A DNA stretch of 47,133 nucleotides from NCBI GenBank assembly GCA_947461635.1, contig CANHMH010000004.1, positions 1 to 47,133 of the forward strand. The letters are read 5' to 3'. Within the stretch, counting starts at the first letter, position 1. Each line of letters opens with the position of its first letter. Below, in pieces: positions 1-47,133 of this stretch. This stretch comes from Flavobacteriales bacterium (GTDB taxonomy: Bacteria > Bacteroidota > Bacteroidia > Flavobacteriales_D > Crocinitomicaceae). Both the position numbers and the translations under genes were made by a program. Below the pieces are notes generated by a model. The model worked only from the letters and a program-made list of their open reading frames with translations. It was not told where the DNA came from and made no database searches.

Positions 1-430
1 GTTTAATGCGTAAAACCTTTGTGAGAATCAAATCTGTTAAGGAGCTAACACGCATTTCACGCCATGCCTCACCATAATCATGGTTCTTTTTTTCCATTAA
101 CTCAAAAGCCTCTTTTTCGATGTTTTTGTACGCCTCCATTGCTTGTTCAATGGTCATGTCATCGTTTATTTTCGCTTCATGACGTAGTTGAATTATTGCC
201 ATTATGCAATAATTCACAATCGCCATAAATGCATCTTCAAAAGACTCACCCACTTTATTCTCCCCTGTTTCTTGAATGGTTCGAATACGTTGTGCTTTAA
301 TGAAAATTTGATCGGTAAGTGAACTTGGACGCAATATTCTCCATGAAGGGCCATAATCGAGTGATTTTTTTTCAAAGATCTCTCGGCAAACATTCATTAC
401 ATTTGTGTATTCTATTGTTGTTTTTTCCAT
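1..430 (-). CDS. DUF1599 domain protein (3' end outside window)
   Basis: Reading the minus strand from the ATG complement at 428-430 gives an open frame that runs off the left edge, so the gene is partial here. The product has two copies of one motif: 'DYGPSWRILRPSSLTD' near residue 25 and 'DYGEAWREMRVSSLTD' near residue 120, each followed by a K-x2-RI segment. That duplicated DYG-x-x-WR pattern is typical of DUF1599 (all-alpha, MazG-like fold suspected), usually found beside folP in Bacteroidota. Its start lies back to back with folP, so each gene's promoter must sit inside the other gene. The biochemical role is unknown. Confidence 0.85.
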   Translation of the reverse strand, partial: MEKTTIEYTNVMNVCREIFEKKSLDYGPSWRILRPSSLTDQIFIKAQRIRTIQETGENKVGESFEDAFMAIVNYCIMAIIQLRHEAKINDDMTIEQAMEAYKNIEKEAFELMEKKNHDYGEAWREMRVSSLTDLILTKVLRIK

Positions 431-439
431 GTGATTTAT

Positions 440-1291
440 ATGACTTCAAGCACCTCCTTTCGCATCAGTCGCTTTATACAAATTAAAGGACAATTATACG
501 ATTTCAGCATCCCAAAGATAATGGGAATTCTGAATATGACACCAGATTCATTCTATGAAAAAAGTAGATTGACCCCAAATTCAGACTTGATTTCAACGGT
601 TTCTAAAATGATTGAAGCAGGAGCTGACATCATCGACATTGGCGCAAGCAGCACGCGTCCAAACGCAGCAACACCAAGCGCTGAAATAGAATTAGAGCGA
701 TTAAAAGATGTCCTTCCTCTTTTGCGTAGCGCTTTCCCGAACACATTGTTATCCATTGATACTTTTTATAGTGAAGTGGCAGAATTCGCTCTTAAAAACG
801 GTGTCGACATTGTAAACGACATATCTGGTGGACAATTCGACCCTGAACTATGGAATGTACTTGCGAAACATAAAGCCACCTATATCCTGACGTATCATCG
901 TGGAGAAAAATTCAATCAGGGCACCTCGTATGTTAAGGATCATTTTATGATGGATGTTCTTCGGTATTTTTCTGAAAAAATTGCACAACTTGAAAAATTA
1001 GGCATCCATAACATCCTTTTGGATCCAGGATTTGGATTTGGAAAAACAATCGAAGAAAATTACCAACTCATTCAATCCTTCGACATGCTTCAGCTCTTCG
1101 AAAAACCAATACTCGTTGGGATTTCTAGAAAATCTATGATTCGTGAATTAACACATGTCAACACGGAAAATTCCTTAAATGGTTCTACTGCCCTCCATGC
1201 TCTATTATACACGAAAAATACGCATGTTTTTCGCGTTCATGATGTCAAAGAAATGAATGAAGTACGCATTTTGATGCAGGCTTGTCTGTAA
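440..1291 (+). CDS. folP: Dihydropteroate synthase
   Basis: Condenses 6-hydroxymethyl-7,8-dihydropterin diphosphate with p-aminobenzoate in folate synthesis; cytoplasmic. The family signatures are present in order: GILNMTPDSF, IDIGASSTRP, SIDTF, NDISGG, LLDPGFGFGKT and ILVGISRKSMI (sulfonamide/pterin pocket). With 283 residues the length is normal. A GTG at 431 would add three residues and abuts the divergent DUF1599 start; I chose the ATG at 440 because it is the conventional codon and needs no extension. Divergent pairing with a DUF1599 gene is usual for this phylum. Confidence 0.95.
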   Translation: MTSSTSFRISRFIQIKGQLYDFSIPKIMGILNMTPDSFYEKSRLTPNSDLISTVSKMIEAGADIIDIGASSTRPNAATPSAEIELERLKDVLPLLRSAFPNTLLSIDTFYSEVAEFALKNGVDIVNDISGGQFDPELWNVLAKHKATYILTYHRGEKFNQGTSYVKDHFMMDVLRYFSEKIAQLEKLGIHNILLDPGFGFGKTIEENYQLIQSFDMLQLFEKPILVGISRKSMIRELTHVNTENSLNGSTALHALLYTKNTHVFRVHDVKEMNEVRILMQACL

Positions 1292-1354
1292 ATCTTTATG
1301 TAATTGAAACTTTTTTGCTTACTTTCGTATTATTGAATCAACTTTTCAAGCTTT

Positions 1355-2311
1355 ATGAAATCAATTTTCCTCTTTGCTGCCTTGTGTTTTACGCAACTTC
1401 TTGTTGCTCAAGCACCAAGTGCAAACTTCACCATATCGGATGAAGATTTAATCCTTTGTGAAGGCGACTGCATTTATGTCACAAACAACTCTACCGGTGG
1501 TGACTTAAGTTATTTATGGTCCTTTCAAGGGGCAACTCCAGCAACTTACGTAGGTCAGAATCCTGGTCCGATTTGCTTTCCAGTTGCAAGTGGTTCCACT
1601 CCATTCTCCATTACATTAGTGGCGACAAATCTTTCAGGTGTAACGAGTACTTTAACACAATTTTTAACTGTTAATACAACACCATCTTTAAACCTTACAC
1701 TTTCTGACACAACTGCCGGAGCCTACGTTGAAATCAATGATACAACGATTAATATGTATCAAAACGCATATTTGTATTCGGAAGGTACTCCAGCAGGTGG
1801 GAATTTATATTGGTATCCAAGTGGAATTGTTTCTGACAGTATTTTAGGTTGCGCACCTTGTATTGCCGGAGATTCATTAACTGTTAGTCCTTTCTTTACG
1901 ACCAATTATGTTGCAACATATACTTTAAATGGTTGTTCCGTTTCAGATACCGTTCTGGTTACTGTAAACTTTGCAACACAAGTGAAGGTTGTTCTTCCAA
2001 ATTCTTTCTCTCCAAATGGGGATGGTGAAAATGATTTTTTTCGTGTCTTAACCAATGTAGATGCAGACCAAAACTTCACAAATAATGCAAACAACGGGTT
2101 TCAAGAAGGTGGCGCTATTGCAGAAATGGATTTAAGGGTATACAACCGTTATGGTCAAATGGTATTTAGAACGACGAATCCACACGAAGGATGGGACGGG
2201 ACTTTCAAAGGGAAACCTTTAAATCCTGCAACCTACACGTATATTTTAAACTTTAGAACCATTGATGGCCGATCCGATGATCGTTCAGGAAATGTTACAT
2301 TATTTAGATAA
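1355..2311 (+). CDS. Exported protein with PKD-like region and T9SS type-B (CHU_C) sorting domain
   Basis: Starts with a signal peptide (MKSIFLFAALCFTQLLVAQ). The first half contains a PKD-like segment (about residues 25-105) with two cysteines in 'LCEGDCIYV', where it recalls other gliding-associated PKD proteins. The last ~105 residues hold the hallmark of the gliding-motility-associated C-terminal domain: 'LPNSFSPNGDGENDFF', then 'VYNRYGQMVF', 'GWDGTFKGKPLNPATYTY'. That domain directs substrates through the type IX secretion system. The next gene, a PorP/SprF-like protein, starts 5 nt after its stop; such pairs are common for type-B cargo and suggest SprF is its dedicated partner. Its specific function cannot be read from sequence. 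Confidence 0.88.
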   Translation: MKSIFLFAALCFTQLLVAQAPSANFTISDEDLILCEGDCIYVTNNSTGGDLSYLWSFQGATPATYVGQNPGPICFPVASGSTPFSITLVATNLSGVTSTLTQFLTVNTTPSLNLTLSDTTAGAYVEINDTTINMYQNAYLYSEGTPAGGNLYWYPSGIVSDSILGCAPCIAGDSLTVSPFFTTNYVATYTLNGCSVSDTVLVTVNFATQVKVVLPNSFSPNGDGENDFFRVLTNVDADQNFTNNANNGFQEGGAIAEMDLRVYNRYGQMVFRTTNPHEGWDGTFKGKPLNPATYTYILNFRTIDGRSDDRSGNVTLFR

Positions 2312-2316
2312 TCCCT

Positions 2317-3330
2317 ATGAAAAGAATTATCCTTTTTTCGGCAGCTGCTTTATGTTTTTTTAAAGCGAATGGCCAACAAGATAAAACGATTAGTGCTTGG
2401 TATCAATCACAAGTATTGTACAATCCAGCAGCTGTAGCTACTGGTGCTGAAGACTACAGCATTTTCACGAATTACCGTTCACAATGGTTAACTGTTCCTG
2501 AAGCTGGAATGAGAACCAACACTTTAAATGCGGAATTTAAAATTCGCGATGGTGTCATGGGTAGAAATAGCTTTGGCGTTGGTATCGCTGCCATCAATGA
2601 TCAAACAGGAGATGCGAGCTTAATGACTACAAGCGTTTCAATTCCGTTTAATTATACAGTGGCGTTAGACCGTAACAATAAATTCTCTGTCGGACTTTCT
2701 CCTGGATTCTACCAACAAAGTGTAAATCGTGGTTCACAAACATGGGAAAACGAATGGAATGGGATTGGCTTCTTTACATCACCGAATACAGAATTAAGTT
2801 TAAATAGTTCTTACGCGACAATTGATTTAGGAACTGGTGTTTATTACCAACATGCGACAAGAAATAAATCTACTTTTTACGCTGGTTACGCATTGAATCA
2901 CTTAACACGCCAAAAGATCGCCTTTTCATTTGGTGGTGATAAAATGTATTCAAACATGGTTGTTCAAGCAGGCGCTGACATTGTTACCAAAAGACGTGAT
3001 GTTCATGTTCAACCAAGCATGATTTATTTCCGTACTGGACCAACGTATAACTTTACAGCTGGAGTTTCATTTGAGCATACCATCAAAGAAGGTTCAGAAA
3101 TCACGAACATCAATAAATCAAATAACATCACTTACGGAGTTTACTACCGCCATAACGATGCGATTATTGCAACAGTTGGAATGAAGCTTAAATCGGTTAA
3201 ATTTGGATTAGCATTTGATGCTAACTCTTCAAAATTAAATCAAGCGACAAGCAGTATCGGTGCTATTGAAGTTTACTTCAAAACCATGCTTTCTTATAAA
3301 AAATCAAGCCACAGAGGTAAATTGAAATAG
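2317..3330 (+). CDS. PorP/SprF family type IX secretion outer-membrane protein
   Basis: 337 residues with a signal peptide ending near 'FFKANGQQ', followed by the family opening 'SAWYQSQVLYNPAAVATG' and 'YRSQW', then alternating beta-rich segments with aromatic girdles expected for an outer-membrane barrel. PorP/SprF proteins work with type-B T9SS cargo, attaching or releasing it at the surface. It sits 5 nt after the CHU_C cargo gene and is followed by a strong terminator, so the two form an operon. A decayed copy of codons around 233-280 is present 858 bp downstream (see 3869-4015). Numerous paralogues exist in these genomes, so no gene symbol is assigned. Confidence 0.88.
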   Translation: MKRIILFSAAALCFFKANGQQDKTISAWYQSQVLYNPAAVATGAEDYSIFTNYRSQWLTVPEAGMRTNTLNAEFKIRDGVMGRNSFGVGIAAINDQTGDASLMTTSVSIPFNYTVALDRNNKFSVGLSPGFYQQSVNRGSQTWENEWNGIGFFTSPNTELSLNSSYATIDLGTGVYYQHATRNKSTFYAGYALNHLTRQKIAFSFGGDKMYSNMVVQAGADIVTKRRDVHVQPSMIYFRTGPTYNFTAGVSFEHTIKEGSEITNINKSNNITYGVYYRHNDAIIATVGMKLKSVKFGLAFDANSSKLNQATSSIGAIEVYFKTMLSYKKSSHRGKLK

Positions 3331-3348
3331 AGAATATCTTAAATAGAG

Positions 3349-3383
3349 AAAAGTCCCTGACGCAATCGTCAGGGACTTTTTTT
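3349..3383 (+). terminator. Intrinsic terminator after the sprF-like gene
   Basis: A 13-bp perfect stem (AAAGTCCCTGACG, loop CAAT, CGTCAGGGACTTT) is followed by a T run, 20 nt after the stop codon. It closes the CHU_C/sprF operon. Confidence 0.93.
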
Positions 3384-3868
3384 ATACAGAAATTCCGTGA
3401 GATTATGGACTCAATATTCGGTCAGTGAATCAATTCATTTGAACTGCGTATTCAAAAAAAATGTACCAGACTACTCTGGTAGCCGAGTTTTAATCGAAAT
3501 GAATAAGACCAACTAACATAACTCAAAAAATGTAACATATTATCTTCAGTTATTCATTGTATAACTATGGGTAACAAATTCGCATTGTGCAAGCAACTAG
3601 TTTTTTGGTTAACTCATTCGACTTAGATAGTTCTAGAGTCTTTCCGACACAGCATGTTATCAAAAATTCCGATTCTCCCTTCGCATCTATTATTAATTAA
3701 TTGTAACTTTTTTTCACTCGTAACAATTTTTTGCAATTATATTTTATATTTGTGTAAGAACCTGAATATGAATGTAAAGACAAACGCTTTCTTACAATAA
3801 TTCTAAATGAAGAGGCCTCCCTATTCATTGTAGTTTTTTAAGGGTCAAATATCGAGACCTCCGCGTTT
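3384..3868. other. Gene-free stretch between sprF operon and pqqD cassette
   Basis: I find no convincing coding frame on either strand. The stretch is AT-rich and carries one promoter-like box near its right end (3745-3752). Two tiny frames follow that box (MNVKTNAFLQ from 3769; MKRPPYSL from about 3808) but nothing supports their translation. Confidence 0.5.
3745..3752 (+). promoter_or_regulatory. Candidate -7 box for the pqqD cassette
   Basis: TATATTTG matches the Bacteroidota -7 consensus TAnnTTTG. No well-spaced -33 TTG is obvious. If used, transcription would start near 3758 and give a leader of roughly 345 nt that includes the sprF remnant. Confidence 0.4.
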
Positions 3869-4015
3869 AACCAAGCACGATTTATTTTTAAACAGCACCA
3901 ACGTATAACATCACTACATGAGTATGTTTTGAGCATCCCATCAAAGAAGGTTCAGAAATCACGAACATCAATAAATCGAATAACATCACTTACGTAGTTT
4001 ACTACCGCCATAACG
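3869..4015 (+). pseudogene. Decayed 147-bp fragment of the sprF-like gene
   Basis: This stretch aligns without gaps to 3011-3157 inside the upstream sprF-like gene (constant offset 858 bp). By eye about 128 of 147 bases match; the last 77 bases differ at only two positions. In the inherited frame it reads PSTIYF, stop, TAPTYNITT, stop, then 'FEHPIKEGSEITNINKSNN', so it cannot encode a working protein. It lies in the leader region of the pqqD cassette. It may be the scar of a duplicated or deleted gene. Confidence 0.85.
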
Positions 4016-4064
4016 TAAGAACAATCCAAATAAAAAATAACTCCACTTTAAGATAACTCAAAAG

Positions 4065-4106
4065 ATGAACAAGCTTTCAGAAAAAAGCAATAAATTTATA
4101 CTATGA
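4065..4106 (+). CDS. Possible 13-codon leader peptide overlapping pqqD
   Basis: ATG at 4065 opens a short frame (MNKLSEKSNKFIL) whose TGA stop overlaps the ATG of the next gene as ATGA. The same 4-nt overlap links the next two genes, so translational coupling is possible. The frame is short enough to be chance. Confidence 0.25.
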   Translation: MNKLSEKSNKFIL

Positions 4107-4390
4107 ATGAACTCATCAAATCCATTTCTGAAAAAAAACCTCAATTTATCTGTAGAGACACTGGTGAGGAAATGATCCTAATTCGCCTGGAAAATAACGT
4201 CGCCGATTTCAATCAATACCTTACATTAAACGAAGTCGGTGCTTTTATTTGGGAGAATCTGAATGAGGGTGACGATGAATCCTCACTTACCGCAAAGATT
4301 TGTGCCGAATTTGAAGCGAATGAAACGGAGGTACTTCTTGATTTACAAGCTTTTTTAGAAAAACTTCGAAGCTATTTAGAAATAAAATGA
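4103..4390 (+). CDS. PqqD family peptide-chaperone-like protein
   Basis: 95 residues with the PqqD/RRE layout: an N-terminal beta hairpin (MILIRLENNVADFNQYLTL), then 'LNEVGAFIWENL', the hallmark LN-x-x-G-x-x-hW/h segment, and two helices including 'ICAEFEANETEVLLDLQAFLEKL'. PqqD-like proteins bind the leader of a ribosomally made peptide and present it to a modifying enzyme; stand-alone versions also accompany HPr-kinase-like proteins in cassettes of unknown purpose. The stop overlaps the next start (ATGA), so it is the first of a three-gene operon. No radical SAM, lasso cyclase or B2 protease is encoded nearby. A candidate substrate peptide lies at 6457-6633. Confidence 0.85.
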   Translation: MNELIKSISEKKPQFICRDTGEEMILIRLENNVADFNQYLTLNEVGAFIWENLNEGDDESSLTAKICAEFEANETEVLLDLQAFLEKLRSYLEIK

Positions 4391-5283
4391 TGTCAGAAGC
4401 TACGATTCACTTAAAAATTGCAGATTTCATCTTTCAATTGTTTGTGCCGAATAATGTTCTTTTTAGCTTGGATTGCGGTTTTGAAGGATATGTGACAGAG
4501 GGGAGAGCAGAAATCGGAGATGGAGAGCCCGTGGATCTAACAATTTACTGTCATGTTGGATGTTCGAATGCACCAAAAATATGGGGGGGAGAAATATACA
4601 GTGCTAAAAATGATGGTATTGCTTTGTGGAAAATTTTCAAAACCCATGAGGGTATCTGCATTCATGTTAATGATTCAGAGGAAATATCCCGTTTGCAACA
4701 CATCGCATTTTATCAAGAGGAAAAACAAGAATGGAACATTTATTCCGACTTGAACGAAAGTCAAACTTTGGAATCCTTACGCTACCCCATGTTGCCAATC
4801 ATTCTTTATTATTTAACGACTCAAACTTCATCTCTTTTGGTGCACGCATCTGGAGTATTTGATGGAAAGCACGGAAGACTTTTCTCAGGATTCAGTGGCG
4901 TGGGAAAAAGCACCATGGCTGGTCTTTGGCAAGACTCAGGCGCAAAAATCATCAACGACGATCGACTTATGTTACGTAAAATTGATGGACGTTGGTGGAT
5001 GTTTAATACACCCATGTATTATTCCGATTCTCCGAAAAAAGCTCCATTGGATTTTATTTATTTGCCCTTTCATCAGGTTAAAAATACCTATGAACGAAGT
5101 AATGGCCTTGAAATGAGCATGCGTTTTATGGCACATTGTATTCAGCATGGTTATAATTCTATTCATGTTCAAAGGCATCTAGATAACGTATTAAATCTTT
5201 CCAAAGAAATGCCAATTGCACGTTTAGGCGTTGTTCCAAACATGGATGTTTTGACTTTTATCAAGGATCATGAACAAGCGTGA
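4387..5283 (+). CDS. HPr-kinase-like P-loop protein (HprK-related)
   Basis: 298 residues. A P-loop, GFSGVGKST, lies at about residues 168-176, preceded by 'LVHASGVFDGKHGRLFSG' and followed by an acidic pair in 'IINDDRLML'. This order matches the C-terminal domain of HPr serine kinase and its relatives that accompany PqqD-like proteins. The N-terminal half has no recognisable domain. It begins at ATG ATG overlapping the pqqD-like stop and overlaps the nucleotidyltransferase gene by 14 nt, so the three are co-translated. The natural phosphate acceptor is unknown; no HPr (ptsH) gene is seen here, which argues against ordinary carbon catabolite control. Confidence 0.78.
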   Translation: MMSEATIHLKIADFIFQLFVPNNVLFSLDCGFEGYVTEGRAEIGDGEPVDLTIYCHVGCSNAPKIWGGEIYSAKNDGIALWKIFKTHEGICIHVNDSEEISRLQHIAFYQEEKQEWNIYSDLNESQTLESLRYPMLPIILYYLTTQTSSLLVHASGVFDGKHGRLFSGFSGVGKSTMAGLWQDSGAKIINDDRLMLRKIDGRWWMFNTPMYYSDSPKKAPLDFIYLPFHQVKNTYERSNGLEMSMRFMAHCIQHGYNSIHVQRHLDNVLNLSKEMPIARLGVVPNMDVLTFIKDHEQA

Positions 5284-6370
5284 GGATTTTGTAAATGATT
5301 TAAGTTTAGAGGCCCATTTTTTGGTCAACATTCTTCGCGCACATGTGCATCAGCAAGCGATGCCGGTGATTCCGAATGATATAAATTGGCGAACATTTTT
5401 AACATTATGTTATGCTACACATTATGCAGGGATTTGCCTGGACTTATTCAAATCATACGATTCAACTGAAATTCCAGCGGACGTTTTTCTTCAGTTAAAA
5501 TCCTATCAACTACGTGTGTTGACTTCCAATGAACGTTTATTGATTCAATATAAAACATTGGAACAAATTGCCAATGAAGAACAGTTGCTCCTTTATCCAT
5601 TAAAAGGAATTACTTTGATGCCTCATTTTTACGATAGAAATTATCACCGACACATTTCAGACATCGATGTATTGATTGACGGCAATCAACTTTCCCAATG
5701 GGAACAAGTTTTAACAAAGAACAACTTTCGTATTAAGAGAAGGTATGCCAAGTCACGTTTTCATGAACAACACAACCTGAAATATGATCCTTTGCAAGCG
5801 TTTAAACAAAATACTGTTGTGGACTTTCACGTTTCATTGAATTCCGGGTTTCATCACATTGATATACCGATTGAATCATTACATAGGAATCGCAATCATT
5901 CACATGAACTAAATCAAGTTGATCAATTGATTTTTGTATGCATGCACGCATACAAGCACTTGTATTATGGACAAATAAATTTACTTCACTTGATGGATAT
6001 TTTCTTAGTAAAAAAAGGGGTGTCTTCAACTATGCTATTGGAACGTTGCGCGCATTTTAATTGTCAGAGAGAAGTGGAACAAGCCCTAAACATCGCGCTT
6101 TTTTTCTTTGGAGATAACAAAAAGAACATTCCTTCTTGGCAAAGGGCTATTTTGGGAAAAGAACTACAATCAAATAAACTTTCTAGAAGTACAAAGTGCT
6201 TATTTTCCTATCGAAAACACCTTCAAATTCCTGTTTCCTGGCACTTAATCCCCTCCTATTTATGGTTTCAGGTTTTTCCGAGTGCAGCTTATTTACGTCA
6301 AAGTGATGGGTATTCAATGTATGCATTAAATTGGCTGCGAAGAATTCTTCGTTTAACAATGAATCGCTAA
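5270..6370 (+). CDS. Nucleotidyltransferase family protein (PF14907 type)
   Basis: 366 residues. The motif 'LYPLKGITLMPHFY' followed by 'HISDIDVLID' places a Dx D metal-binding pair at D131/D133, as in the uncharacterised nucleotidyltransferase family PF14907. A third acidic residue could be the Asp of 'VVDFHVSL' near residue 185. The C-terminal half is helical and histidine-rich ('MHAYKHLYYGQINLLHLMDIFLV'), also usual for the family. Proteins of this kind recur with PqqD-like and HPr-kinase-like partners and may transfer a nucleotide to a protein, peptide or small molecule, but no substrate is established. It is the last gene of the three-gene operon; no terminator is apparent after it. Confidence 0.82.
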   Translation: MNKREDFVNDLSLEAHFLVNILRAHVHQQAMPVIPNDINWRTFLTLCYATHYAGICLDLFKSYDSTEIPADVFLQLKSYQLRVLTSNERLLIQYKTLEQIANEEQLLLYPLKGITLMPHFYDRNYHRHISDIDVLIDGNQLSQWEQVLTKNNFRIKRRYAKSRFHEQHNLKYDPLQAFKQNTVVDFHVSLNSGFHHIDIPIESLHRNRNHSHELNQVDQLIFVCMHAYKHLYYGQINLLHLMDIFLVKKGVSSTMLLERCAHFNCQREVEQALNIALFFFGDNKKNIPSWQRAILGKELQSNKLSRSTKCLFSYRKHLQIPVSWHLIPSYLWFQVFPSAAYLRQSDGYSMYALNWLRRILRLTMNR

Positions 6371-6456
6371 AATGCTTATTATAATCTTATTTATCCGGGT
6401 AACAGCAATTTAGTCACGATACCACATGACTTAAAAAACAAAGACAAGAAAAAATC

Positions 6457-6633
6457 CTATTTAAAAAACTTAAATGGATTAAATACAAGACTATTTTGTC
6501 CCGGATTTGCTGGAACAGGATCTTGAGATGTTGTGAAATACGTAAATTCTGTATCAATTTGAATTTTCTCCACCACTGGAGTTTCGTATTTCTTACGACT
6601 TCCAGTCTCTTTTTTGTTTGCTTGGGTATGCAT
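6457..6633 (-). CDS. 58-aa peptide, candidate precursor for the PqqD cassette
   Basis: Missed by length filters. The frame runs from an ATG at 6633 to a TAG at 6457; an in-frame TGA lies five codons upstream of that ATG. The N-terminal part is basic (KKETGSRKK), then comes 'YETPVVEKIQIDTEFT' (residues 16-31), then a Pro/Asn-rich tail 'SQDPVPANPGQ' ending in 'NPFKFFK'. Y16-x-x-P19 followed by alternating hydrophobics resembles the Y-x-x-P leader motif that RRE/PqqD proteins recognise in lasso precursors, and small Bacteroidota peptides of unknown function ending in NPF-like tails are familiar to me. It lies convergent to the nucleotidyltransferase gene and 76 nt downstream of a T9SS gene on the same strand. 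The coding call rests on composition and context only. Confidence 0.6.
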   Translation of the reverse strand: MHTQANKKETGSRKKYETPVVEKIQIDTEFTYFTTSQDPVPANPGQNSLVFNPFKFFK

Positions 6634-6709
6634 GTTTTTTTTTTTAGTTCATCAATTTTCAATACTGTAGATGCGAAACGATGTCTAACAGTATTTCTCT
6701 GAAATAAAT

Positions 6710-9112
6710 TTAGTGTAATAATACTACTTTTTTCTTTAAAATTACTTTTCCATAATTTACTTCGACAAAATAAATTCCAAATTGTTCACCTAAATGTATC
6801 GATTCTTCTTGATTATTAAATAATAGATGCTCAACGATACGTCCACTCGCATCGTGCACTTTTATTGAACCTTCTGGTTTGAATCCTTCTTCCAATCGAA
6901 TTGTAAGCAAACCTTCATTATCACTAATGATTTGAATATTTTCAGTTGTTAATTCATCTGTCCCAAGGATTTCCAAGTCAGCAGGACCACCACCAAGTAC
7001 CGGAGCATTCGCCAATTGAAAATGAATCACAAAACGAGATGAATTAATTCCGGCATTCCCAAAGAATGAATAAACCGGATTAATCGTTAAATCTTGAAGC
7101 ACGCCTTCTTGTTTGTCTTCCAATAATATGAGTCCATCTTCGATATTCATTTCTTCCGCTTGGAATATGTAGCTTTTACTTAATGGTAAATCTAATGTTA
7201 AGGGCACAGATGTCTTCGCTTTTACATTTTTCATTCCATTGATGACTAATTTCTTCGCATTCACGGTGGAATAAAATTGTGCAGAGCCCGTTGCCATCAT
7301 TTTTTCTGAATCATGTTCATCTAACGATGTACTGGCATCAGGTGACATAAATAAGATGACTTGGTCTTTGCTTTCGCCATCCAACATATTGAATCTTAAA
7401 AATGCTGGAAAATCTTGTGCTGAACTGCGAAGTCCAGCCCCATTAGATTGATGACTTCTCATGCTATTGTCCAACGCCAAAGATCCGGTTTGACCATCAG
7501 CTATCACTTTTACCCAAAATCCTTGCATCGGAGCAATGTATTTTGTCATAGGTGTCCCTGAAATACTTGTCCCTATTTGGTCAAATGAATTGTACGTTTC
7601 TAATACATTGAAATTACTCCCAAGTGCCGTTCTTACATACATTGTTGTTGATACATTTGTTTTACCAACCATATCCCAGTCCAAATAACTTGGATACGGG
7701 TTACTCACTAAATGACAACCTCTAAACTGTGCCGTTGTACCCGTGCGGGTCAAGTTTAAAAGACCCAATGCTCCATTTGAAATTCCAGAGCCAGAGAAGT
7801 TGATTGTTTCAGATGTCTGGCCGCTGCGCAATACATATGATTTCCCCTGCGCCAAAGCTTGTCCAGATGCCATTAATGAATAGTTCGCATTGGTCTCATC
7901 CCATTGCCATAATTGGTTTCCTGTAGATGACAATAAAGCGGTACTCGATCCATTTGACAATGGACTTCCTAAATACCAGAATCGTCCGTTTGGTGTTGCG
8001 CCACCTGTACCGGTGATGGTTTGTTTGACGTTGTATGTTCCAGTACCAGAATTTGATCCAGAACCTGTTTGAACTAAAGTTGCACCATTTTCTATGGTTA
8101 GAGTGCCATTGTTAACGATGTTACCCGTTAGAGTAAGCTGAATGTTTGGATCAACAATAACAGTACCTCCTGAATTGATGGTGAGGTTAGTTAAAGATTG
8201 ATTCGATGAAATTCTCAAAATCGCGTTTGTATTAATTGTTGTTAATCCAGTATACGTACAGCCTGAATTGTAAATTACGGAAGAACCTGTATTTCCACCA
8301 ATAAAAACAGCATTTGACACACTTGTTGAAATACTATTTGCAGTAAGTCCATCGCTTATGGAACCAGGTGTTAAATTACCACCTGCAGCTAGCGCATAAC
8401 CTAATTCAACCGTCGTTGTGGATGAAACAGAACAGGACTTCCAAAAAGCATTATCATTAGAGTTTCCATCCCACATATCAGAACCATAAATTGAAAATGA
8501 GGTGATTGGATTTGCGTTTAATAAAGTAAAGTTTTTAACGTCACTATGGAAGCCACCGTTTACAAACAAAGAAGCAGTAATTATAGTAGGGCTAAGAATT
8601 TTTACTTTGAATGTATAATCTCTGAAAATATCCTGAGAAGGACTGTAGTTAAACGATGCAGCGGAAGAGCCATTTGAGATATACCAGGAGCCAAAATTAT
8701 CAGTATTTATGCGCAATTTAGAACCACTAATATTATTCGCGTAGCTTCCACCTTGAGTTCCTGTAGCATTTAACGAAAAACCTATTTGACCAAACGCACG
8801 TGTGCAGTTTACAGTAATTGAAAATTCATCTCCAATTTGCAGAGACCTCATGGCAGTGCCAGAGTTATCACTGGTCGTTTTAAGATCCCTCCAAGCTACC
8901 GTTTGTTTAGCATTTGTATTTGCCCACATTCCTAGTTCTACTGAACCATTATTAAAAAAACCTCCTCCACTATTAAATTGAGTGGGGAAAAACCCATTTT
9001 GCATGGTTATTCCCAAACTCGATGCTTGTCCAAATAAGTTTCCGAGACAAAAAATAAAAACAAAACATAATTTAGCGCTTCGCGGAAGTAACTTGTTCAA
9101 TTTCATAGTCAT
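6710..9112 (-). CDS. T9SS type-A sorted surface protein, paralogue 1
   Basis: 800 residues with a Sec signal peptide (hydrophobic 'LCFVFIFCLGNLFGQ'). Residues to ~330 form a beta-rich Ser/Thr/Asn/Gly region unlike its neighbour's; residues ~332-698 match the paralogue at 9537-12329 almost residue for residue. The block starts in 'NNGTLTIENGATLVQTGSG' and contains 'GRFWYLGSPLSNG', 'CHLVSNPYPSYLDWD' and 'APMQGFWVKV', seen in many Bacteroidota secreted proteins. The last ~75 residues ('IKVHDASGRIVEHLLF ... GIYFVEVNYG ... KKKVVLLH') form a type-A T9SS sorting domain, so the mature protein should be at the cell surface or released. Ligand or activity is unknown; an adhesin-like role is an inference. 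Confidence 0.85.
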   Translation of the reverse strand: MTMKLNKLLPRSAKLCFVFIFCLGNLFGQASSLGITMQNGFFPTQFNSGGGFFNNGSVELGMWANTNAKQTVAWRDLKTTSDNSGTAMRSLQIGDEFSITVNCTRAFGQIGFSLNATGTQGGSYANNISGSKLRINTDNFGSWYISNGSSAASFNYSPSQDIFRDYTFKVKILSPTIITASLFVNGGFHSDVKNFTLLNANPITSFSIYGSDMWDGNSNDNAFWKSCSVSSTTTVELGYALAAGGNLTPGSISDGLTANSISTSVSNAVFIGGNTGSSVIYNSGCTYTGLTTINTNAILRISSNQSLTNLTINSGGTVIVDPNIQLTLTGNIVNNGTLTIENGATLVQTGSGSNSGTGTYNVKQTITGTGGATPNGRFWYLGSPLSNGSSTALLSSTGNQLWQWDETNANYSLMASGQALAQGKSYVLRSGQTSETINFSGSGISNGALGLLNLTRTGTTAQFRGCHLVSNPYPSYLDWDMVGKTNVSTTMYVRTALGSNFNVLETYNSFDQIGTSISGTPMTKYIAPMQGFWVKVIADGQTGSLALDNSMRSHQSNGAGLRSSAQDFPAFLRFNMLDGESKDQVILFMSPDASTSLDEHDSEKMMATGSAQFYSTVNAKKLVINGMKNVKAKTSVPLTLDLPLSKSYIFQAEEMNIEDGLILLEDKQEGVLQDLTINPVYSFFGNAGINSSRFVIHFQLANAPVLGGGPADLEILGTDELTTENIQIISDNEGLLTIRLEEGFKPEGSIKVHDASGRIVEHLLFNNQEESIHLGEQFGIYFVEVNYGKVILKKKVVLLH

Positions 9113-9536
9113 GCAAGTTTAGTTAGTGTAAAAATAACACAGAGAAAATAAAAAACAAATTTTTTTCCGTTTTTTAAGCGCAGAAAAATTGGTGGAAAGG
9201 CAGAAGACTCATGAAAAACATTTCGGTTAAAACCACGTGGCAATCGTTCATAAGACCCCATAAAACAGGGTGTAATTGAATCGTATTTTCTTGCTAATTA
9301 CTTCCAATTAAAAGTAATATCATGTAGAGCGGATTTGAATGTTATTTCCTTGGAGTAATTTATTCTTGCATCAATTAAACCAAAAAAGATCTGTTTTTCA
9401 ATTGAAGATTTCTAGTGAATGAAACTGTGAAAATTTAATCCTCGTAACGGCTTTATTAACTTTTGGAATTTAATACAATCGTTTAAAACCACTTTGTGTT
9501 TCATACTTATCTGCTTCCTTATCTAGCATTATTTTA
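9113..9536. other. 424-bp spacer between the two T9SS paralogues
   Basis: No coding frame stands out on either strand and I see no consensus TAnnTTTG box on the minus strand where a promoter for the downstream paralogue would be expected. It is AT-rich and without obvious repeats. Confidence 0.5.
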
Positions 9537-12329
9537 TTAAGGTTGAACAAAGATTTTTTGAAGTTCAATATTTTGATAAGTAGATACTCGAACATAATAG
9601 ATACCAGAACAATTATCTAGGTTGATGATTGTTTCTTTTTCAATTAATTTCTTTTTTAGTATGGTACGTCCACTTGCGTCGATCACTTCTAGATGTGCAT
9701 CTTTCATTTCTGCGATGGGAAAATTGACACTGATTTGCCCTTTACCATTTGAAAGAACATTAATGTGTGAAGATTGAGAACTAAAATCCGTAATATTCGC
9801 AGATAGCTCATTGGTTTCAAAATCATTCGTTACGAATTCTGCAGAACGTAAGTGAAAATGAATCACAAAACGAGTCGTGTTGATTCCGACATTGCCAAAG
9901 AATGAGTAAATAGGGTTAATCGTTAAATCTTGCATCACTCCTTCTTGCTTATCTTCCAATAAAATGAGTCCATCTTCTATATTAAATTCTTCCGCTTGGA
10001 AGGTATAGCTTTTGCTTGACGGTAAATCTAATGTCAAAGGAATAGATGTCTTCGCTTTTACATTTTTCATTCCATTGATGACTAATTTCTTTGCATCAAC
10101 AATTGAATAAATTTGAGCGGATCCCGTTACAGGTAATTTTTCAGAGTCATGTTCATCCAATGCTGATGTTGCGTCGGGTGACATAAATAAAATAACTTGA
10201 TCTTTATTCTCACCATCCAATACATTCATTCTTAAGAAAGCTGGAAAATTTTGTGCTGAACTGCGAAGTCCTGCTCCATTCGCCTGATGACTTCTCATGT
10301 CATTATCCATTGCTAGGGAACCAGTTTGACCATCAGCTGTTACTTTTACCCAAAATCCTTGCATCGGAGCAATATCTTTTGTCATGGGTGTCCCTGAAAT
10401 ACTTGTCCCTATTTGGTCAAATGAATTGTACGTTTCTAATACATTGAAATTACTCCCAAGTGCCGTTCTAACGTACATTGTTGTTGATACGTTTGTTTTG
10501 CCAACCAAGTCCCAGTCCAAATAACTTGGATACGGATTACTAACCAAATGACAACCTCTCATTTGTGCTGAAGTTCCGGTACGGGTTAAATTTAAAACGT
10601 TTAGTGTTCCATTAGACAAACCGGTTCCTGAGAAATTGATTGTTTCTGCTGTTTGTCCACTTCTAAGTACATACGATTTTCCTTGCGTCAACGATTGACC
10701 TGAAGACAAGGTCGCATAATTCGCATTGGTCTCATCCCATTGCCACAATTGGTTTCCTGTAGATGACAATAAAGCGGTACTCGATCCATTTGACAATGGA
10801 CTTCCTAAATACCAAAATCGTCCGTTTGGTGTTACGCCACCGGTACCGGTGATGGTTTGTTTGACGTTGTATATTCCATTACCAGAATTTGACCCTGATC
10901 CAGTTTGAACTAACGTTGCACCGTTTTCGATGGTAACTGTTCCGTTATTTGTAAGCACACCGCTGATCGAAAGTTTTGCTCCAGATTGAAGCGTGAGGGT
11001 TTTTCCTGAATTTATGGTTATCGAAGTGATTTCAGGTGAATTCGTACACGTAGCTGAATTAGGAATAGTAATATCGATTGAACCGTCCGGAATTCCAGTT
11101 GGATTCCAATTAGAAGAAGTTGACCAGTTAGTGGATGTTGTGCCGGTCCAAGTATAAATACTTGGAATAGTTGCTGTCACTGTATTTGAAGCCGCGCCAC
11201 TACCAACGGAATTTATCGCTTTCAATTGAACACTGTATGATGTTCCCGCGCTTAAATTAGAAATTACTAAAGGAGAACTTGTCACAGCGGGATTTGGAGT
11301 AATCCAGGTTAAACCATTGTCTGTGGAATAGATGTAATTCGTAATACTTACACCTCCATTTGACGTTGGAGCGTTAAAATCGACTGATAGCTGCGTGTTA
11401 TTGGGTGTAATTCCTGTGATTGTGGGAGATGAAGGAGCCGAAACACCAATATTCAATGGAATTGAATTATAAACGATAGCATCATCAACAAAAATATTAG
11501 CTGAGTTTAAAGTACTACTTATACCGATAAATGTACCCGAATTTATAGAAGTATTTGCCGGTAATTGGGCTTCTGATAAATCATTTCCAATTATTGTCCC
11601 ATTAACATATAGGTCAAATTTTTGAACACCAACAGAATTTGCAATCCCATTGTAAGAATAATTAATTGTACCAGTTGATTTATTATTTCCAATAATTTCG
11701 ATTTTATAAACTACACCAGAACTAAAAGTCGAAGTTGTTAATGAAGTTGTTGAATTTGTACTTCCTGATCTATATGTTAATCCTATTGAACCACCTGCAC
11801 CATAAGTAAAATTTAATCCAGTAAAAACTTGTGAACCTGTAAAATCACTCGCATCAGAATACATTGCTCCCGTACCCATATAAAATTTCCACACTCCTGA
11901 GTTGGCACCTGCGCCTCCAGATGCATCACCGAATAAAACTTTAAAAGATGTATAAAATTCAGTTCCACTTGTATACCCTACCCATGGTGAGAATTTTGTT
12001 ACACTTGCGGATGTAGAAGCAGATGCTCTAACAAAAGAGCCTGTAGTTCCAAGTGGATTAGACGAATTTAACAAAGAAATTGAAGCTGAAACACCCGCCC
12101 TAGCCCATGTAGCACCGGATGTTGGTGTTGGAATAAATGATGTTGATCCAGTAGAACTAGTATGCGAAGAAACACTTGATCCAAAATTTTGACTGGCAAC
12201 CTGCCCCATCAAATTTCCTCCAATTAACGTGAACATTATGATGCTCCTAATTCTAGTAAGAGTCATTGCTTTTGGAGTATGAATTAAATGAAATTGAACT
12301 GATTTCTGTTCGATTTGGTGAGTTTTCAT
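9537..12329 (-). CDS. T9SS type-A sorted surface protein, paralogue 2, with fibronectin type III domain
   Basis: 930 residues from the ATG at 12329. A TTG at 12374 would lengthen it by 15; an ATG at 12266 gives the cleanest signal peptide (MTLTRIRSIIMFTLIGG) and may be the true start. The N-terminal ~280 residues look like a beta-sandwich of LamG/carbohydrate-binding type but are not identified. A fibronectin type III domain follows at about residues 298-390 ('SPTITGITPNNTQLSVDF ... LSAGTSYSVQLKAINSVG'). Residues ~459-825 are the block shared with the paralogue at 6710-9112. The C-terminus ('LEVIDASGRTILKKKL ... GIYYVRVS') is a type-A T9SS sorting domain. Probably surface-displayed; partner unknown. 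Confidence 0.85.
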   Translation of the reverse strand: MKTHQIEQKSVQFHLIHTPKAMTLTRIRSIIMFTLIGGNLMGQVASQNFGSSVSSHTSSTGSTSFIPTPTSGATWARAGVSASISLLNSSNPLGTTGSFVRASASTSASVTKFSPWVGYTSGTEFYTSFKVLFGDASGGAGANSGVWKFYMGTGAMYSDASDFTGSQVFTGLNFTYGAGGSIGLTYRSGSTNSTTSLTTSTFSSGVVYKIEIIGNNKSTGTINYSYNGIANSVGVQKFDLYVNGTIIGNDLSEAQLPANTSINSGTFIGISSTLNSANIFVDDAIVYNSIPLNIGVSAPSSPTITGITPNNTQLSVDFNAPTSNGGVSITNYIYSTDNGLTWITPNPAVTSSPLVISNLSAGTSYSVQLKAINSVGSGAASNTVTATIPSIYTWTGTTSTNWSTSSNWNPTGIPDGSIDITIPNSATCTNSPEITSITINSGKTLTLQSGAKLSISGVLTNNGTVTIENGATLVQTGSGSNSGNGIYNVKQTITGTGGVTPNGRFWYLGSPLSNGSSTALLSSTGNQLWQWDETNANYATLSSGQSLTQGKSYVLRSGQTAETINFSGTGLSNGTLNVLNLTRTGTSAQMRGCHLVSNPYPSYLDWDLVGKTNVSTTMYVRTALGSNFNVLETYNSFDQIGTSISGTPMTKDIAPMQGFWVKVTADGQTGSLAMDNDMRSHQANGAGLRSSAQNFPAFLRMNVLDGENKDQVILFMSPDATSALDEHDSEKLPVTGSAQIYSIVDAKKLVINGMKNVKAKTSIPLTLDLPSSKSYTFQAEEFNIEDGLILLEDKQEGVMQDLTINPIYSFFGNVGINTTRFVIHFHLRSAEFVTNDFETNELSANITDFSSQSSHINVLSNGKGQISVNFPIAEMKDAHLEVIDASGRTILKKKLIEKETIINLDNCSGIYYVRVSTYQNIELQKIFVQP

Positions 12330-12546
12330 GGTGATGAAGTTGTCTATAAAGAGAGACTGTTTTATCCACCTCAAATTTCTCCTTTATAAATTGCTTGCCT
12401 ATTACGTTTGTATTATGATATTACCAAATTAATGGCCTCAAAAATGATGGCATTGTTAAGTCAATTGAGAAGAATCAAAAAGTTTGATTAGGCAATACTT
12501 CTTGAAATAATGAGAATTTTGAAAAAAAGGATATGCTTTCGCAAAT

Positions 12547-13011
12547 TTAAAAACGTGATTTACCTCTTAATTTCGATTCAAAATGTTTCCATAACCAGAA
12601 TGGCAAAGAATAAAACCTTCCAAATAATAACACTGTGCGTGAAAGAATAGATGTTGGTGATAGTTTTATCCATTTATTTCCGTGGTAAATCATGGATACC
12701 TTTGCCAAATAAGTATCCTTTCCAACTGGTTCATCTGGATTTAGGTTAGAATCCCCTTTGGTAATTAGATGAACCATTTCATTCTCTCGAAGAATGTGAT
12801 GAACTCGGTGAATCACCAAATAATCTTGTTTTTGAAATGCCACCAAATCACCTTTTACAATCAAAGAAATGTCGACTGGAGTCAATTTTACTTTTTGTCC
12901 TGGACGCAAAAATGGAATCATACTTTGACCAAAGGCACTTAATTCTACAGAATGACCTTCCATTAATAAGGACTTTACTGTTTCACTTAAGTATTGCTTC
13001 GTTTCTTGCAT
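12547..13011 (-). CDS. S24/S26 family signal-peptidase-like protein
   Basis: 154 residues. 'FGQSMIPFLRPGQKVKL' supplies the nucleophile S30, and 'DLVAFQKQDYLVIHRVHHI' supplies H68 in an HRV context, as in SipW/ER-type signal peptidases that use a Ser-His pair rather than Ser-Lys. A short hydrophobic stretch ('FYSLPFWLWKHF') near the C-terminus could anchor it weakly; there is no N-terminal membrane segment as in LepB. Similar small peptidases are recurring companions of PqqD-like/HPr-kinase-like/nucleotidyltransferase cassettes, and this one lies upstream of the two T9SS genes on the same strand. It might mature the small peptide at 6457-6633; that is inference. Confidence 0.8.
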   Translation of the reverse strand: MQETKQYLSETVKSLLMEGHSVELSAFGQSMIPFLRPGQKVKLTPVDISLIVKGDLVAFQKQDYLVIHRVHHILRENEMVHLITKGDSNLNPDEPVGKDTYLAKVSMIYHGNKWIKLSPTSILSRTVLLFGRFYSLPFWLWKHFESKLRGKSRF

Positions 13012-13036
13012 TTTAATATTCTCCTTCGTTCAAGTT

Positions 13037-13978
13037 TCAGCGAAGATGGATCCCACCCGTGTGAATTATAATCACTTTCTTTCCTGCAAAAATAGGATTC
13101 CCTAAAGAAATTTCATTGTTTAATGCAAAAAACACTTTCCCAGTATAAATTGGTTCGATTTGAAAATCATTCATACAGTGAAATTCATCTATAAAAGACA
13201 TGAGTTCTTGACTTATTTTTGCATAACCACCATGGTGTTGATTATCCCAGATGATGAGTTTAGAACAAAGAGAATCGAATAAAACATCGTCATTGAGTAA
13301 TTGCCGCATTTCGTTTAAAACTTCGAATCCTTTCAACACAGGAACAACAATCAATTTCGCGTTTTCGGGAATCGACAATAGTAAACCAAGGCTTGTCGTG
13401 CATGTTCCTTGGGCCACAAGATAATAATCAAAGTCTTGATCTAATTCCGAGACGATTTCGGCACACCCTTGAATGCCTAGTAGGTTTGCTCCGCCCTCGG
13501 GAATAGACCAATATAAGGCTCCATCTATCTCAACTATTCCACTTTGGTGTTTCTGCTCTGTAAATTGAGAACGAGTTAAGAATTCCAATTTCATTCCCAT
13601 TTCATAACATTGCTGTAAAATGGGATTCGAATGAACTGTCAACTCCTCTCCCCTTACCTTTCCATATACCTCGATCCCTAGTTCTTTTCCTGCTGCCGCA
13701 CTTGCAATTAAGTGATTCGAATAAGCGCCACCATAGGTGATAATCCCCTGGCAATTGTTCGCAAGCGCTTCATGAATATTGAACTTTAACTTACGAATTT
13801 TATTGCCTGAAATGAACGGATGAATTAAATCGTCACGTTTCACGAACATTTGAACTCCAACTGTGTTACATGGTAAGTTTACGGATTGCACGACACTCTT
13901 TTGAGTCAATTCAGTAAACCAACTATCTAATTTAGAAACAAATGAGTTTGGATTTTTCTGGTTTTTCAAAAAGGTCAA
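13037..13978 (-). CDS. PLP-dependent ACC deaminase / D-cysteine desulfhydrase family enzyme
   Basis: About 313 residues. 'FVKRDDLIHPFISGNKIRKLKF' contains the PLP lysine (K60), 'TYGGAYSNHL' follows, and the C-terminus 'VIIIHTGGIHLR' is the phosphate/HTGG signature of 1-aminocyclopropane-1-carboxylate deaminase/D-cysteine desulfhydrase relatives. The substrate cannot be decided. No ATG exists at the 5' end: the frame opens with TTG at 13978 (or TTG at 13969), and the first ATG, at residue 44, would delete part of the N-terminal fold. The 5' end overlaps the divergent DUF5522 gene by 37 nt with the TTG start; a small sequencing error or a TTG start are both possible. Confidence 0.83.
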   Translation of the reverse strand: MTFLKNQKNPNSFVSKLDSWFTELTQKSVVQSVNLPCNTVGVQMFVKRDDLIHPFISGNKIRKLKFNIHEALANNCQGIITYGGAYSNHLIASAAAGKELGIEVYGKVRGEELTVHSNPILQQCYEMGMKLEFLTRSQFTEQKHQSGIVEIDGALYWSIPEGGANLLGIQGCAEIVSELDQDFDYYLVAQGTCTTSLGLLLSIPENAKLIVVPVLKGFEVLNEMRQLLNDDVLFDSLCSKLIIWDNQHHGGYAKISQELMSFIDEFHCMNDFQIEPIYTGKVFFALNNEISLGNPIFAGKKVIIIHTGGIHLR

Positions 13979-14145
13979 ATTTAGACGAAGAAGACTATTA
14001 TGTCTCTCCTGAAGGTTATATTATTTTTACCGAAAAGTATCATTTAAAACGTGGTCATTGTTGCAAAAGTGGTTGTAAACATTGTCCGTATGGTTATGAT
14101 TTTAAAACTGGTGTTGTTAAGGGTGTTAAGAAGGATGAAGGTTAA
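13942..14145 (+). CDS. DUF5522 small cysteine-rich protein
   Basis: 67 residues. 'EDYYVSPEGYIIFTEKYHLKRGHCCKSGCKHCPYGY' is the signature of this family: four cysteines arranged C-C-x3-C-x2-C that probably bind a metal. Function is unknown. The start codon overlaps the 5' end of the divergent ACC-deaminase-like gene, an arrangement I associate with this family. Directly after the stop codon begins the 16-bp repeat array. Confidence 0.85.
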   Translation: MSLDFSGFSKRSNLDEEDYYVSPEGYIIFTEKYHLKRGHCCKSGCKHCPYGYDFKTGVVKGVKKDEG

Positions 14146-14285
14146 TGTGCTAATTTCTTAATGTGCTAATTTCTTAATGTGCTAATTTCTTAATGTGCTA
14201 ATTTCTTAATGTGCTAATTTGCTAATGTGCTAGTTTTCTAATGTGCTAGTTTTCTAATGTGCTAGTTTTTCAATGTGCTGATTTG
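14142..14285. repeat. Tandem array of a 16-bp unit, about nine copies
   Basis: Nine consecutive units of TTAATGTGCTAATTTC, degrading rightwards to CTAATGTGCTAGTTTT and TCAATGTGCTGATTTG. The first four are identical. The array begins inside the stop codon of the DUF5522 gene. Confidence 0.95.
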
Positions 14286-14320
14286 CTCGTATTTCGAGAA
14301 TAAACCTTGCGCGCACGCAC

Positions 14321-14433
14321 AATCCATTAGCTCATTAACCAATAGCAAATTAGTTCATTAGCAAATTAACCCATTAGCACATTAGCAAATTGTCTCATTG
14401 GCACATTAGTTCATTAGCAAATTAATCCATTAA
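14321..14433. repeat. Inverted, degenerate counterpart of the 16-bp array
   Basis: Words such as CATTAGCACATTAGCAAATT and TTAGTTCATTAGCAAATTAA are the reverse complement of the left array's unit. Together with 14142-14285 they form a large imperfect inverted repeat around a GC-richer centre (CTTGCGCGCACGCAC), placed between two convergent genes. It probably ends transcription from both sides. Confidence 0.85.
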
Positions 14434-14981
14434 CTCTCACTTCGAATTCCTTTTTCCGGAAAACGTCCCTCGTACTGGCTTAATACACTTTTAATATACT
14501 TTATATCATTTTCTACATCTCCAGTTGGATAAAACAAACTATGGAATCCACCGGTTTTTGTTTTGAAATCAATGTAACAGATGTAAATAGGAACTCCGGC
14601 TTTTTGAGCAACATGGTAAAATCCTTTTTTCCAATTTGGATTGTAACTTCTTGTTCCCTCCGGTGAAAAAACTATAAACATGGACTCATTTTCTTCAAAG
14701 TACTTCAAAGCAGTATCCGTTAGGTTATTTTTCTTTTTTCTATCAACTGGTATGCATCCAATCGCTTTTAGAAACCAACCCAAAGGCGGGAAAAAAAGTT
14801 CTTTTTTCACGAGGTAACGTCCTTCAACACCATAGAGAATAAAGGCCATTCTCCCAAGGACAAAATCCCAATTAGACGTGTGTGGTCCTACGGCGATGAC
14901 ACATTTCTTGATGTCGCTTGGAACGTTTTGGTCAATCTTCCATCCGGTCAACCAAAAAATAAATCGTACGATAATCTTCAT
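14430..14981 (-). CDS. PlsC-type lysophospholipid acyltransferase family protein
   Basis: 183 residues from the ATG at 14981 (a TTG at 14987 would add two). The acyltransferase motif I H-x4-D is 'HTSNWD' (about residues 34-39) and the glycerophosphate-binding motif is 'FSPEGTRS' near residue 105. The short length and 'RYLVKKELFFPPLGWFLKAIGCIPVDR' match the small Bacteroidota 1-acyl-glycerol-3-phosphate acyltransferase relatives. Acts at the inner membrane on lipid precursors; substrate not determinable. Its 3' end touches the inverted repeat array. Confidence 0.85.
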   Translation of the reverse strand: MKIIVRFIFWLTGWKIDQNVPSDIKKCVIAVGPHTSNWDFVLGRMAFILYGVEGRYLVKKELFFPPLGWFLKAIGCIPVDRKKKNNLTDTALKYFEENESMFIVFSPEGTRSYNPNWKKGFYHVAQKAGVPIYICYIDFKTKTGGFHSLFYPTGDVENDIKYIKSVLSQYEGRFPEKGIRSES

Positions 14982-14984
14982 GTT

Positions 14985-14992
14985 CAAAGGTA
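14985..14992 (-). promoter_or_regulatory. -7 box immediately before the acyltransferase start
   Basis: TACCTTTG on the minus strand fits TAnnTTTG and ends 3 nt before the ATG at 14981, implying a leaderless or nearly leaderless mRNA if used. No clear -33 element. Confidence 0.35.
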
Positions 14993-15026
14993 ATCAATTC
15001 ATCTTTCATATATCTTTACAGTTGAA

Positions 15027-16256
15027 ATGAAACGCTTCAAAGAAATACTATTTGTAATTGGATTAAGTTTTCTGTTTTTTGCAACAGTTCAACTTACGCT
15101 GTCTATCTCGAAAAAACCGAGTGCCAAACAACGAATTCCAATCATGCAAGAGGCTAACTTTGAATTGAGTGCACAGCCATTAAACCTAATTAAGGAAATC
15201 ATTTCAACAGAATTATTTGAAGTAAAAAATCAAGCATTTTTAAATGAACTTCATAAAATAACTTCTTCTAAACGATCAACAACTAAATTAGACGGCATTG
15301 AAGTTGATCTGCAGCAAGCAATGACTTTCCTGATGATTAAATCTAATACTTTTAACGGTCCGCTGGTTCACTTTCAATCCAACACCGAATCACCTAATCA
15401 AAAAATCAAAAAACACTATGTTCAACTCGGTAAAGATGTGTTCTATTCTCCCTCAACTTCGCTCACCTCTAAACAAGGTTCTTGGATACTAAATCAAGTA
15501 AAATGGAAAACAAGTACGATTTTCACGAATGAATTACTTGTACATCAACAGTTAAATGGTCAGCTTTCTCAAGCAAAAATACATTGGAATGATGATGAAT
15601 TGAGTTACACAACGAAACAGATGGGAACCAATCAAAAAGTGATCTTAAGTCCACGATATTTTCATTACAGCAATCAATTCCCTAAAAAAGTGCTTTCAGG
15701 AATTCCCGAGGTGTTTTCCCTACGTTGTATGCTTGTCTCATTGGAGTACATTTCCATGAATTATGACGGAGGTAAGTTAACCGAAGATCAACAATTTCCA
15801 TTTGCACCATCTTTCGAAGTGTTATTAGAATACAAAAATCCAACTGACATGGAAAGCGCTTTACTTGCTGCTAAGACCGTATACGACACCCTGGAATGGA
15901 AAGAGCAAGGAGTAAAGATGGGAGATCAAGAATTTTTCTTCAAAAGAACAAGTCCGAAAACACTCTACATCTGTTCTAACAAAGCACAGTTTTGTCCAAA
16001 TGGAAATCCAAATCTTACGCGCTGCAATACTGGATTCCTGTGCAAAGGCGATTTGGGACGCTTAACAAGCATAAAAAATACGGGTTGGGCAGGACTTGTT
16101 TTGGACATGATTCCCGCTTTTAGAGCAAGCAAAGAGTTATTCGACGGGACAAAAGAAGTAAGTAGCTCTAAAAATGGCATGGTCATTACCTTCAAGCCTG
16201 GAAAAGATGTGCTTCATGAATTGCTTAAAACGCTCGTAGTTTACCGTCAGGAATAG
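15027..16256 (+). CDS. Hypothetical membrane-anchored or exported protein
   Basis: 409 residues that I do not recognise. One hydrophobic segment at residues 7-27 (ILFVIGLSFLFFATVQLTL) after KRFKE looks like a signal anchor or uncleaved signal; the rest is soluble and mixed alpha/beta. Notable is a cysteine cluster near residues 315-345 ('YICSNKAQFCPNGN', 'RCNTGFLCKGDLGR') that could form disulfides outside the membrane. It is divergent from the acyltransferase gene (45 nt between starts) and stands alone on its strand. Confidence 0.7.
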   Translation: MKRFKEILFVIGLSFLFFATVQLTLSISKKPSAKQRIPIMQEANFELSAQPLNLIKEIISTELFEVKNQAFLNELHKITSSKRSTTKLDGIEVDLQQAMTFLMIKSNTFNGPLVHFQSNTESPNQKIKKHYVQLGKDVFYSPSTSLTSKQGSWILNQVKWKTSTIFTNELLVHQQLNGQLSQAKIHWNDDELSYTTKQMGTNQKVILSPRYFHYSNQFPKKVLSGIPEVFSLRCMLVSLEYISMNYDGGKLTEDQQFPFAPSFEVLLEYKNPTDMESALLAAKTVYDTLEWKEQGVKMGDQEFFFKRTSPKTLYICSNKAQFCPNGNPNLTRCNTGFLCKGDLGRLTSIKNTGWAGLVLDMIPAFRASKELFDGTKEVSSSKNGMVITFKPGKDVLHELLKTLVVYRQE

Positions 16257-16356
16257 TATTAGTTTCCTTCGAAACGATTAAAATCGTTTAAGTCTATTTC
16301 TAAAAAAATAATTAGTGAACCTTCTTCGTATTGAATGAAACTTAAATTCATTAATT

Positions 16357-16740
16357 ATGAAAACCTACCTTTTTTCTTTTGAAAAGCTGGATGTTTGGAA
16401 GGATGCACATGCATTAGTTCTTTTAACATTTACAGCAAGTAAAAAGTTTCCAACTTCCGAGCGATTTGGATTGTCTAATTGGATGAAACAATCCAGCATT
16501 GACATTGTGAGTAACATTTCTTTGGGGAGCGGACCTGTTCCAAGGAAAGAACAAATCGTTTTTTACAAACAGGCTTATTCAGCAGGAATGGAATTATTAA
16601 ATCAAGCCTTAATTGCACGTGACTTGGGGTATTTATCACCAGAGCATTGCTTGGAATTCAGAGTCCATTTAGAAATGGTTACTGGAAAAATCCATGCATT
16701 GAAAAAAAGTATATCCGCGAAAACGCTGGAAGCTGCTTAA
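16357..16740 (+). CDS. Four-helix-bundle protein (S23/IVS-type)
   Basis: 127 residues. 'FEKLDVWKDAHALVLLTFTASKKFP' and 'NISLGSGPVPRKEQIVFYKQAYSAGMEL' match the four-helix-bundle family known from 23S rRNA intervening sequences (TIGR02436), where the usual forms are 'FE.L.vW..a..l' and 'NIaEG.gr.....f..fl..A.gS..E'. Here the 'AEG' is replaced by 'SLG'. It is not near rRNA. Such stand-alone genes are abundant in Bacteroidota; the function is unknown. Followed by a strong terminator. Confidence 0.85.
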   Translation: MKTYLFSFEKLDVWKDAHALVLLTFTASKKFPTSERFGLSNWMKQSSIDIVSNISLGSGPVPRKEQIVFYKQAYSAGMELLNQALIARDLGYLSPEHCLEFRVHLEMVTGKIHALKKSISAKTLEAA

Positions 16741-16761
16741 TTTGTTTTTCGTTTTTAGATC

Positions 16762-16796
16762 AAAAAAATCCCCTGACGAAACGGTCAGGGGATTTT
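16762..16796. terminator. Bidirectional intrinsic terminator
   Basis: AAATCCCCTGAC, loop GAAACG, GTCAGGGGATTT with A and T runs on opposite flanks. It serves the four-helix gene on the plus strand and glnA on the minus strand. Confidence 0.9.
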
Positions 16797-16802
16797 CTAT
16801 TT

Positions 16803-18989
16803 TTAACGCGTAAATAACATTTCTCGGAATTTCGGTAATGGCCAAAGCTCATCTTCCACAAGTAATTCCAATTTGTCAGCGTGATAACGAATCTCATCGA
16901 AATGTGATTTCACGTTGTCACAATATGCAAGTGCTTTTTCCTCTGCATGCTCCAATTTATTAGCAATTTTACGTTGCTCCAACATCGCATCAGATGCCGT
17001 TTTCATTTTATTCATGTGCATGCTGATTTTCTCAATGATCTCAATTTGAGCTTTAGAAGCAGCTTTCCCTGCTTTTTCACCTAGAATACTCATCAAGCCT
17101 TGAACATTGGTGATCAATTTATTTTGATACTCGACAGCTGCAGGAATGAAGTTATTTTGAATCAAATCACCCATTAAACGAGATTCGATTTGAATTTTCA
17201 ATACATAGTTTTCAAATTCAATTTCACGACGTGCATCTAACTCACGTGGAGAAAGTACTCCCATTTCACTGAATAATTTCGCAACCTTTTTGTCATGCCA
17301 AATTTGTAAGGCACGAGGAGTATCCTTCAAATTCGCTAATCCACGTTTTTCAGCTTCGATTACCCATTCGTCTCCATATCCATTTCCTTCGAAACGAATT
17401 TTCTTCGAATTTTTAATCATTGATTGCAATTCCTTCAAGATCGCTTCGTCTTTGCTTTCGCCTTTTGCGATGCGTGCATCTACAGCAATTTTAAATACAC
17501 GCAATTGTTTCGCCATAATCGTATTTAATACAATCATCGCTGATCCACAGTTTGCTGCTGATCCAACTGCACGGAATTCAAATTTATTTCCTGTAAAGGC
17601 AAATGGAGATGTTCTATTTCGATCTGTATTATCCAACAAGATTTGAGGGATTTTACCGATATTCAATTTCAATTCCGTTTTATCTTGAGGAGTCATTTTT
17701 CCAGCTTTGATGTTTTTCTCTAAATCATCTAATAACTGAGAAAGTTGGCTTCCGATAAACACAGAAATAATTGCCGGAGGCGCTTCGTTTGCTCCCAAAC
17801 GGTGATCGTTTCCTGCAGACGCAATAGCTGCGCGCAGTAATCCTGCATTTTCATGAATGGCCATAATGGTATTCACGAAGAATGTTAAGAATTGTAGATT
17901 CGATTTTGGATTTTTCCCTGGGGCTAATAAATTCACTCCAGTATTCGTACTTAACGACCAGTTGTTGTGTTTTCCTGATCCATTCACTCCTGCGAATGGT
18001 TTCTCATGTAACAAAACGCGGAAGTTATGCTTGCGTGCTGTTTTCTCCATGATGTCCATTAACAACAAGTTATGGTCATTTGCCAAGTTACATTCTTCAA
18101 AAATTGGCGCACACTCAAATTGATTTGGTGCCACCTCATTGTGACGTGTTGTCACAGGAATTCCTAATTTCAAAGATTCAACTTCAAATTCACGCATGAA
18201 TGCGTTCACTCTTTCAGGAATTGAACCAAAGTAATGATCTTCTAACTGTTGTCCTTTTGCAGGCGCGTGTCCAAACAAAGCTCTACCAGTCAACATGATG
18301 TCTGGACGTGCATTAAACAACGCTGAATCAATTAAAAAGTATTCTTGCTCCCATCCTAAGGTCGCATTTACTTTGTCGACGTTTTTATCAAAGTACTGAC
18401 AAACTTCTACTGCGGCACCATCAATCGCATTTAATGCTTTCAATAAAGGCATTTTGTAATCCAATGATTCACCTGTATATGAAATAAAGATGGTTGGAAT
18501 ACATAATGTTTTTCCAATGACAAATGCTGGTGAACTAGGATCCCAAGCGGTATATCCACGTGCCTCAAATGTATTGCGAATTCCTCCGTTAGGAAAAGAA
18601 GATGCATCTGGTTCTTGTTGAACTAACAAATCACCGTCAAAACGCTCGATTGCTTTTCCTGGACCAATTGGTTTAAAGAACGCATCATGTTTTTCAGCTG
18701 TCGTTCCAGTTAATGGTTGAAACCAGTGCGTGTAATGTGTTGCACCTTTTGAAATAGCCCAATCTTTCATTGCAGAGGCTACTTGATCCGCATTCTTGCG
18801 ATCTAAACGTGTCCCGTTTTGAGCTGATTCCAACATGGATTTATACGTTTCCGATGGAAGGTATTCTCGCATTACATCAATGTGAAATACATTTTGACCA
18901 AACAATTCTGATAGTTTCCCATCAAATTCAATGTGTTTCGGTTCTCTACTCAACACATCTTGATACGCATTCAATCTTTTAGTTGCCAT
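16803..18989 (-). CDS. glnA: Glutamine synthetase type III
   Basis: 728 residues, the normal size for the GSIII (GlnN) class. Makes glutamine from glutamate, ammonia and ATP in the cytoplasm. Landmarks: 'HYTHWFQPLTG', 'ATLGWEQEYFLID' (metal-binding glutamate), 'RHNEVAPNQFECAPIFEECN', 'FAGVNGSGKHNNWSLSTN' and 'RNRTSPFAFTGNKFEFRAVGS'. GSIII is common in Bacteroidota. The gene stands alone between a bidirectional terminator and its own promoter region, consistent with independent nitrogen control, but no regulator is seen here. Confidence 0.97.
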   Translation of the reverse strand: MATKRLNAYQDVLSREPKHIEFDGKLSELFGQNVFHIDVMREYLPSETYKSMLESAQNGTRLDRKNADQVASAMKDWAISKGATHYTHWFQPLTGTTAEKHDAFFKPIGPGKAIERFDGDLLVQQEPDASSFPNGGIRNTFEARGYTAWDPSSPAFVIGKTLCIPTIFISYTGESLDYKMPLLKALNAIDGAAVEVCQYFDKNVDKVNATLGWEQEYFLIDSALFNARPDIMLTGRALFGHAPAKGQQLEDHYFGSIPERVNAFMREFEVESLKLGIPVTTRHNEVAPNQFECAPIFEECNLANDHNLLLMDIMEKTARKHNFRVLLHEKPFAGVNGSGKHNNWSLSTNTGVNLLAPGKNPKSNLQFLTFFVNTIMAIHENAGLLRAAIASAGNDHRLGANEAPPAIISVFIGSQLSQLLDDLEKNIKAGKMTPQDKTELKLNIGKIPQILLDNTDRNRTSPFAFTGNKFEFRAVGSAANCGSAMIVLNTIMAKQLRVFKIAVDARIAKGESKDEAILKELQSMIKNSKKIRFEGNGYGDEWVIEAEKRGLANLKDTPRALQIWHDKKVAKLFSEMGVLSPRELDARREIEFENYVLKIQIESRLMGDLIQNNFIPAAVEYQNKLITNVQGLMSILGEKAGKAASKAQIEIIEKISMHMNKMKTASDAMLEQRKIANKLEHAEEKALAYCDNVKSHFDEIRYHADKLELLVEDELWPLPKFREMLFTR

Positions 18990-19006
18990 TTTGGGTGTTT
19001 TTTTTG

Positions 19007-19014
19007 CAAAGTTA
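19007..19014 (-). promoter_or_regulatory. glnA -7 box
   Basis: TAACTTTG followed by C on the minus strand matches TAnnTTTG; a TTG lies about 15 bp further upstream. The start codon is 17 nt downstream, leaving a very short leader. Confidence 0.6.
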
Positions 19015-19057
19015 TTTCTTTTACACCATCAAAATGATTTTTTGATGTTTTTTTTAT

Positions 19058-19085
19058 CAACACCCCTATTTTTAAGGGGGTGATT
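19058..19085. promoter_or_regulatory. Inverted repeat upstream of glnA
   Basis: CACCCC and GGGGGTG flank an A/T-rich loop (core ACACCCCTATTTTTAAGGGGGTG). It lies about 45 bp upstream of the glnA -7 box and about 75 bp before the divergent NUDIX start, where a repressor or activator could act on both. The role is inferred from position only. Confidence 0.4.
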
Positions 19086-19160
19086 TAAATATTTTATGTT
19101 TTTACATTAAATTAATGTGAATTTTAAGGGTTATAAAGAAAAAATTGCAATTTTGTATAG

Positions 19161-19775
19161 ATGACAAAAAGCGAATTAATACAGCGATTCCAAAAAGATC
19201 TTCCTGGGGTGATTGCCCATGAACAATTTGCACCATATCGTAAACAATTTGAAGATCAAGCGGAAAACATTCGGAAAAAAGCCGCTGTCGCGATTCATCT
19301 TTATTTATCTGATGGTCATTGGCATTTTATTTTAATCGAACGTTCATCATACGAGGGAAAGCACAGTGCACAAATGGCCTTCCCTGGAGGTAAACCGGAA
19401 CCAACGGATCTCCACTTGGAACATACCGCTCGAAGAGAATCAGAGGAAGAACTTGGGATTCCATCACAACAAGGTGAAAAACTCGCTGAACTATCTATGG
19501 TGTGGATACCAGTTTCAAGTTTTGAAGTCACACCGTTTGTCTTTTTACATGATGAACGACCAACAATTGAAATCAACCAACGTGAAGTTGCACACTATTT
19601 CGAAGTAAAGGTTATTGATCTACTTGACGAAGCTTCTGTTTCCAGCACTACAATCCATGTGAATGATCAGGTTCGCATGAAGGATATTCCTTGCTTTATA
19701 TTAAATGATAAAATTGTTTGGGGAGCTACGGCACTCATTTTAGCAGAGCTAAAAATCCTTCTTCAAATGGACTAA
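19161..19775 (+). CDS. NUDIX hydrolase, CoA-pyrophosphatase-like
   Basis: 204 residues. The NUDIX box 'GGKPEPTDLHLEHTARRES' followed by 'EEELGI' is intact with the RE-x-EE core, and 'AALFP'-like family text appears as 'KAAVAIHLYLSDGHWHFILIERSSYEG' just before it. This arrangement and length fit CoA pyrophosphatase/NudL relatives that split CoA or related diphosphates. Cytoplasmic. It is divergent from glnA and monocistronic; substrate remains tentative. Confidence 0.85.
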   Translation: MTKSELIQRFQKDLPGVIAHEQFAPYRKQFEDQAENIRKKAAVAIHLYLSDGHWHFILIERSSYEGKHSAQMAFPGGKPEPTDLHLEHTARRESEEELGIPSQQGEKLAELSMVWIPVSSFEVTPFVFLHDERPTIEINQREVAHYFEVKVIDLLDEASVSSTTIHVNDQVRMKDIPCFILNDKIVWGATALILAELKILLQMD

Positions 19776-19777
19776 AA

Positions 19778-19866
19778 AACAAAAAGAGGAACAAATCGTG
19801 TTTGTTCCTCTTCCTGCTAAACCATGCTAAAACTATAAAACTAAAACTACAACTATGAACTGTAAT
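19778..19866 (-). ncRNA. Candidate small RNA
   Basis: On the minus strand a promoter (TTG, 19 bp, TAACTTTGC) is followed after about 90 nt by the terminator at 19784-19812, with no credible coding frame between. The RNA would have a low-complexity 5' part (TAGTTTTAGTTTTATAGTTTTAG) and end in the strong hairpin. It lies 44 nt after the mnmD stop. It might instead be only the 3' UTR of mnmD. Confidence 0.45.
19784..19812 (-). terminator. Intrinsic terminator, minus strand
   Basis: AAGAGGAACAAA and TTTGTTCCTCTT form a 12-bp perfect stem; reading the minus strand it is followed by TTTTTGTTTTTT, a textbook U tract. It can end transcription from mnmD, or from the candidate small RNA at 19778-19866. 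Confidence 0.9.
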
Positions 19867-19872
19867 TTGACG

Positions 19873-19880
19873 CAAAGTTA
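19873..19880 (-). promoter_or_regulatory. -7 box of the candidate small RNA
   Basis: TAACTTTG followed by C on the minus strand, with a TTG exactly 19 bp upstream: among the best consensus promoters in the window, yet no gene follows it. Confidence 0.55.
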
Positions 19881-19923
19881 ATGGCTTTTTTTCAATCAGC
19901 AATGTTTCAATGTAAATTTTACA

Positions 19924-20580
19924 TTAAATTTTTCTCGCTCTTGTCATTTCTCGTTTTCCCGGAGGACCAGGTAAGGACTCTAAAGAAAATCCAAGTGATT
20001 TCAAATTTCGCTTCATTTGTCCTTGAGCACAATAGGTTACAAAGACTCCACCTGGATTTAAAAGCTCATGCATTTTTGTCAAAACAGGCAATTCCCACAT
20101 TTCGGATTGTGCACGCGGTCCAAAAGCATCAAAGTAAATTAAATCAACCTTTTCTGCCGTTTGCAGTTGAAGGATATTCTGCTCGATTTTTTTCAAATGA
20201 AAATCAGGATGTATCTCATGGAAATGTCCCCATTCAGCAGACATGATTTTTGAGTACATTTCTACTTCATCCTGAACATAGTCCATTTGTTTCCAGATTT
20301 CTTCAGGAATTGGATGTAATTCTATCCCAATATAGCGGATTTCTTGATGATTCTTTTGCGCCCATTGAGCAGTCAAAAAAGCATTTAGTCCTGTCCCGAA
20401 TCCCATTTCAAAAATGGTCAACTCCTTTGTTTTTGGAGCCATAAACTTCAGTCCATGTTCAATAAATACATGCATAGCTTCTTGAATGGCTCCATGAGAA
20501 GAATGATACGTCTCATCTAAATCTGGTATATAAAGTGTTTTGGAACCGTCACTTGTTTGACGAACTTCTAGCTGTGTCAT
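19924..20580 (-). CDS. mnmD: tRNA (5-methylaminomethyl-2-thiouridine)(34) methyltransferase
   Basis: 218 residues from the ATG at 20580 (a TTG at 20598 would overlap the upstream gene). Completes mnm5s2U at the wobble base of certain tRNAs using SAM. The N-terminal 'TSDGSKTLYIPDLDETYHSSHGAIQEA' is the family opening, 'EMGFGTGLNAFLT' is the SAM loop and 'DLIYFDAFGPRAQSEMW' the catalytic D-A-F-x-P region. In Enterobacteria this is the N-half of MnmC; Bacteroidota carry it alone, without the FAD domain. Starts 1 nt after the stop of the O-methyltransferase gene, so the two are cotranscribed. Confidence 0.93.
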   Translation of the reverse strand: MTQLEVRQTSDGSKTLYIPDLDETYHSSHGAIQEAMHVFIEHGLKFMAPKTKELTIFEMGFGTGLNAFLTAQWAQKNHQEIRYIGIELHPIPEEIWKQMDYVQDEVEMYSKIMSAEWGHFHEIHPDFHLKKIEQNILQLQTAEKVDLIYFDAFGPRAQSEMWELPVLTKMHELLNPGGVFVTYCAQGQMKRNLKSLGFSLESLPGPPGKREMTRARKI

Positions 20581-20581
20581 C

Positions 20582-21220
20582 TTATTTTTTTCGCGCAATC
20601 ATGAGTCCATCACGAATTGGAAGCAATACCTCTTCGACGCGAAGGTCATCGTGAATTAAGGCATTTAGTTTTCGTAGTAAAACAGTGTCTTTGTCATTTT
20701 TATCTTGGTCAACAACTTTCCCTGACCAAAGAACATTGTCTAGAATGACAAATCCTCCCGGACGCATCAATGGAAGGATGAGTTCGTAATATTCAATGTA
20801 GTTTTGTTTATCCGCATCAATGAATACAAGGTCCCATGTTTCATTTAAAGTAGGAATAACATCAAGCGCCGGTGAAAGCAAGTATTGAATTTGCGCGGAA
20901 TACTCAGAAGCATCGAAATAAGCTTGAACGCGATTTGCTAATTCCTCATTTACGTCAATCGTTACCAATTTACCATCAGAAGCAAGTCCTTCCGCCAAAC
21001 ACAAAGCAGAGTATCCCGTGTAGGTTCCTATTTCGAGTATACGTTTTGGCTGAATCATTTTTGATAGCATGCTCAACACACGTCCTTGAAAGTGTCCACT
21101 TAACATGCGCGGTTGCAGTACCTCCAAATGCGTTTCACGATTGATACGTTTCAGTAGTTCGTTTTCTTCCGCAGTATGCGAACAACAGTATTGATCTAAT
21201 TCTTGAGAAATGAATTCCAT
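20582..21220 (-). CDS. Class I SAM-dependent O-methyltransferase (caffeoyl-CoA OMT type)
   Basis: 212 residues. 'RILEIGTYTGYSALCLAEGL' is the SAM-binding motif I, 'LVFIDADKQNYIEYYE' the metal-binding D-A-D-K signature, and 'GGFVILDNVLWSG' the D-N pair of the PF01596 family, cation-dependent O-methyltransferases. Bacteroidota homologues are widespread and their substrate is unknown. First gene of a two-gene unit with mnmD; a -7 box lies 18 nt upstream of the start. Confidence 0.9.
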   Translation of the reverse strand: MEFISQELDQYCCSHTAEENELLKRINRETHLEVLQPRMLSGHFQGRVLSMLSKMIQPKRILEIGTYTGYSALCLAEGLASDGKLVTIDVNEELANRVQAYFDASEYSAQIQYLLSPALDVIPTLNETWDLVFIDADKQNYIEYYELILPLMRPGGFVILDNVLWSGKVVDQDKNDKDTVLLRKLNALIHDDLRVEEVLLPIRDGLMIARKK

Positions 21221-21238
21221 GTATGCTATTTAAGGATA

Positions 21239-21246
21239 CAAAAGTA
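21239..21246 (-). promoter_or_regulatory. -7 box for the O-methyltransferase/mnmD operon
   Basis: TACTTTTG on the minus strand fits TAnnTTTG and ends 18 nt before the ATG at 21220, inside the gap after the ORF6N gene. Confidence 0.5.
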
Positions 21247-21253
21247 ATGGAAA

Positions 21254-21853
21254 TTACTTCTTTCGTTTAATCGTGTGCTTTAGCTTCATCACAGCGAAAT
21301 TAATTTCGAAAGAGGTTTCAGTTTCATCCGTTTTTAAATCTGGAACAATTAGTTCATTCAAAAGCCCAGAACTTTTTTCTAATATTTCATTCGTTAGTTC
21401 TCCTGTATGATCATCCACACTCGATTGTATGAGTTGCGTAAACTCCTTTATCTTCGCATATGTTTCAATAATCGCTATGGTGGTTTCTGTTGCTCGTTCG
21501 CTTTTTAAAATCGTTGCTAACATATATAACCCTTTCTCAGTGAAAGCTTTCACTTGATATTTCGTATGCTTCCCTCTCGTTGAATTGTTTAAGGTCGAAA
21601 ATTTCGACCTTAAAGATTTTGATTCATCCTCCTCTAAAAACAAAACATACCCTTCAGGAAATTTCTCCGGATTATTGCGATAGGCTTCATTAACACGTTT
21701 TGTTTCAATCCCATAAAGAGCAGCAACGTCACGATCCAACAATACTTTTTGTCCTCTGACAAGAATTAGCTTGGACTCAATTTGACTCAGTTCATTCATG
21801 ATTTTAGGTGTTTCTGATAAAATGGATGGTGAAACGGAATAATTATTTCTCAT
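21254..21853 (-). CDS. ORF6N domain protein
   Basis: 199 residues. The N-terminal ~90 residues, with 'LILVRGQKVLLDRDVAALYGIETKRVNEAYRNNPEKFPEGYVLF', are a clear ORF6N domain, a DNA-binding-type module known from phage antirepressor-like and KilA-N-related proteins. The remainder is helical ('AFTEKGLYMLATILKSERATETTIAIIETYAKIKEF') as in chromosomal Bacteroidota copies. No phage genes surround it, so it looks like a domesticated or solitary mobile-derived gene. It is divergent from alaS; start at the ATG at 21853, though the M at residue 19 is also possible. Confidence 0.85.
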   Translation of the reverse strand: MRNNYSVSPSILSETPKIMNELSQIESKLILVRGQKVLLDRDVAALYGIETKRVNEAYRNNPEKFPEGYVLFLEEDESKSLRSKFSTLNNSTRGKHTKYQVKAFTEKGLYMLATILKSERATETTIAIIETYAKIKEFTQLIQSSVDDHTGELTNEILEKSSGLLNELIVPDLKTDETETSFEINFAVMKLKHTIKRKK

Positions 21854-21902
21854 TTAGAACGTGATAAGCCCAATTTCATTGCCTTTAGTTCTTTCAATTT
21901 CC

Positions 21903-21910
21903 TAAATTTG
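21903..21910 (+). promoter_or_regulatory. alaS -7 box
   Basis: TAAATTTG followed by C matches TAnnTTTG, with a TTG about 21 bp upstream; the alaS ATG is 20 nt downstream of the box. Confidence 0.65.
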
Positions 21911-21930
21911 CAAGCAAATAAAATGACACA

Positions 21931-24543
21931 ATGACGGTTTCTGAAATACGCCAGCAATTTTTTGACTTTTTCGAAAGTAAAGGACATCAAATTGTTCCCT
22001 CCGCGCCAATGGTGGTGAAAAATGACCCTACACTCATGTTTACCAATGCTGGGATGAATCAATTCAAAGATTTTTTCCTTGGACATCAACAAGCAGTTCA
22101 AAAGCGAGTTGCTAATTCTCAAAAGTGTTTACGTGTTTCTGGAAAACACAACGACTTAGAGGAGGTTGGTGTGGATACTTACCACCATACAATGTTCGAA
22201 ATGCTAGGAAACTGGTCCTTCGGTGATTATTTTAAAGAGGAAGCGATTACATGGGCTTGGGAATTATTAACAACGGTATATAAAATTCCTGTTGATCGTT
22301 TATACGTTACCGTATTCGAAGGTGATGAAAAAGACGGTGTGCCTAGAGATGATGAAAGCTTTGCCATTTGGAAAAAATTCATTGCTGAAGACCGAATCAT
22401 TTTAGCATCCAAAAAAGATAATTTCTGGGAAATGGGTGATACGGGACCTTGTGGACCTTGCTCAGAGATTCATGTGGACCTAAGAAATGACAAAGATCGT
22501 CAAGCAGTAAATGGATTAACATTGGTAAACAACGACCATCCGCAAGTAATTGAAATTTGGAACAATGTTTTCATGCAATTCAATCGCAAAGCAGATGGAA
22601 GGTTGGAACCGCTCCCATCAACACATGTGGACACTGGAATGGGATTGGAGCGTTTGGCAATGGCCTTACAAGGAAAACAAAGTAATTACGATACCGATTT
22701 ATTCCAAACACTCATTCAATTTGTCTCCAAAGAAAGTGGAATTCCTTATGGGAAATCAGAAGAGACTGATATCGCTTTACGTGTCATTGCCGATCATATT
22801 CGTGCGATTTCTTTTTCCATTTCTGATGGACAATTACCTTCCAACACAGGAGCGGGCTATGTTATTCGCCGTATTTTACGTCGCGCTGTTCGATACGGGT
22901 ATCAAACCCTAGGATTAAAAGAACCATTCCTTTGCAAACTTTCCGGTGTGCTTGTCCAACTTATGGGACATCCATACACGGAATTAGAAAATCAAAAAGA
23001 ATTGATTGAAAAGGTCATTCGCGAAGAAGAACAAAGTTTTTTCCGAACATTAGAGCAAGGAATTAAACGAATGGATGATTTGATGGCTTCAAGCAAGAAG
23101 TCGTCTCAAACGATCATTTCAGGAGAAAATGTTTTTGAACTTTATGACACCTATGGATTCCCGGTGGATTTAACTTCACTCATCGCCCGTGAAAATGGAT
23201 TTAGCATTGATGAGGATGGATTCCAAGCTCAACTACAAATTCAAAAAGACCGTTCCAGAGCCGCTTCTGTTATTGAAACAGATGACTGGATTCAAATTGC
23301 AACAGACGTTCCAACGGTATTTGTGGGATATGATCAAAAACAAGCACCTGTTCACATTACAAAATACCGTAAAGTCAGTCAAAAAGGAAAATCGTTTTTT
23401 CAACTGGTATTGAACCAAACACCGTTCTACCCAGAAGGTGGTGGTCAAGTGGGAGATAAAGGAAGCCTAAAAAACGAAAGCGAATCGGTGCGCATCTTCG
23501 ACACGAAAAAAGAAAACAACTTAATCATTCATTTAAGCGAACAACTCCCTTCAAACTTGACTGGAGAATTCGACGCAGTAATTGACATAGACACACAAGA
23601 ACAAACAGCAAAAAACCATAGTGCCACTCACCTACTCCACCACGCATTAAGAACGGTATTAGGAACTCACGTGGAACAAAAAGGATCATTGGTAAATTCA
23701 GCTAATCTTCGCTTTGATTTTTCTCACTTCTCAAAAGTAAGTGACGAGGAAATTGAACATATCGAAGCGTTAGTGAGCGCCGCAATTGTTGCTAACCTTC
23801 CACTTGATGAACGACGTGCTATGGCTATTGATGATGCAAAAGCACTTGGAGCTATGGCATTGTTTGGTGAAAAATATGGAGACCACGTTCGTGTCATCAA
23901 ATTTGGTGAATCAGTTGAATTATGTGGGGGAATTCACGTTCCTGACACCGCAAAAATTGGACTCTTCAAAATTATTTCTGAATCAGCTGTTGCAGCTGGA
24001 GTTAGACGTATAGAAGCAATTACGGGCAAGGCAGCTGAAGCATACTTCAAAGAAAAAGCAGCTACCCTGAATCATATCCAACTGTCACTTAAAAATCCAA
24101 AAGATATTGTAAAATCGGTAGAGGATTTGATTTCAAAAAACCAACAATTACAGAAAGAAATCGATCAACTCATTCGTGAAAAAGCGAGTCAATTAAAGTC
24201 AAACCTAAAATCACAAATCATCAAAATTGGTGATGTTTCATTTTTGGGAGCAATTGTGGACATCGATGCTAATTCAGTAAAGGACATTTTATTCCAATTG
24301 AAGGGTGAAAATGAGAATTTCGTTGCAATCATTGGTAATAAAGAAGCGGACAAATGTGGACTAAGTTTAATGATTGATGAGCCACTTGTCGCATCAAAAG
24401 CTTGGAACGCATCCCAATGGATTCGTGAAGTGTCACCACTAATTCAAGGTGGAGGTGGCGGACAGCCATTTTTCGCTACAGCTGGAGGTAAAAATCCTGA
24501 GGGTTTACAGGCGGCAATTGAAGTGTGTAAAGCAAAGATTTAA
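21931..24543 (+). CDS. alaS: Alanyl-tRNA synthetase
   Basis: 870 residues, full length. Charges tRNA-Ala. The class II core is present ('MFTNAGMNQFKDFFLG', 'VSGKHNDLEEVG', 'MGDTGPCGPCSEIHVD', 'HVDTGMGLERLAMAL'), followed by the tRNA-recognition region ('TGAGYVIRRILRRAVRYG'). The editing domain has its zinc motif in 'HSATHLLHHALR' and 'ELCGGIHVPDT'. The C-terminal C-Ala/DHHA1 ends in 'IQGGGGGQPFFATAGG'. A preceding short ATG at 21923 ends after three codons and is not the start. Terminated by the hairpin at 24561-24598. Confidence 0.98.
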   Translation: MTVSEIRQQFFDFFESKGHQIVPSAPMVVKNDPTLMFTNAGMNQFKDFFLGHQQAVQKRVANSQKCLRVSGKHNDLEEVGVDTYHHTMFEMLGNWSFGDYFKEEAITWAWELLTTVYKIPVDRLYVTVFEGDEKDGVPRDDESFAIWKKFIAEDRIILASKKDNFWEMGDTGPCGPCSEIHVDLRNDKDRQAVNGLTLVNNDHPQVIEIWNNVFMQFNRKADGRLEPLPSTHVDTGMGLERLAMALQGKQSNYDTDLFQTLIQFVSKESGIPYGKSEETDIALRVIADHIRAISFSISDGQLPSNTGAGYVIRRILRRAVRYGYQTLGLKEPFLCKLSGVLVQLMGHPYTELENQKELIEKVIREEEQSFFRTLEQGIKRMDDLMASSKKSSQTIISGENVFELYDTYGFPVDLTSLIARENGFSIDEDGFQAQLQIQKDRSRAASVIETDDWIQIATDVPTVFVGYDQKQAPVHITKYRKVSQKGKSFFQLVLNQTPFYPEGGGQVGDKGSLKNESESVRIFDTKKENNLIIHLSEQLPSNLTGEFDAVIDIDTQEQTAKNHSATHLLHHALRTVLGTHVEQKGSLVNSANLRFDFSHFSKVSDEEIEHIEALVSAAIVANLPLDERRAMAIDDAKALGAMALFGEKYGDHVRVIKFGESVELCGGIHVPDTAKIGLFKIISESAVAAGVRRIEAITGKAAEAYFKEKAATLNHIQLSLKNPKDIVKSVEDLISKNQQLQKEIDQLIREKASQLKSNLKSQIIKIGDVSFLGAIVDIDANSVKDILFQLKGENENFVAIIGNKEADKCGLSLMIDEPLVASKAWNASQWIREVSPLIQGGGGGQPFFATAGGKNPEGLQAAIEVCKAKI

Positions 24544-24560
24544 AGCGATAAATGAAATAG

Positions 24561-24598
24561 AATGTAGGTTTAAAAATTTAAGCCTACATTTTTTTTTC
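24561..24598 (+). terminator. Intrinsic terminator after alaS
   Basis: AATGTAGG and CCTACATT form an 8-bp stem with an A/T loop and nine T's after it. The hairpin includes the stop codon of the convergent flippase gene. Confidence 0.85.
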
Positions 24599-26095
24599 TT
24601 TTCTATTCCCTAATTTTGAACGAACGAAAGCAGTTCCTTTATTTAGATAATTGACCGATTCCGGTTCCAATTTAAACCAATAAATTGGCGCGAAGAATAT
24701 TGTTAAAACGAAAGATGATTGCATTATAAACTCGACATACTTGTTTTCTATGAGATCTGAAGTTAACCAACCAACCAATAAACTCAACAAACCAAGAGAA
24801 ATAACGACAAATTGATTTTTATGAAATGGGTGGATTTTGAAAACGAACCATACAAAAAGCAATCTACCGATATTATAAACTAATATTGCCACGGAAGTTG
24901 AAATGGCAGCTCCAACAATTCCCCATATAGGAATTAACCTAAGATTTAAAAAGAAAACGGTGAAAATTAAGAAACACGTAAAATAGATGTCGTATTTAAA
25001 CTTTTTCGAAGTGGTAAAAATGGCACCATTAATTCCAAAATACATATCTACCAAACGTCCCATCATTAGAAAGAAAAATACCCATATTCCCGATTGAAAT
25101 TCCGGTTTAAAAAAGGTGAATAAAAAATCGATGTTGTTCCAAATTCCACAAAACAAGCCTAATCCAATGACTAAACTAACCGAACTTACTTTTCGGTATA
25201 ACTCTTTCATTTTTTCAATTTCTCGCGATTTCCAATAATCGGATACCAAAGGAGAACTCACACGAATAATTGATTTATATGGGACTTGTAATGCAGATGT
25301 TAAGAAAATAATCGTGGTATAAACACCCGTGCCTTCCAAGTCAATCATTTGTGCAATCATGATTACATCCATTGAACCCACAAGCACAACACCTAGGGTG
25401 TTAATGTAATTAAACGCGGAAAATGAAAGAACAATTTTTCGGAAGCGTTTGGATATTTGGATGGTCGAAGGGAAAAGGTTTAATTCACCCATTTTCTTTA
25501 AATACAGCAATAAAATACCTGTTGGTATTAAGTAAATTAAACTGTGAAGAATCACAAATAAATCGAAGGATATTAACTTAAAATAGATCAGTCCCAACAA
25601 TAAAGTAACAGCCAATCGCAAAACAATATCATATGCCACAACTGAAATGATGTTTTTGTAAAAACTCCTCAAATACATTTCTAACACCATGAACAACACA
25701 TAAGAAATGCCAATCGGAATAAACCAATAATAATAGGATACAAACATTGCTGAATGTTCCCTATACATTTCTTCAATTTGAGGCCTAAAGATTAGTGCAA
25801 GTGCCGTGAAAAAAGAAATCCCAACGAATACAATCAATAAAATAAGCGGCAAAAACCCATGATGCTTTTTCGCTTCATTCTTGAAAAAAGGTAAAAATTT
25901 CCAGGTAGAATAAATAGTGCCTAGATTGGAAAATTGGGCGAACATGGTCCCAAACGAAATAATGAGATTTACTAGTCCAATTTGTTCAGTCGTCAGAATA
26001 AGAAGGAACAATAAGCCCTTATTCAAATAACCAAGTACAATCCCCCCGTAGGAAATTAACATGGTTCGAAATGCATCTTTCTGAACGATTCCCAT
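24584..26095 (-). CDS. Oligosaccharide flippase family protein (Wzx-like)
   Basis: 503 residues with about twelve to fourteen hydrophobic segments spread over the whole length, opening 'MGIVQKDAFRTMLISYGGIVLGYLNKGLLFLLIL', the usual start of the MOP-family polysaccharide transporters in Bacteroidota. It should flip lipid-linked sugar units across the inner membrane. It is divergent from the GT2 gene and the pseudaminic acid operon, so it plausibly exports that glycan or a glycan decorated with it. Charge-rich cytoplasmic tail KLGNRKEKKM. Confidence 0.85.
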   Translation of the reverse strand: MGIVQKDAFRTMLISYGGIVLGYLNKGLLFLLILTTEQIGLVNLIISFGTMFAQFSNLGTIYSTWKFLPFFKNEAKKHHGFLPLILLIVFVGISFFTALALIFRPQIEEMYREHSAMFVSYYYWFIPIGISYVLFMVLEMYLRSFYKNIISVVAYDIVLRLAVTLLLGLIYFKLISFDLFVILHSLIYLIPTGILLLYLKKMGELNLFPSTIQISKRFRKIVLSFSAFNYINTLGVVLVGSMDVIMIAQMIDLEGTGVYTTIIFLTSALQVPYKSIIRVSSPLVSDYWKSREIEKMKELYRKVSSVSLVIGLGLFCGIWNNIDFLFTFFKPEFQSGIWVFFFLMMGRLVDMYFGINGAIFTTSKKFKYDIYFTCFLIFTVFFLNLRLIPIWGIVGAAISTSVAILVYNIGRLLFVWFVFKIHPFHKNQFVVISLGLLSLLVGWLTSDLIENKYVEFIMQSSFVLTIFFAPIYWFKLEPESVNYLNKGTAFVRSKLGNRKEKKM

Positions 26096-26107
26096 AATCT
26101 TATGCTA

Positions 26108-26115
26108 CAAATATA
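26108..26115 (-). promoter_or_regulatory. Flippase -7 box
   Basis: TATATTTG on the minus strand, ending 12 nt before the ATG at 26095. Good TAnnTTTG match; -33 element unclear. Confidence 0.55.
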
Positions 26116-26435
26116 AGCGATACCAAGTTAACGAAACGTTCAAGATTATAAATTGAATTCATTATCAATGAATTCTCACTGAAAATAGTGTTTTATGTAG
26201 TATTCCATTCAAATCTTATATATTCTCAGATACATACCTTCTCTTGATGGGCATCTATTACAATTCGCCAAATAAAAATCAGATTCCAATTTAAATGAAA
26301 CAGAGTTTGAAGAATTGAAAGATCTGTTTTCAACGAAACAAAATTAAGTGATTTATCATTGTTTCCTTTAAACCCTTTTTTTGTTCTGTAATCATTGATT
26401 TTTTTAGCCTTAGAAGAGATTCATGTATAAAATTG

Positions 26436-26443
26436 TATATTTG
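26436..26443 (+). promoter_or_regulatory. -7 box of the GT2 / pseudaminic acid operon
   Basis: TATATTTG, a perfect TAnnTTTG, 23 nt before the ATG at 26467. It probably drives the whole plus-strand run to 34.4 kb, since gaps between these genes are short. Confidence 0.6.
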
Positions 26444-26466
26444 TTAAATAACTTTAAAAGTTTGGA

Positions 26467-27369
26467 ATGCATTTAATTTCTATTGTAATTTGCACTTATA
26501 ACAGATCATTTTACTTACCAAAATGCTTTGACCATTTACTAGCCCAAAATGCTTCGCCAGATTCTTTCGAAATCATAATCATTAATAATAATTCAACTGA
26601 TAACACAGAAGAAATTTCCAAAAAATTCATTGAAAACAACCCAGAGTACAATATTACATACGCAGTTGAGAAAAAAAGTGGATTATCCAATGCGAGAAAT
26701 AAAGGAATTGAGATTTCATCTGGTGAATTAATCGCGTTCATTGATGATGATGGATTTGCTCGAAACAACTATGTGGCAGAACTATTAACTATTTTAAATC
26801 AACATTTACATCAGGATTACATCGCATTTGGAGGGAAAGTTGAACCAATTTATTCTTCGGAAAAAAAACCAATTTGGCTTTCCAAATATATTGAAGGTGT
26901 AGTTTCAAGAGTTGATTTGGGAGATGAGATTAAACCATTCGATAAAAAATATCCTGCTGGATGCAACATGGTTTTTAGAAAAGAATTTTTTGAAAATTAT
27001 GGCGGATTTAACGTTGATTTACATACAAGAGGTGATGATAAATTTGTTTTCGATAATTTAAAAAAAAATAAACTTAAAATTTTATACCTCCCGAATTTGT
27101 ATGTAGAACATTTTATTGATGATTACCGACTAGAAAAGACTTTCATAATTAAGTTGTCAAAAATAATTGGACAAAGTGAACAAATCAGATTAAAAAAATA
27201 TAATACAACAATAAGAATCAAGAAGTTTTTGGAATATGTTTTTAAATTATTTGCAGCATTTGTGATCGCTTTATATTTCATTTTTAAATTGCAGTATAAA
27301 AAAGCTCAATATCTTATTTTAGTGAGGTGGAATGTATTGAAAGGTTTTTTTATCAAATCTAAAATTTAA
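26467..27369 (+). CDS. Family 2 glycosyltransferase
   Basis: 300 residues with the GT-A fold: 'ISIVICTYNRSFYLPKCFDHLL', 'IIINNNSTDNT', 'GLSNARNKGIEISSGELIAFIDDDG' (D-D-D metal site about residue 93). After 'GGFNVDLHTRGDDKFVFDNLKK' (acceptor/catalytic region) a hydrophobic helix ('FAAFVIALYFIFKLQ') near residues 257-272 suggests membrane attachment. It is the first gene of the plus-strand glycan operon. The sugar cannot be predicted. Confidence 0.88.
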   Translation: MHLISIVICTYNRSFYLPKCFDHLLAQNASPDSFEIIIINNNSTDNTEEISKKFIENNPEYNITYAVEKKSGLSNARNKGIEISSGELIAFIDDDGFARNNYVAELLTILNQHLHQDYIAFGGKVEPIYSSEKKPIWLSKYIEGVVSRVDLGDEIKPFDKKYPAGCNMVFRKEFFENYGGFNVDLHTRGDDKFVFDNLKKNKLKILYLPNLYVEHFIDDYRLEKTFIIKLSKIIGQSEQIRLKKYNTTIRIKKFLEYVFKLFAAFVIALYFIFKLQYKKAQYLILVRWNVLKGFFIKSKI

Positions 27370-27380
27370 TTCATTGCTAG

Positions 27381-27521
27381 ATGGGTATATTTATCAATAA
27401 GTTTAGAAGCAACACTTCTCATTTAGTAAATATTAAATTTTACAGGCTCATAAATGATTCAAATCTTATAAAGAATCACAATTTGAATCAAATGGACTTG
27501 CAATTAAATATCTTCGAATAA
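27381..27521 (+). CDS. Possible 46-aa small protein
   Basis: ATG at 27381 to TAA at 27521 fills the gap between the GT2 gene (11 nt away) and the next gene (4 nt away). The product (MGIFINKFRSNTSHLVNIKF..., ending QMDLQLNIFE) is Asn-rich and resembles nothing I know. The perfect fit between neighbours argues for a gene; the AT-rich composition makes chance possible. Confidence 0.35.
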   Translation: MGIFINKFRSNTSHLVNIKFYRLINDSNLIKNHNLNQMDLQLNIFE

Positions 27522-27525
27522 AAAA

Positions 27526-28389
27526 ATGAAACAACTAATTAATAATTTTTTTCTCACAGGAATTTCGATTGTAAAAATTTTTTTACAATCGAAATGGTTT
27601 AATACCATAAAACTTAAAAGCACAAAAAAATCCTGCATTATTATTGGAAACGGCCCTTCATTTAACAGTAGTATCATTGAAAATAAAAAAACAATTCAGG
27701 AGCATGAACTCATTTGTGTAAACAACTTTGCAATAACTGACTTTTATGATGATTTAAAACCAAAATATTATTTACTTCAGGCACCGATTTTGTTTCAATC
27801 AAATGAGAATAGTTCACCCCTTTACATTAACATGAGAGATGTACTGTTTAATCATATTGAGGTAAAAACAAAATGGGAATTAAATTTAATGGTTCCATTC
27901 AGAGCTAAAAAATCAAAGGAATTTTTGAACTTACTGAAACAAAACAAATTCATTAAAGCACATTTTTTTAATGATATAGCTATTGAGGGTTTTGATTCTT
28001 TTATTTACACCTGTTATCGATTAAAATTAGGAATGCCGAGACCTCACAACGTATTAATACCTACAATAATGAATGCAATTAGTATCGGTTTTAAAGAAAT
28101 CAATATCATAGGTGCTGATCACTCTTGGTTAGGTGAAATTTCCGTGAATAATAGCAATGAAGCTTTGGTTAATCAGAAACATTTTTATGACGAATCAGTA
28201 TCTAAACCTGAAAAAATGCAAGATTACATAAGTAGACCAAGAAAACTACATGAGATCATTCATAAATTTTATTTAACCTTTCAAGGTTATTGGATTATTG
28301 AAAAATATTCTAAAAGAAATCAAACAACAATTTATAATGCAAGTCAAATATCAATGATAGATGCATTTGAGCGTAGATTATTAAAATAA
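27526..28389 (+). CDS. Putative glycosyltransferase resembling GT42 / DUF115-type proteins
   Basis: 287 residues. 'CIIIGNGPSFNSSI' then 'ICVNNFAITDFYDDLKPKYYLLQAP' recall the GNGPS...N opening of Campylobacter-type sialyltransferases (GT42) and MptE/DUF115-like proteins. 'IMNAISIGFKEINIIGADHSWLG' and 'NQKHFYDES' fit the same fold, in which a GT42 His motif acts as base. No membrane segment except a weak N-terminal hydrophobic stretch. It sits between a GT2 gene and pseB, so transfer of pseudaminic acid to a glycan or protein is a reasonable guess, but this is not a confident family assignment. Confidence 0.55.
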   Translation: MKQLINNFFLTGISIVKIFLQSKWFNTIKLKSTKKSCIIIGNGPSFNSSIIENKKTIQEHELICVNNFAITDFYDDLKPKYYLLQAPILFQSNENSSPLYINMRDVLFNHIEVKTKWELNLMVPFRAKKSKEFLNLLKQNKFIKAHFFNDIAIEGFDSFIYTCYRLKLGMPRPHNVLIPTIMNAISIGFKEINIIGADHSWLGEISVNNSNEALVNQKHFYDESVSKPEKMQDYISRPRKLHEIIHKFYLTFQGYWIIEKYSKRNQTTIYNASQISMIDAFERRLLK

Positions 28390-28395
28390 ACAAAA

Positions 28396-29406
28396 GTGAA
28401 AGATAAATCAATTTTAATTACAGGTGGAACAGGATCATTAGGTAAAGCCTTAACCAACCATATTTTAACAAATTTCCCTGAAATTAAGCGACTTGTCATT
28501 TTTTCAAGAGATGAACAAAAGCAATTTGAAATGGAACAAGACTTTCCTCATCGTATATATCCACAAATTAGGTATTTTATTGGGGATGTTCGTGATCAAG
28601 AACGGCTTGAAAGGGCTTTCACAGACATTGATTATGTAATCCATGCAGCGGCTATGAAGCACGTTCATATTGCAGAATATAATCCGGACGAATGCGTAAA
28701 AACAAATGTCGGCGGAGCTGAAAATGTCATAAAAGCAGCTTTGAAATCTAGTGTACAACACGTCGTGGCACTTTCTACAGACAAAGCGTGTGCTCCTATT
28801 AATCTTTACGGAGCAACCAAATTAACATCAGATAAACTTTTTGTTGCTGCAAATAATATTCGCGGTAAGCAAAAAATTAAATTTTCGGTCGTTCGTTATG
28901 GAAATGTAATGGGTTCAAATGGTTCGGTCATACCATTTTTTCTGAAGAGAAAAAAAACAGATGGTATTTTACCAATAACCGTTGAATCAATGACTCGTTT
29001 TAACATATCCCTTCAAGGAGGTGTTGATATGGTCATGCATGCCCTTGAAACAGCATGGGGTGGTGAAATCTTCGTTCCTAAAATTCCTTCATACCGTATT
29101 TTAGATGTTGCGGAAGCAATAGGGCCGGAATGTGAAAAACCAGTTATTGGTATTCGTCCAGGTGAAAAAATCCATGAGGAAATGATCACATCATCAGACT
29201 CCTTTTTCACCTATGATTTAGGGAAATATTATGCAATTCTGCCTCAAACCACTTCTTGGGATGTGCAAGCATTTATTGAGGAATTCAATGCGAAAAAAGT
29301 TCCGGAAGGATTTTCATACAATTCTTATAACAACGAAGAGTGGGAATCTATTGAGAGCTTAAGAGAATTAATTAAAGAACACGTTGATCCGACATTCGAA
29401 TTATGA
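28396..29406 (+). CDS. pseB: UDP-N-acetylglucosamine 4,6-dehydratase (inverting)
   Basis: 336 residues from a GTG start, 6 nt after the preceding stop. First step of pseudaminic acid synthesis: UDP-GlcNAc to the 4-keto-6-deoxy-L-arabino sugar. NADP Rossmann motif 'GGTGSLGKAL', 'YVIHAAAMKHVHIAEYNP', and the catalytic string 'STDKACAPINLYGATK' with Asp-Lys-Tyr as in FlaA1/PseB. C-terminal 'IRPGEKIHEEM' is also typical. Overlaps pseC by 4 nt (ATGA). Confidence 0.95.
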   Translation: MKDKSILITGGTGSLGKALTNHILTNFPEIKRLVIFSRDEQKQFEMEQDFPHRIYPQIRYFIGDVRDQERLERAFTDIDYVIHAAAMKHVHIAEYNPDECVKTNVGGAENVIKAALKSSVQHVVALSTDKACAPINLYGATKLTSDKLFVAANNIRGKQKIKFSVVRYGNVMGSNGSVIPFFLKRKKTDGILPITVESMTRFNISLQGGVDMVMHALETAWGGEIFVPKIPSYRILDVAEAIGPECEKPVIGIRPGEKIHEEMITSSDSFFTYDLGKYYAILPQTTSWDVQAFIEEFNAKKVPEGFSYNSYNNEEWESIESLRELIKEHVDPTFEL

Positions 29407-30593
29407 AAGCAATTCCATACGGAAGACAGGAAATTACCGAAGGTGACATTTTAGCTGTAACAGAAGCACTTCAGTCAGATTTTTTAACCCAAGGCCCTCG
29501 TATTTTAACATTTGAACAAGAATTTGCTAACTATGTTGACGCAAAATACGCCGTTGCCGTTAGTAATGGGACAGCTGCCCTACATTTATCTGTATTAGCA
29601 CTCGGTATTGAAAAGGATGAATACGTTATCTGTACCCCGATCACTTTTGCAGCATCCGTAAATTGTGTCCAGTATTGTGGTGGGAATGTTCTTTTCGCTG
29701 ATATTGACCCTGTCACATATTTAATGGATATTGAATCTGTAAATAAGGTTATCAAATCAAATAAGGATAAAAAAATTGTCGGAATCATTCCTGTAGATTT
29801 TGCGGGCAGAGTTCCTCAATTGGATGAATTTCGAGCGTTAGCAGATGAACATGACCTTTGGATTCTTGAAGATGCTTGTCATGCACCAGGTGGATCTTTT
29901 TTATCTCTTTCCAAACATAAACACAAGGCAGGCTGTGGCAATTTTGCCGATTTAGCTATTTTTTCTTTTCATCCAGTAAAACACATTGCGACAGGTGAAG
30001 GAGGAATGATCACAACAAACAATGAGCAACTCTATCGTCAATTATTGGAATTGCGCACGCACGGAATCACCCGTGATGCAGCCAAATTTGAAAACAGTAT
30101 AGAATTCGCAAATGGAAATAGCACAAAGGAATCTTCTGATTTTCCAATGTGGTATATGGAAATGCAAAATTTGGGTTACAACTATCGTTTGACAGATTTT
30201 CAAGCTGCATTAGGAAGTTCGCAATTACTAAGGGCAGATGAAAATTTGAAACGTAGGATTCAAATTGCTGAAAGATATACAAATGAACTCGCTAATTGTA
30301 AGGGAATTATTCAGTCTTCAGGAACAATAGAAGGACATGCCTATCATTTATATGTTTTAGAAGTTGAGGACCGAAGAGGATTATATGATTATTTAAGATC
30401 CGAACAAATTTTCGCGCAAATCCATTACATACCTGTTCATTTAATGCCTTTTTACAAGAATCAAGGATGGAAAGAAGGGGATTTACCTAACGCAGAAACG
30501 TATTATTCGCGTTGTATCAGTATTCCGATGTTTCCTTCTATGAGCGATGAAGAGCAATCCTTAGTAATAACTAAAATTCTAAACTATTATTAA
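29403..30593 (+). CDS. pseC: UDP-4-amino-4,6-dideoxy-N-acetyl-beta-L-altrosamine transaminase
   Basis: 396 residues, PLP aminotransferase of the DegT/DnrJ/EryC1 family. Second step of the pathway. Opening 'IPYGRQEITEGDILAVTEAL', 'VSNGTAALHL', 'ILEDACHAPGG' and the PLP lysine context 'FSFHPVKHIATGEGGMITT' match PseC. 'MQNLGYNYRLTDFQAALG' is another family signature. Overlaps pseB by 4 nt; the methylase follows 2 nt after its stop. Confidence 0.95.
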   Translation: MKAIPYGRQEITEGDILAVTEALQSDFLTQGPRILTFEQEFANYVDAKYAVAVSNGTAALHLSVLALGIEKDEYVICTPITFAASVNCVQYCGGNVLFADIDPVTYLMDIESVNKVIKSNKDKKIVGIIPVDFAGRVPQLDEFRALADEHDLWILEDACHAPGGSFLSLSKHKHKAGCGNFADLAIFSFHPVKHIATGEGGMITTNNEQLYRQLLELRTHGITRDAAKFENSIEFANGNSTKESSDFPMWYMEMQNLGYNYRLTDFQAALGSSQLLRADENLKRRIQIAERYTNELANCKGIIQSSGTIEGHAYHLYVLEVEDRRGLYDYLRSEQIFAQIHYIPVHLMPFYKNQGWKEGDLPNAETYYSRCISIPMFPSMSDEEQSLVITKILNYY

Positions 30594-30595
30594 TT

Positions 30596-31228
30596 ATGTC
30601 TGGAACTTATAAAACTGAACAAGAAGCTTTTTGGGCTGGTACGTTTGGAAATGAATATATTGAGCGAAATAAAAGCGACGAATTATTGGCATCGAACCTT
30701 AATTTTTTCAGTAAAGCATTAGCTAAATCGCAACCAATTTCAGAATTTATTGAATTCGGTTCAAACATTGGAATGAATTTGAAAGCACTGTCTTTACTTT
30801 TTCCTGGTAAAAAATTCAGTGGAATCGAAATCAACGAACTTGCTGCAAAAGAATTAGCAAATGTAATTGGTCAAGAAAACGTTTATAATTGCAGTATTTT
30901 TGACTTTTCACCAACCAAAACTTACGACTTAGCCTTTATTAAAGGTGTATTAATTCACATTAATCCAGAACAATTAGATTTGGTCTATCAAAAATTGTAT
31001 ACATCTTCTAAAAAATATATACTAATTGCTGAGTACTACAACCCTTCTCCGGTAATGATTCCTTACAGAGGAAATGAAGACAGATTGTTCAAACGAGATT
31101 TTGCTGGAGAGATGTTGAATAAATACTCGGATTTATCGTTGGTTGATTATGGATTTTCATATCGAAAAGATCCAATTTTCCCTCAAGATGACATCACTTG
31201 GTTTCTACTTGAGAAAATGAATGATTAA
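30596..31228 (+). CDS. Pseudaminic acid biosynthesis-associated methylase
   Basis: 210 residues. 'TEQEAFWAGTFGNEYIERN' followed by 'FIEFGSNIGMNLKAL' (SAM loop) is characteristic of the methylase family that travels with pse genes. It has been described by genome context (TIGR03587 type) without an established acceptor; O- or N-methylation of the nonulosonic acid or an intermediate is likely. Embedded between pseC and pseF with gaps of 2 and 6 nt. Confidence 0.88.
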   Translation: MSGTYKTEQEAFWAGTFGNEYIERNKSDELLASNLNFFSKALAKSQPISEFIEFGSNIGMNLKALSLLFPGKKFSGIEINELAAKELANVIGQENVYNCSIFDFSPTKTYDLAFIKGVLIHINPEQLDLVYQKLYTSSKKYILIAEYYNPSPVMIPYRGNEDRLFKRDFAGEMLNKYSDLSLVDYGFSYRKDPIFPQDDITWFLLEKMND

Positions 31229-31234
31229 TATTTT

Positions 31235-31924
31235 ATGACTGTTGCAATCATACCAGCTCGAGGAGGAAGCAAGCGAATCCCAAGGAAAAACATCCAACTT
31301 TTTCATGGGAAACCTATCATTGCGTATGCAATAGAAACCGCGATTGAAAGTGCGCTGTTTTCAAGAGTTATTGTATCGACGGATGACCCAGAAATTGCAC
31401 AAATAGCGAAAAACCATGGAGCTGAAGTACCATTTTTACGCTCTGAAGAAAATGCAGATGATTTTGCAACTACTTCATCCGTTTTATTAGAAGTTCTTGA
31501 GCAATTATCCACTAATGGTGAGTCGTACACTTCTGCATGTTGCATTTATCCGACCAGTCCCTTGATTGATTCAAAAGACTTGAAAAATGCGAACGAACAA
31601 TTTATCCGTAACAAATACGATGTGCTCATTAGCTCTGTCGTTTATAGCTTTCCAATTCAACGTTCGTTTCATTTGAATGCCGCTAATTTGGTCGAATTAA
31701 ATCATCCTGACGCTATTAATCAACGTTCACAAGATTTAATAAAAAATTACCACGATGCTGGAGCAATGTACTTTTTCAATGTCCAAAAATTTAAAGCAGC
31801 AAAATCCCTTTGGGAAGGAAACATCGGTGCCTTTGAATTAAGCGAATTAAAGGTAAAGGATATTGACACGCTGGAAGATTGGAAAATTGCTGAATTAAAA
31901 TATTCAATTCTTCATCCAAGATGA
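31235..31924 (+). CDS. pseF: Pseudaminic acid cytidylyltransferase
   Basis: 229 residues. Activates pseudaminic acid as CMP-Pse. 'AIIPARGGSKRIPRKNI' is the CTP-binding motif of the CMP-NulO synthetase family, and 'STDDPEIAQIAKNHGAEVPFLR' and 'CIYPTSPLI' follow in the standard order. The stop overlaps the next start by 4 nt (ATGA). Confidence 0.93.
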   Translation: MTVAIIPARGGSKRIPRKNIQLFHGKPIIAYAIETAIESALFSRVIVSTDDPEIAQIAKNHGAEVPFLRSEENADDFATTSSVLLEVLEQLSTNGESYTSACCIYPTSPLIDSKDLKNANEQFIRNKYDVLISSVVYSFPIQRSFHLNAANLVELNHPDAINQRSQDLIKNYHDAGAMYFFNVQKFKAAKSLWEGNIGAFELSELKVKDIDTLEDWKIAELKYSILHPR

Positions 31925-33345
31925 AACGAATAAAAATTCGTGTTGATGCTTCGAGTGAAATTGGTTTTGGCCATTTAACACGTTGTTGCGCACTGATTAA
32001 TTCAATTCCAGAAATACACGCATTATTCTATTCTACAGAACCCATCAAGGAGCATGTTCGACAAATGTGTAAAATAGATTTTACATTTATTACATTAACA
32101 AATTCAAATGATTTCCAAGAACATATTGAAGCGGAAGATTTGATTTTAATTGATGGATATGAATTTGATACAAACTATTTTAGTCAACTAAAACAAAAAG
32201 GTGCAAAAGTCATTTGTATTGATGATTTAGCCAATCAATATTTACCAGTGGATGCCATTATCAATCCAACACCTGGATTTGAAGCATGGACTTATTCATC
32301 TTTGCTTTCCACTCAATATTTTTTAGGTCTCGATTTCGCAGTGTTACGAAGTTCGTTTCAAGCATTAGCGAGCGTGCAAAAAAGTCCTAAAATTGAAAAT
32401 AGTTTATTCATTTGTTTTGGTGGTTCTGACCCTCTGAACAAAACGCTTATTGCATACAAAGCTGCCCTTGATTCTCAGAATTTTTCAGAAATTCATATTG
32501 TTTTAGGTCCTGGTTATTCACATAAAGTTCAGTTTGACGATTCAACAATTCCTGTCATCATTTATCGCGCTTTGCCAGAAATGGAAATGGCAAGTTTAAT
32601 GAGTCAAATGGAATATGGAATCACACCAACGAGTGGGATACTTCTCGAATGTTTGGCCGCTAAAATCAAGTTAATTAGTGGATACTACATAGAAAATCAA
32701 CAATTCGTTTACGCTGAGCATTTGAAATTAAACTCATTTGTTGATGCCTCTGATTTATCTTATGAAGCAATTTTATCCGGGATGAATGCGGTGAAAAGAA
32801 TCAATTCTACATCAACAACAATCGACGGTAAATCAACAGAGCGCTTGGCAAGAATGATTGATTCAATTCAATCTGAATCACGTTACAATTTACGTTTGGC
32901 AACTGCAGAAGATACTGATATTACTTATGAATGGGCGAATCGTGAAGCAACCCGTAAATATGCCTTCAGTAAAGATTTTATTCCATTCGAGAATCATACG
33001 AATTGGTTTCTATCTAAACTTGCCTCAGTCCATTGTTTGTACTTCATTCTAACGGAAAGTGAAAAACCAATAGGCAGTATTCGCTTCGATTTGAACGATT
33101 CAATTGCAACGATAAGTTACTTGTTAGATCCGCTTGCACATGGAAAAGGACTTGGAACAATCCTATTGAAAAAAGGTCTTGAAATGTTTGAAAAATTAAA
33201 CGTATCAAGTGAAATTAAAATTGTTCAAGGATACGTATTAAAGGAAAATATTCCATCAGTAAAGTTATTTGAACGCTTCGGTTTTAAAGTGGAAATCGAA
33301 TCAAATATGTATCTTTTCAAAAAAAATACGCGCATTCATGTTTAA
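31921..33345 (+). CDS. pseG: Fused PseG hydrolase and PseH-like N-acetyltransferase
   Basis: 474 residues, about 150 longer than PseG alone. Residues 1-310 match PseG, which removes UDP from UDP-2,4-diacetamido-trideoxy-altropyranose: 'RVDASSEIGFGHLTRC' carries the G-x-GH-x-x-R catalytic histidine, then 'ILIDGYEF' and 'FICFGGSDPLNKT', 'GITPTSGILLECLAAK'. Residues ~320-474 are a GNAT domain ('LRLATAEDTDITYEWANRE ... YLLDPLAHGKGLGTILLKKG ... NIPSVKLFERFGF') of the PseH type, which acetylates the C4 amine before hydrolysis. No separate pseH exists nearby, so the fusion makes the pathway complete. Overlaps pseI by 8 nt. Confidence 0.92.
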   Translation: MKRIKIRVDASSEIGFGHLTRCCALINSIPEIHALFYSTEPIKEHVRQMCKIDFTFITLTNSNDFQEHIEAEDLILIDGYEFDTNYFSQLKQKGAKVICIDDLANQYLPVDAIINPTPGFEAWTYSSLLSTQYFLGLDFAVLRSSFQALASVQKSPKIENSLFICFGGSDPLNKTLIAYKAALDSQNFSEIHIVLGPGYSHKVQFDDSTIPVIIYRALPEMEMASLMSQMEYGITPTSGILLECLAAKIKLISGYYIENQQFVYAEHLKLNSFVDASDLSYEAILSGMNAVKRINSTSTTIDGKSTERLARMIDSIQSESRYNLRLATAEDTDITYEWANREATRKYAFSKDFIPFENHTNWFLSKLASVHCLYFILTESEKPIGSIRFDLNDSIATISYLLDPLAHGKGLGTILLKKGLEMFEKLNVSSEIKIVQGYVLKENIPSVKLFERFGFKVEIESNMYLFKKNTRIHV

Positions 33346-34378
33346 AATTGGTCAATTAAATTTGGACAAAGAAAGTCCTTCATTCATAATCGCGGAACTT
33401 TCTGCCAATCACAATGGAAGTTTAGAAACAGCTTTAGAAACAGTTAGAGCTGCCAAAAGAGCAGGTGCTGATGCCATTAAACTTCAGACATACACAGCTG
33501 ATACCATCACCTTGAAAACCACGAAAGATGATTTTAAAATTCAAGGTACAATTTGGGACGGAAAATACTTGCATGATTTATACCAAGAAGCATATACGCC
33601 ATGGGAATGGCATAAGGAAATTTTTGAGGAAGCCAAAAGTGTTGGTCTAATTTGCTTTTCATCGCCGTTCGATTTTACTGCTGTGGATTTCTTGGAAACG
33701 TTGGATGTTCCAGCATACAAAATTGCATCCTTTGAAATTACAGATATTCCATTAATTCATTATACAGCTTCGAAAGGTAAACCGATGATTATATCAACGG
33801 GTATTGCCGAATATGAAGATATTGCTTTAGCAGTTCAAACCTGTAGAGATGCTGGCAATAATCAAATTGCATTATTGAAATGCACTTCGAGTTATCCAGC
33901 GCCAATTGAAGAAGCGAACATGCGCATGGTAGAAAAGTTAGCAACAGATTTCAACGTTTTAACAGGATTATCTGATCATACAATGGGAGCAATTGTTCCA
34001 ATTGTATCCGTTTGTTTTGGAGCAAAGATTATTGAAAAACACTTTATTTTAGATCGATCTATTGGTGGACCAGATGCAAGTTTCTCAATGAATGAGCCTG
34101 AATTTAAAGAAATGGTCATTGCGGTGCGCCAGGCGGAATCAGCCATAGGGATACAATCCTATGAATTAACTGAAAAACAAAAAGCTGGAAAAGTATTTTC
34201 AAGATCCTTATACATTTCTAAGGATCTCAAGAAAGGCGATATACTTGATGAAACAGCGATACGCTCAGTTCGACCAGGTCACAGTTTACATCCAAAATAC
34301 TTACCTGAACTGCTAGGTAAAAAGGCTTTAAGAGATTTCACCATTGGAGATCGCATAAAAAAAGAGGACTTTGAATAA
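33338..34378 (+). CDS. pseI: Pseudaminic acid synthase
   Basis: 346 residues from the ATG at 33338. Condenses the 6-deoxy-AltdiNAc with phosphoenolpyruvate. NeuB-family core 'SFIIAELSANHNGS', 'GADAIKLQTYTADTIT', 'CFSSPFDFTAVDFLE', 'GLSDHTMG', 'EKHFILDRSIGGPDASFSM', and a C-terminal SAF antifreeze-like domain ('FSRSLYISKDLKKGDIL ... LLGKKALRDFTIGDRI'). Its start overlaps the pseG stop by 8 nt. A longer frame from 33269 would run deep into pseG and is not needed. The terminator hairpin begins inside its last codons. Confidence 0.95.
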   Translation: MFKIGQLNLDKESPSFIIAELSANHNGSLETALETVRAAKRAGADAIKLQTYTADTITLKTTKDDFKIQGTIWDGKYLHDLYQEAYTPWEWHKEIFEEAKSVGLICFSSPFDFTAVDFLETLDVPAYKIASFEITDIPLIHYTASKGKPMIISTGIAEYEDIALAVQTCRDAGNNQIALLKCTSSYPAPIEEANMRMVEKLATDFNVLTGLSDHTMGAIVPIVSVCFGAKIIEKHFILDRSIGGPDASFSMNEPEFKEMVIAVRQAESAIGIQSYELTEKQKAGKVFSRSLYISKDLKKGDILDETAIRSVRPGHSLHPKYLPELLGKKALRDFTIGDRIKKEDFE

Positions 34379-34389
34379 GTCCTCTTTTT
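34358..34389. terminator. Bidirectional terminator after pseI
   Basis: AAAGAGGACT and AGTCCTCTTT form a stem across the pseI stop codon, with A's on the left and T's on the right, so it can end both the pse operon and the convergent yfhO-like gene. Confidence 0.88.
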
Positions 34390-34408
34390 CAATTATAACT
34401 TAGATAAT

Positions 34409-37183
34409 TTATGATTCCACTAAAATCTGTTTTTCAGCTTTCATGTTTTCTATAAAAGCCTTTCCCAAAATAAAGATCACCGACAATAACAATAGAATCG
34501 AACCGATGAGTGCAATTTTACTTGCTAGGAAGAACGACTCCGGTTCAAATTTCCAAACAACCGTTTTTGTCCCTGCTGGAATAAGCGCTCCACGCAATAA
34601 ATAATCTGCTCTGAACGTTTCGATTTGTTTTCCATCTGCGTAGCAATTCCAACCATCAGGATAATAAATCTCACTGAAAATTGCCGGCAACTCGTATTTG
34701 TTATTGACTGAATAATTCAATTCATTGGTACCGTATTTAGTCAACTTGATAACAGATGAAGAATCCATTTGATAACGACCTTTCAATGCAACCTGGGTTT
34801 CTTTCGTATTTACAAGAGCCGTTTCTTTATTATTTAATTTCCCCAATCCTAACATTTCTTCATTGGAAGATTGTACTTTTTTAATGGAACTAACGAACCA
34901 TGCAGCTCCATTCGCGTTTTTATTTTTGGTGGCTTTAATATCTTTTCCAGAAATAAAGTAATTGGTGTTAAGCATATTCAGAACAGGTGTCAAATCACCA
35001 TTCACTTGAACAGAATCAAAATTAGTCGTTTGGAAAAACTGTTCAATAATTTGTGACTTCACATTCGGATCCTTTTCTGTTTGATATTTCATTAAAACAT
35101 CTGGATGCTTTACAATTTCTTTATTGATAAATTCTTGTCTTAATTTCATGATCTCTTCGGATAGATAGAAATCTATCAGTTCTTGGTAGCGTTTCAGTTT
35201 CGCTCCGTGATATCCACCAATACTTTTATGAAAGTAACTCGTTTTGGTCTCATTGAATGGATTAGCAAATGATAATACTCGATAATCTGAATTCAAATTT
35301 AACGCACCGAACGCTGCTATGGAACGTTTTGTTTCACTGTCCATCAGCTCATAATTCGGATGTTCTCCCATTCGTTGAACCAAGTTATTTGCTTTTGAAT
35401 CGAGTCCGACTATTTTACTTTTCTCTTGGTCTAAAATGCTCTGATCAGCAATATCCGGAAGGTAGGGAGTCGAGAAATTCGTAGACTCCTCCCAGCTTTT
35501 GGATGCGATGTCTAAATCTTCATTATTCAAATACCGTTTCGATACGGACATATTATCAGCAGTGACTACAACGATTCCGATAAGGGATAAAACCATCGTA
35601 GAAACTTTGGAATAAACGGAAAGTAAAATCAAAGCGCAGGCAAGAATGCATAATCCAATTGCACGACCAAAATCAGATTTATAAATTCCTGTACGAACAT
35701 TAATTAATTCGTTTTTCAATCCATTAATAAAACTAGCTTGTGCAGGATCATTCGATCCATTGATAGCGTCAGCAAATTGTTTGGTTTCTTCCTTACTTAA
35801 CATAGAACCGGAAATGGAAGGAACAGCATAAAGAACAATAAACATAAAAACAACTCCTCCACATGCAATCAACCACGTTTTTTTATTACCCCACAAACCT
35901 TCTTTCTTAAATAACTTATCCAAGAAAAGAACGGCCATTGCTGGAATCATCACTTGCAAAAGAACTAGAATCATTTTTGAATCACGGAACTTGTTGTATA
36001 AAGGCACTTTATTTATAAAGAAATCATTCATTCCTCCTGGATCATTGGAAGCTAATAGCAAGGCTAAAATCGCAATGACTAAGAATGGCCATTTGATTGC
36101 ATCTTTCATGAAAACTAAACCAAACAAGGCGAAAACCAACATGAACACACCGAAATAAAAGGCTCCACCACTCATGCGTTGGCCACCCCAATATCTATTC
36201 ATTTGTGCAATGTTTTCCGAATATTGAGGGTCTACATTCATCATAACATCTTCGTCATTCCCCATCATTTCTCCTCGCTCACCCTTTGCATTAGGTGCAA
36301 TGATGGATAACAATTCACCATTACCATAGTTGTATTCTAAAATGTAGTTTGTCTCAAGTCCTTCTTTGACCTTTGAAGTTACTTCCCCTTTTGGTTTGAT
36401 GGTTAAATCCGTTGAACCACGCGTCGTATATTTACTATACTCTAGAGTTGAAGAGAGATTTCCATAGGAAGGCATAATTGCCAAAATCGAACCAATTCCC
36501 AATGCTAAAATCACTTTTCCTAAACTGATAAATTCTTTTGAAATTAATAATCGAATGGACTCAGCGATAGCAACTGCAGCAAGTAAAAACGCCAAATAAT
36601 AAGTCATTTGAAGGTGATTCGCAGATAGATTCAGGGCAAAGAACAGAGCGAAAACAGAAGCACCGATCAGCAACTTTCCTCTGTAAGCTAGAATTAGTCC
36701 ACCCAGCGCTGGGGCCATGTAAGCTATCGCATTGACCTTGGTAACATGACCAGCACCAATATATAAAATGTTTATTGTGGAAAGTCCAAAGGCAATTGAT
36801 CCAATGATTCCAACCCAAGGATTCACCCTCAAGCATAATGCAAAAATATAAAACCCCAACATCGCCATAAACATTAGTCCAACGGGACGAGGCAATCCTA
36901 GTTTTAAAATAATATCTACCTGCGAAATAAAGTTGTTGGGATGTTTCACATTGATTTGATAGGCAGGCATACCACTGAACATTGAATTTGTCCAAAGCGC
37001 ATTCTTTTCATTCATTAAATTATTATCCGAAATTTCTTTTTCCATACCGCGATATTGCATAATATCACTTTGTTTTAAAGAATATCCACTAAAAATTGGA
37101 GAAAAATAAACACAAGAAAGTGTAACAAATACAAGAATGGCAATGACATGCGGAAGAATCTTTTTAAAATTCATTTTGTTCAT
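34409..37183 (-). CDS. YfhO-family large membrane protein
   Basis: 924 residues. About a dozen hydrophobic segments fill the first ~480 residues and one lies near the C-terminus ('LASKIALIGSILLLLSVIFIL'). The sequence motifs 'SPIFSGYSLKQSDIMQYRGMEKE', 'WTNSMFSGMPAYQI' and 'SEIYYPDGWNCYADGKQIETFRADYLLRGALIPAGT' are the familiar YfhO-like text. Such proteins are GT-C-like and in Firmicutes add sugars to lipoteichoic acid, but the Bacteroidota versions are uncharacterised. The gene is convergent with the pse operon, so a role in surface glycan assembly is possible. Confidence 0.85.
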   Translation of the reverse strand: MNKMNFKKILPHVIAILVFVTLSCVYFSPIFSGYSLKQSDIMQYRGMEKEISDNNLMNEKNALWTNSMFSGMPAYQINVKHPNNFISQVDIILKLGLPRPVGLMFMAMLGFYIFALCLRVNPWVGIIGSIAFGLSTINILYIGAGHVTKVNAIAYMAPALGGLILAYRGKLLIGASVFALFFALNLSANHLQMTYYLAFLLAAVAIAESIRLLISKEFISLGKVILALGIGSILAIMPSYGNLSSTLEYSKYTTRGSTDLTIKPKGEVTSKVKEGLETNYILEYNYGNGELLSIIAPNAKGERGEMMGNDEDVMMNVDPQYSENIAQMNRYWGGQRMSGGAFYFGVFMLVFALFGLVFMKDAIKWPFLVIAILALLLASNDPGGMNDFFINKVPLYNKFRDSKMILVLLQVMIPAMAVLFLDKLFKKEGLWGNKKTWLIACGGVVFMFIVLYAVPSISGSMLSKEETKQFADAINGSNDPAQASFINGLKNELINVRTGIYKSDFGRAIGLCILACALILLSVYSKVSTMVLSLIGIVVVTADNMSVSKRYLNNEDLDIASKSWEESTNFSTPYLPDIADQSILDQEKSKIVGLDSKANNLVQRMGEHPNYELMDSETKRSIAAFGALNLNSDYRVLSFANPFNETKTSYFHKSIGGYHGAKLKRYQELIDFYLSEEIMKLRQEFINKEIVKHPDVLMKYQTEKDPNVKSQIIEQFFQTTNFDSVQVNGDLTPVLNMLNTNYFISGKDIKATKNKNANGAAWFVSSIKKVQSSNEEMLGLGKLNNKETALVNTKETQVALKGRYQMDSSSVIKLTKYGTNELNYSVNNKYELPAIFSEIYYPDGWNCYADGKQIETFRADYLLRGALIPAGTKTVVWKFEPESFFLASKIALIGSILLLLSVIFILGKAFIENMKAEKQILVES

Positions 37184-37213
37184 TTTAAGAATGGATAATT
37201 AGATAATCTTAAA

Positions 37214-37221
37214 CAAATTTA
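37214..37221 (-). promoter_or_regulatory. -7 box for the yfhO-like gene
   Basis: TAAATTTG on the minus strand, 30 nt before the ATG at 37183. No convincing -33. Confidence 0.45.
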
Positions 37222-37435
37222 ATCAAGAAATTGAATATGAAACTTTATATTTTGAACAAGGTTTTAAATCGTTAATGTTTTGACCTCAATATAAAAAGAC
37301 AAAATGACTCATTAAATTCTCTATCTACTTTTCAATTTTAATTGAACAAAAAATAATTAACGGAAAATTGTAAAATCCAATTGAATTATTTGATTAAATT
37401 TAGTGTTAGATTTTTTTAACTTAAAACGAACAAAA

Positions 37436-37651
37436 ATGAAAAAAACATTAATTTTCGGAGCTTTTGCTTCTTTGATGATGGCTTCTTGTGCAAAAGACTA
37501 CTCATGTAAATGTGTTGTTTCTGATTCAACATCAGGGACAAACAACTCAGTAACAACGGTAATTAACGGAAAGAAAAAAGATGCGAAAGCAGCTTGTGAA
37601 GGACAAAATTTAGTATTAGGGACAGTTACACAAACTTGTACCATTCAATAA
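37436..37651 (+). CDS. Small lipoprotein
   Basis: 71 residues from the ATG at 37436. 'MKKTLIFGAFASLMMASC' is a lipoprotein signal with cysteine at position 18. The mature part is short and holds four more cysteines (SCKC, ACEG, QTCTI), which could pair. An upstream in-frame ATG at 37403 would lengthen the N-terminus by 11 residues and weaken the signal, so I reject it. Function unknown; similar short Cys-containing lipoproteins are common in Flavobacteria. Confidence 0.75.
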   Translation: MKKTLIFGAFASLMMASCAKDYSCKCVVSDSTSGTNNSVTTVINGKKKDAKAACEGQNLVLGTVTQTCTIQ

Positions 37652-37668
37652 TTTGATTTCAAAATCGA

Positions 37669-37698
37669 TTAAGGGGGGCATTGCCCCCTTTTTTTTTA
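37669..37698 (+). terminator. Intrinsic terminator after the lipoprotein gene
   Basis: AAGGGGGGCA and TTGCCCCCTT form a stem of about 9 bp followed by a long T run, 18 nt after the stop. Confidence 0.92.
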
Positions 37699-37708
37699 AC
37701 TTCACCGC

Positions 37709-38323
37709 ATGAATTTATTTGAATCCATTTTTCTTGACCTCGGTTTCTCCTGGACTATTTCAAAACTTATTCCATATGTTCTAATGTCGATCATGGGATT
37801 TGTACTCGTTTATACGTTACATAGTCGAGTAAAAGAAAAGCTGAAAAAATGGATTTTTATGTCGATTCTCGCTGTTTTACCCTTTGTGATTTACTTCTCG
37901 ATTTACCCAATCTATAATGGGGATTTTGTGAACCAACACTTCGCGCCAGAGCAATTGTCTGCTTTTCCTAAAAAAACAACCTTAACTGTAATTGTGCTTC
38001 CGGGTTGTCCCTATTGCCACGAATCAATTAATTTCATGAATCAACTGATTAAACGAGAACCCAAATTAAACATTCGGTATATGGTGATTGCTGAAACAGA
38101 TTCACCCTTACTTCCATTTCGTCAACAGTTATCCAAACAAATTTCTGTTCTCAAATCAGCGAAACCGAAAGATTGGATTGTGATGGCCAGAGGTGGATTC
38201 CCTTGCATGATTCTAAGTGAAAACAGAAAAATCATCTATGCATGGGAAAACGATGGTTTTGGCGTTCGTGCCATAGATGATGTTTTAAATAGATTCAATC
38301 ATGAATCACTTGAACAGAAGTAA
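37709..38323 (+). CDS. Membrane protein with thioredoxin-like CPYC motif
   Basis: 204 residues. Two hydrophobic segments (about residues 14-38 and 48-66) precede a thioredoxin-like fold, 'TTLTVIVLPGCPYCHESINFM', with the redox pair C100-P-Y-C103. CPYC is the glutaredoxin-type active site. The C-terminal part 'KDWIVMARGGFPCMILSENRKIIYAWENDGFG' holds an extra cysteine. It could be a membrane-tethered disulfide exchanger or sensor; which side of the membrane the fold faces is not clear. It ends 9 nt from the convergent regulator gene. Confidence 0.7.
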   Translation: MNLFESIFLDLGFSWTISKLIPYVLMSIMGFVLVYTLHSRVKEKLKKWIFMSILAVLPFVIYFSIYPIYNGDFVNQHFAPEQLSAFPKKTTLTVIVLPGCPYCHESINFMNQLIKREPKLNIRYMVIAETDSPLLPFRQQLSKQISVLKSAKPKDWIVMARGGFPCMILSENRKIIYAWENDGFGVRAIDDVLNRFNHESLEQK

Positions 38324-38332
38324 AATCCGGGT

Positions 38333-39493
38333 TTAAGTATTGGCATATTTCTGAACATCTGCCGCATCAATCTCTTGCTCACACAGAATAACAAGACGTT
38401 CTATTATATTTCTTAATTCGCGAATATTTCCTGTCCAATCAAGTGCTTTAAGCGCGTTTAATGCACCCTCATTTAATTTTTTACAAGGAATTCCATGGTC
38501 CTGACAAATCATTTGAAGGAAGTGATTAGCTAGGATTGGAATATCTGAACGTCGATCATTTAGGGATGGGACATGAATTAAAATCACGGCCAAACGGTGA
38601 AATAAATCTTCTCGAAATCTTCCTTCGGCAATTTCTTTTCTTAAATCCTTATTGGTTGCAGCAACAACGCGGCAATCAACTTTCACATCTTTTTCACCTC
38701 CTACACGCTGGATGACATTTTCTTGCAATGCACGTAGTACTTTTGCTTGTGCACTAAGTGACATATCCCCTATCTCATCTAGAAACAAAGTTCCCCCCGA
38801 TGCTAATTCAAATTTTCCTTTTTTATCTTTAACAGCAGAAGTAAAAGCTCCTTTTTCATGTCCAAAAAGTTCGCTTTCGATCAATTCTGTAGGAATTGCC
38901 GCACAATTCACTTCGATGTAAGTCATTTTTGATCGGTTCGACAACTCATGCAAAGAGCGTGCAACGAGTTCTTTTCCCGTTCCATTTCCTCCTGTAATTA
39001 GTACACGTGCATCTGATGGAGCCACTTTTTCTATCATGGCTTTGATTTCCATAATTTCTGGAGTTTCACCGATTATGGCACTCCCCTTCATTTTCTTTAC
39101 GGTTGTTTTAAGGATTTTCGTTTCCTGAACCAAATGATTTCGATCCTTCACGTTTCTCAAAATCACCAAAATTCGATTTAAATCAAGTGGTTTTTCAATA
39201 AAATCAAACGCTCCAATTTTGATTGCCTGAACGGCTGTTTCGAGTGTTCCATGTCCGCTAATCATAATGATTGGAACTTCGTTGCCTTCATTCTGTACTT
39301 GTTGTAACAACTCCATACCGTCAACAAGTGGCATTTTAATATCACAAAAAATAACATCTAAAGAATTGGATTGGATGATTTCCAATCCTTCTTTACCGTT
39401 TTCTGCTTCTAAAACCTGACAATTCTCGTATTCTAAAATTTCTTTCAGAGCTCTGCGGATTGCACGTTCATCATCAATAATGAGCACTTTCAT
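38333..39493 (-). CDS. NtrC-family sigma-54 response regulator lacking a C-terminal HTH
   Basis: 386 residues. Receiver domain with phosphoacceptor D51 ('VIFCDIKMP') and 'FIEKPLDLNR'. AAA+ domain with Walker A 'GGNGTGKE' (about residue 168), the sigma-54 contact loop as 'GAFTSA' near residue 215 (canonical GAFTGA), Walker B 'GGTLFLDEIGDM', and 'FREDLFHRLAVILIHVPSL'. The chain stops at 'WTGNIRELRNIIERLVILCEQEIDAADVQKYANT', before where a Fis-type helix-turn-helix would lie, about 60-80 residues short of a typical NtrC. It may act from solution without enhancer binding. No sensor kinase is beside it. Confidence 0.9.
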   Translation of the reverse strand: MKVLIIDDERAIRRALKEILEYENCQVLEAENGKEGLEIIQSNSLDVIFCDIKMPLVDGMELLQQVQNEGNEVPIIMISGHGTLETAVQAIKIGAFDFIEKPLDLNRILVILRNVKDRNHLVQETKILKTTVKKMKGSAIIGETPEIMEIKAMIEKVAPSDARVLITGGNGTGKELVARSLHELSNRSKMTYIEVNCAAIPTELIESELFGHEKGAFTSAVKDKKGKFELASGGTLFLDEIGDMSLSAQAKVLRALQENVIQRVGGEKDVKVDCRVVAATNKDLRKEIAEGRFREDLFHRLAVILIHVPSLNDRRSDIPILANHFLQMICQDHGIPCKKLNEGALNALKALDWTGNIRELRNIIERLVILCEQEIDAADVQKYANT

Positions 39494-39502
39494 AGCTTGT
39501 AA

Positions 39503-40159
39503 TTACTTGTTAACTGTTCGCTCCAACATCGGAACAAATTTAAAGGTACCAAACTCTTCTTTTGAAAAGGACGTTTCACCTTGTTTTATGATTTTCAACA
39601 TTTTCTGCTCGGTACCTTCACCAACAGGAATGACCATGATTCCATTTACTTTTAATTGCTTTAGCAACTCTTGGGGGATTTCTGGCGCTCCGCACGTAAC
39701 CAAGATTTTATCAAATGGAGCATTCAAGGGACTTCCTTTGTAACCATCACCGAAAAATAGTTTTGGCGAATAATTTAAGTGATGAACAACATGTTTGGCT
39801 GCTAGATGCAGATCACTATGGCGTTCAATGGAGAAAACTTTAGTTCCCAACTCACATAATATGGAGGTTTGAAATCCAGAACCCGTTCCAATTTCCAATA
39901 CTTTATCTCCTTTTTGAATTTCTAAGAGTTCTGTTTGAAAAGCTACCGTATAAGGATGAGAAATTGTTTGTCCGGATCCAATCTGAAATGCCATATTGGA
40001 ATAAGCTTGATCTTCAAAGGCGGTATCAAGAAAAAAATGACGCGGAACAACATCAAAGGCATCCAAAATTCGTTGGTCTTTAATGCCCATATCTGCTAGA
40101 GCCAAAATGAGCTGCTTGCGTTTTCCTTTGTGTTTAAACGAATCTTTTAAATGTTGCAT
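39503..40159 (-). CDS. pcm: Protein-L-isoaspartate O-methyltransferase
   Basis: 218 residues. Methylates damaged L-isoaspartyl residues using SAM so that they can be repaired. 'DVVPRHFFLDTAFEDQAYSNMAFQIGSGQTISHPYTVAFQTELL' is the substrate-binding opening and 'VLEIGTGSGFQTSILCEL' the SAM motif; 'VTCGAPEIPQELLKQL' follows. Normal length. Placed 8 nt downstream of xth on the same strand, so likely cotranscribed. Confidence 0.93.
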   Translation of the reverse strand: MQHLKDSFKHKGKRKQLILALADMGIKDQRILDAFDVVPRHFFLDTAFEDQAYSNMAFQIGSGQTISHPYTVAFQTELLEIQKGDKVLEIGTGSGFQTSILCELGTKVFSIERHSDLHLAAKHVVHHLNYSPKLFFGDGYKGSPLNAPFDKILVTCGAPEIPQELLKQLKVNGIMVIPVGEGTEQKMLKIIKQGETSFSKEEFGTFKFVPMLERTVNK

Positions 40160-40167
40160 TCGGTAAC

Positions 40168-40926
40168 TTATAATTGAATTCCAACTGGACAGTGATCTGA
40201 ACCATAAACATCATTCAGAATAAATGATTCTTTCACTTGAGGTAAAAAGGATTGCGAAACGAGGAAATAATCAATCCGCCAGCCAACATTTTTCTCTCGA
40301 GCACCCGCACGGTAACTCCACCAAGAATATTTGACCTGTTCAGGATTCAATGCTCTAAACGAATCGATTAATCCATTTTGAACAAAGTGATTCATTCCAT
40401 CAATTTCTTCTTGCATGTACCCTGCAGCTTTGTTGTAATTTTCTTTCGGACGTGCCAAATCGATTGGCTGATGCGCCACATTGAAGTCACCACAAACAAG
40501 CACTGGCTTGATCGCTTCCAACTTTTTTAAGTAAGTTAGAAAATCGGAATCCCAACTTTGACGATATCCCAATCGCAATAATTCACTTCCTGAATTTGGA
40601 ACGTAAACCGAAACAACAAAATAGGACGAATATTCTGCACATACCACACGACCTTCCGTGTCATGCTCTGTAATTCCGATGCCATATGTAACATCTAATG
40701 GTTGAACTTTGCTTAAAATCGCTGTTCCCGAATATCCCTTTCTTTCCGCTGAATTGGCGAAAACATGATATCCCTCCAACGATGCACATGCGTCCTGAAC
40801 TTGTTCTGGCGTAGCTTTCGTCTCTTGTAGGCAGATAATATCTGCATCAACGCGTTGCATATCTTGAATGAAGGATTTTCCGACGATTGCTCGGATTCCG
40901 TTCACATTGAAGGAAATTAGTTTCAT
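40168..40926 (-). CDS. xth: Exodeoxyribonuclease III
   Basis: 252 residues, AP endonuclease/exonuclease III family of base excision repair. 'MKLISFNVNGIRAI', 'ICLQETKA', 'YVPNSGSEL', 'VCGDFNVAHQPIDLARP', 'VGWRIDYFLVSQ' and C-terminal 'DVYGSDHCPVGIQL' supply the metal-binding Glu, the Asp-Asn pair and the catalytic Asp-His, all intact. Slightly short of the 268-residue E. coli enzyme, as usual in this phylum. Confidence 0.95.
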   Translation of the reverse strand: MKLISFNVNGIRAIVGKSFIQDMQRVDADIICLQETKATPEQVQDACASLEGYHVFANSAERKGYSGTAILSKVQPLDVTYGIGITEHDTEGRVVCAEYSSYFVVSVYVPNSGSELLRLGYRQSWDSDFLTYLKKLEAIKPVLVCGDFNVAHQPIDLARPKENYNKAAGYMQEEIDGMNHFVQNGLIDSFRALNPEQVKYSWWSYRAGAREKNVGWRIDYFLVSQSFLPQVKESFILNDVYGSDHCPVGIQL

Positions 40927-40964
40927 GGGTCGTATGATTAAATATACATCGCTGTACGAAGCTT

Positions 40965-40972
40965 CAAATTTA
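40965..40972 (-). promoter_or_regulatory. -7 box for xth-pcm
   Basis: TAAATTTG on the minus strand, 38 nt before the ATG at 40926; it abuts the stop of the beta-barrel gene, so xth-pcm may be transcribed separately. Confidence 0.5.
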
Positions 40973-40973
40973 A

Positions 40974-41969
40974 TCAGAATTTAAGCTGGAAAAACAGAAA
41001 TTGATAGGGTTCGAACGCTTTTTTTTCTGAATGGAAACTGCGGAATTCTGTCCCAATGTTAAAAACATCATTCATTGCATAGATAAACCCTAGACTTTCA
41101 GAGGCAAGTTGTGCTTCGATGATCTGAATCTTACTCGGATCTTTGAAATATTCCAATCGACCATATAATCTCATTCTATCGGAGAATGAATAAGCTACCT
41201 GAGTATTTATCTGTCCCCAATTGCGGGAAAAATTGATTCCTTGCGTACCGATAAAGAAACAACTTTGAAACAACCATTTTTTTTTGGTGAATTGAACATT
41301 CCATTCACTAAAAATACGCGTTTGAAATTCCTTTGCAAGTGTTGGTTTTTCTCTTCCAATATACGTTGACCAGTTAAATTTCCAACGATCACGTTTAAAC
41401 TCCAATAATGAGCCAAAGGATGGCGTAAAGTTGGAATAATCCATCTTTTGCCAACCATTCATCGCAAACAGGGACAAACTCCAGTTTGCATTTAACGTTC
41501 GGTTATACTTCAATCCACTAATGTAATAGGGTACATATTCTGGCGCTAAGCTTCTGGAATAACTCATTTGATCAATACTTTTCGGCGTTTCTTGCGTGTA
41601 AGGCGAACTGAAGACACCAGCTGCAATGCTCGATTTATTAAATTTTCGCTGCACGTATGCTTCATAAATCCAACGTTTGAACCATTGTTCATTCGCATAA
41701 TTTTGCTGCATATAAGTCCCAATCGCTGGGGAAAGCGCGTATTTCCATTTCGTATTCTCCCATGTAAATTCCATGAGATTCAAATTAATTTGAAAGGAAT
41801 TTAAGTTCGATGAGGAAACTAGGTAAGGAATCTTGCCAATGGAATTGGAATTGCCAAGTGTTGAATACCCATCAATTAGTCCATGCAGTTGAAAGCGTAA
41901 GGTATCCTTATTTCCAGCTTGGACAAACATTGAATACAAAAGAATCCAAGAGATAAAAATGTACTTCAT
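40974..41969 (-). CDS. Outer-membrane beta-barrel (OmpL/porin-2-like) protein
   Basis: 331 residues with a signal peptide (FISWILLYSMFVQAG). The mature chain is made of amphipathic strands with aromatic ends: 'QLHGLIDGYSTLGN', 'MEFTWENTKWKYALSPAIGTYMQQNY', 'YISGLKYNRTLNANWSLSLFAMNGWQ', ending 'YQFLFFQLKF' with a terminal Phe. This pattern recalls putative beta-barrel porin-2 proteins (PF07642); identification is by pattern only. It starts 2 nt after the DUF2807 gene's stop, in a three-gene envelope operon. Confidence 0.65.
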   Translation of the reverse strand: MKYIFISWILLYSMFVQAGNKDTLRFQLHGLIDGYSTLGNSNSIGKIPYLVSSSNLNSFQINLNLMEFTWENTKWKYALSPAIGTYMQQNYANEQWFKRWIYEAYVQRKFNKSSIAAGVFSSPYTQETPKSIDQMSYSRSLAPEYVPYYISGLKYNRTLNANWSLSLFAMNGWQKMDYSNFTPSFGSLLEFKRDRWKFNWSTYIGREKPTLAKEFQTRIFSEWNVQFTKKKWLFQSCFFIGTQGINFSRNWGQINTQVAYSFSDRMRLYGRLEYFKDPSKIQIIEAQLASESLGFIYAMNDVFNIGTEFRSFHSEKKAFEPYQFLFFQLKF

Positions 41970-41971
41970 GG

Positions 41972-42715
41972 TTATTTGAAAATTAAATCACCGGTAGAAT
42001 ACCGGACTTTTTGAATAATTGAAGGTATGCCATACGCCCATATATCTCCAGAATTGGATAACTCTGCTTTTATTTTTAGTTGATCCGTCGATAAGAATGA
42101 GCGACCATTGGAAGCATACATCACTGAAATAGAATCCTGCACTTGCATCTCACGCGTATCAAAACAACCATTTCCATCAATATCAAGACGAAGATAGTTA
42201 CAAGATCCCTTTAGAAATAGGTTCGCAAATCCATGTGGATTTTGAACATTGATACTATTGGCAAGAACATTTAAACTTAAATCGCCTGCGCCATCATTCA
42301 TCAATACATCTAAATGATTTGTTTGAATCGTATCTGCATTCGTTAACAATTCTGAACCCCAATAAATTAATTTGGACAAATCGATAAAGTGAATTTTCAG
42401 TGTGACATCGCCGTTTTTGTAGCGCAAATAGGGACATTTATTTCGATTCCAAATTTCAAGTTTGGAATCTGTTATCGACCAATCAATAAAATTCACTAGG
42501 TTTTCCCCTGCGACGATTTCTAGGTAGGAACTTGTATCTTGAATTAACTCAATTTTCAAGCGCTGATGTAATTCCATTTCATGAAATTCTGACAATGGAA
42601 TGATCTTGGTGATTTGTTTTCCAGCTGTTTTCCAACAAGTCCTATTCTCTGCTTTCTTACACGAAGTAAATAAAACAGTAAAAAGAATGACGCATCCGAC
42701 AGAAATCAACTTCAT
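41972..42715 (-). CDS. Lipoprotein with DUF2807 (head GIN) domain
   Basis: 247 residues. Lipoprotein signal 'MKLISVGCVILFTVLFTSC' with the cysteine at residue 19. Then 'FHEMELHQRLKIELIQDTSSYLEIVAGENLVNFIDWSIT' fits the DUF2807 opening ('f..v.v.g...v.i..g....v.v.gd.n.l..i...v'), continuing as a right-handed beta-helix ('LEIWNRNKC', 'LDVLMNDGAGDLSLNV', 'LRLDIDGNG'). DUF2807 proteins are surface or periplasmic with no assigned activity. Its start overlaps the stop of the PagL-like gene (ATGA). Confidence 0.82.
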   Translation of the reverse strand: MKLISVGCVILFTVLFTSCKKAENRTCWKTAGKQITKIIPLSEFHEMELHQRLKIELIQDTSSYLEIVAGENLVNFIDWSITDSKLEIWNRNKCPYLRYKNGDVTLKIHFIDLSKLIYWGSELLTNADTIQTNHLDVLMNDGAGDLSLNVLANSINVQNPHGFANLFLKGSCNYLRLDIDGNGCFDTREMQVQDSISVMYASNGRSFLSTDQLKIKAELSNSGDIWAYGIPSIIQKVRYSTGDLIFK

Positions 42716-43788
42716 TTTTCTCGTTTTTTAAAGTGATACGTTAGTCCAAATTCCAAATAATCTGCTTTTGCATAATGCGTTTTTAACCCAAAAAATGCAC
42801 TGATCTGATGACTTAAGTAATACCTACAACCCAAACGAATGTAGAGCGGTCCTTCTGCACGGTAACGATCCCGTACATATACACCCAAGCCATATACAAA
42901 ATTGAAACGATCCAATGGAAGTAAGTAAGATGCGGAGATACCAACTTGCAGAATATCCAATTGGGATTTTGCCACCATTGGCTCGTAGTTCAAAAGTGCC
43001 TGTTTTGAAATGACATCTAAATTCACTTCAAATCCTGCTTTTGGCGTAAAATAATTTCGAATCGAAAAAGAACCAGCATATACTGGGTATTTTTTTCCAC
43101 CAATAGGCATTGTTTCCTTAAATGAAAGCATGCCATTTACACTTGGTTGCCAATGATTATAGTTATAAAAAACCTCCATTGGCTGGACTTTGAGTGTTTT
43201 CTCTGGTAGAAAATGCTGGAAACCAACAGAAACATACGGTAAATTTATTCCTAAATTAGGAACTTTGAATGCCCCGTTACTAAAATGGGTCATGTCCATC
43301 GCTAAGGTGATTGCCGATTGTTTAAACGCGAATGTTTGCTTCAATGCAAAGCACATCATGGCATTAACGCGAGAACCTATTGCGACATTTTTCGGATTTA
43401 AAATGGGGTCATAAGGACGATTGGTGTAACCAATTCCAGTTCCAAATTTCCAGTCCATTCGGTAATTCTTGTGTTTTACTAAAGGCATTTCAGCGAATCC
43501 ATACAAGCCAATAAAACGTCCAAGAATGTCATTATTCCCAACAGAGCCCAGGAACAATGTTCCACCAACAACCGGCTCACGATAGTACGAATGCCAAATT
43601 TGTTCACCACTGAGTTTCTTGACATATGATAATTCAGTTGCGCAGGCCAAATTTTGAGCTAAATGTGCCATTCCGGCATGATGAGCGGCTAAAAACCCTA
43701 TTTTCTCACGGACTTCAAATCCCGATTGAGCAAAGGAGAATTTGCTAAGTAGTAAACAAATGTAAAAAAGTAGGTCGCTTTTTTTCAT
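42712..43788 (-). CDS. PagL-like acyloxyacyl hydrolase, probable lipid A deacylase
   Basis: 358 residues. Signal peptide (MKKSDLLFYICLLLSKFSFAQ). An outer-membrane barrel with 'MTHFSNGAFKVPNLGIN' carrying the PagL-type H-x-S pair (H168, S170). In Pseudomonas PagL the catalytic Glu lies 14 residues after the His; here that position is Asn (N182), as far as I can align by spacing. Longer than PagL (about 170), with an extra C-terminal part of further strands, as in other Bacteroidota. Heads the three-gene envelope operon. Confidence 0.78.
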   Translation of the reverse strand: MKKSDLLFYICLLLSKFSFAQSGFEVREKIGFLAAHHAGMAHLAQNLACATELSYVKKLSGEQIWHSYYREPVVGGTLFLGSVGNNDILGRFIGLYGFAEMPLVKHKNYRMDWKFGTGIGYTNRPYDPILNPKNVAIGSRVNAMMCFALKQTFAFKQSAITLAMDMTHFSNGAFKVPNLGINLPYVSVGFQHFLPEKTLKVQPMEVFYNYNHWQPSVNGMLSFKETMPIGGKKYPVYAGSFSIRNYFTPKAGFEVNLDVISKQALLNYEPMVAKSQLDILQVGISASYLLPLDRFNFVYGLGVYVRDRYRAEGPLYIRLGCRYYLSHQISAFFGLKTHYAKADYLEFGLTYHFKKREK

Positions 43789-43827
43789 AATCCAAAATTA
43801 ATGAATTCTTGGGTGACAGAATAACTT

Positions 43828-43835
43828 TAACTTTG
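43828..43835 (+). promoter_or_regulatory. mazG -7 box, 4 nt before the start codon
   Basis: TAACTTTG followed by C, with a TTG 16 bp upstream. It implies transcription starting at or next to the ATG at 43840. Confidence 0.5.
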
Positions 43836-43839
43836 CTTT

Positions 43840-44613
43840 ATGGATTCTAGACTTGTCGCGTTTGAACGCTTATTAAATATCATGGATGACTTAAGGGAAA
43901 AATGCCCTTGGGATCAGAAGCAAACCTTCGAAACGTTGCGAAATTTAACGATTGAAGAAACCTACGAATTGACCGATGCCATCACTAAAAATGACATGCA
44001 GGAAATCAAAGGTGAAATTGGAGATTTATTCTTACACCTCGTTTTCTATTGTAAATTGGGAGATGAACAAGGTCAATTTGACGTCACAAGTGTTTTGAAT
44101 GCCATATGTGAAAAGTTAATATACCGTCATCCACATATCTATGGAGATGTCACAGTTTCTGGCGAAGAGGAAGTCAAAGCCAATTGGGAGAAACTGAAAC
44201 TGAAAGAAGGAAAAAAATCCGTTCTGGAAGGAGTACCATCTTCCCTACCGGCGCTAGTTAAAGCAACCCGTATTCAAGAGAAAGCAAAAGGAATTGGGTT
44301 CGAATGGGAACACCGTCAAGATGTTTGGAAAAAAGTCGAGGAAGAAATGCAGGAACTTCAAGTCGAGGTCGAAGCGAACTCCGAACACGTGGAAGAAGAA
44401 TTTGGAGACGTATTATTTTCCCTGGTGAATTATGCGCGCTTTATTGGTATTTCACCTGAAAATGCACTTGCACAATCAAATCAAAAATTCATTCAGCGCT
44501 TTCAATTGATGGAAGATCTGATTAAAGATGCCGAATTGGACATCCGAAATATGACATTAAATGAATTAGATACCTTTTGGGATCAAGCAAAACTTAAATT
44601 AAAGAAATCATGA
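43840..44613 (+). CDS. mazG: Nucleoside triphosphate pyrophosphohydrolase MazG
   Basis: 257 residues with two MazG repeats. 'LLNIMDDLREKCPWDQKQTFETL' and 'EETYELTDAI ... GEIGDLFLHLVFY' carry the EExxE-12-ExxD metal motif in repeat 1; 'WKKVEEEMQELQVEV ... EEEFGDVLFSLVNYARF' repeats it in the C-terminal half. Hydrolyses (d)NTPs to monophosphates, removing aberrant nucleotides. The stop overlaps the start of the MscS-like gene by 4 nt. Confidence 0.95.
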   Translation: MDSRLVAFERLLNIMDDLREKCPWDQKQTFETLRNLTIEETYELTDAITKNDMQEIKGEIGDLFLHLVFYCKLGDEQGQFDVTSVLNAICEKLIYRHPHIYGDVTVSGEEEVKANWEKLKLKEGKKSVLEGVPSSLPALVKATRIQEKAKGIGFEWEHRQDVWKKVEEEMQELQVEVEANSEHVEEEFGDVLFSLVNYARFIGISPENALAQSNQKFIQRFQLMEDLIKDAELDIRNMTLNELDTFWDQAKLKLKKS

Positions 44614-45098
44614 ATCAATTAGAATTTCAACTTTTAGAAACAGTCATCTTAATTGCATTATCGCTGTTAATTAAGCTCTTAGCGACAAAGTCAGTCAATC
44701 GCTTCTTGGCTCATTTCGATTTCGATTTGAAACGAAAACGCATAACGGTGCGCATTATCAATTTGTTTTTGTGGATTTTCATTGCGATTGTTCTGGCAGG
44801 AATTTGGAACATCAATAAGGAGGGATTGGTTGTTTTCATCACTTCAATCATCACTGTGATGGGTGTGGCATTTTTTGCGCAATGGTCGATTTTATCGAAC
44901 ATTACAGCTAGCTTGATCCTGTTTTTTAATCACCCAATGAAAATTGGTGAAACCATTCACATTTTGGATAAGGAATATGATATTGAAGGAGAACTAATGG
45001 ACATTAGTTTCTTCTTTATGTACATCAAAACAAAGGAAAATCATTTGGTCACCATTCCAACATCCGTAGTTTTGGCTAAAACGATTGTCCGCAAATAA
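44610..45098 (+). CDS. Short mechanosensitive-channel (MscS) domain protein
   Basis: 162 residues. Two to three N-terminal hydrophobic helices lead to 'VFITSIITVMGVAFFAQWSILSNITASLILFFNHPMKIGETIHI', the pore helix and beta domain start of MscS, ending 'YIKTKENHLVTIPTSVVLAKTIVRK' shortly after the beta domain. The large C-terminal cage of MscS is missing, as in many short Bacteroidota relatives. Coupled to mazG by ATGA overlap; its stop abuts that of the convergent antitoxin gene. Confidence 0.88.
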   Translation: MNQLEFQLLETVILIALSLLIKLLATKSVNRFLAHFDFDLKRKRITVRIINLFLWIFIAIVLAGIWNINKEGLVVFITSIITVMGVAFFAQWSILSNITASLILFFNHPMKIGETIHILDKEYDIEGELMDISFFFMYIKTKENHLVTIPTSVVLAKTIVRK

Positions 45099-45401
45099 TT
45101 AAAGGCGAATGGATAACTCAAGTTGTCCGCCTAAACCAAGTTCCACAATTTTTTTCAAAGTAGAAAAACGCACTTCTTTCATATCGTTTTCTAATTTTGA
45201 AATGTAAGATTTCGTAGTACCAGCTTTTGTGGCTAATTGTTCTTGAGTCATCCCTTTCTCTAATCTTGCACTTTGCAACAGCGCTCCTATTCGAAATTCT
45301 TGATAGCCTTTTTCTAAGACATCGCGAGCTTCTGAACCTTTGGGACCATAATGCTTGTCTTTGAACTGATCTAATGTCAGTACTTTACTTGTTGTTTTCA
45401 T
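45099..45401 (-). CDS. higA: HigA-type XRE-family antitoxin
   Basis: 100 residues. 'IGALLQSARLEKGMTQEQLATKAGTTKSYISKLENDMKEVRFSTLKKI' is a clear XRE helix-turn-helix. It follows and overlaps by 17 nt the RelE/HigB-like gene, the toxin-first order of HigBA modules. It should bind and neutralise the toxin and repress the operon. Confidence 0.88.
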   Translation of the reverse strand: MKTTSKVLTLDQFKDKHYGPKGSEARDVLEKGYQEFRIGALLQSARLEKGMTQEQLATKAGTTKSYISKLENDMKEVRFSTLKKIVELGLGGQLELSIRL

Positions 45402-45735
45402 AATCCTTTTTTAATTGAATGGCACGTTTGACTTCTTTTCGTGGAAGTTTCTGAGTTTTCTTTTGAAATGCGTTGATGAGCACCACCAATTTTCCTTCAT
45501 CGAAAAAACAAAAAATGCGAAAAATATCACTGCCGTTTTGAATACGTATTTCATACAAACCATCCGTTCCGTGAATGTGCTTCAGGTATTGAGCTGGAAT
45601 TACAGGCAACTCTTGCAGTAACTCAAGGGTCCAAATGATTTTCTCCCTTACTTTAGGCTTTTGCTGAACAAAAAAATCTTCAAAATACGTTTCAAAAAAG
45701 AGGATATCTCTTAACTTCTCTCCCACTTTCTCCAT
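45385..45735 (-). CDS. higB: RelE/HigB-type toxin (Gp49-like)
   Basis: 116 residues from the ATG at 45735 (a TTG at 45747 would add four). 'DFFVQQKPKVREKIIWTLELLQEL', 'AQYLKHIHGTDGLYEIRIQNGSDIFRIFCFFDEGKLVVLINAFQKKTQKLPRKEVKRAI' is the standard RelE/HigB text, in which R-I-F and K-K-T-Q-K-x-P are usual. Probably a ribosome-dependent mRNA interferase. Paired with the downstream antitoxin. Confidence 0.88.
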   Translation of the reverse strand: MEKVGEKLRDILFFETYFEDFFVQQKPKVREKIIWTLELLQELPVIPAQYLKHIHGTDGLYEIRIQNGSDIFRIFCFFDEGKLVVLINAFQKKTQKLPRKEVKRAIQLKKDYENNK

Positions 45736-45855
45736 ACAAAAATACAATTAGTTTCACTTTAGTACAACTTTTCACGTATTTTTTTTACATATTTGATTTT
45801 TTAGACCAAATGAATAACGCAGAAATGGAAATTTATTGTGTGGAGGGACCCAGAC

Positions 45856-47118
45856 TTATGCCGGGAAACAGAGAAAATATTTTTCCACTGGTTGGGCCAA
45901 TGCAGAAATATTCAAATTGTCAGATGCTTTTGTCAAATCGATAATGTCACCATTTTTCATCAACAGATTAATGTTCTGTTTATCTTGATTATATGCTTTA
46001 TTTGTTAAAATATCCGAATAAACAAAATAGTCGACCTCATCACCAGTTAATCCGTATTGATCTTGCACCCGCTTACGCTCGGTCGCAATGCGCACCTCAC
46101 TAAACGGATCCTTCGAAATAACGATTTTAAATAGCTTTCGGTTCACCAATGACTTTGCTAATTGCGACAATATCTGATCGCTATGTGTTTGCCATACTTT
46201 AATCGCGGACCAAATATCGTAATCGTCTAACTGGGCAAAATTTTCCAGGACTTCTTTACGTTGATGAAAGTCGTTTTCAGTAATGTCTTGTTTCATGAAA
46301 AAGGACAAAGCTGGACTCGCAAAAACTTCATCACCTCGTTTGGCCAAAAATTTAGCTCTGCGTAGTGCATGAATCAACATAAACTCAGCAGCAACTACAG
46401 TTTTGTGCAAGTATACTTGCCAATACATCAAACGTCTAGCTACAATGAACTTTTCAATCGAATAAATTCCTTTTTCTTCCAACACTAATTGTCCATCGCG
46501 AACGTTCAGCATTTCAATCAATCGATCTGTCCCGATGATTCCTTCACTCACACCGGAATAAAAACTATCTCGATTTAAATAGTCGAGACGATCCATGTCG
46601 AGTTGACTAGAAACCAATTGATGTAAAAACGGTTTACTGTATTTATTTTGGAAGATCAGTAAAGCCATATCTAACTGACCATCGAATTCCTTGGATAATT
46701 CTTCAATGAAAAAGGATGAGATTTCTTCATGACTTACACCGCAAACAATGTCGTATTCTAATGCATGACTAAATGGACCATGTCCGATGTCGTGAAGTAA
46801 AATAGCCAAACATACCGCACGTTCCTCTTCGATCGTGATTTCATGTCCTTTGCGACGAATCGTTGCAACTGCTTGACTCATCAGATGCATTGCGCCCAAA
46901 ACGTGATGAAAACGCGTATGATTTGCCCCTGGATAAACAAGGTGACTTAATCCCAATTGCATAATTCGACGAAGTCGTTGCATATGAGGATGTTCCAAAA
47001 TATCGAAAATTATTTCGTCTGGAATTGTAATAAAACCATAGACTGGGTCGTTAATAATTTTCTTCTTGTTGTTTCGATGTTGATTCGGTTGCAATTGAGT
47101 ACCTTTAATTAAATTCAT
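45856..47118 (-). CDS. HD-domain phosphohydrolase (SAMHD1/dGTPase-like)
   Basis: 420 residues. The metal-binding H...HD...D signature is in 'TRFHHVLGAMHLM', 'LLHDIGHGPFSHALE' and 'DMDRLDYLNRDSFYSGVSEG'. This order matches the HD phosphohydrolase family that includes SAMHD1-like dNTPases; Bacteroidota copies are chromosomal and usually solitary. Substrate unproven. Start ATG at 47118, with the promoter outside the window. Confidence 0.9.
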   Translation of the reverse strand: MNLIKGTQLQPNQHRNNKKKIINDPVYGFITIPDEIIFDILEHPHMQRLRRIMQLGLSHLVYPGANHTRFHHVLGAMHLMSQAVATIRRKGHEITIEEERAVCLAILLHDIGHGPFSHALEYDIVCGVSHEEISSFFIEELSKEFDGQLDMALLIFQNKYSKPFLHQLVSSQLDMDRLDYLNRDSFYSGVSEGIIGTDRLIEMLNVRDGQLVLEEKGIYSIEKFIVARRLMYWQVYLHKTVVAAEFMLIHALRRAKFLAKRGDEVFASPALSFFMKQDITENDFHQRKEVLENFAQLDDYDIWSAIKVWQTHSDQILSQLAKSLVNRKLFKIVISKDPFSEVRIATERKRVQDQYGLTGDEVDYFVYSDILTNKAYNQDKQNINLLMKNGDIIDLTKASDNLNISALAQPVEKYFLCFPA

Positions 47119-47133
47119 TCAAAACTATTAAAA

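Follow-up and report, generated by a model that had tools for sequence, protein, structure and literature searches.

Linear polyphosphorylated peptides (LPP) are a RiPP family of Bacillota that was published in May 2026 (Popov et al., Nat Commun; PMC13381572). In Paenibacillus alginolyticus, the LPP leader is cut after T-1, 15 residues past the leader Tyr, and the Ser at core position 3 takes several phosphates. The LPP peptidase requires the RRE and processes unphosphorylated precursor poorly, and deletion of the NTP transferase caused no detectable change (PMC13381572). In LppB, N33 holds the leader Pro, D70 holds the leader Tyr, and F74 divides the pockets; the triad of LppS is S29/H68/D93 (PMC13381572). 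According to the discussion of that paper, LPP are restricted to Bacillota, although the network of peptidases is described as “predominantly” Bacillota; the string “Bacteroid” does not occur in it (PMC13381572). The other close systems are of the paeninodin type (PadeK, ThcoK, PsmK/PsmN), in which an HprK-like kinase with a His-Lys-Asp-Asp motif phosphorylates a Ser of the precursor; paeninodin itself bears a C-terminal phospho-Ser (PMC9266682). We found no Bacteroidota version of LPP in the open-access literature, as far as its accessible text goes, which is no proof of absence. In its available text, a study mining Bacteroidales for RiPPs describes C39-exporter clusters, does not contain “nucleotidyl”, and mentions as kinase a histidine kinase (PMC10352776). 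The terms kinase, HprK and Bacteroid are absent from the available text of PMC12710340 and PMC7470986.

The window analyzed here is the whole stretch of DNA presented above, 47,133 nt in length. It contains a 58-aa ORF beside genes for a PqqD-family protein, an HprK-like kinase, and a nucleotidyltransferase. We consider it probable that this peptide is processed into a Bacteroidota RiPP in the manner of the LPP of Bacillota, as their precursor is. This explanation builds on sequence evidence for a real gene, for its membership in a family with fixed motif spacing, for its linkage to enzymes with intact active-site residues, and for its pairing with a surface protein.

A conserved peptide gene convergent with the cassette

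The ORF of the predicted precursor peptide occupies positions 6457..6633 on the minus strand, so that it and the plus-strand cassette converge. Its stop and the end of the nucleotidyltransferase gene (6370) are separated by 86 nt, and its start side is 76 nt downstream of the stop of the gene for an 800-aa protein (6710-9112, minus strand). The initial annotation had placed it about 90 nt beyond the 3' end of the operon, in agreement with the measured distance, and the length, the sequence, and the segment of residues 16-31, YETPVVEKIQIDTEFT, are all as it had written them. It was silent on the opposite strand of the ORF, on the S26 gene at 12547-13011, and on the pairing with a T9SS-sorted protein. 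The key residues of the window peptide are Y16, P19, D27, T31 and S36, and it is the only member of its family in the 47-kb window. Comparison with Pfam and NCBIfam gave no family above cut-off, and the peptide profile, when compared with solved structures, matched at best with E 0.59 and did not recover the LPP leader chains.

Orthologues of the peptide in the genus show 93% and 78% identity, and more distant copies were found as well. When seven copies were compared pairwise, 20 of the 21 pairs gave a dN/dS of 0.03-0.36, and saturation of dS left the last one without an estimate. In four comparisons with the window peptide, random placement of an equal number of substitutions gave 0 cases in 2000 with as few amino acid changes. 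The Ka/Ks constraint that the initial annotation had named as a check is thus present and takes the form of purifying selection. Judged from this pattern of substitutions, the 58-aa ORF is a real gene.

The first profile was seeded with peptides from four families, including the window's own, all obtained through peptide searches, and its target was a set of 15,157 small ORFs from 80 loci collected by the kinase alone (the best 80 of 104 kinase relatives). Its matches reached kinase-selected loci far beyond the families that had supplied the seeds. On 15,157 reversed and 15,157 shuffled small ORFs, the peptide profile gave 0 matches at E<1e-3. Judged by record titles, the loci belong to Flavobacteriales, Bacteroidales (Paludibacter and others), and Chlorobiota, and the peptide family is spread over several families and at least two classes. 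A chance ORF with a coincidental match to YxxP would be short, with a low-complexity C-terminus and without a Pfam family, as this one is. However, such an ORF would show neither the purifying selection nor the taxonomic breadth of the family, and the shuffled and reversed controls were empty; we rejected it because of the selection and the peptide family, and its probability is negligible.

The spacing of the conserved residues was examined in 70 non-redundant peptides, with the seeds included and none dropped. The leader Tyr is present in 70/70, the Pro at +3 in 69/70, and the Asp at +11 in 70/70. Position +15 is Ser or Thr in 64/70, and position +20 is Ser in 66/70, with three Thr and one Glu in the others. 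The predicted core that follows varies widely in length, from 5 to 52 residues. The sole peptide in which YxxP has lost its Pro belongs to G011, a genome where no kinase was detected, which is suggestive, but only suggestive, of a tie between the loss of this Pro and the missing kinase. Four tandem minimal peptides lie directly upstream of PqqD at positions 12809-13269 of locus L093 (also locus L085; G225:C5). One of these copies ends exactly at the conserved Ser, two end 1-2 residues past it, and the fourth has a Thr. That they stop at or near this residue supports the view that a minimal substrate would end there and be modified at this position. Two short ORFs of related type, YLRPTITQITIELEHSLAASS... 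and YIPPTITCVIVQIENSLANSS..., were observed in a further locus (L202; G283:C4), possibly a sister family; the kinase relative of that genome is weaker (E 2.6e-18).

The cassette enzymes retain their active-site residues

The gene at 4103..4390 (plus strand) encodes a PqqD-family discrete RRE, predicted to bind the leader (Pfam PF05402, E 4.7e-15, 56.1 bits vs 23.4). In the window protein and 38 of 68 relatives, N43 and D80 are invariant (39/39) and F84 is conserved in at least 90%. In the alignment to 9x8z_B, with the offset counted by hand, N43, D80 and F84 correspond to LppB N33, D70 and F74. The PqqD profile matched TbiB1 at 7e-11, PbaB1 at 3.7e-9, and LppB at 1.3e-7, so that by E-value the PqqD of the window is nearer to the lasso protein TbiB1 than to LppB.

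The second gene, at 4387..5283 (plus strand), encodes a predicted peptide kinase of the HprK/PEPCK fold, assigned from a fold model and from invariant active-site residues. Residues H153, K174, D191 and D192 are invariant in 51/51 sequences (the window's and 50 of 79 full-length relatives). The sequence scored below the curated cut-offs of the Pfam HPr-kinase and PEPCK families. The model, with a mean pLDDT of 94.7, matched PEPCK with Z up to 15.0 over 244 aligned residues (rmsd 4.8); HPr kinase was not among the best 50 matches listed in that comparison. In Foldseek, the model matched HPr kinase 1knx_A at E 8.3e-6, with a low TM-score of 0.29. The order His-Lys-Asp-Asp fits the motif of the lasso-tailoring kinases as given in the available text, mapped by residue order and not by alignment to PadeK.

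The third gene, at 5270..6370 (plus strand), encodes a nucleotidyltransferase of the NTP_transf_5 family (PF14907, E 5.4e-28), in which K112, G113, D131 and D133 are invariant in 23/23 sequences (the window's and 22 of 32 relatives). The best structural match of its model was ANT(2'')-Ia at E 1.7e-3, and none reached E 0.001.

A predicted leader peptidase, S26 archaeal-type and signal-peptidase-like, is encoded at 12547..13011 (minus strand), outside the PqqD operon and 6 kb further on. It matches TIGR02228 with 56.3 bits (cut-off 51.85), and this copy gave no match in Pfam. Across the window protein and 73 other S26 proteins, the triad residues S30 (73/73), H68 (74/74) and D93 (74/74) are conserved. 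A crude pattern scan of the window revealed no exporter. In both Bacteroidales S26 proteins that were scanned (L122:10851-13097 and L135:10830-13055), an S24/S26-type peptidase domain and an ABC exporter form one fusion protein, analogous to the C39 peptidase-containing exporters. Two other loci (L151 and L162) have the arrangement PqqD, kinase, S26, stand-alone exporter, nucleotidyltransferase; in NCBIfam this exporter matches MsbA best, with a score below the cut-off. With their active-site residues intact, the cassette enzymes look competent. Of a RiPP system, in which the RRE of a cluster recognizes the leader of an encoded precursor and the enzymes of the cluster modify it, the genes for a predicted precursor, an RRE, an enzyme, and a peptidase are present and linked.

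Linkage of the peptide to the cassette and co-occurrence with the kinase

After one profile iteration, 50 peptide copies were found in 39 of the 80 kinase loci. Leaving out the seven loci on contigs of seed peptides (L087, L088, L090, L093, L109, L114 and L118), the peptide is present in 32/73. Of the 39 loci, 30 have it no more than 2.5 kb from the kinase; it stands directly before PqqD on the same strand in 15 loci, and faces the nucleotidyltransferase, as in the window, in nine. The remaining 41 of the 80 loci yielded no peptide in the profile search of small ORFs, several of them being cut by contig ends; where the contig extends 5 kb or more in both directions from the kinase, 15/34 loci were without it. 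A search of these 41 loci for divergent short YxxP ORFs gave nothing convincing. Four of the 24 most distant kinases have the peptide in their loci vs 35 of the 56 nearer ones.

We also compared the occurrence of kinase and peptide by genome, with E-value limits that were picked after the tables were seen and with p values that assume independent genomes; counting by genus was done for the class sample only. In the class sample of 296 genomes, the kinase (E<1e-40) was found in eight, the peptide (E<1e-6) in 10, and both in seven (hypergeometric p 2.6e-11). Counted by genus, each occurs in four of 165 and all four are shared (p 3e-8). In the phylum sample of 296 genomes, three have the peptide, and exactly these three have a kinase at E<1e-60 (p 2e-5 without the window's own genome); five more genomes have weaker kinase relatives and no peptide. 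Under looser limits, eight genomes were shared in the class sample, of 13 and 13 (p ~1e-9), and two in the phylum sample minus the window's own genome, of two and seven (p ~5e-4). Among 39 genomes of the genus (from a set of 41 searched), 10 have the kinase, two of these being contig-edge fragments, 13 have the peptide, and nine have both (p 3e-5); this count leaves out one peptide match with an internal stop (G006, E 0.0012).

The association has exceptions. The peptide occurs without a detected kinase in four genomes of the genus (G011, G016, G022 and G032) and in two of another genus (G143 and G199); G011 and G022 are 99% complete. One genome has a kinase fragment and no peptide (G272). Peptides lie far from the cassette in four genomes (G068, G172, G366 and G434), and in G366 and G434, which belong to another class, they are on other contigs than the kinase or megabases from it. 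A strict one-to-one dependence of peptide and cassette was therefore rejected, because some genomes with the peptide have no detected kinase and some peptides are far from the cassette. At the folP-CHU-sprF site of G016, G011 and G022 (loci L031, L034 and L067), the peptide and a T9SS partner are present, and PqqD, kinase, and nucleotidyltransferase are not; two of these three peptides have altered C-termini by eye. This is a presence/absence polymorphism of the cassette within one genus.

The initial annotation had proposed a search for homologues with the YxxP segment beside PqqD-type cassettes, and such homologues exist, for example in the 15 loci with the peptide directly before PqqD. Its proposal that the 58-aa peptide may be the substrate of the PqqD/HprK-like/nucleotidyltransferase cassette withstood both conditions that it had named as refuting, and the peptide very probably is this substrate.

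Pairing with a T9SS-sorted surface protein

The 800-aa protein encoded immediately upstream of the peptide (6710..9112, minus strand) is a T9SS-sorted surface or secreted protein with a module at residues 301-730 and a C-terminal sorting domain. We examined the upstream neighbors of the 50 peptide copies, of which six have a contig end upstream and 44 are assessable. A distinct large T9SS-type ORF on the same strand, or a contig-cut piece of one, lies within 130 nt upstream in 33/44. When the C-terminal stretches of these partners and of the window's, each no longer than 115 residues, were compared with Por_Secre_tail, 33 of the 34 matched at E 0.01 or better; the tail of the window partner scores 24.0 bits, below the Pfam cut-off of 27. 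Residues 301-730 of the window partner are common to 31 of the 33 upstream partners (phmmer E 2.1e-22 or better), the other two being contig-cut fragments of 103 aa. This module of ~400 residues has no Pfam name and occurs across Flavobacteriales and Bacteroidales. The remaining 11 copies comprise the four tandem peptides of L093, copies with PqqD, S26 or nucleotidyltransferase upstream, and others.

The window's genome has 74 T9SS tails and G250 has 105, an estimated few percent of genes, and therefore the pairing is far above the base rate. In G366 and G434, six of the eight peptide copies immediately follow the gene of a protein whose C-terminal tail is related (tails identified by eye). 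Peptide-partner pairs may be scattered away from the enzymes. The module also occurs without a peptide, at least in one copy in the window: a second T9SS-sorted protein at 9537..12374 (minus strand), 71% identical to the first over ~490 residues, has no peptide downstream. The partner protein shares its C-terminal sorting domain with T9SS type A cargo (Por_Secre_tail), whereas the peptide itself lacks one. The accessible open-access literature yielded no dedicated small peptide beside a T9SS cargo gene, and the T9SS-sorted partner has no counterpart in the published related systems as far as their available text goes. The peptide would be made together with the upstream T9SS-sorted protein and would most likely act with it or on it at the cell surface.

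These observations bear on whether the peptide is modified at all. It might serve the surface protein unmodified, as a chaperone, an inhibitor or a ligand, with the kinase cassette a frequent neighbor and not its modifier. The pairing with the upstream gene, with its 33 partners within 130 nt and 31 sharing the module, is indeed tighter than the linkage to the cassette, pairs exist far from the cassette, and some genomes have pairs and no detected kinase. However, conservation in the peptide is strongest in a leader of the RRE type and at a Ser whose spacing is fixed, neither the 15 peptides directly before PqqD nor the strong genome co-occurrence with the kinase fits a mere neighbor, and the only peptide of 70 to lack the Pro (G011) is from a genome without a detected kinase. 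We therefore regard an unmodified helper as unlikely and prefer a peptide that is modified by the cassette.

Comparison with lasso peptides

The YxxP leader would suit a lasso precursor whose cyclase and B2 peptidase are encoded elsewhere in the genome. PqqD, HprK and NTP-transferase genes are also described in paeninodin-like lasso clusters, in the available text, and asparagine-synthase-family genes are present on other contigs of the window's genome. Of the statement of the initial annotation that no lasso cyclase or radical SAM enzyme is present, the part on the cyclase holds for the window contig (C4), where PF00733 has no match; the matches of this asparagine-synthase family in the genome are on C7, C54 and C21. 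However, the lasso B2 peptidase (PF13471) has 0 matches in the window's genome (83% complete) and is absent from 12 of the 13 system-bearing genomes searched, the window's own included; the one exception, with its B2 gene on another contig, is G225, the genome of the tandem peptides. In addition, inspection by eye revealed no cyclase next to the cassettes of L077, L084, L085, L108, L115, L128, L132 and L137, S26 replaces B2 as in LPP, and the predicted cores differ greatly in length. A lasso peptide was rejected because B2 is absent from the genome, within its completeness, and a cyclase from the window contig; we consider it highly improbable.

As far as the available descriptions go, the window and the paeninodin-type systems share an HprK-like kinase with His-Lys-Asp-Asp, a companion nucleotidyltransferase, and a PqqD-type B1 protein. 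They differ in that the window has an S26 peptidase instead, with no B2 found in the genome and no cyclase on the contig. The conserved Ser is internal in the Bacteroidota peptides, except for a few copies, unlike in the paeninodin type; the copies of L093 that end at or near this Ser recall the C-terminal phospho-Ser of paeninodin.

Comparison with LPP and proposed mechanism

Both the LPP clusters, as described in the available text, and the window have a discrete RRE, an HprK-like kinase, an SpI/S26 peptidase with a Ser/His/Asp triad, and an NTP transferase; the MsbA-like exporter of LPP clusters may have a counterpart in some Bacteroidota relatives of the window. The precursors of both have a YxxPx[V/I] leader whose predicted last residue (Thr/Ser) is 15 residues past the Tyr, a conserved Ser shortly beyond the leader, and variable cores, with no cyclase needed. 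The differences, on the same text, are as follows. The conserved Ser is at Tyr+20 in the Bacteroidota peptides vs +18 in LPP (+20 in 66/70, +18 in 3/70); the Asp at Tyr+11 is invariant; the precursors are paired with a T9SS-sorted protein and sometimes scattered; and some Bacteroidales have S26 and the ABC exporter in one fusion. The LPP precursor motif YxxPxVLxHQxIxFETxxS is not matched as a whole by the Bacteroidota peptides, in which HQ and FE(T) are absent and the Ser is shifted; the parts that match are YxxPx[IV] and the Thr/Ser at +15. Because this motif is unmatched and the paper, in its available text, restricts LPP to Bacillota, we do not claim membership in the LPP family. By analogy, the system in the window is a Bacteroidota variant of the LPP kind that would work as LPP does.

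Thus, the initial annotation was right in recognizing a real YxxP peptide and a very probable cassette substrate. Its expectation that any product would be of a new kind no longer stands, as the Bacillota LPP with the same enzyme set had already been published (PMC13381572).

Leader binding, phosphorylation, where the leader is cut, export, and what the surface partner does are our inferences. The PqqD protein (RRE) would bind the YxxP leader as an extra beta strand, and the HprK-like kinase would then add one or more phosphates to the conserved Ser at Tyr+20 (S36). The S26 peptidase would cut the leader after the Ser/Thr at Tyr+15 (T31) and release the core YFTTSQDPVPANPGQNSLVFNPFKFFK. The predicted leader thus comprises residues 1-31 (Y16xxP19, D27, E29-F30-T31) and the predicted core residues 32-58, with the putative phospho-acceptor S36 at core position 5. 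The nucleotidyltransferase may add a further group, perhaps onto the phosphate. The product would be exported, in some relatives via the ABC transporter fused to or beside S26, and would be made together with the specific T9SS-sorted surface protein encoded just upstream.

The phosphate might instead go to another protein, such as the T9SS partner or PqqD, with the peptide serving only as guide or scaffold. Such a role would tolerate the variable C-terminal part and the few copies that stop at or just past the conserved Ser, but the HprK-like kinases of LPP and of the paeninodin type, as described in the available texts, act on the precursor's own Ser. We consider a guide or scaffold quite unlikely, and phosphorylation of the peptide itself remains the preferred step.

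More tentatively, a widespread Bacteroidota system may couple a phospho-modified RiPP to the T9SS, with the mature peptide joining, anchoring or licensing its own partner; we hold this to be possible but rather doubtful. Each precursor would then have its own partner and one shared enzyme set would modify all peptides, the mature form of which would be (poly)phosphorylated and possibly sugar-bearing. If this were true, the phosphopeptides would serve surface assembly and would not be a diffusible antibiotic. The proposed explanation as a whole would extend RiPPs of the LPP kind to Bacteroidota. A conserved T9SS-sorted partner is not reported for the Bacillota clusters in the available text, and with such a genetic partner the question of what the phosphopeptides do becomes directly testable. 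The explanation would also provide a hypothesis of function for many short unannotated Bacteroidota ORFs (EISLVMMS- and NPFK-type peptides).

Other features of the window

Directly before pqqD, at positions 3847-4035, part of the upstream sprF/porP gene (aa 225-290) is present a second time, with 83% nucleotide identity over 170 nt. It was not seen in five related loci and is possibly a scar of the arrival of the cassette. Further on, positions 26467-34378 hold a pseudaminic-acid locus (PseB, PseC, PseG/PseH-like and PseI) with a glycosyltransferase that was assigned by eye; the Bacillota LPP clusters are likewise described near capsule loci (PMC13381572).
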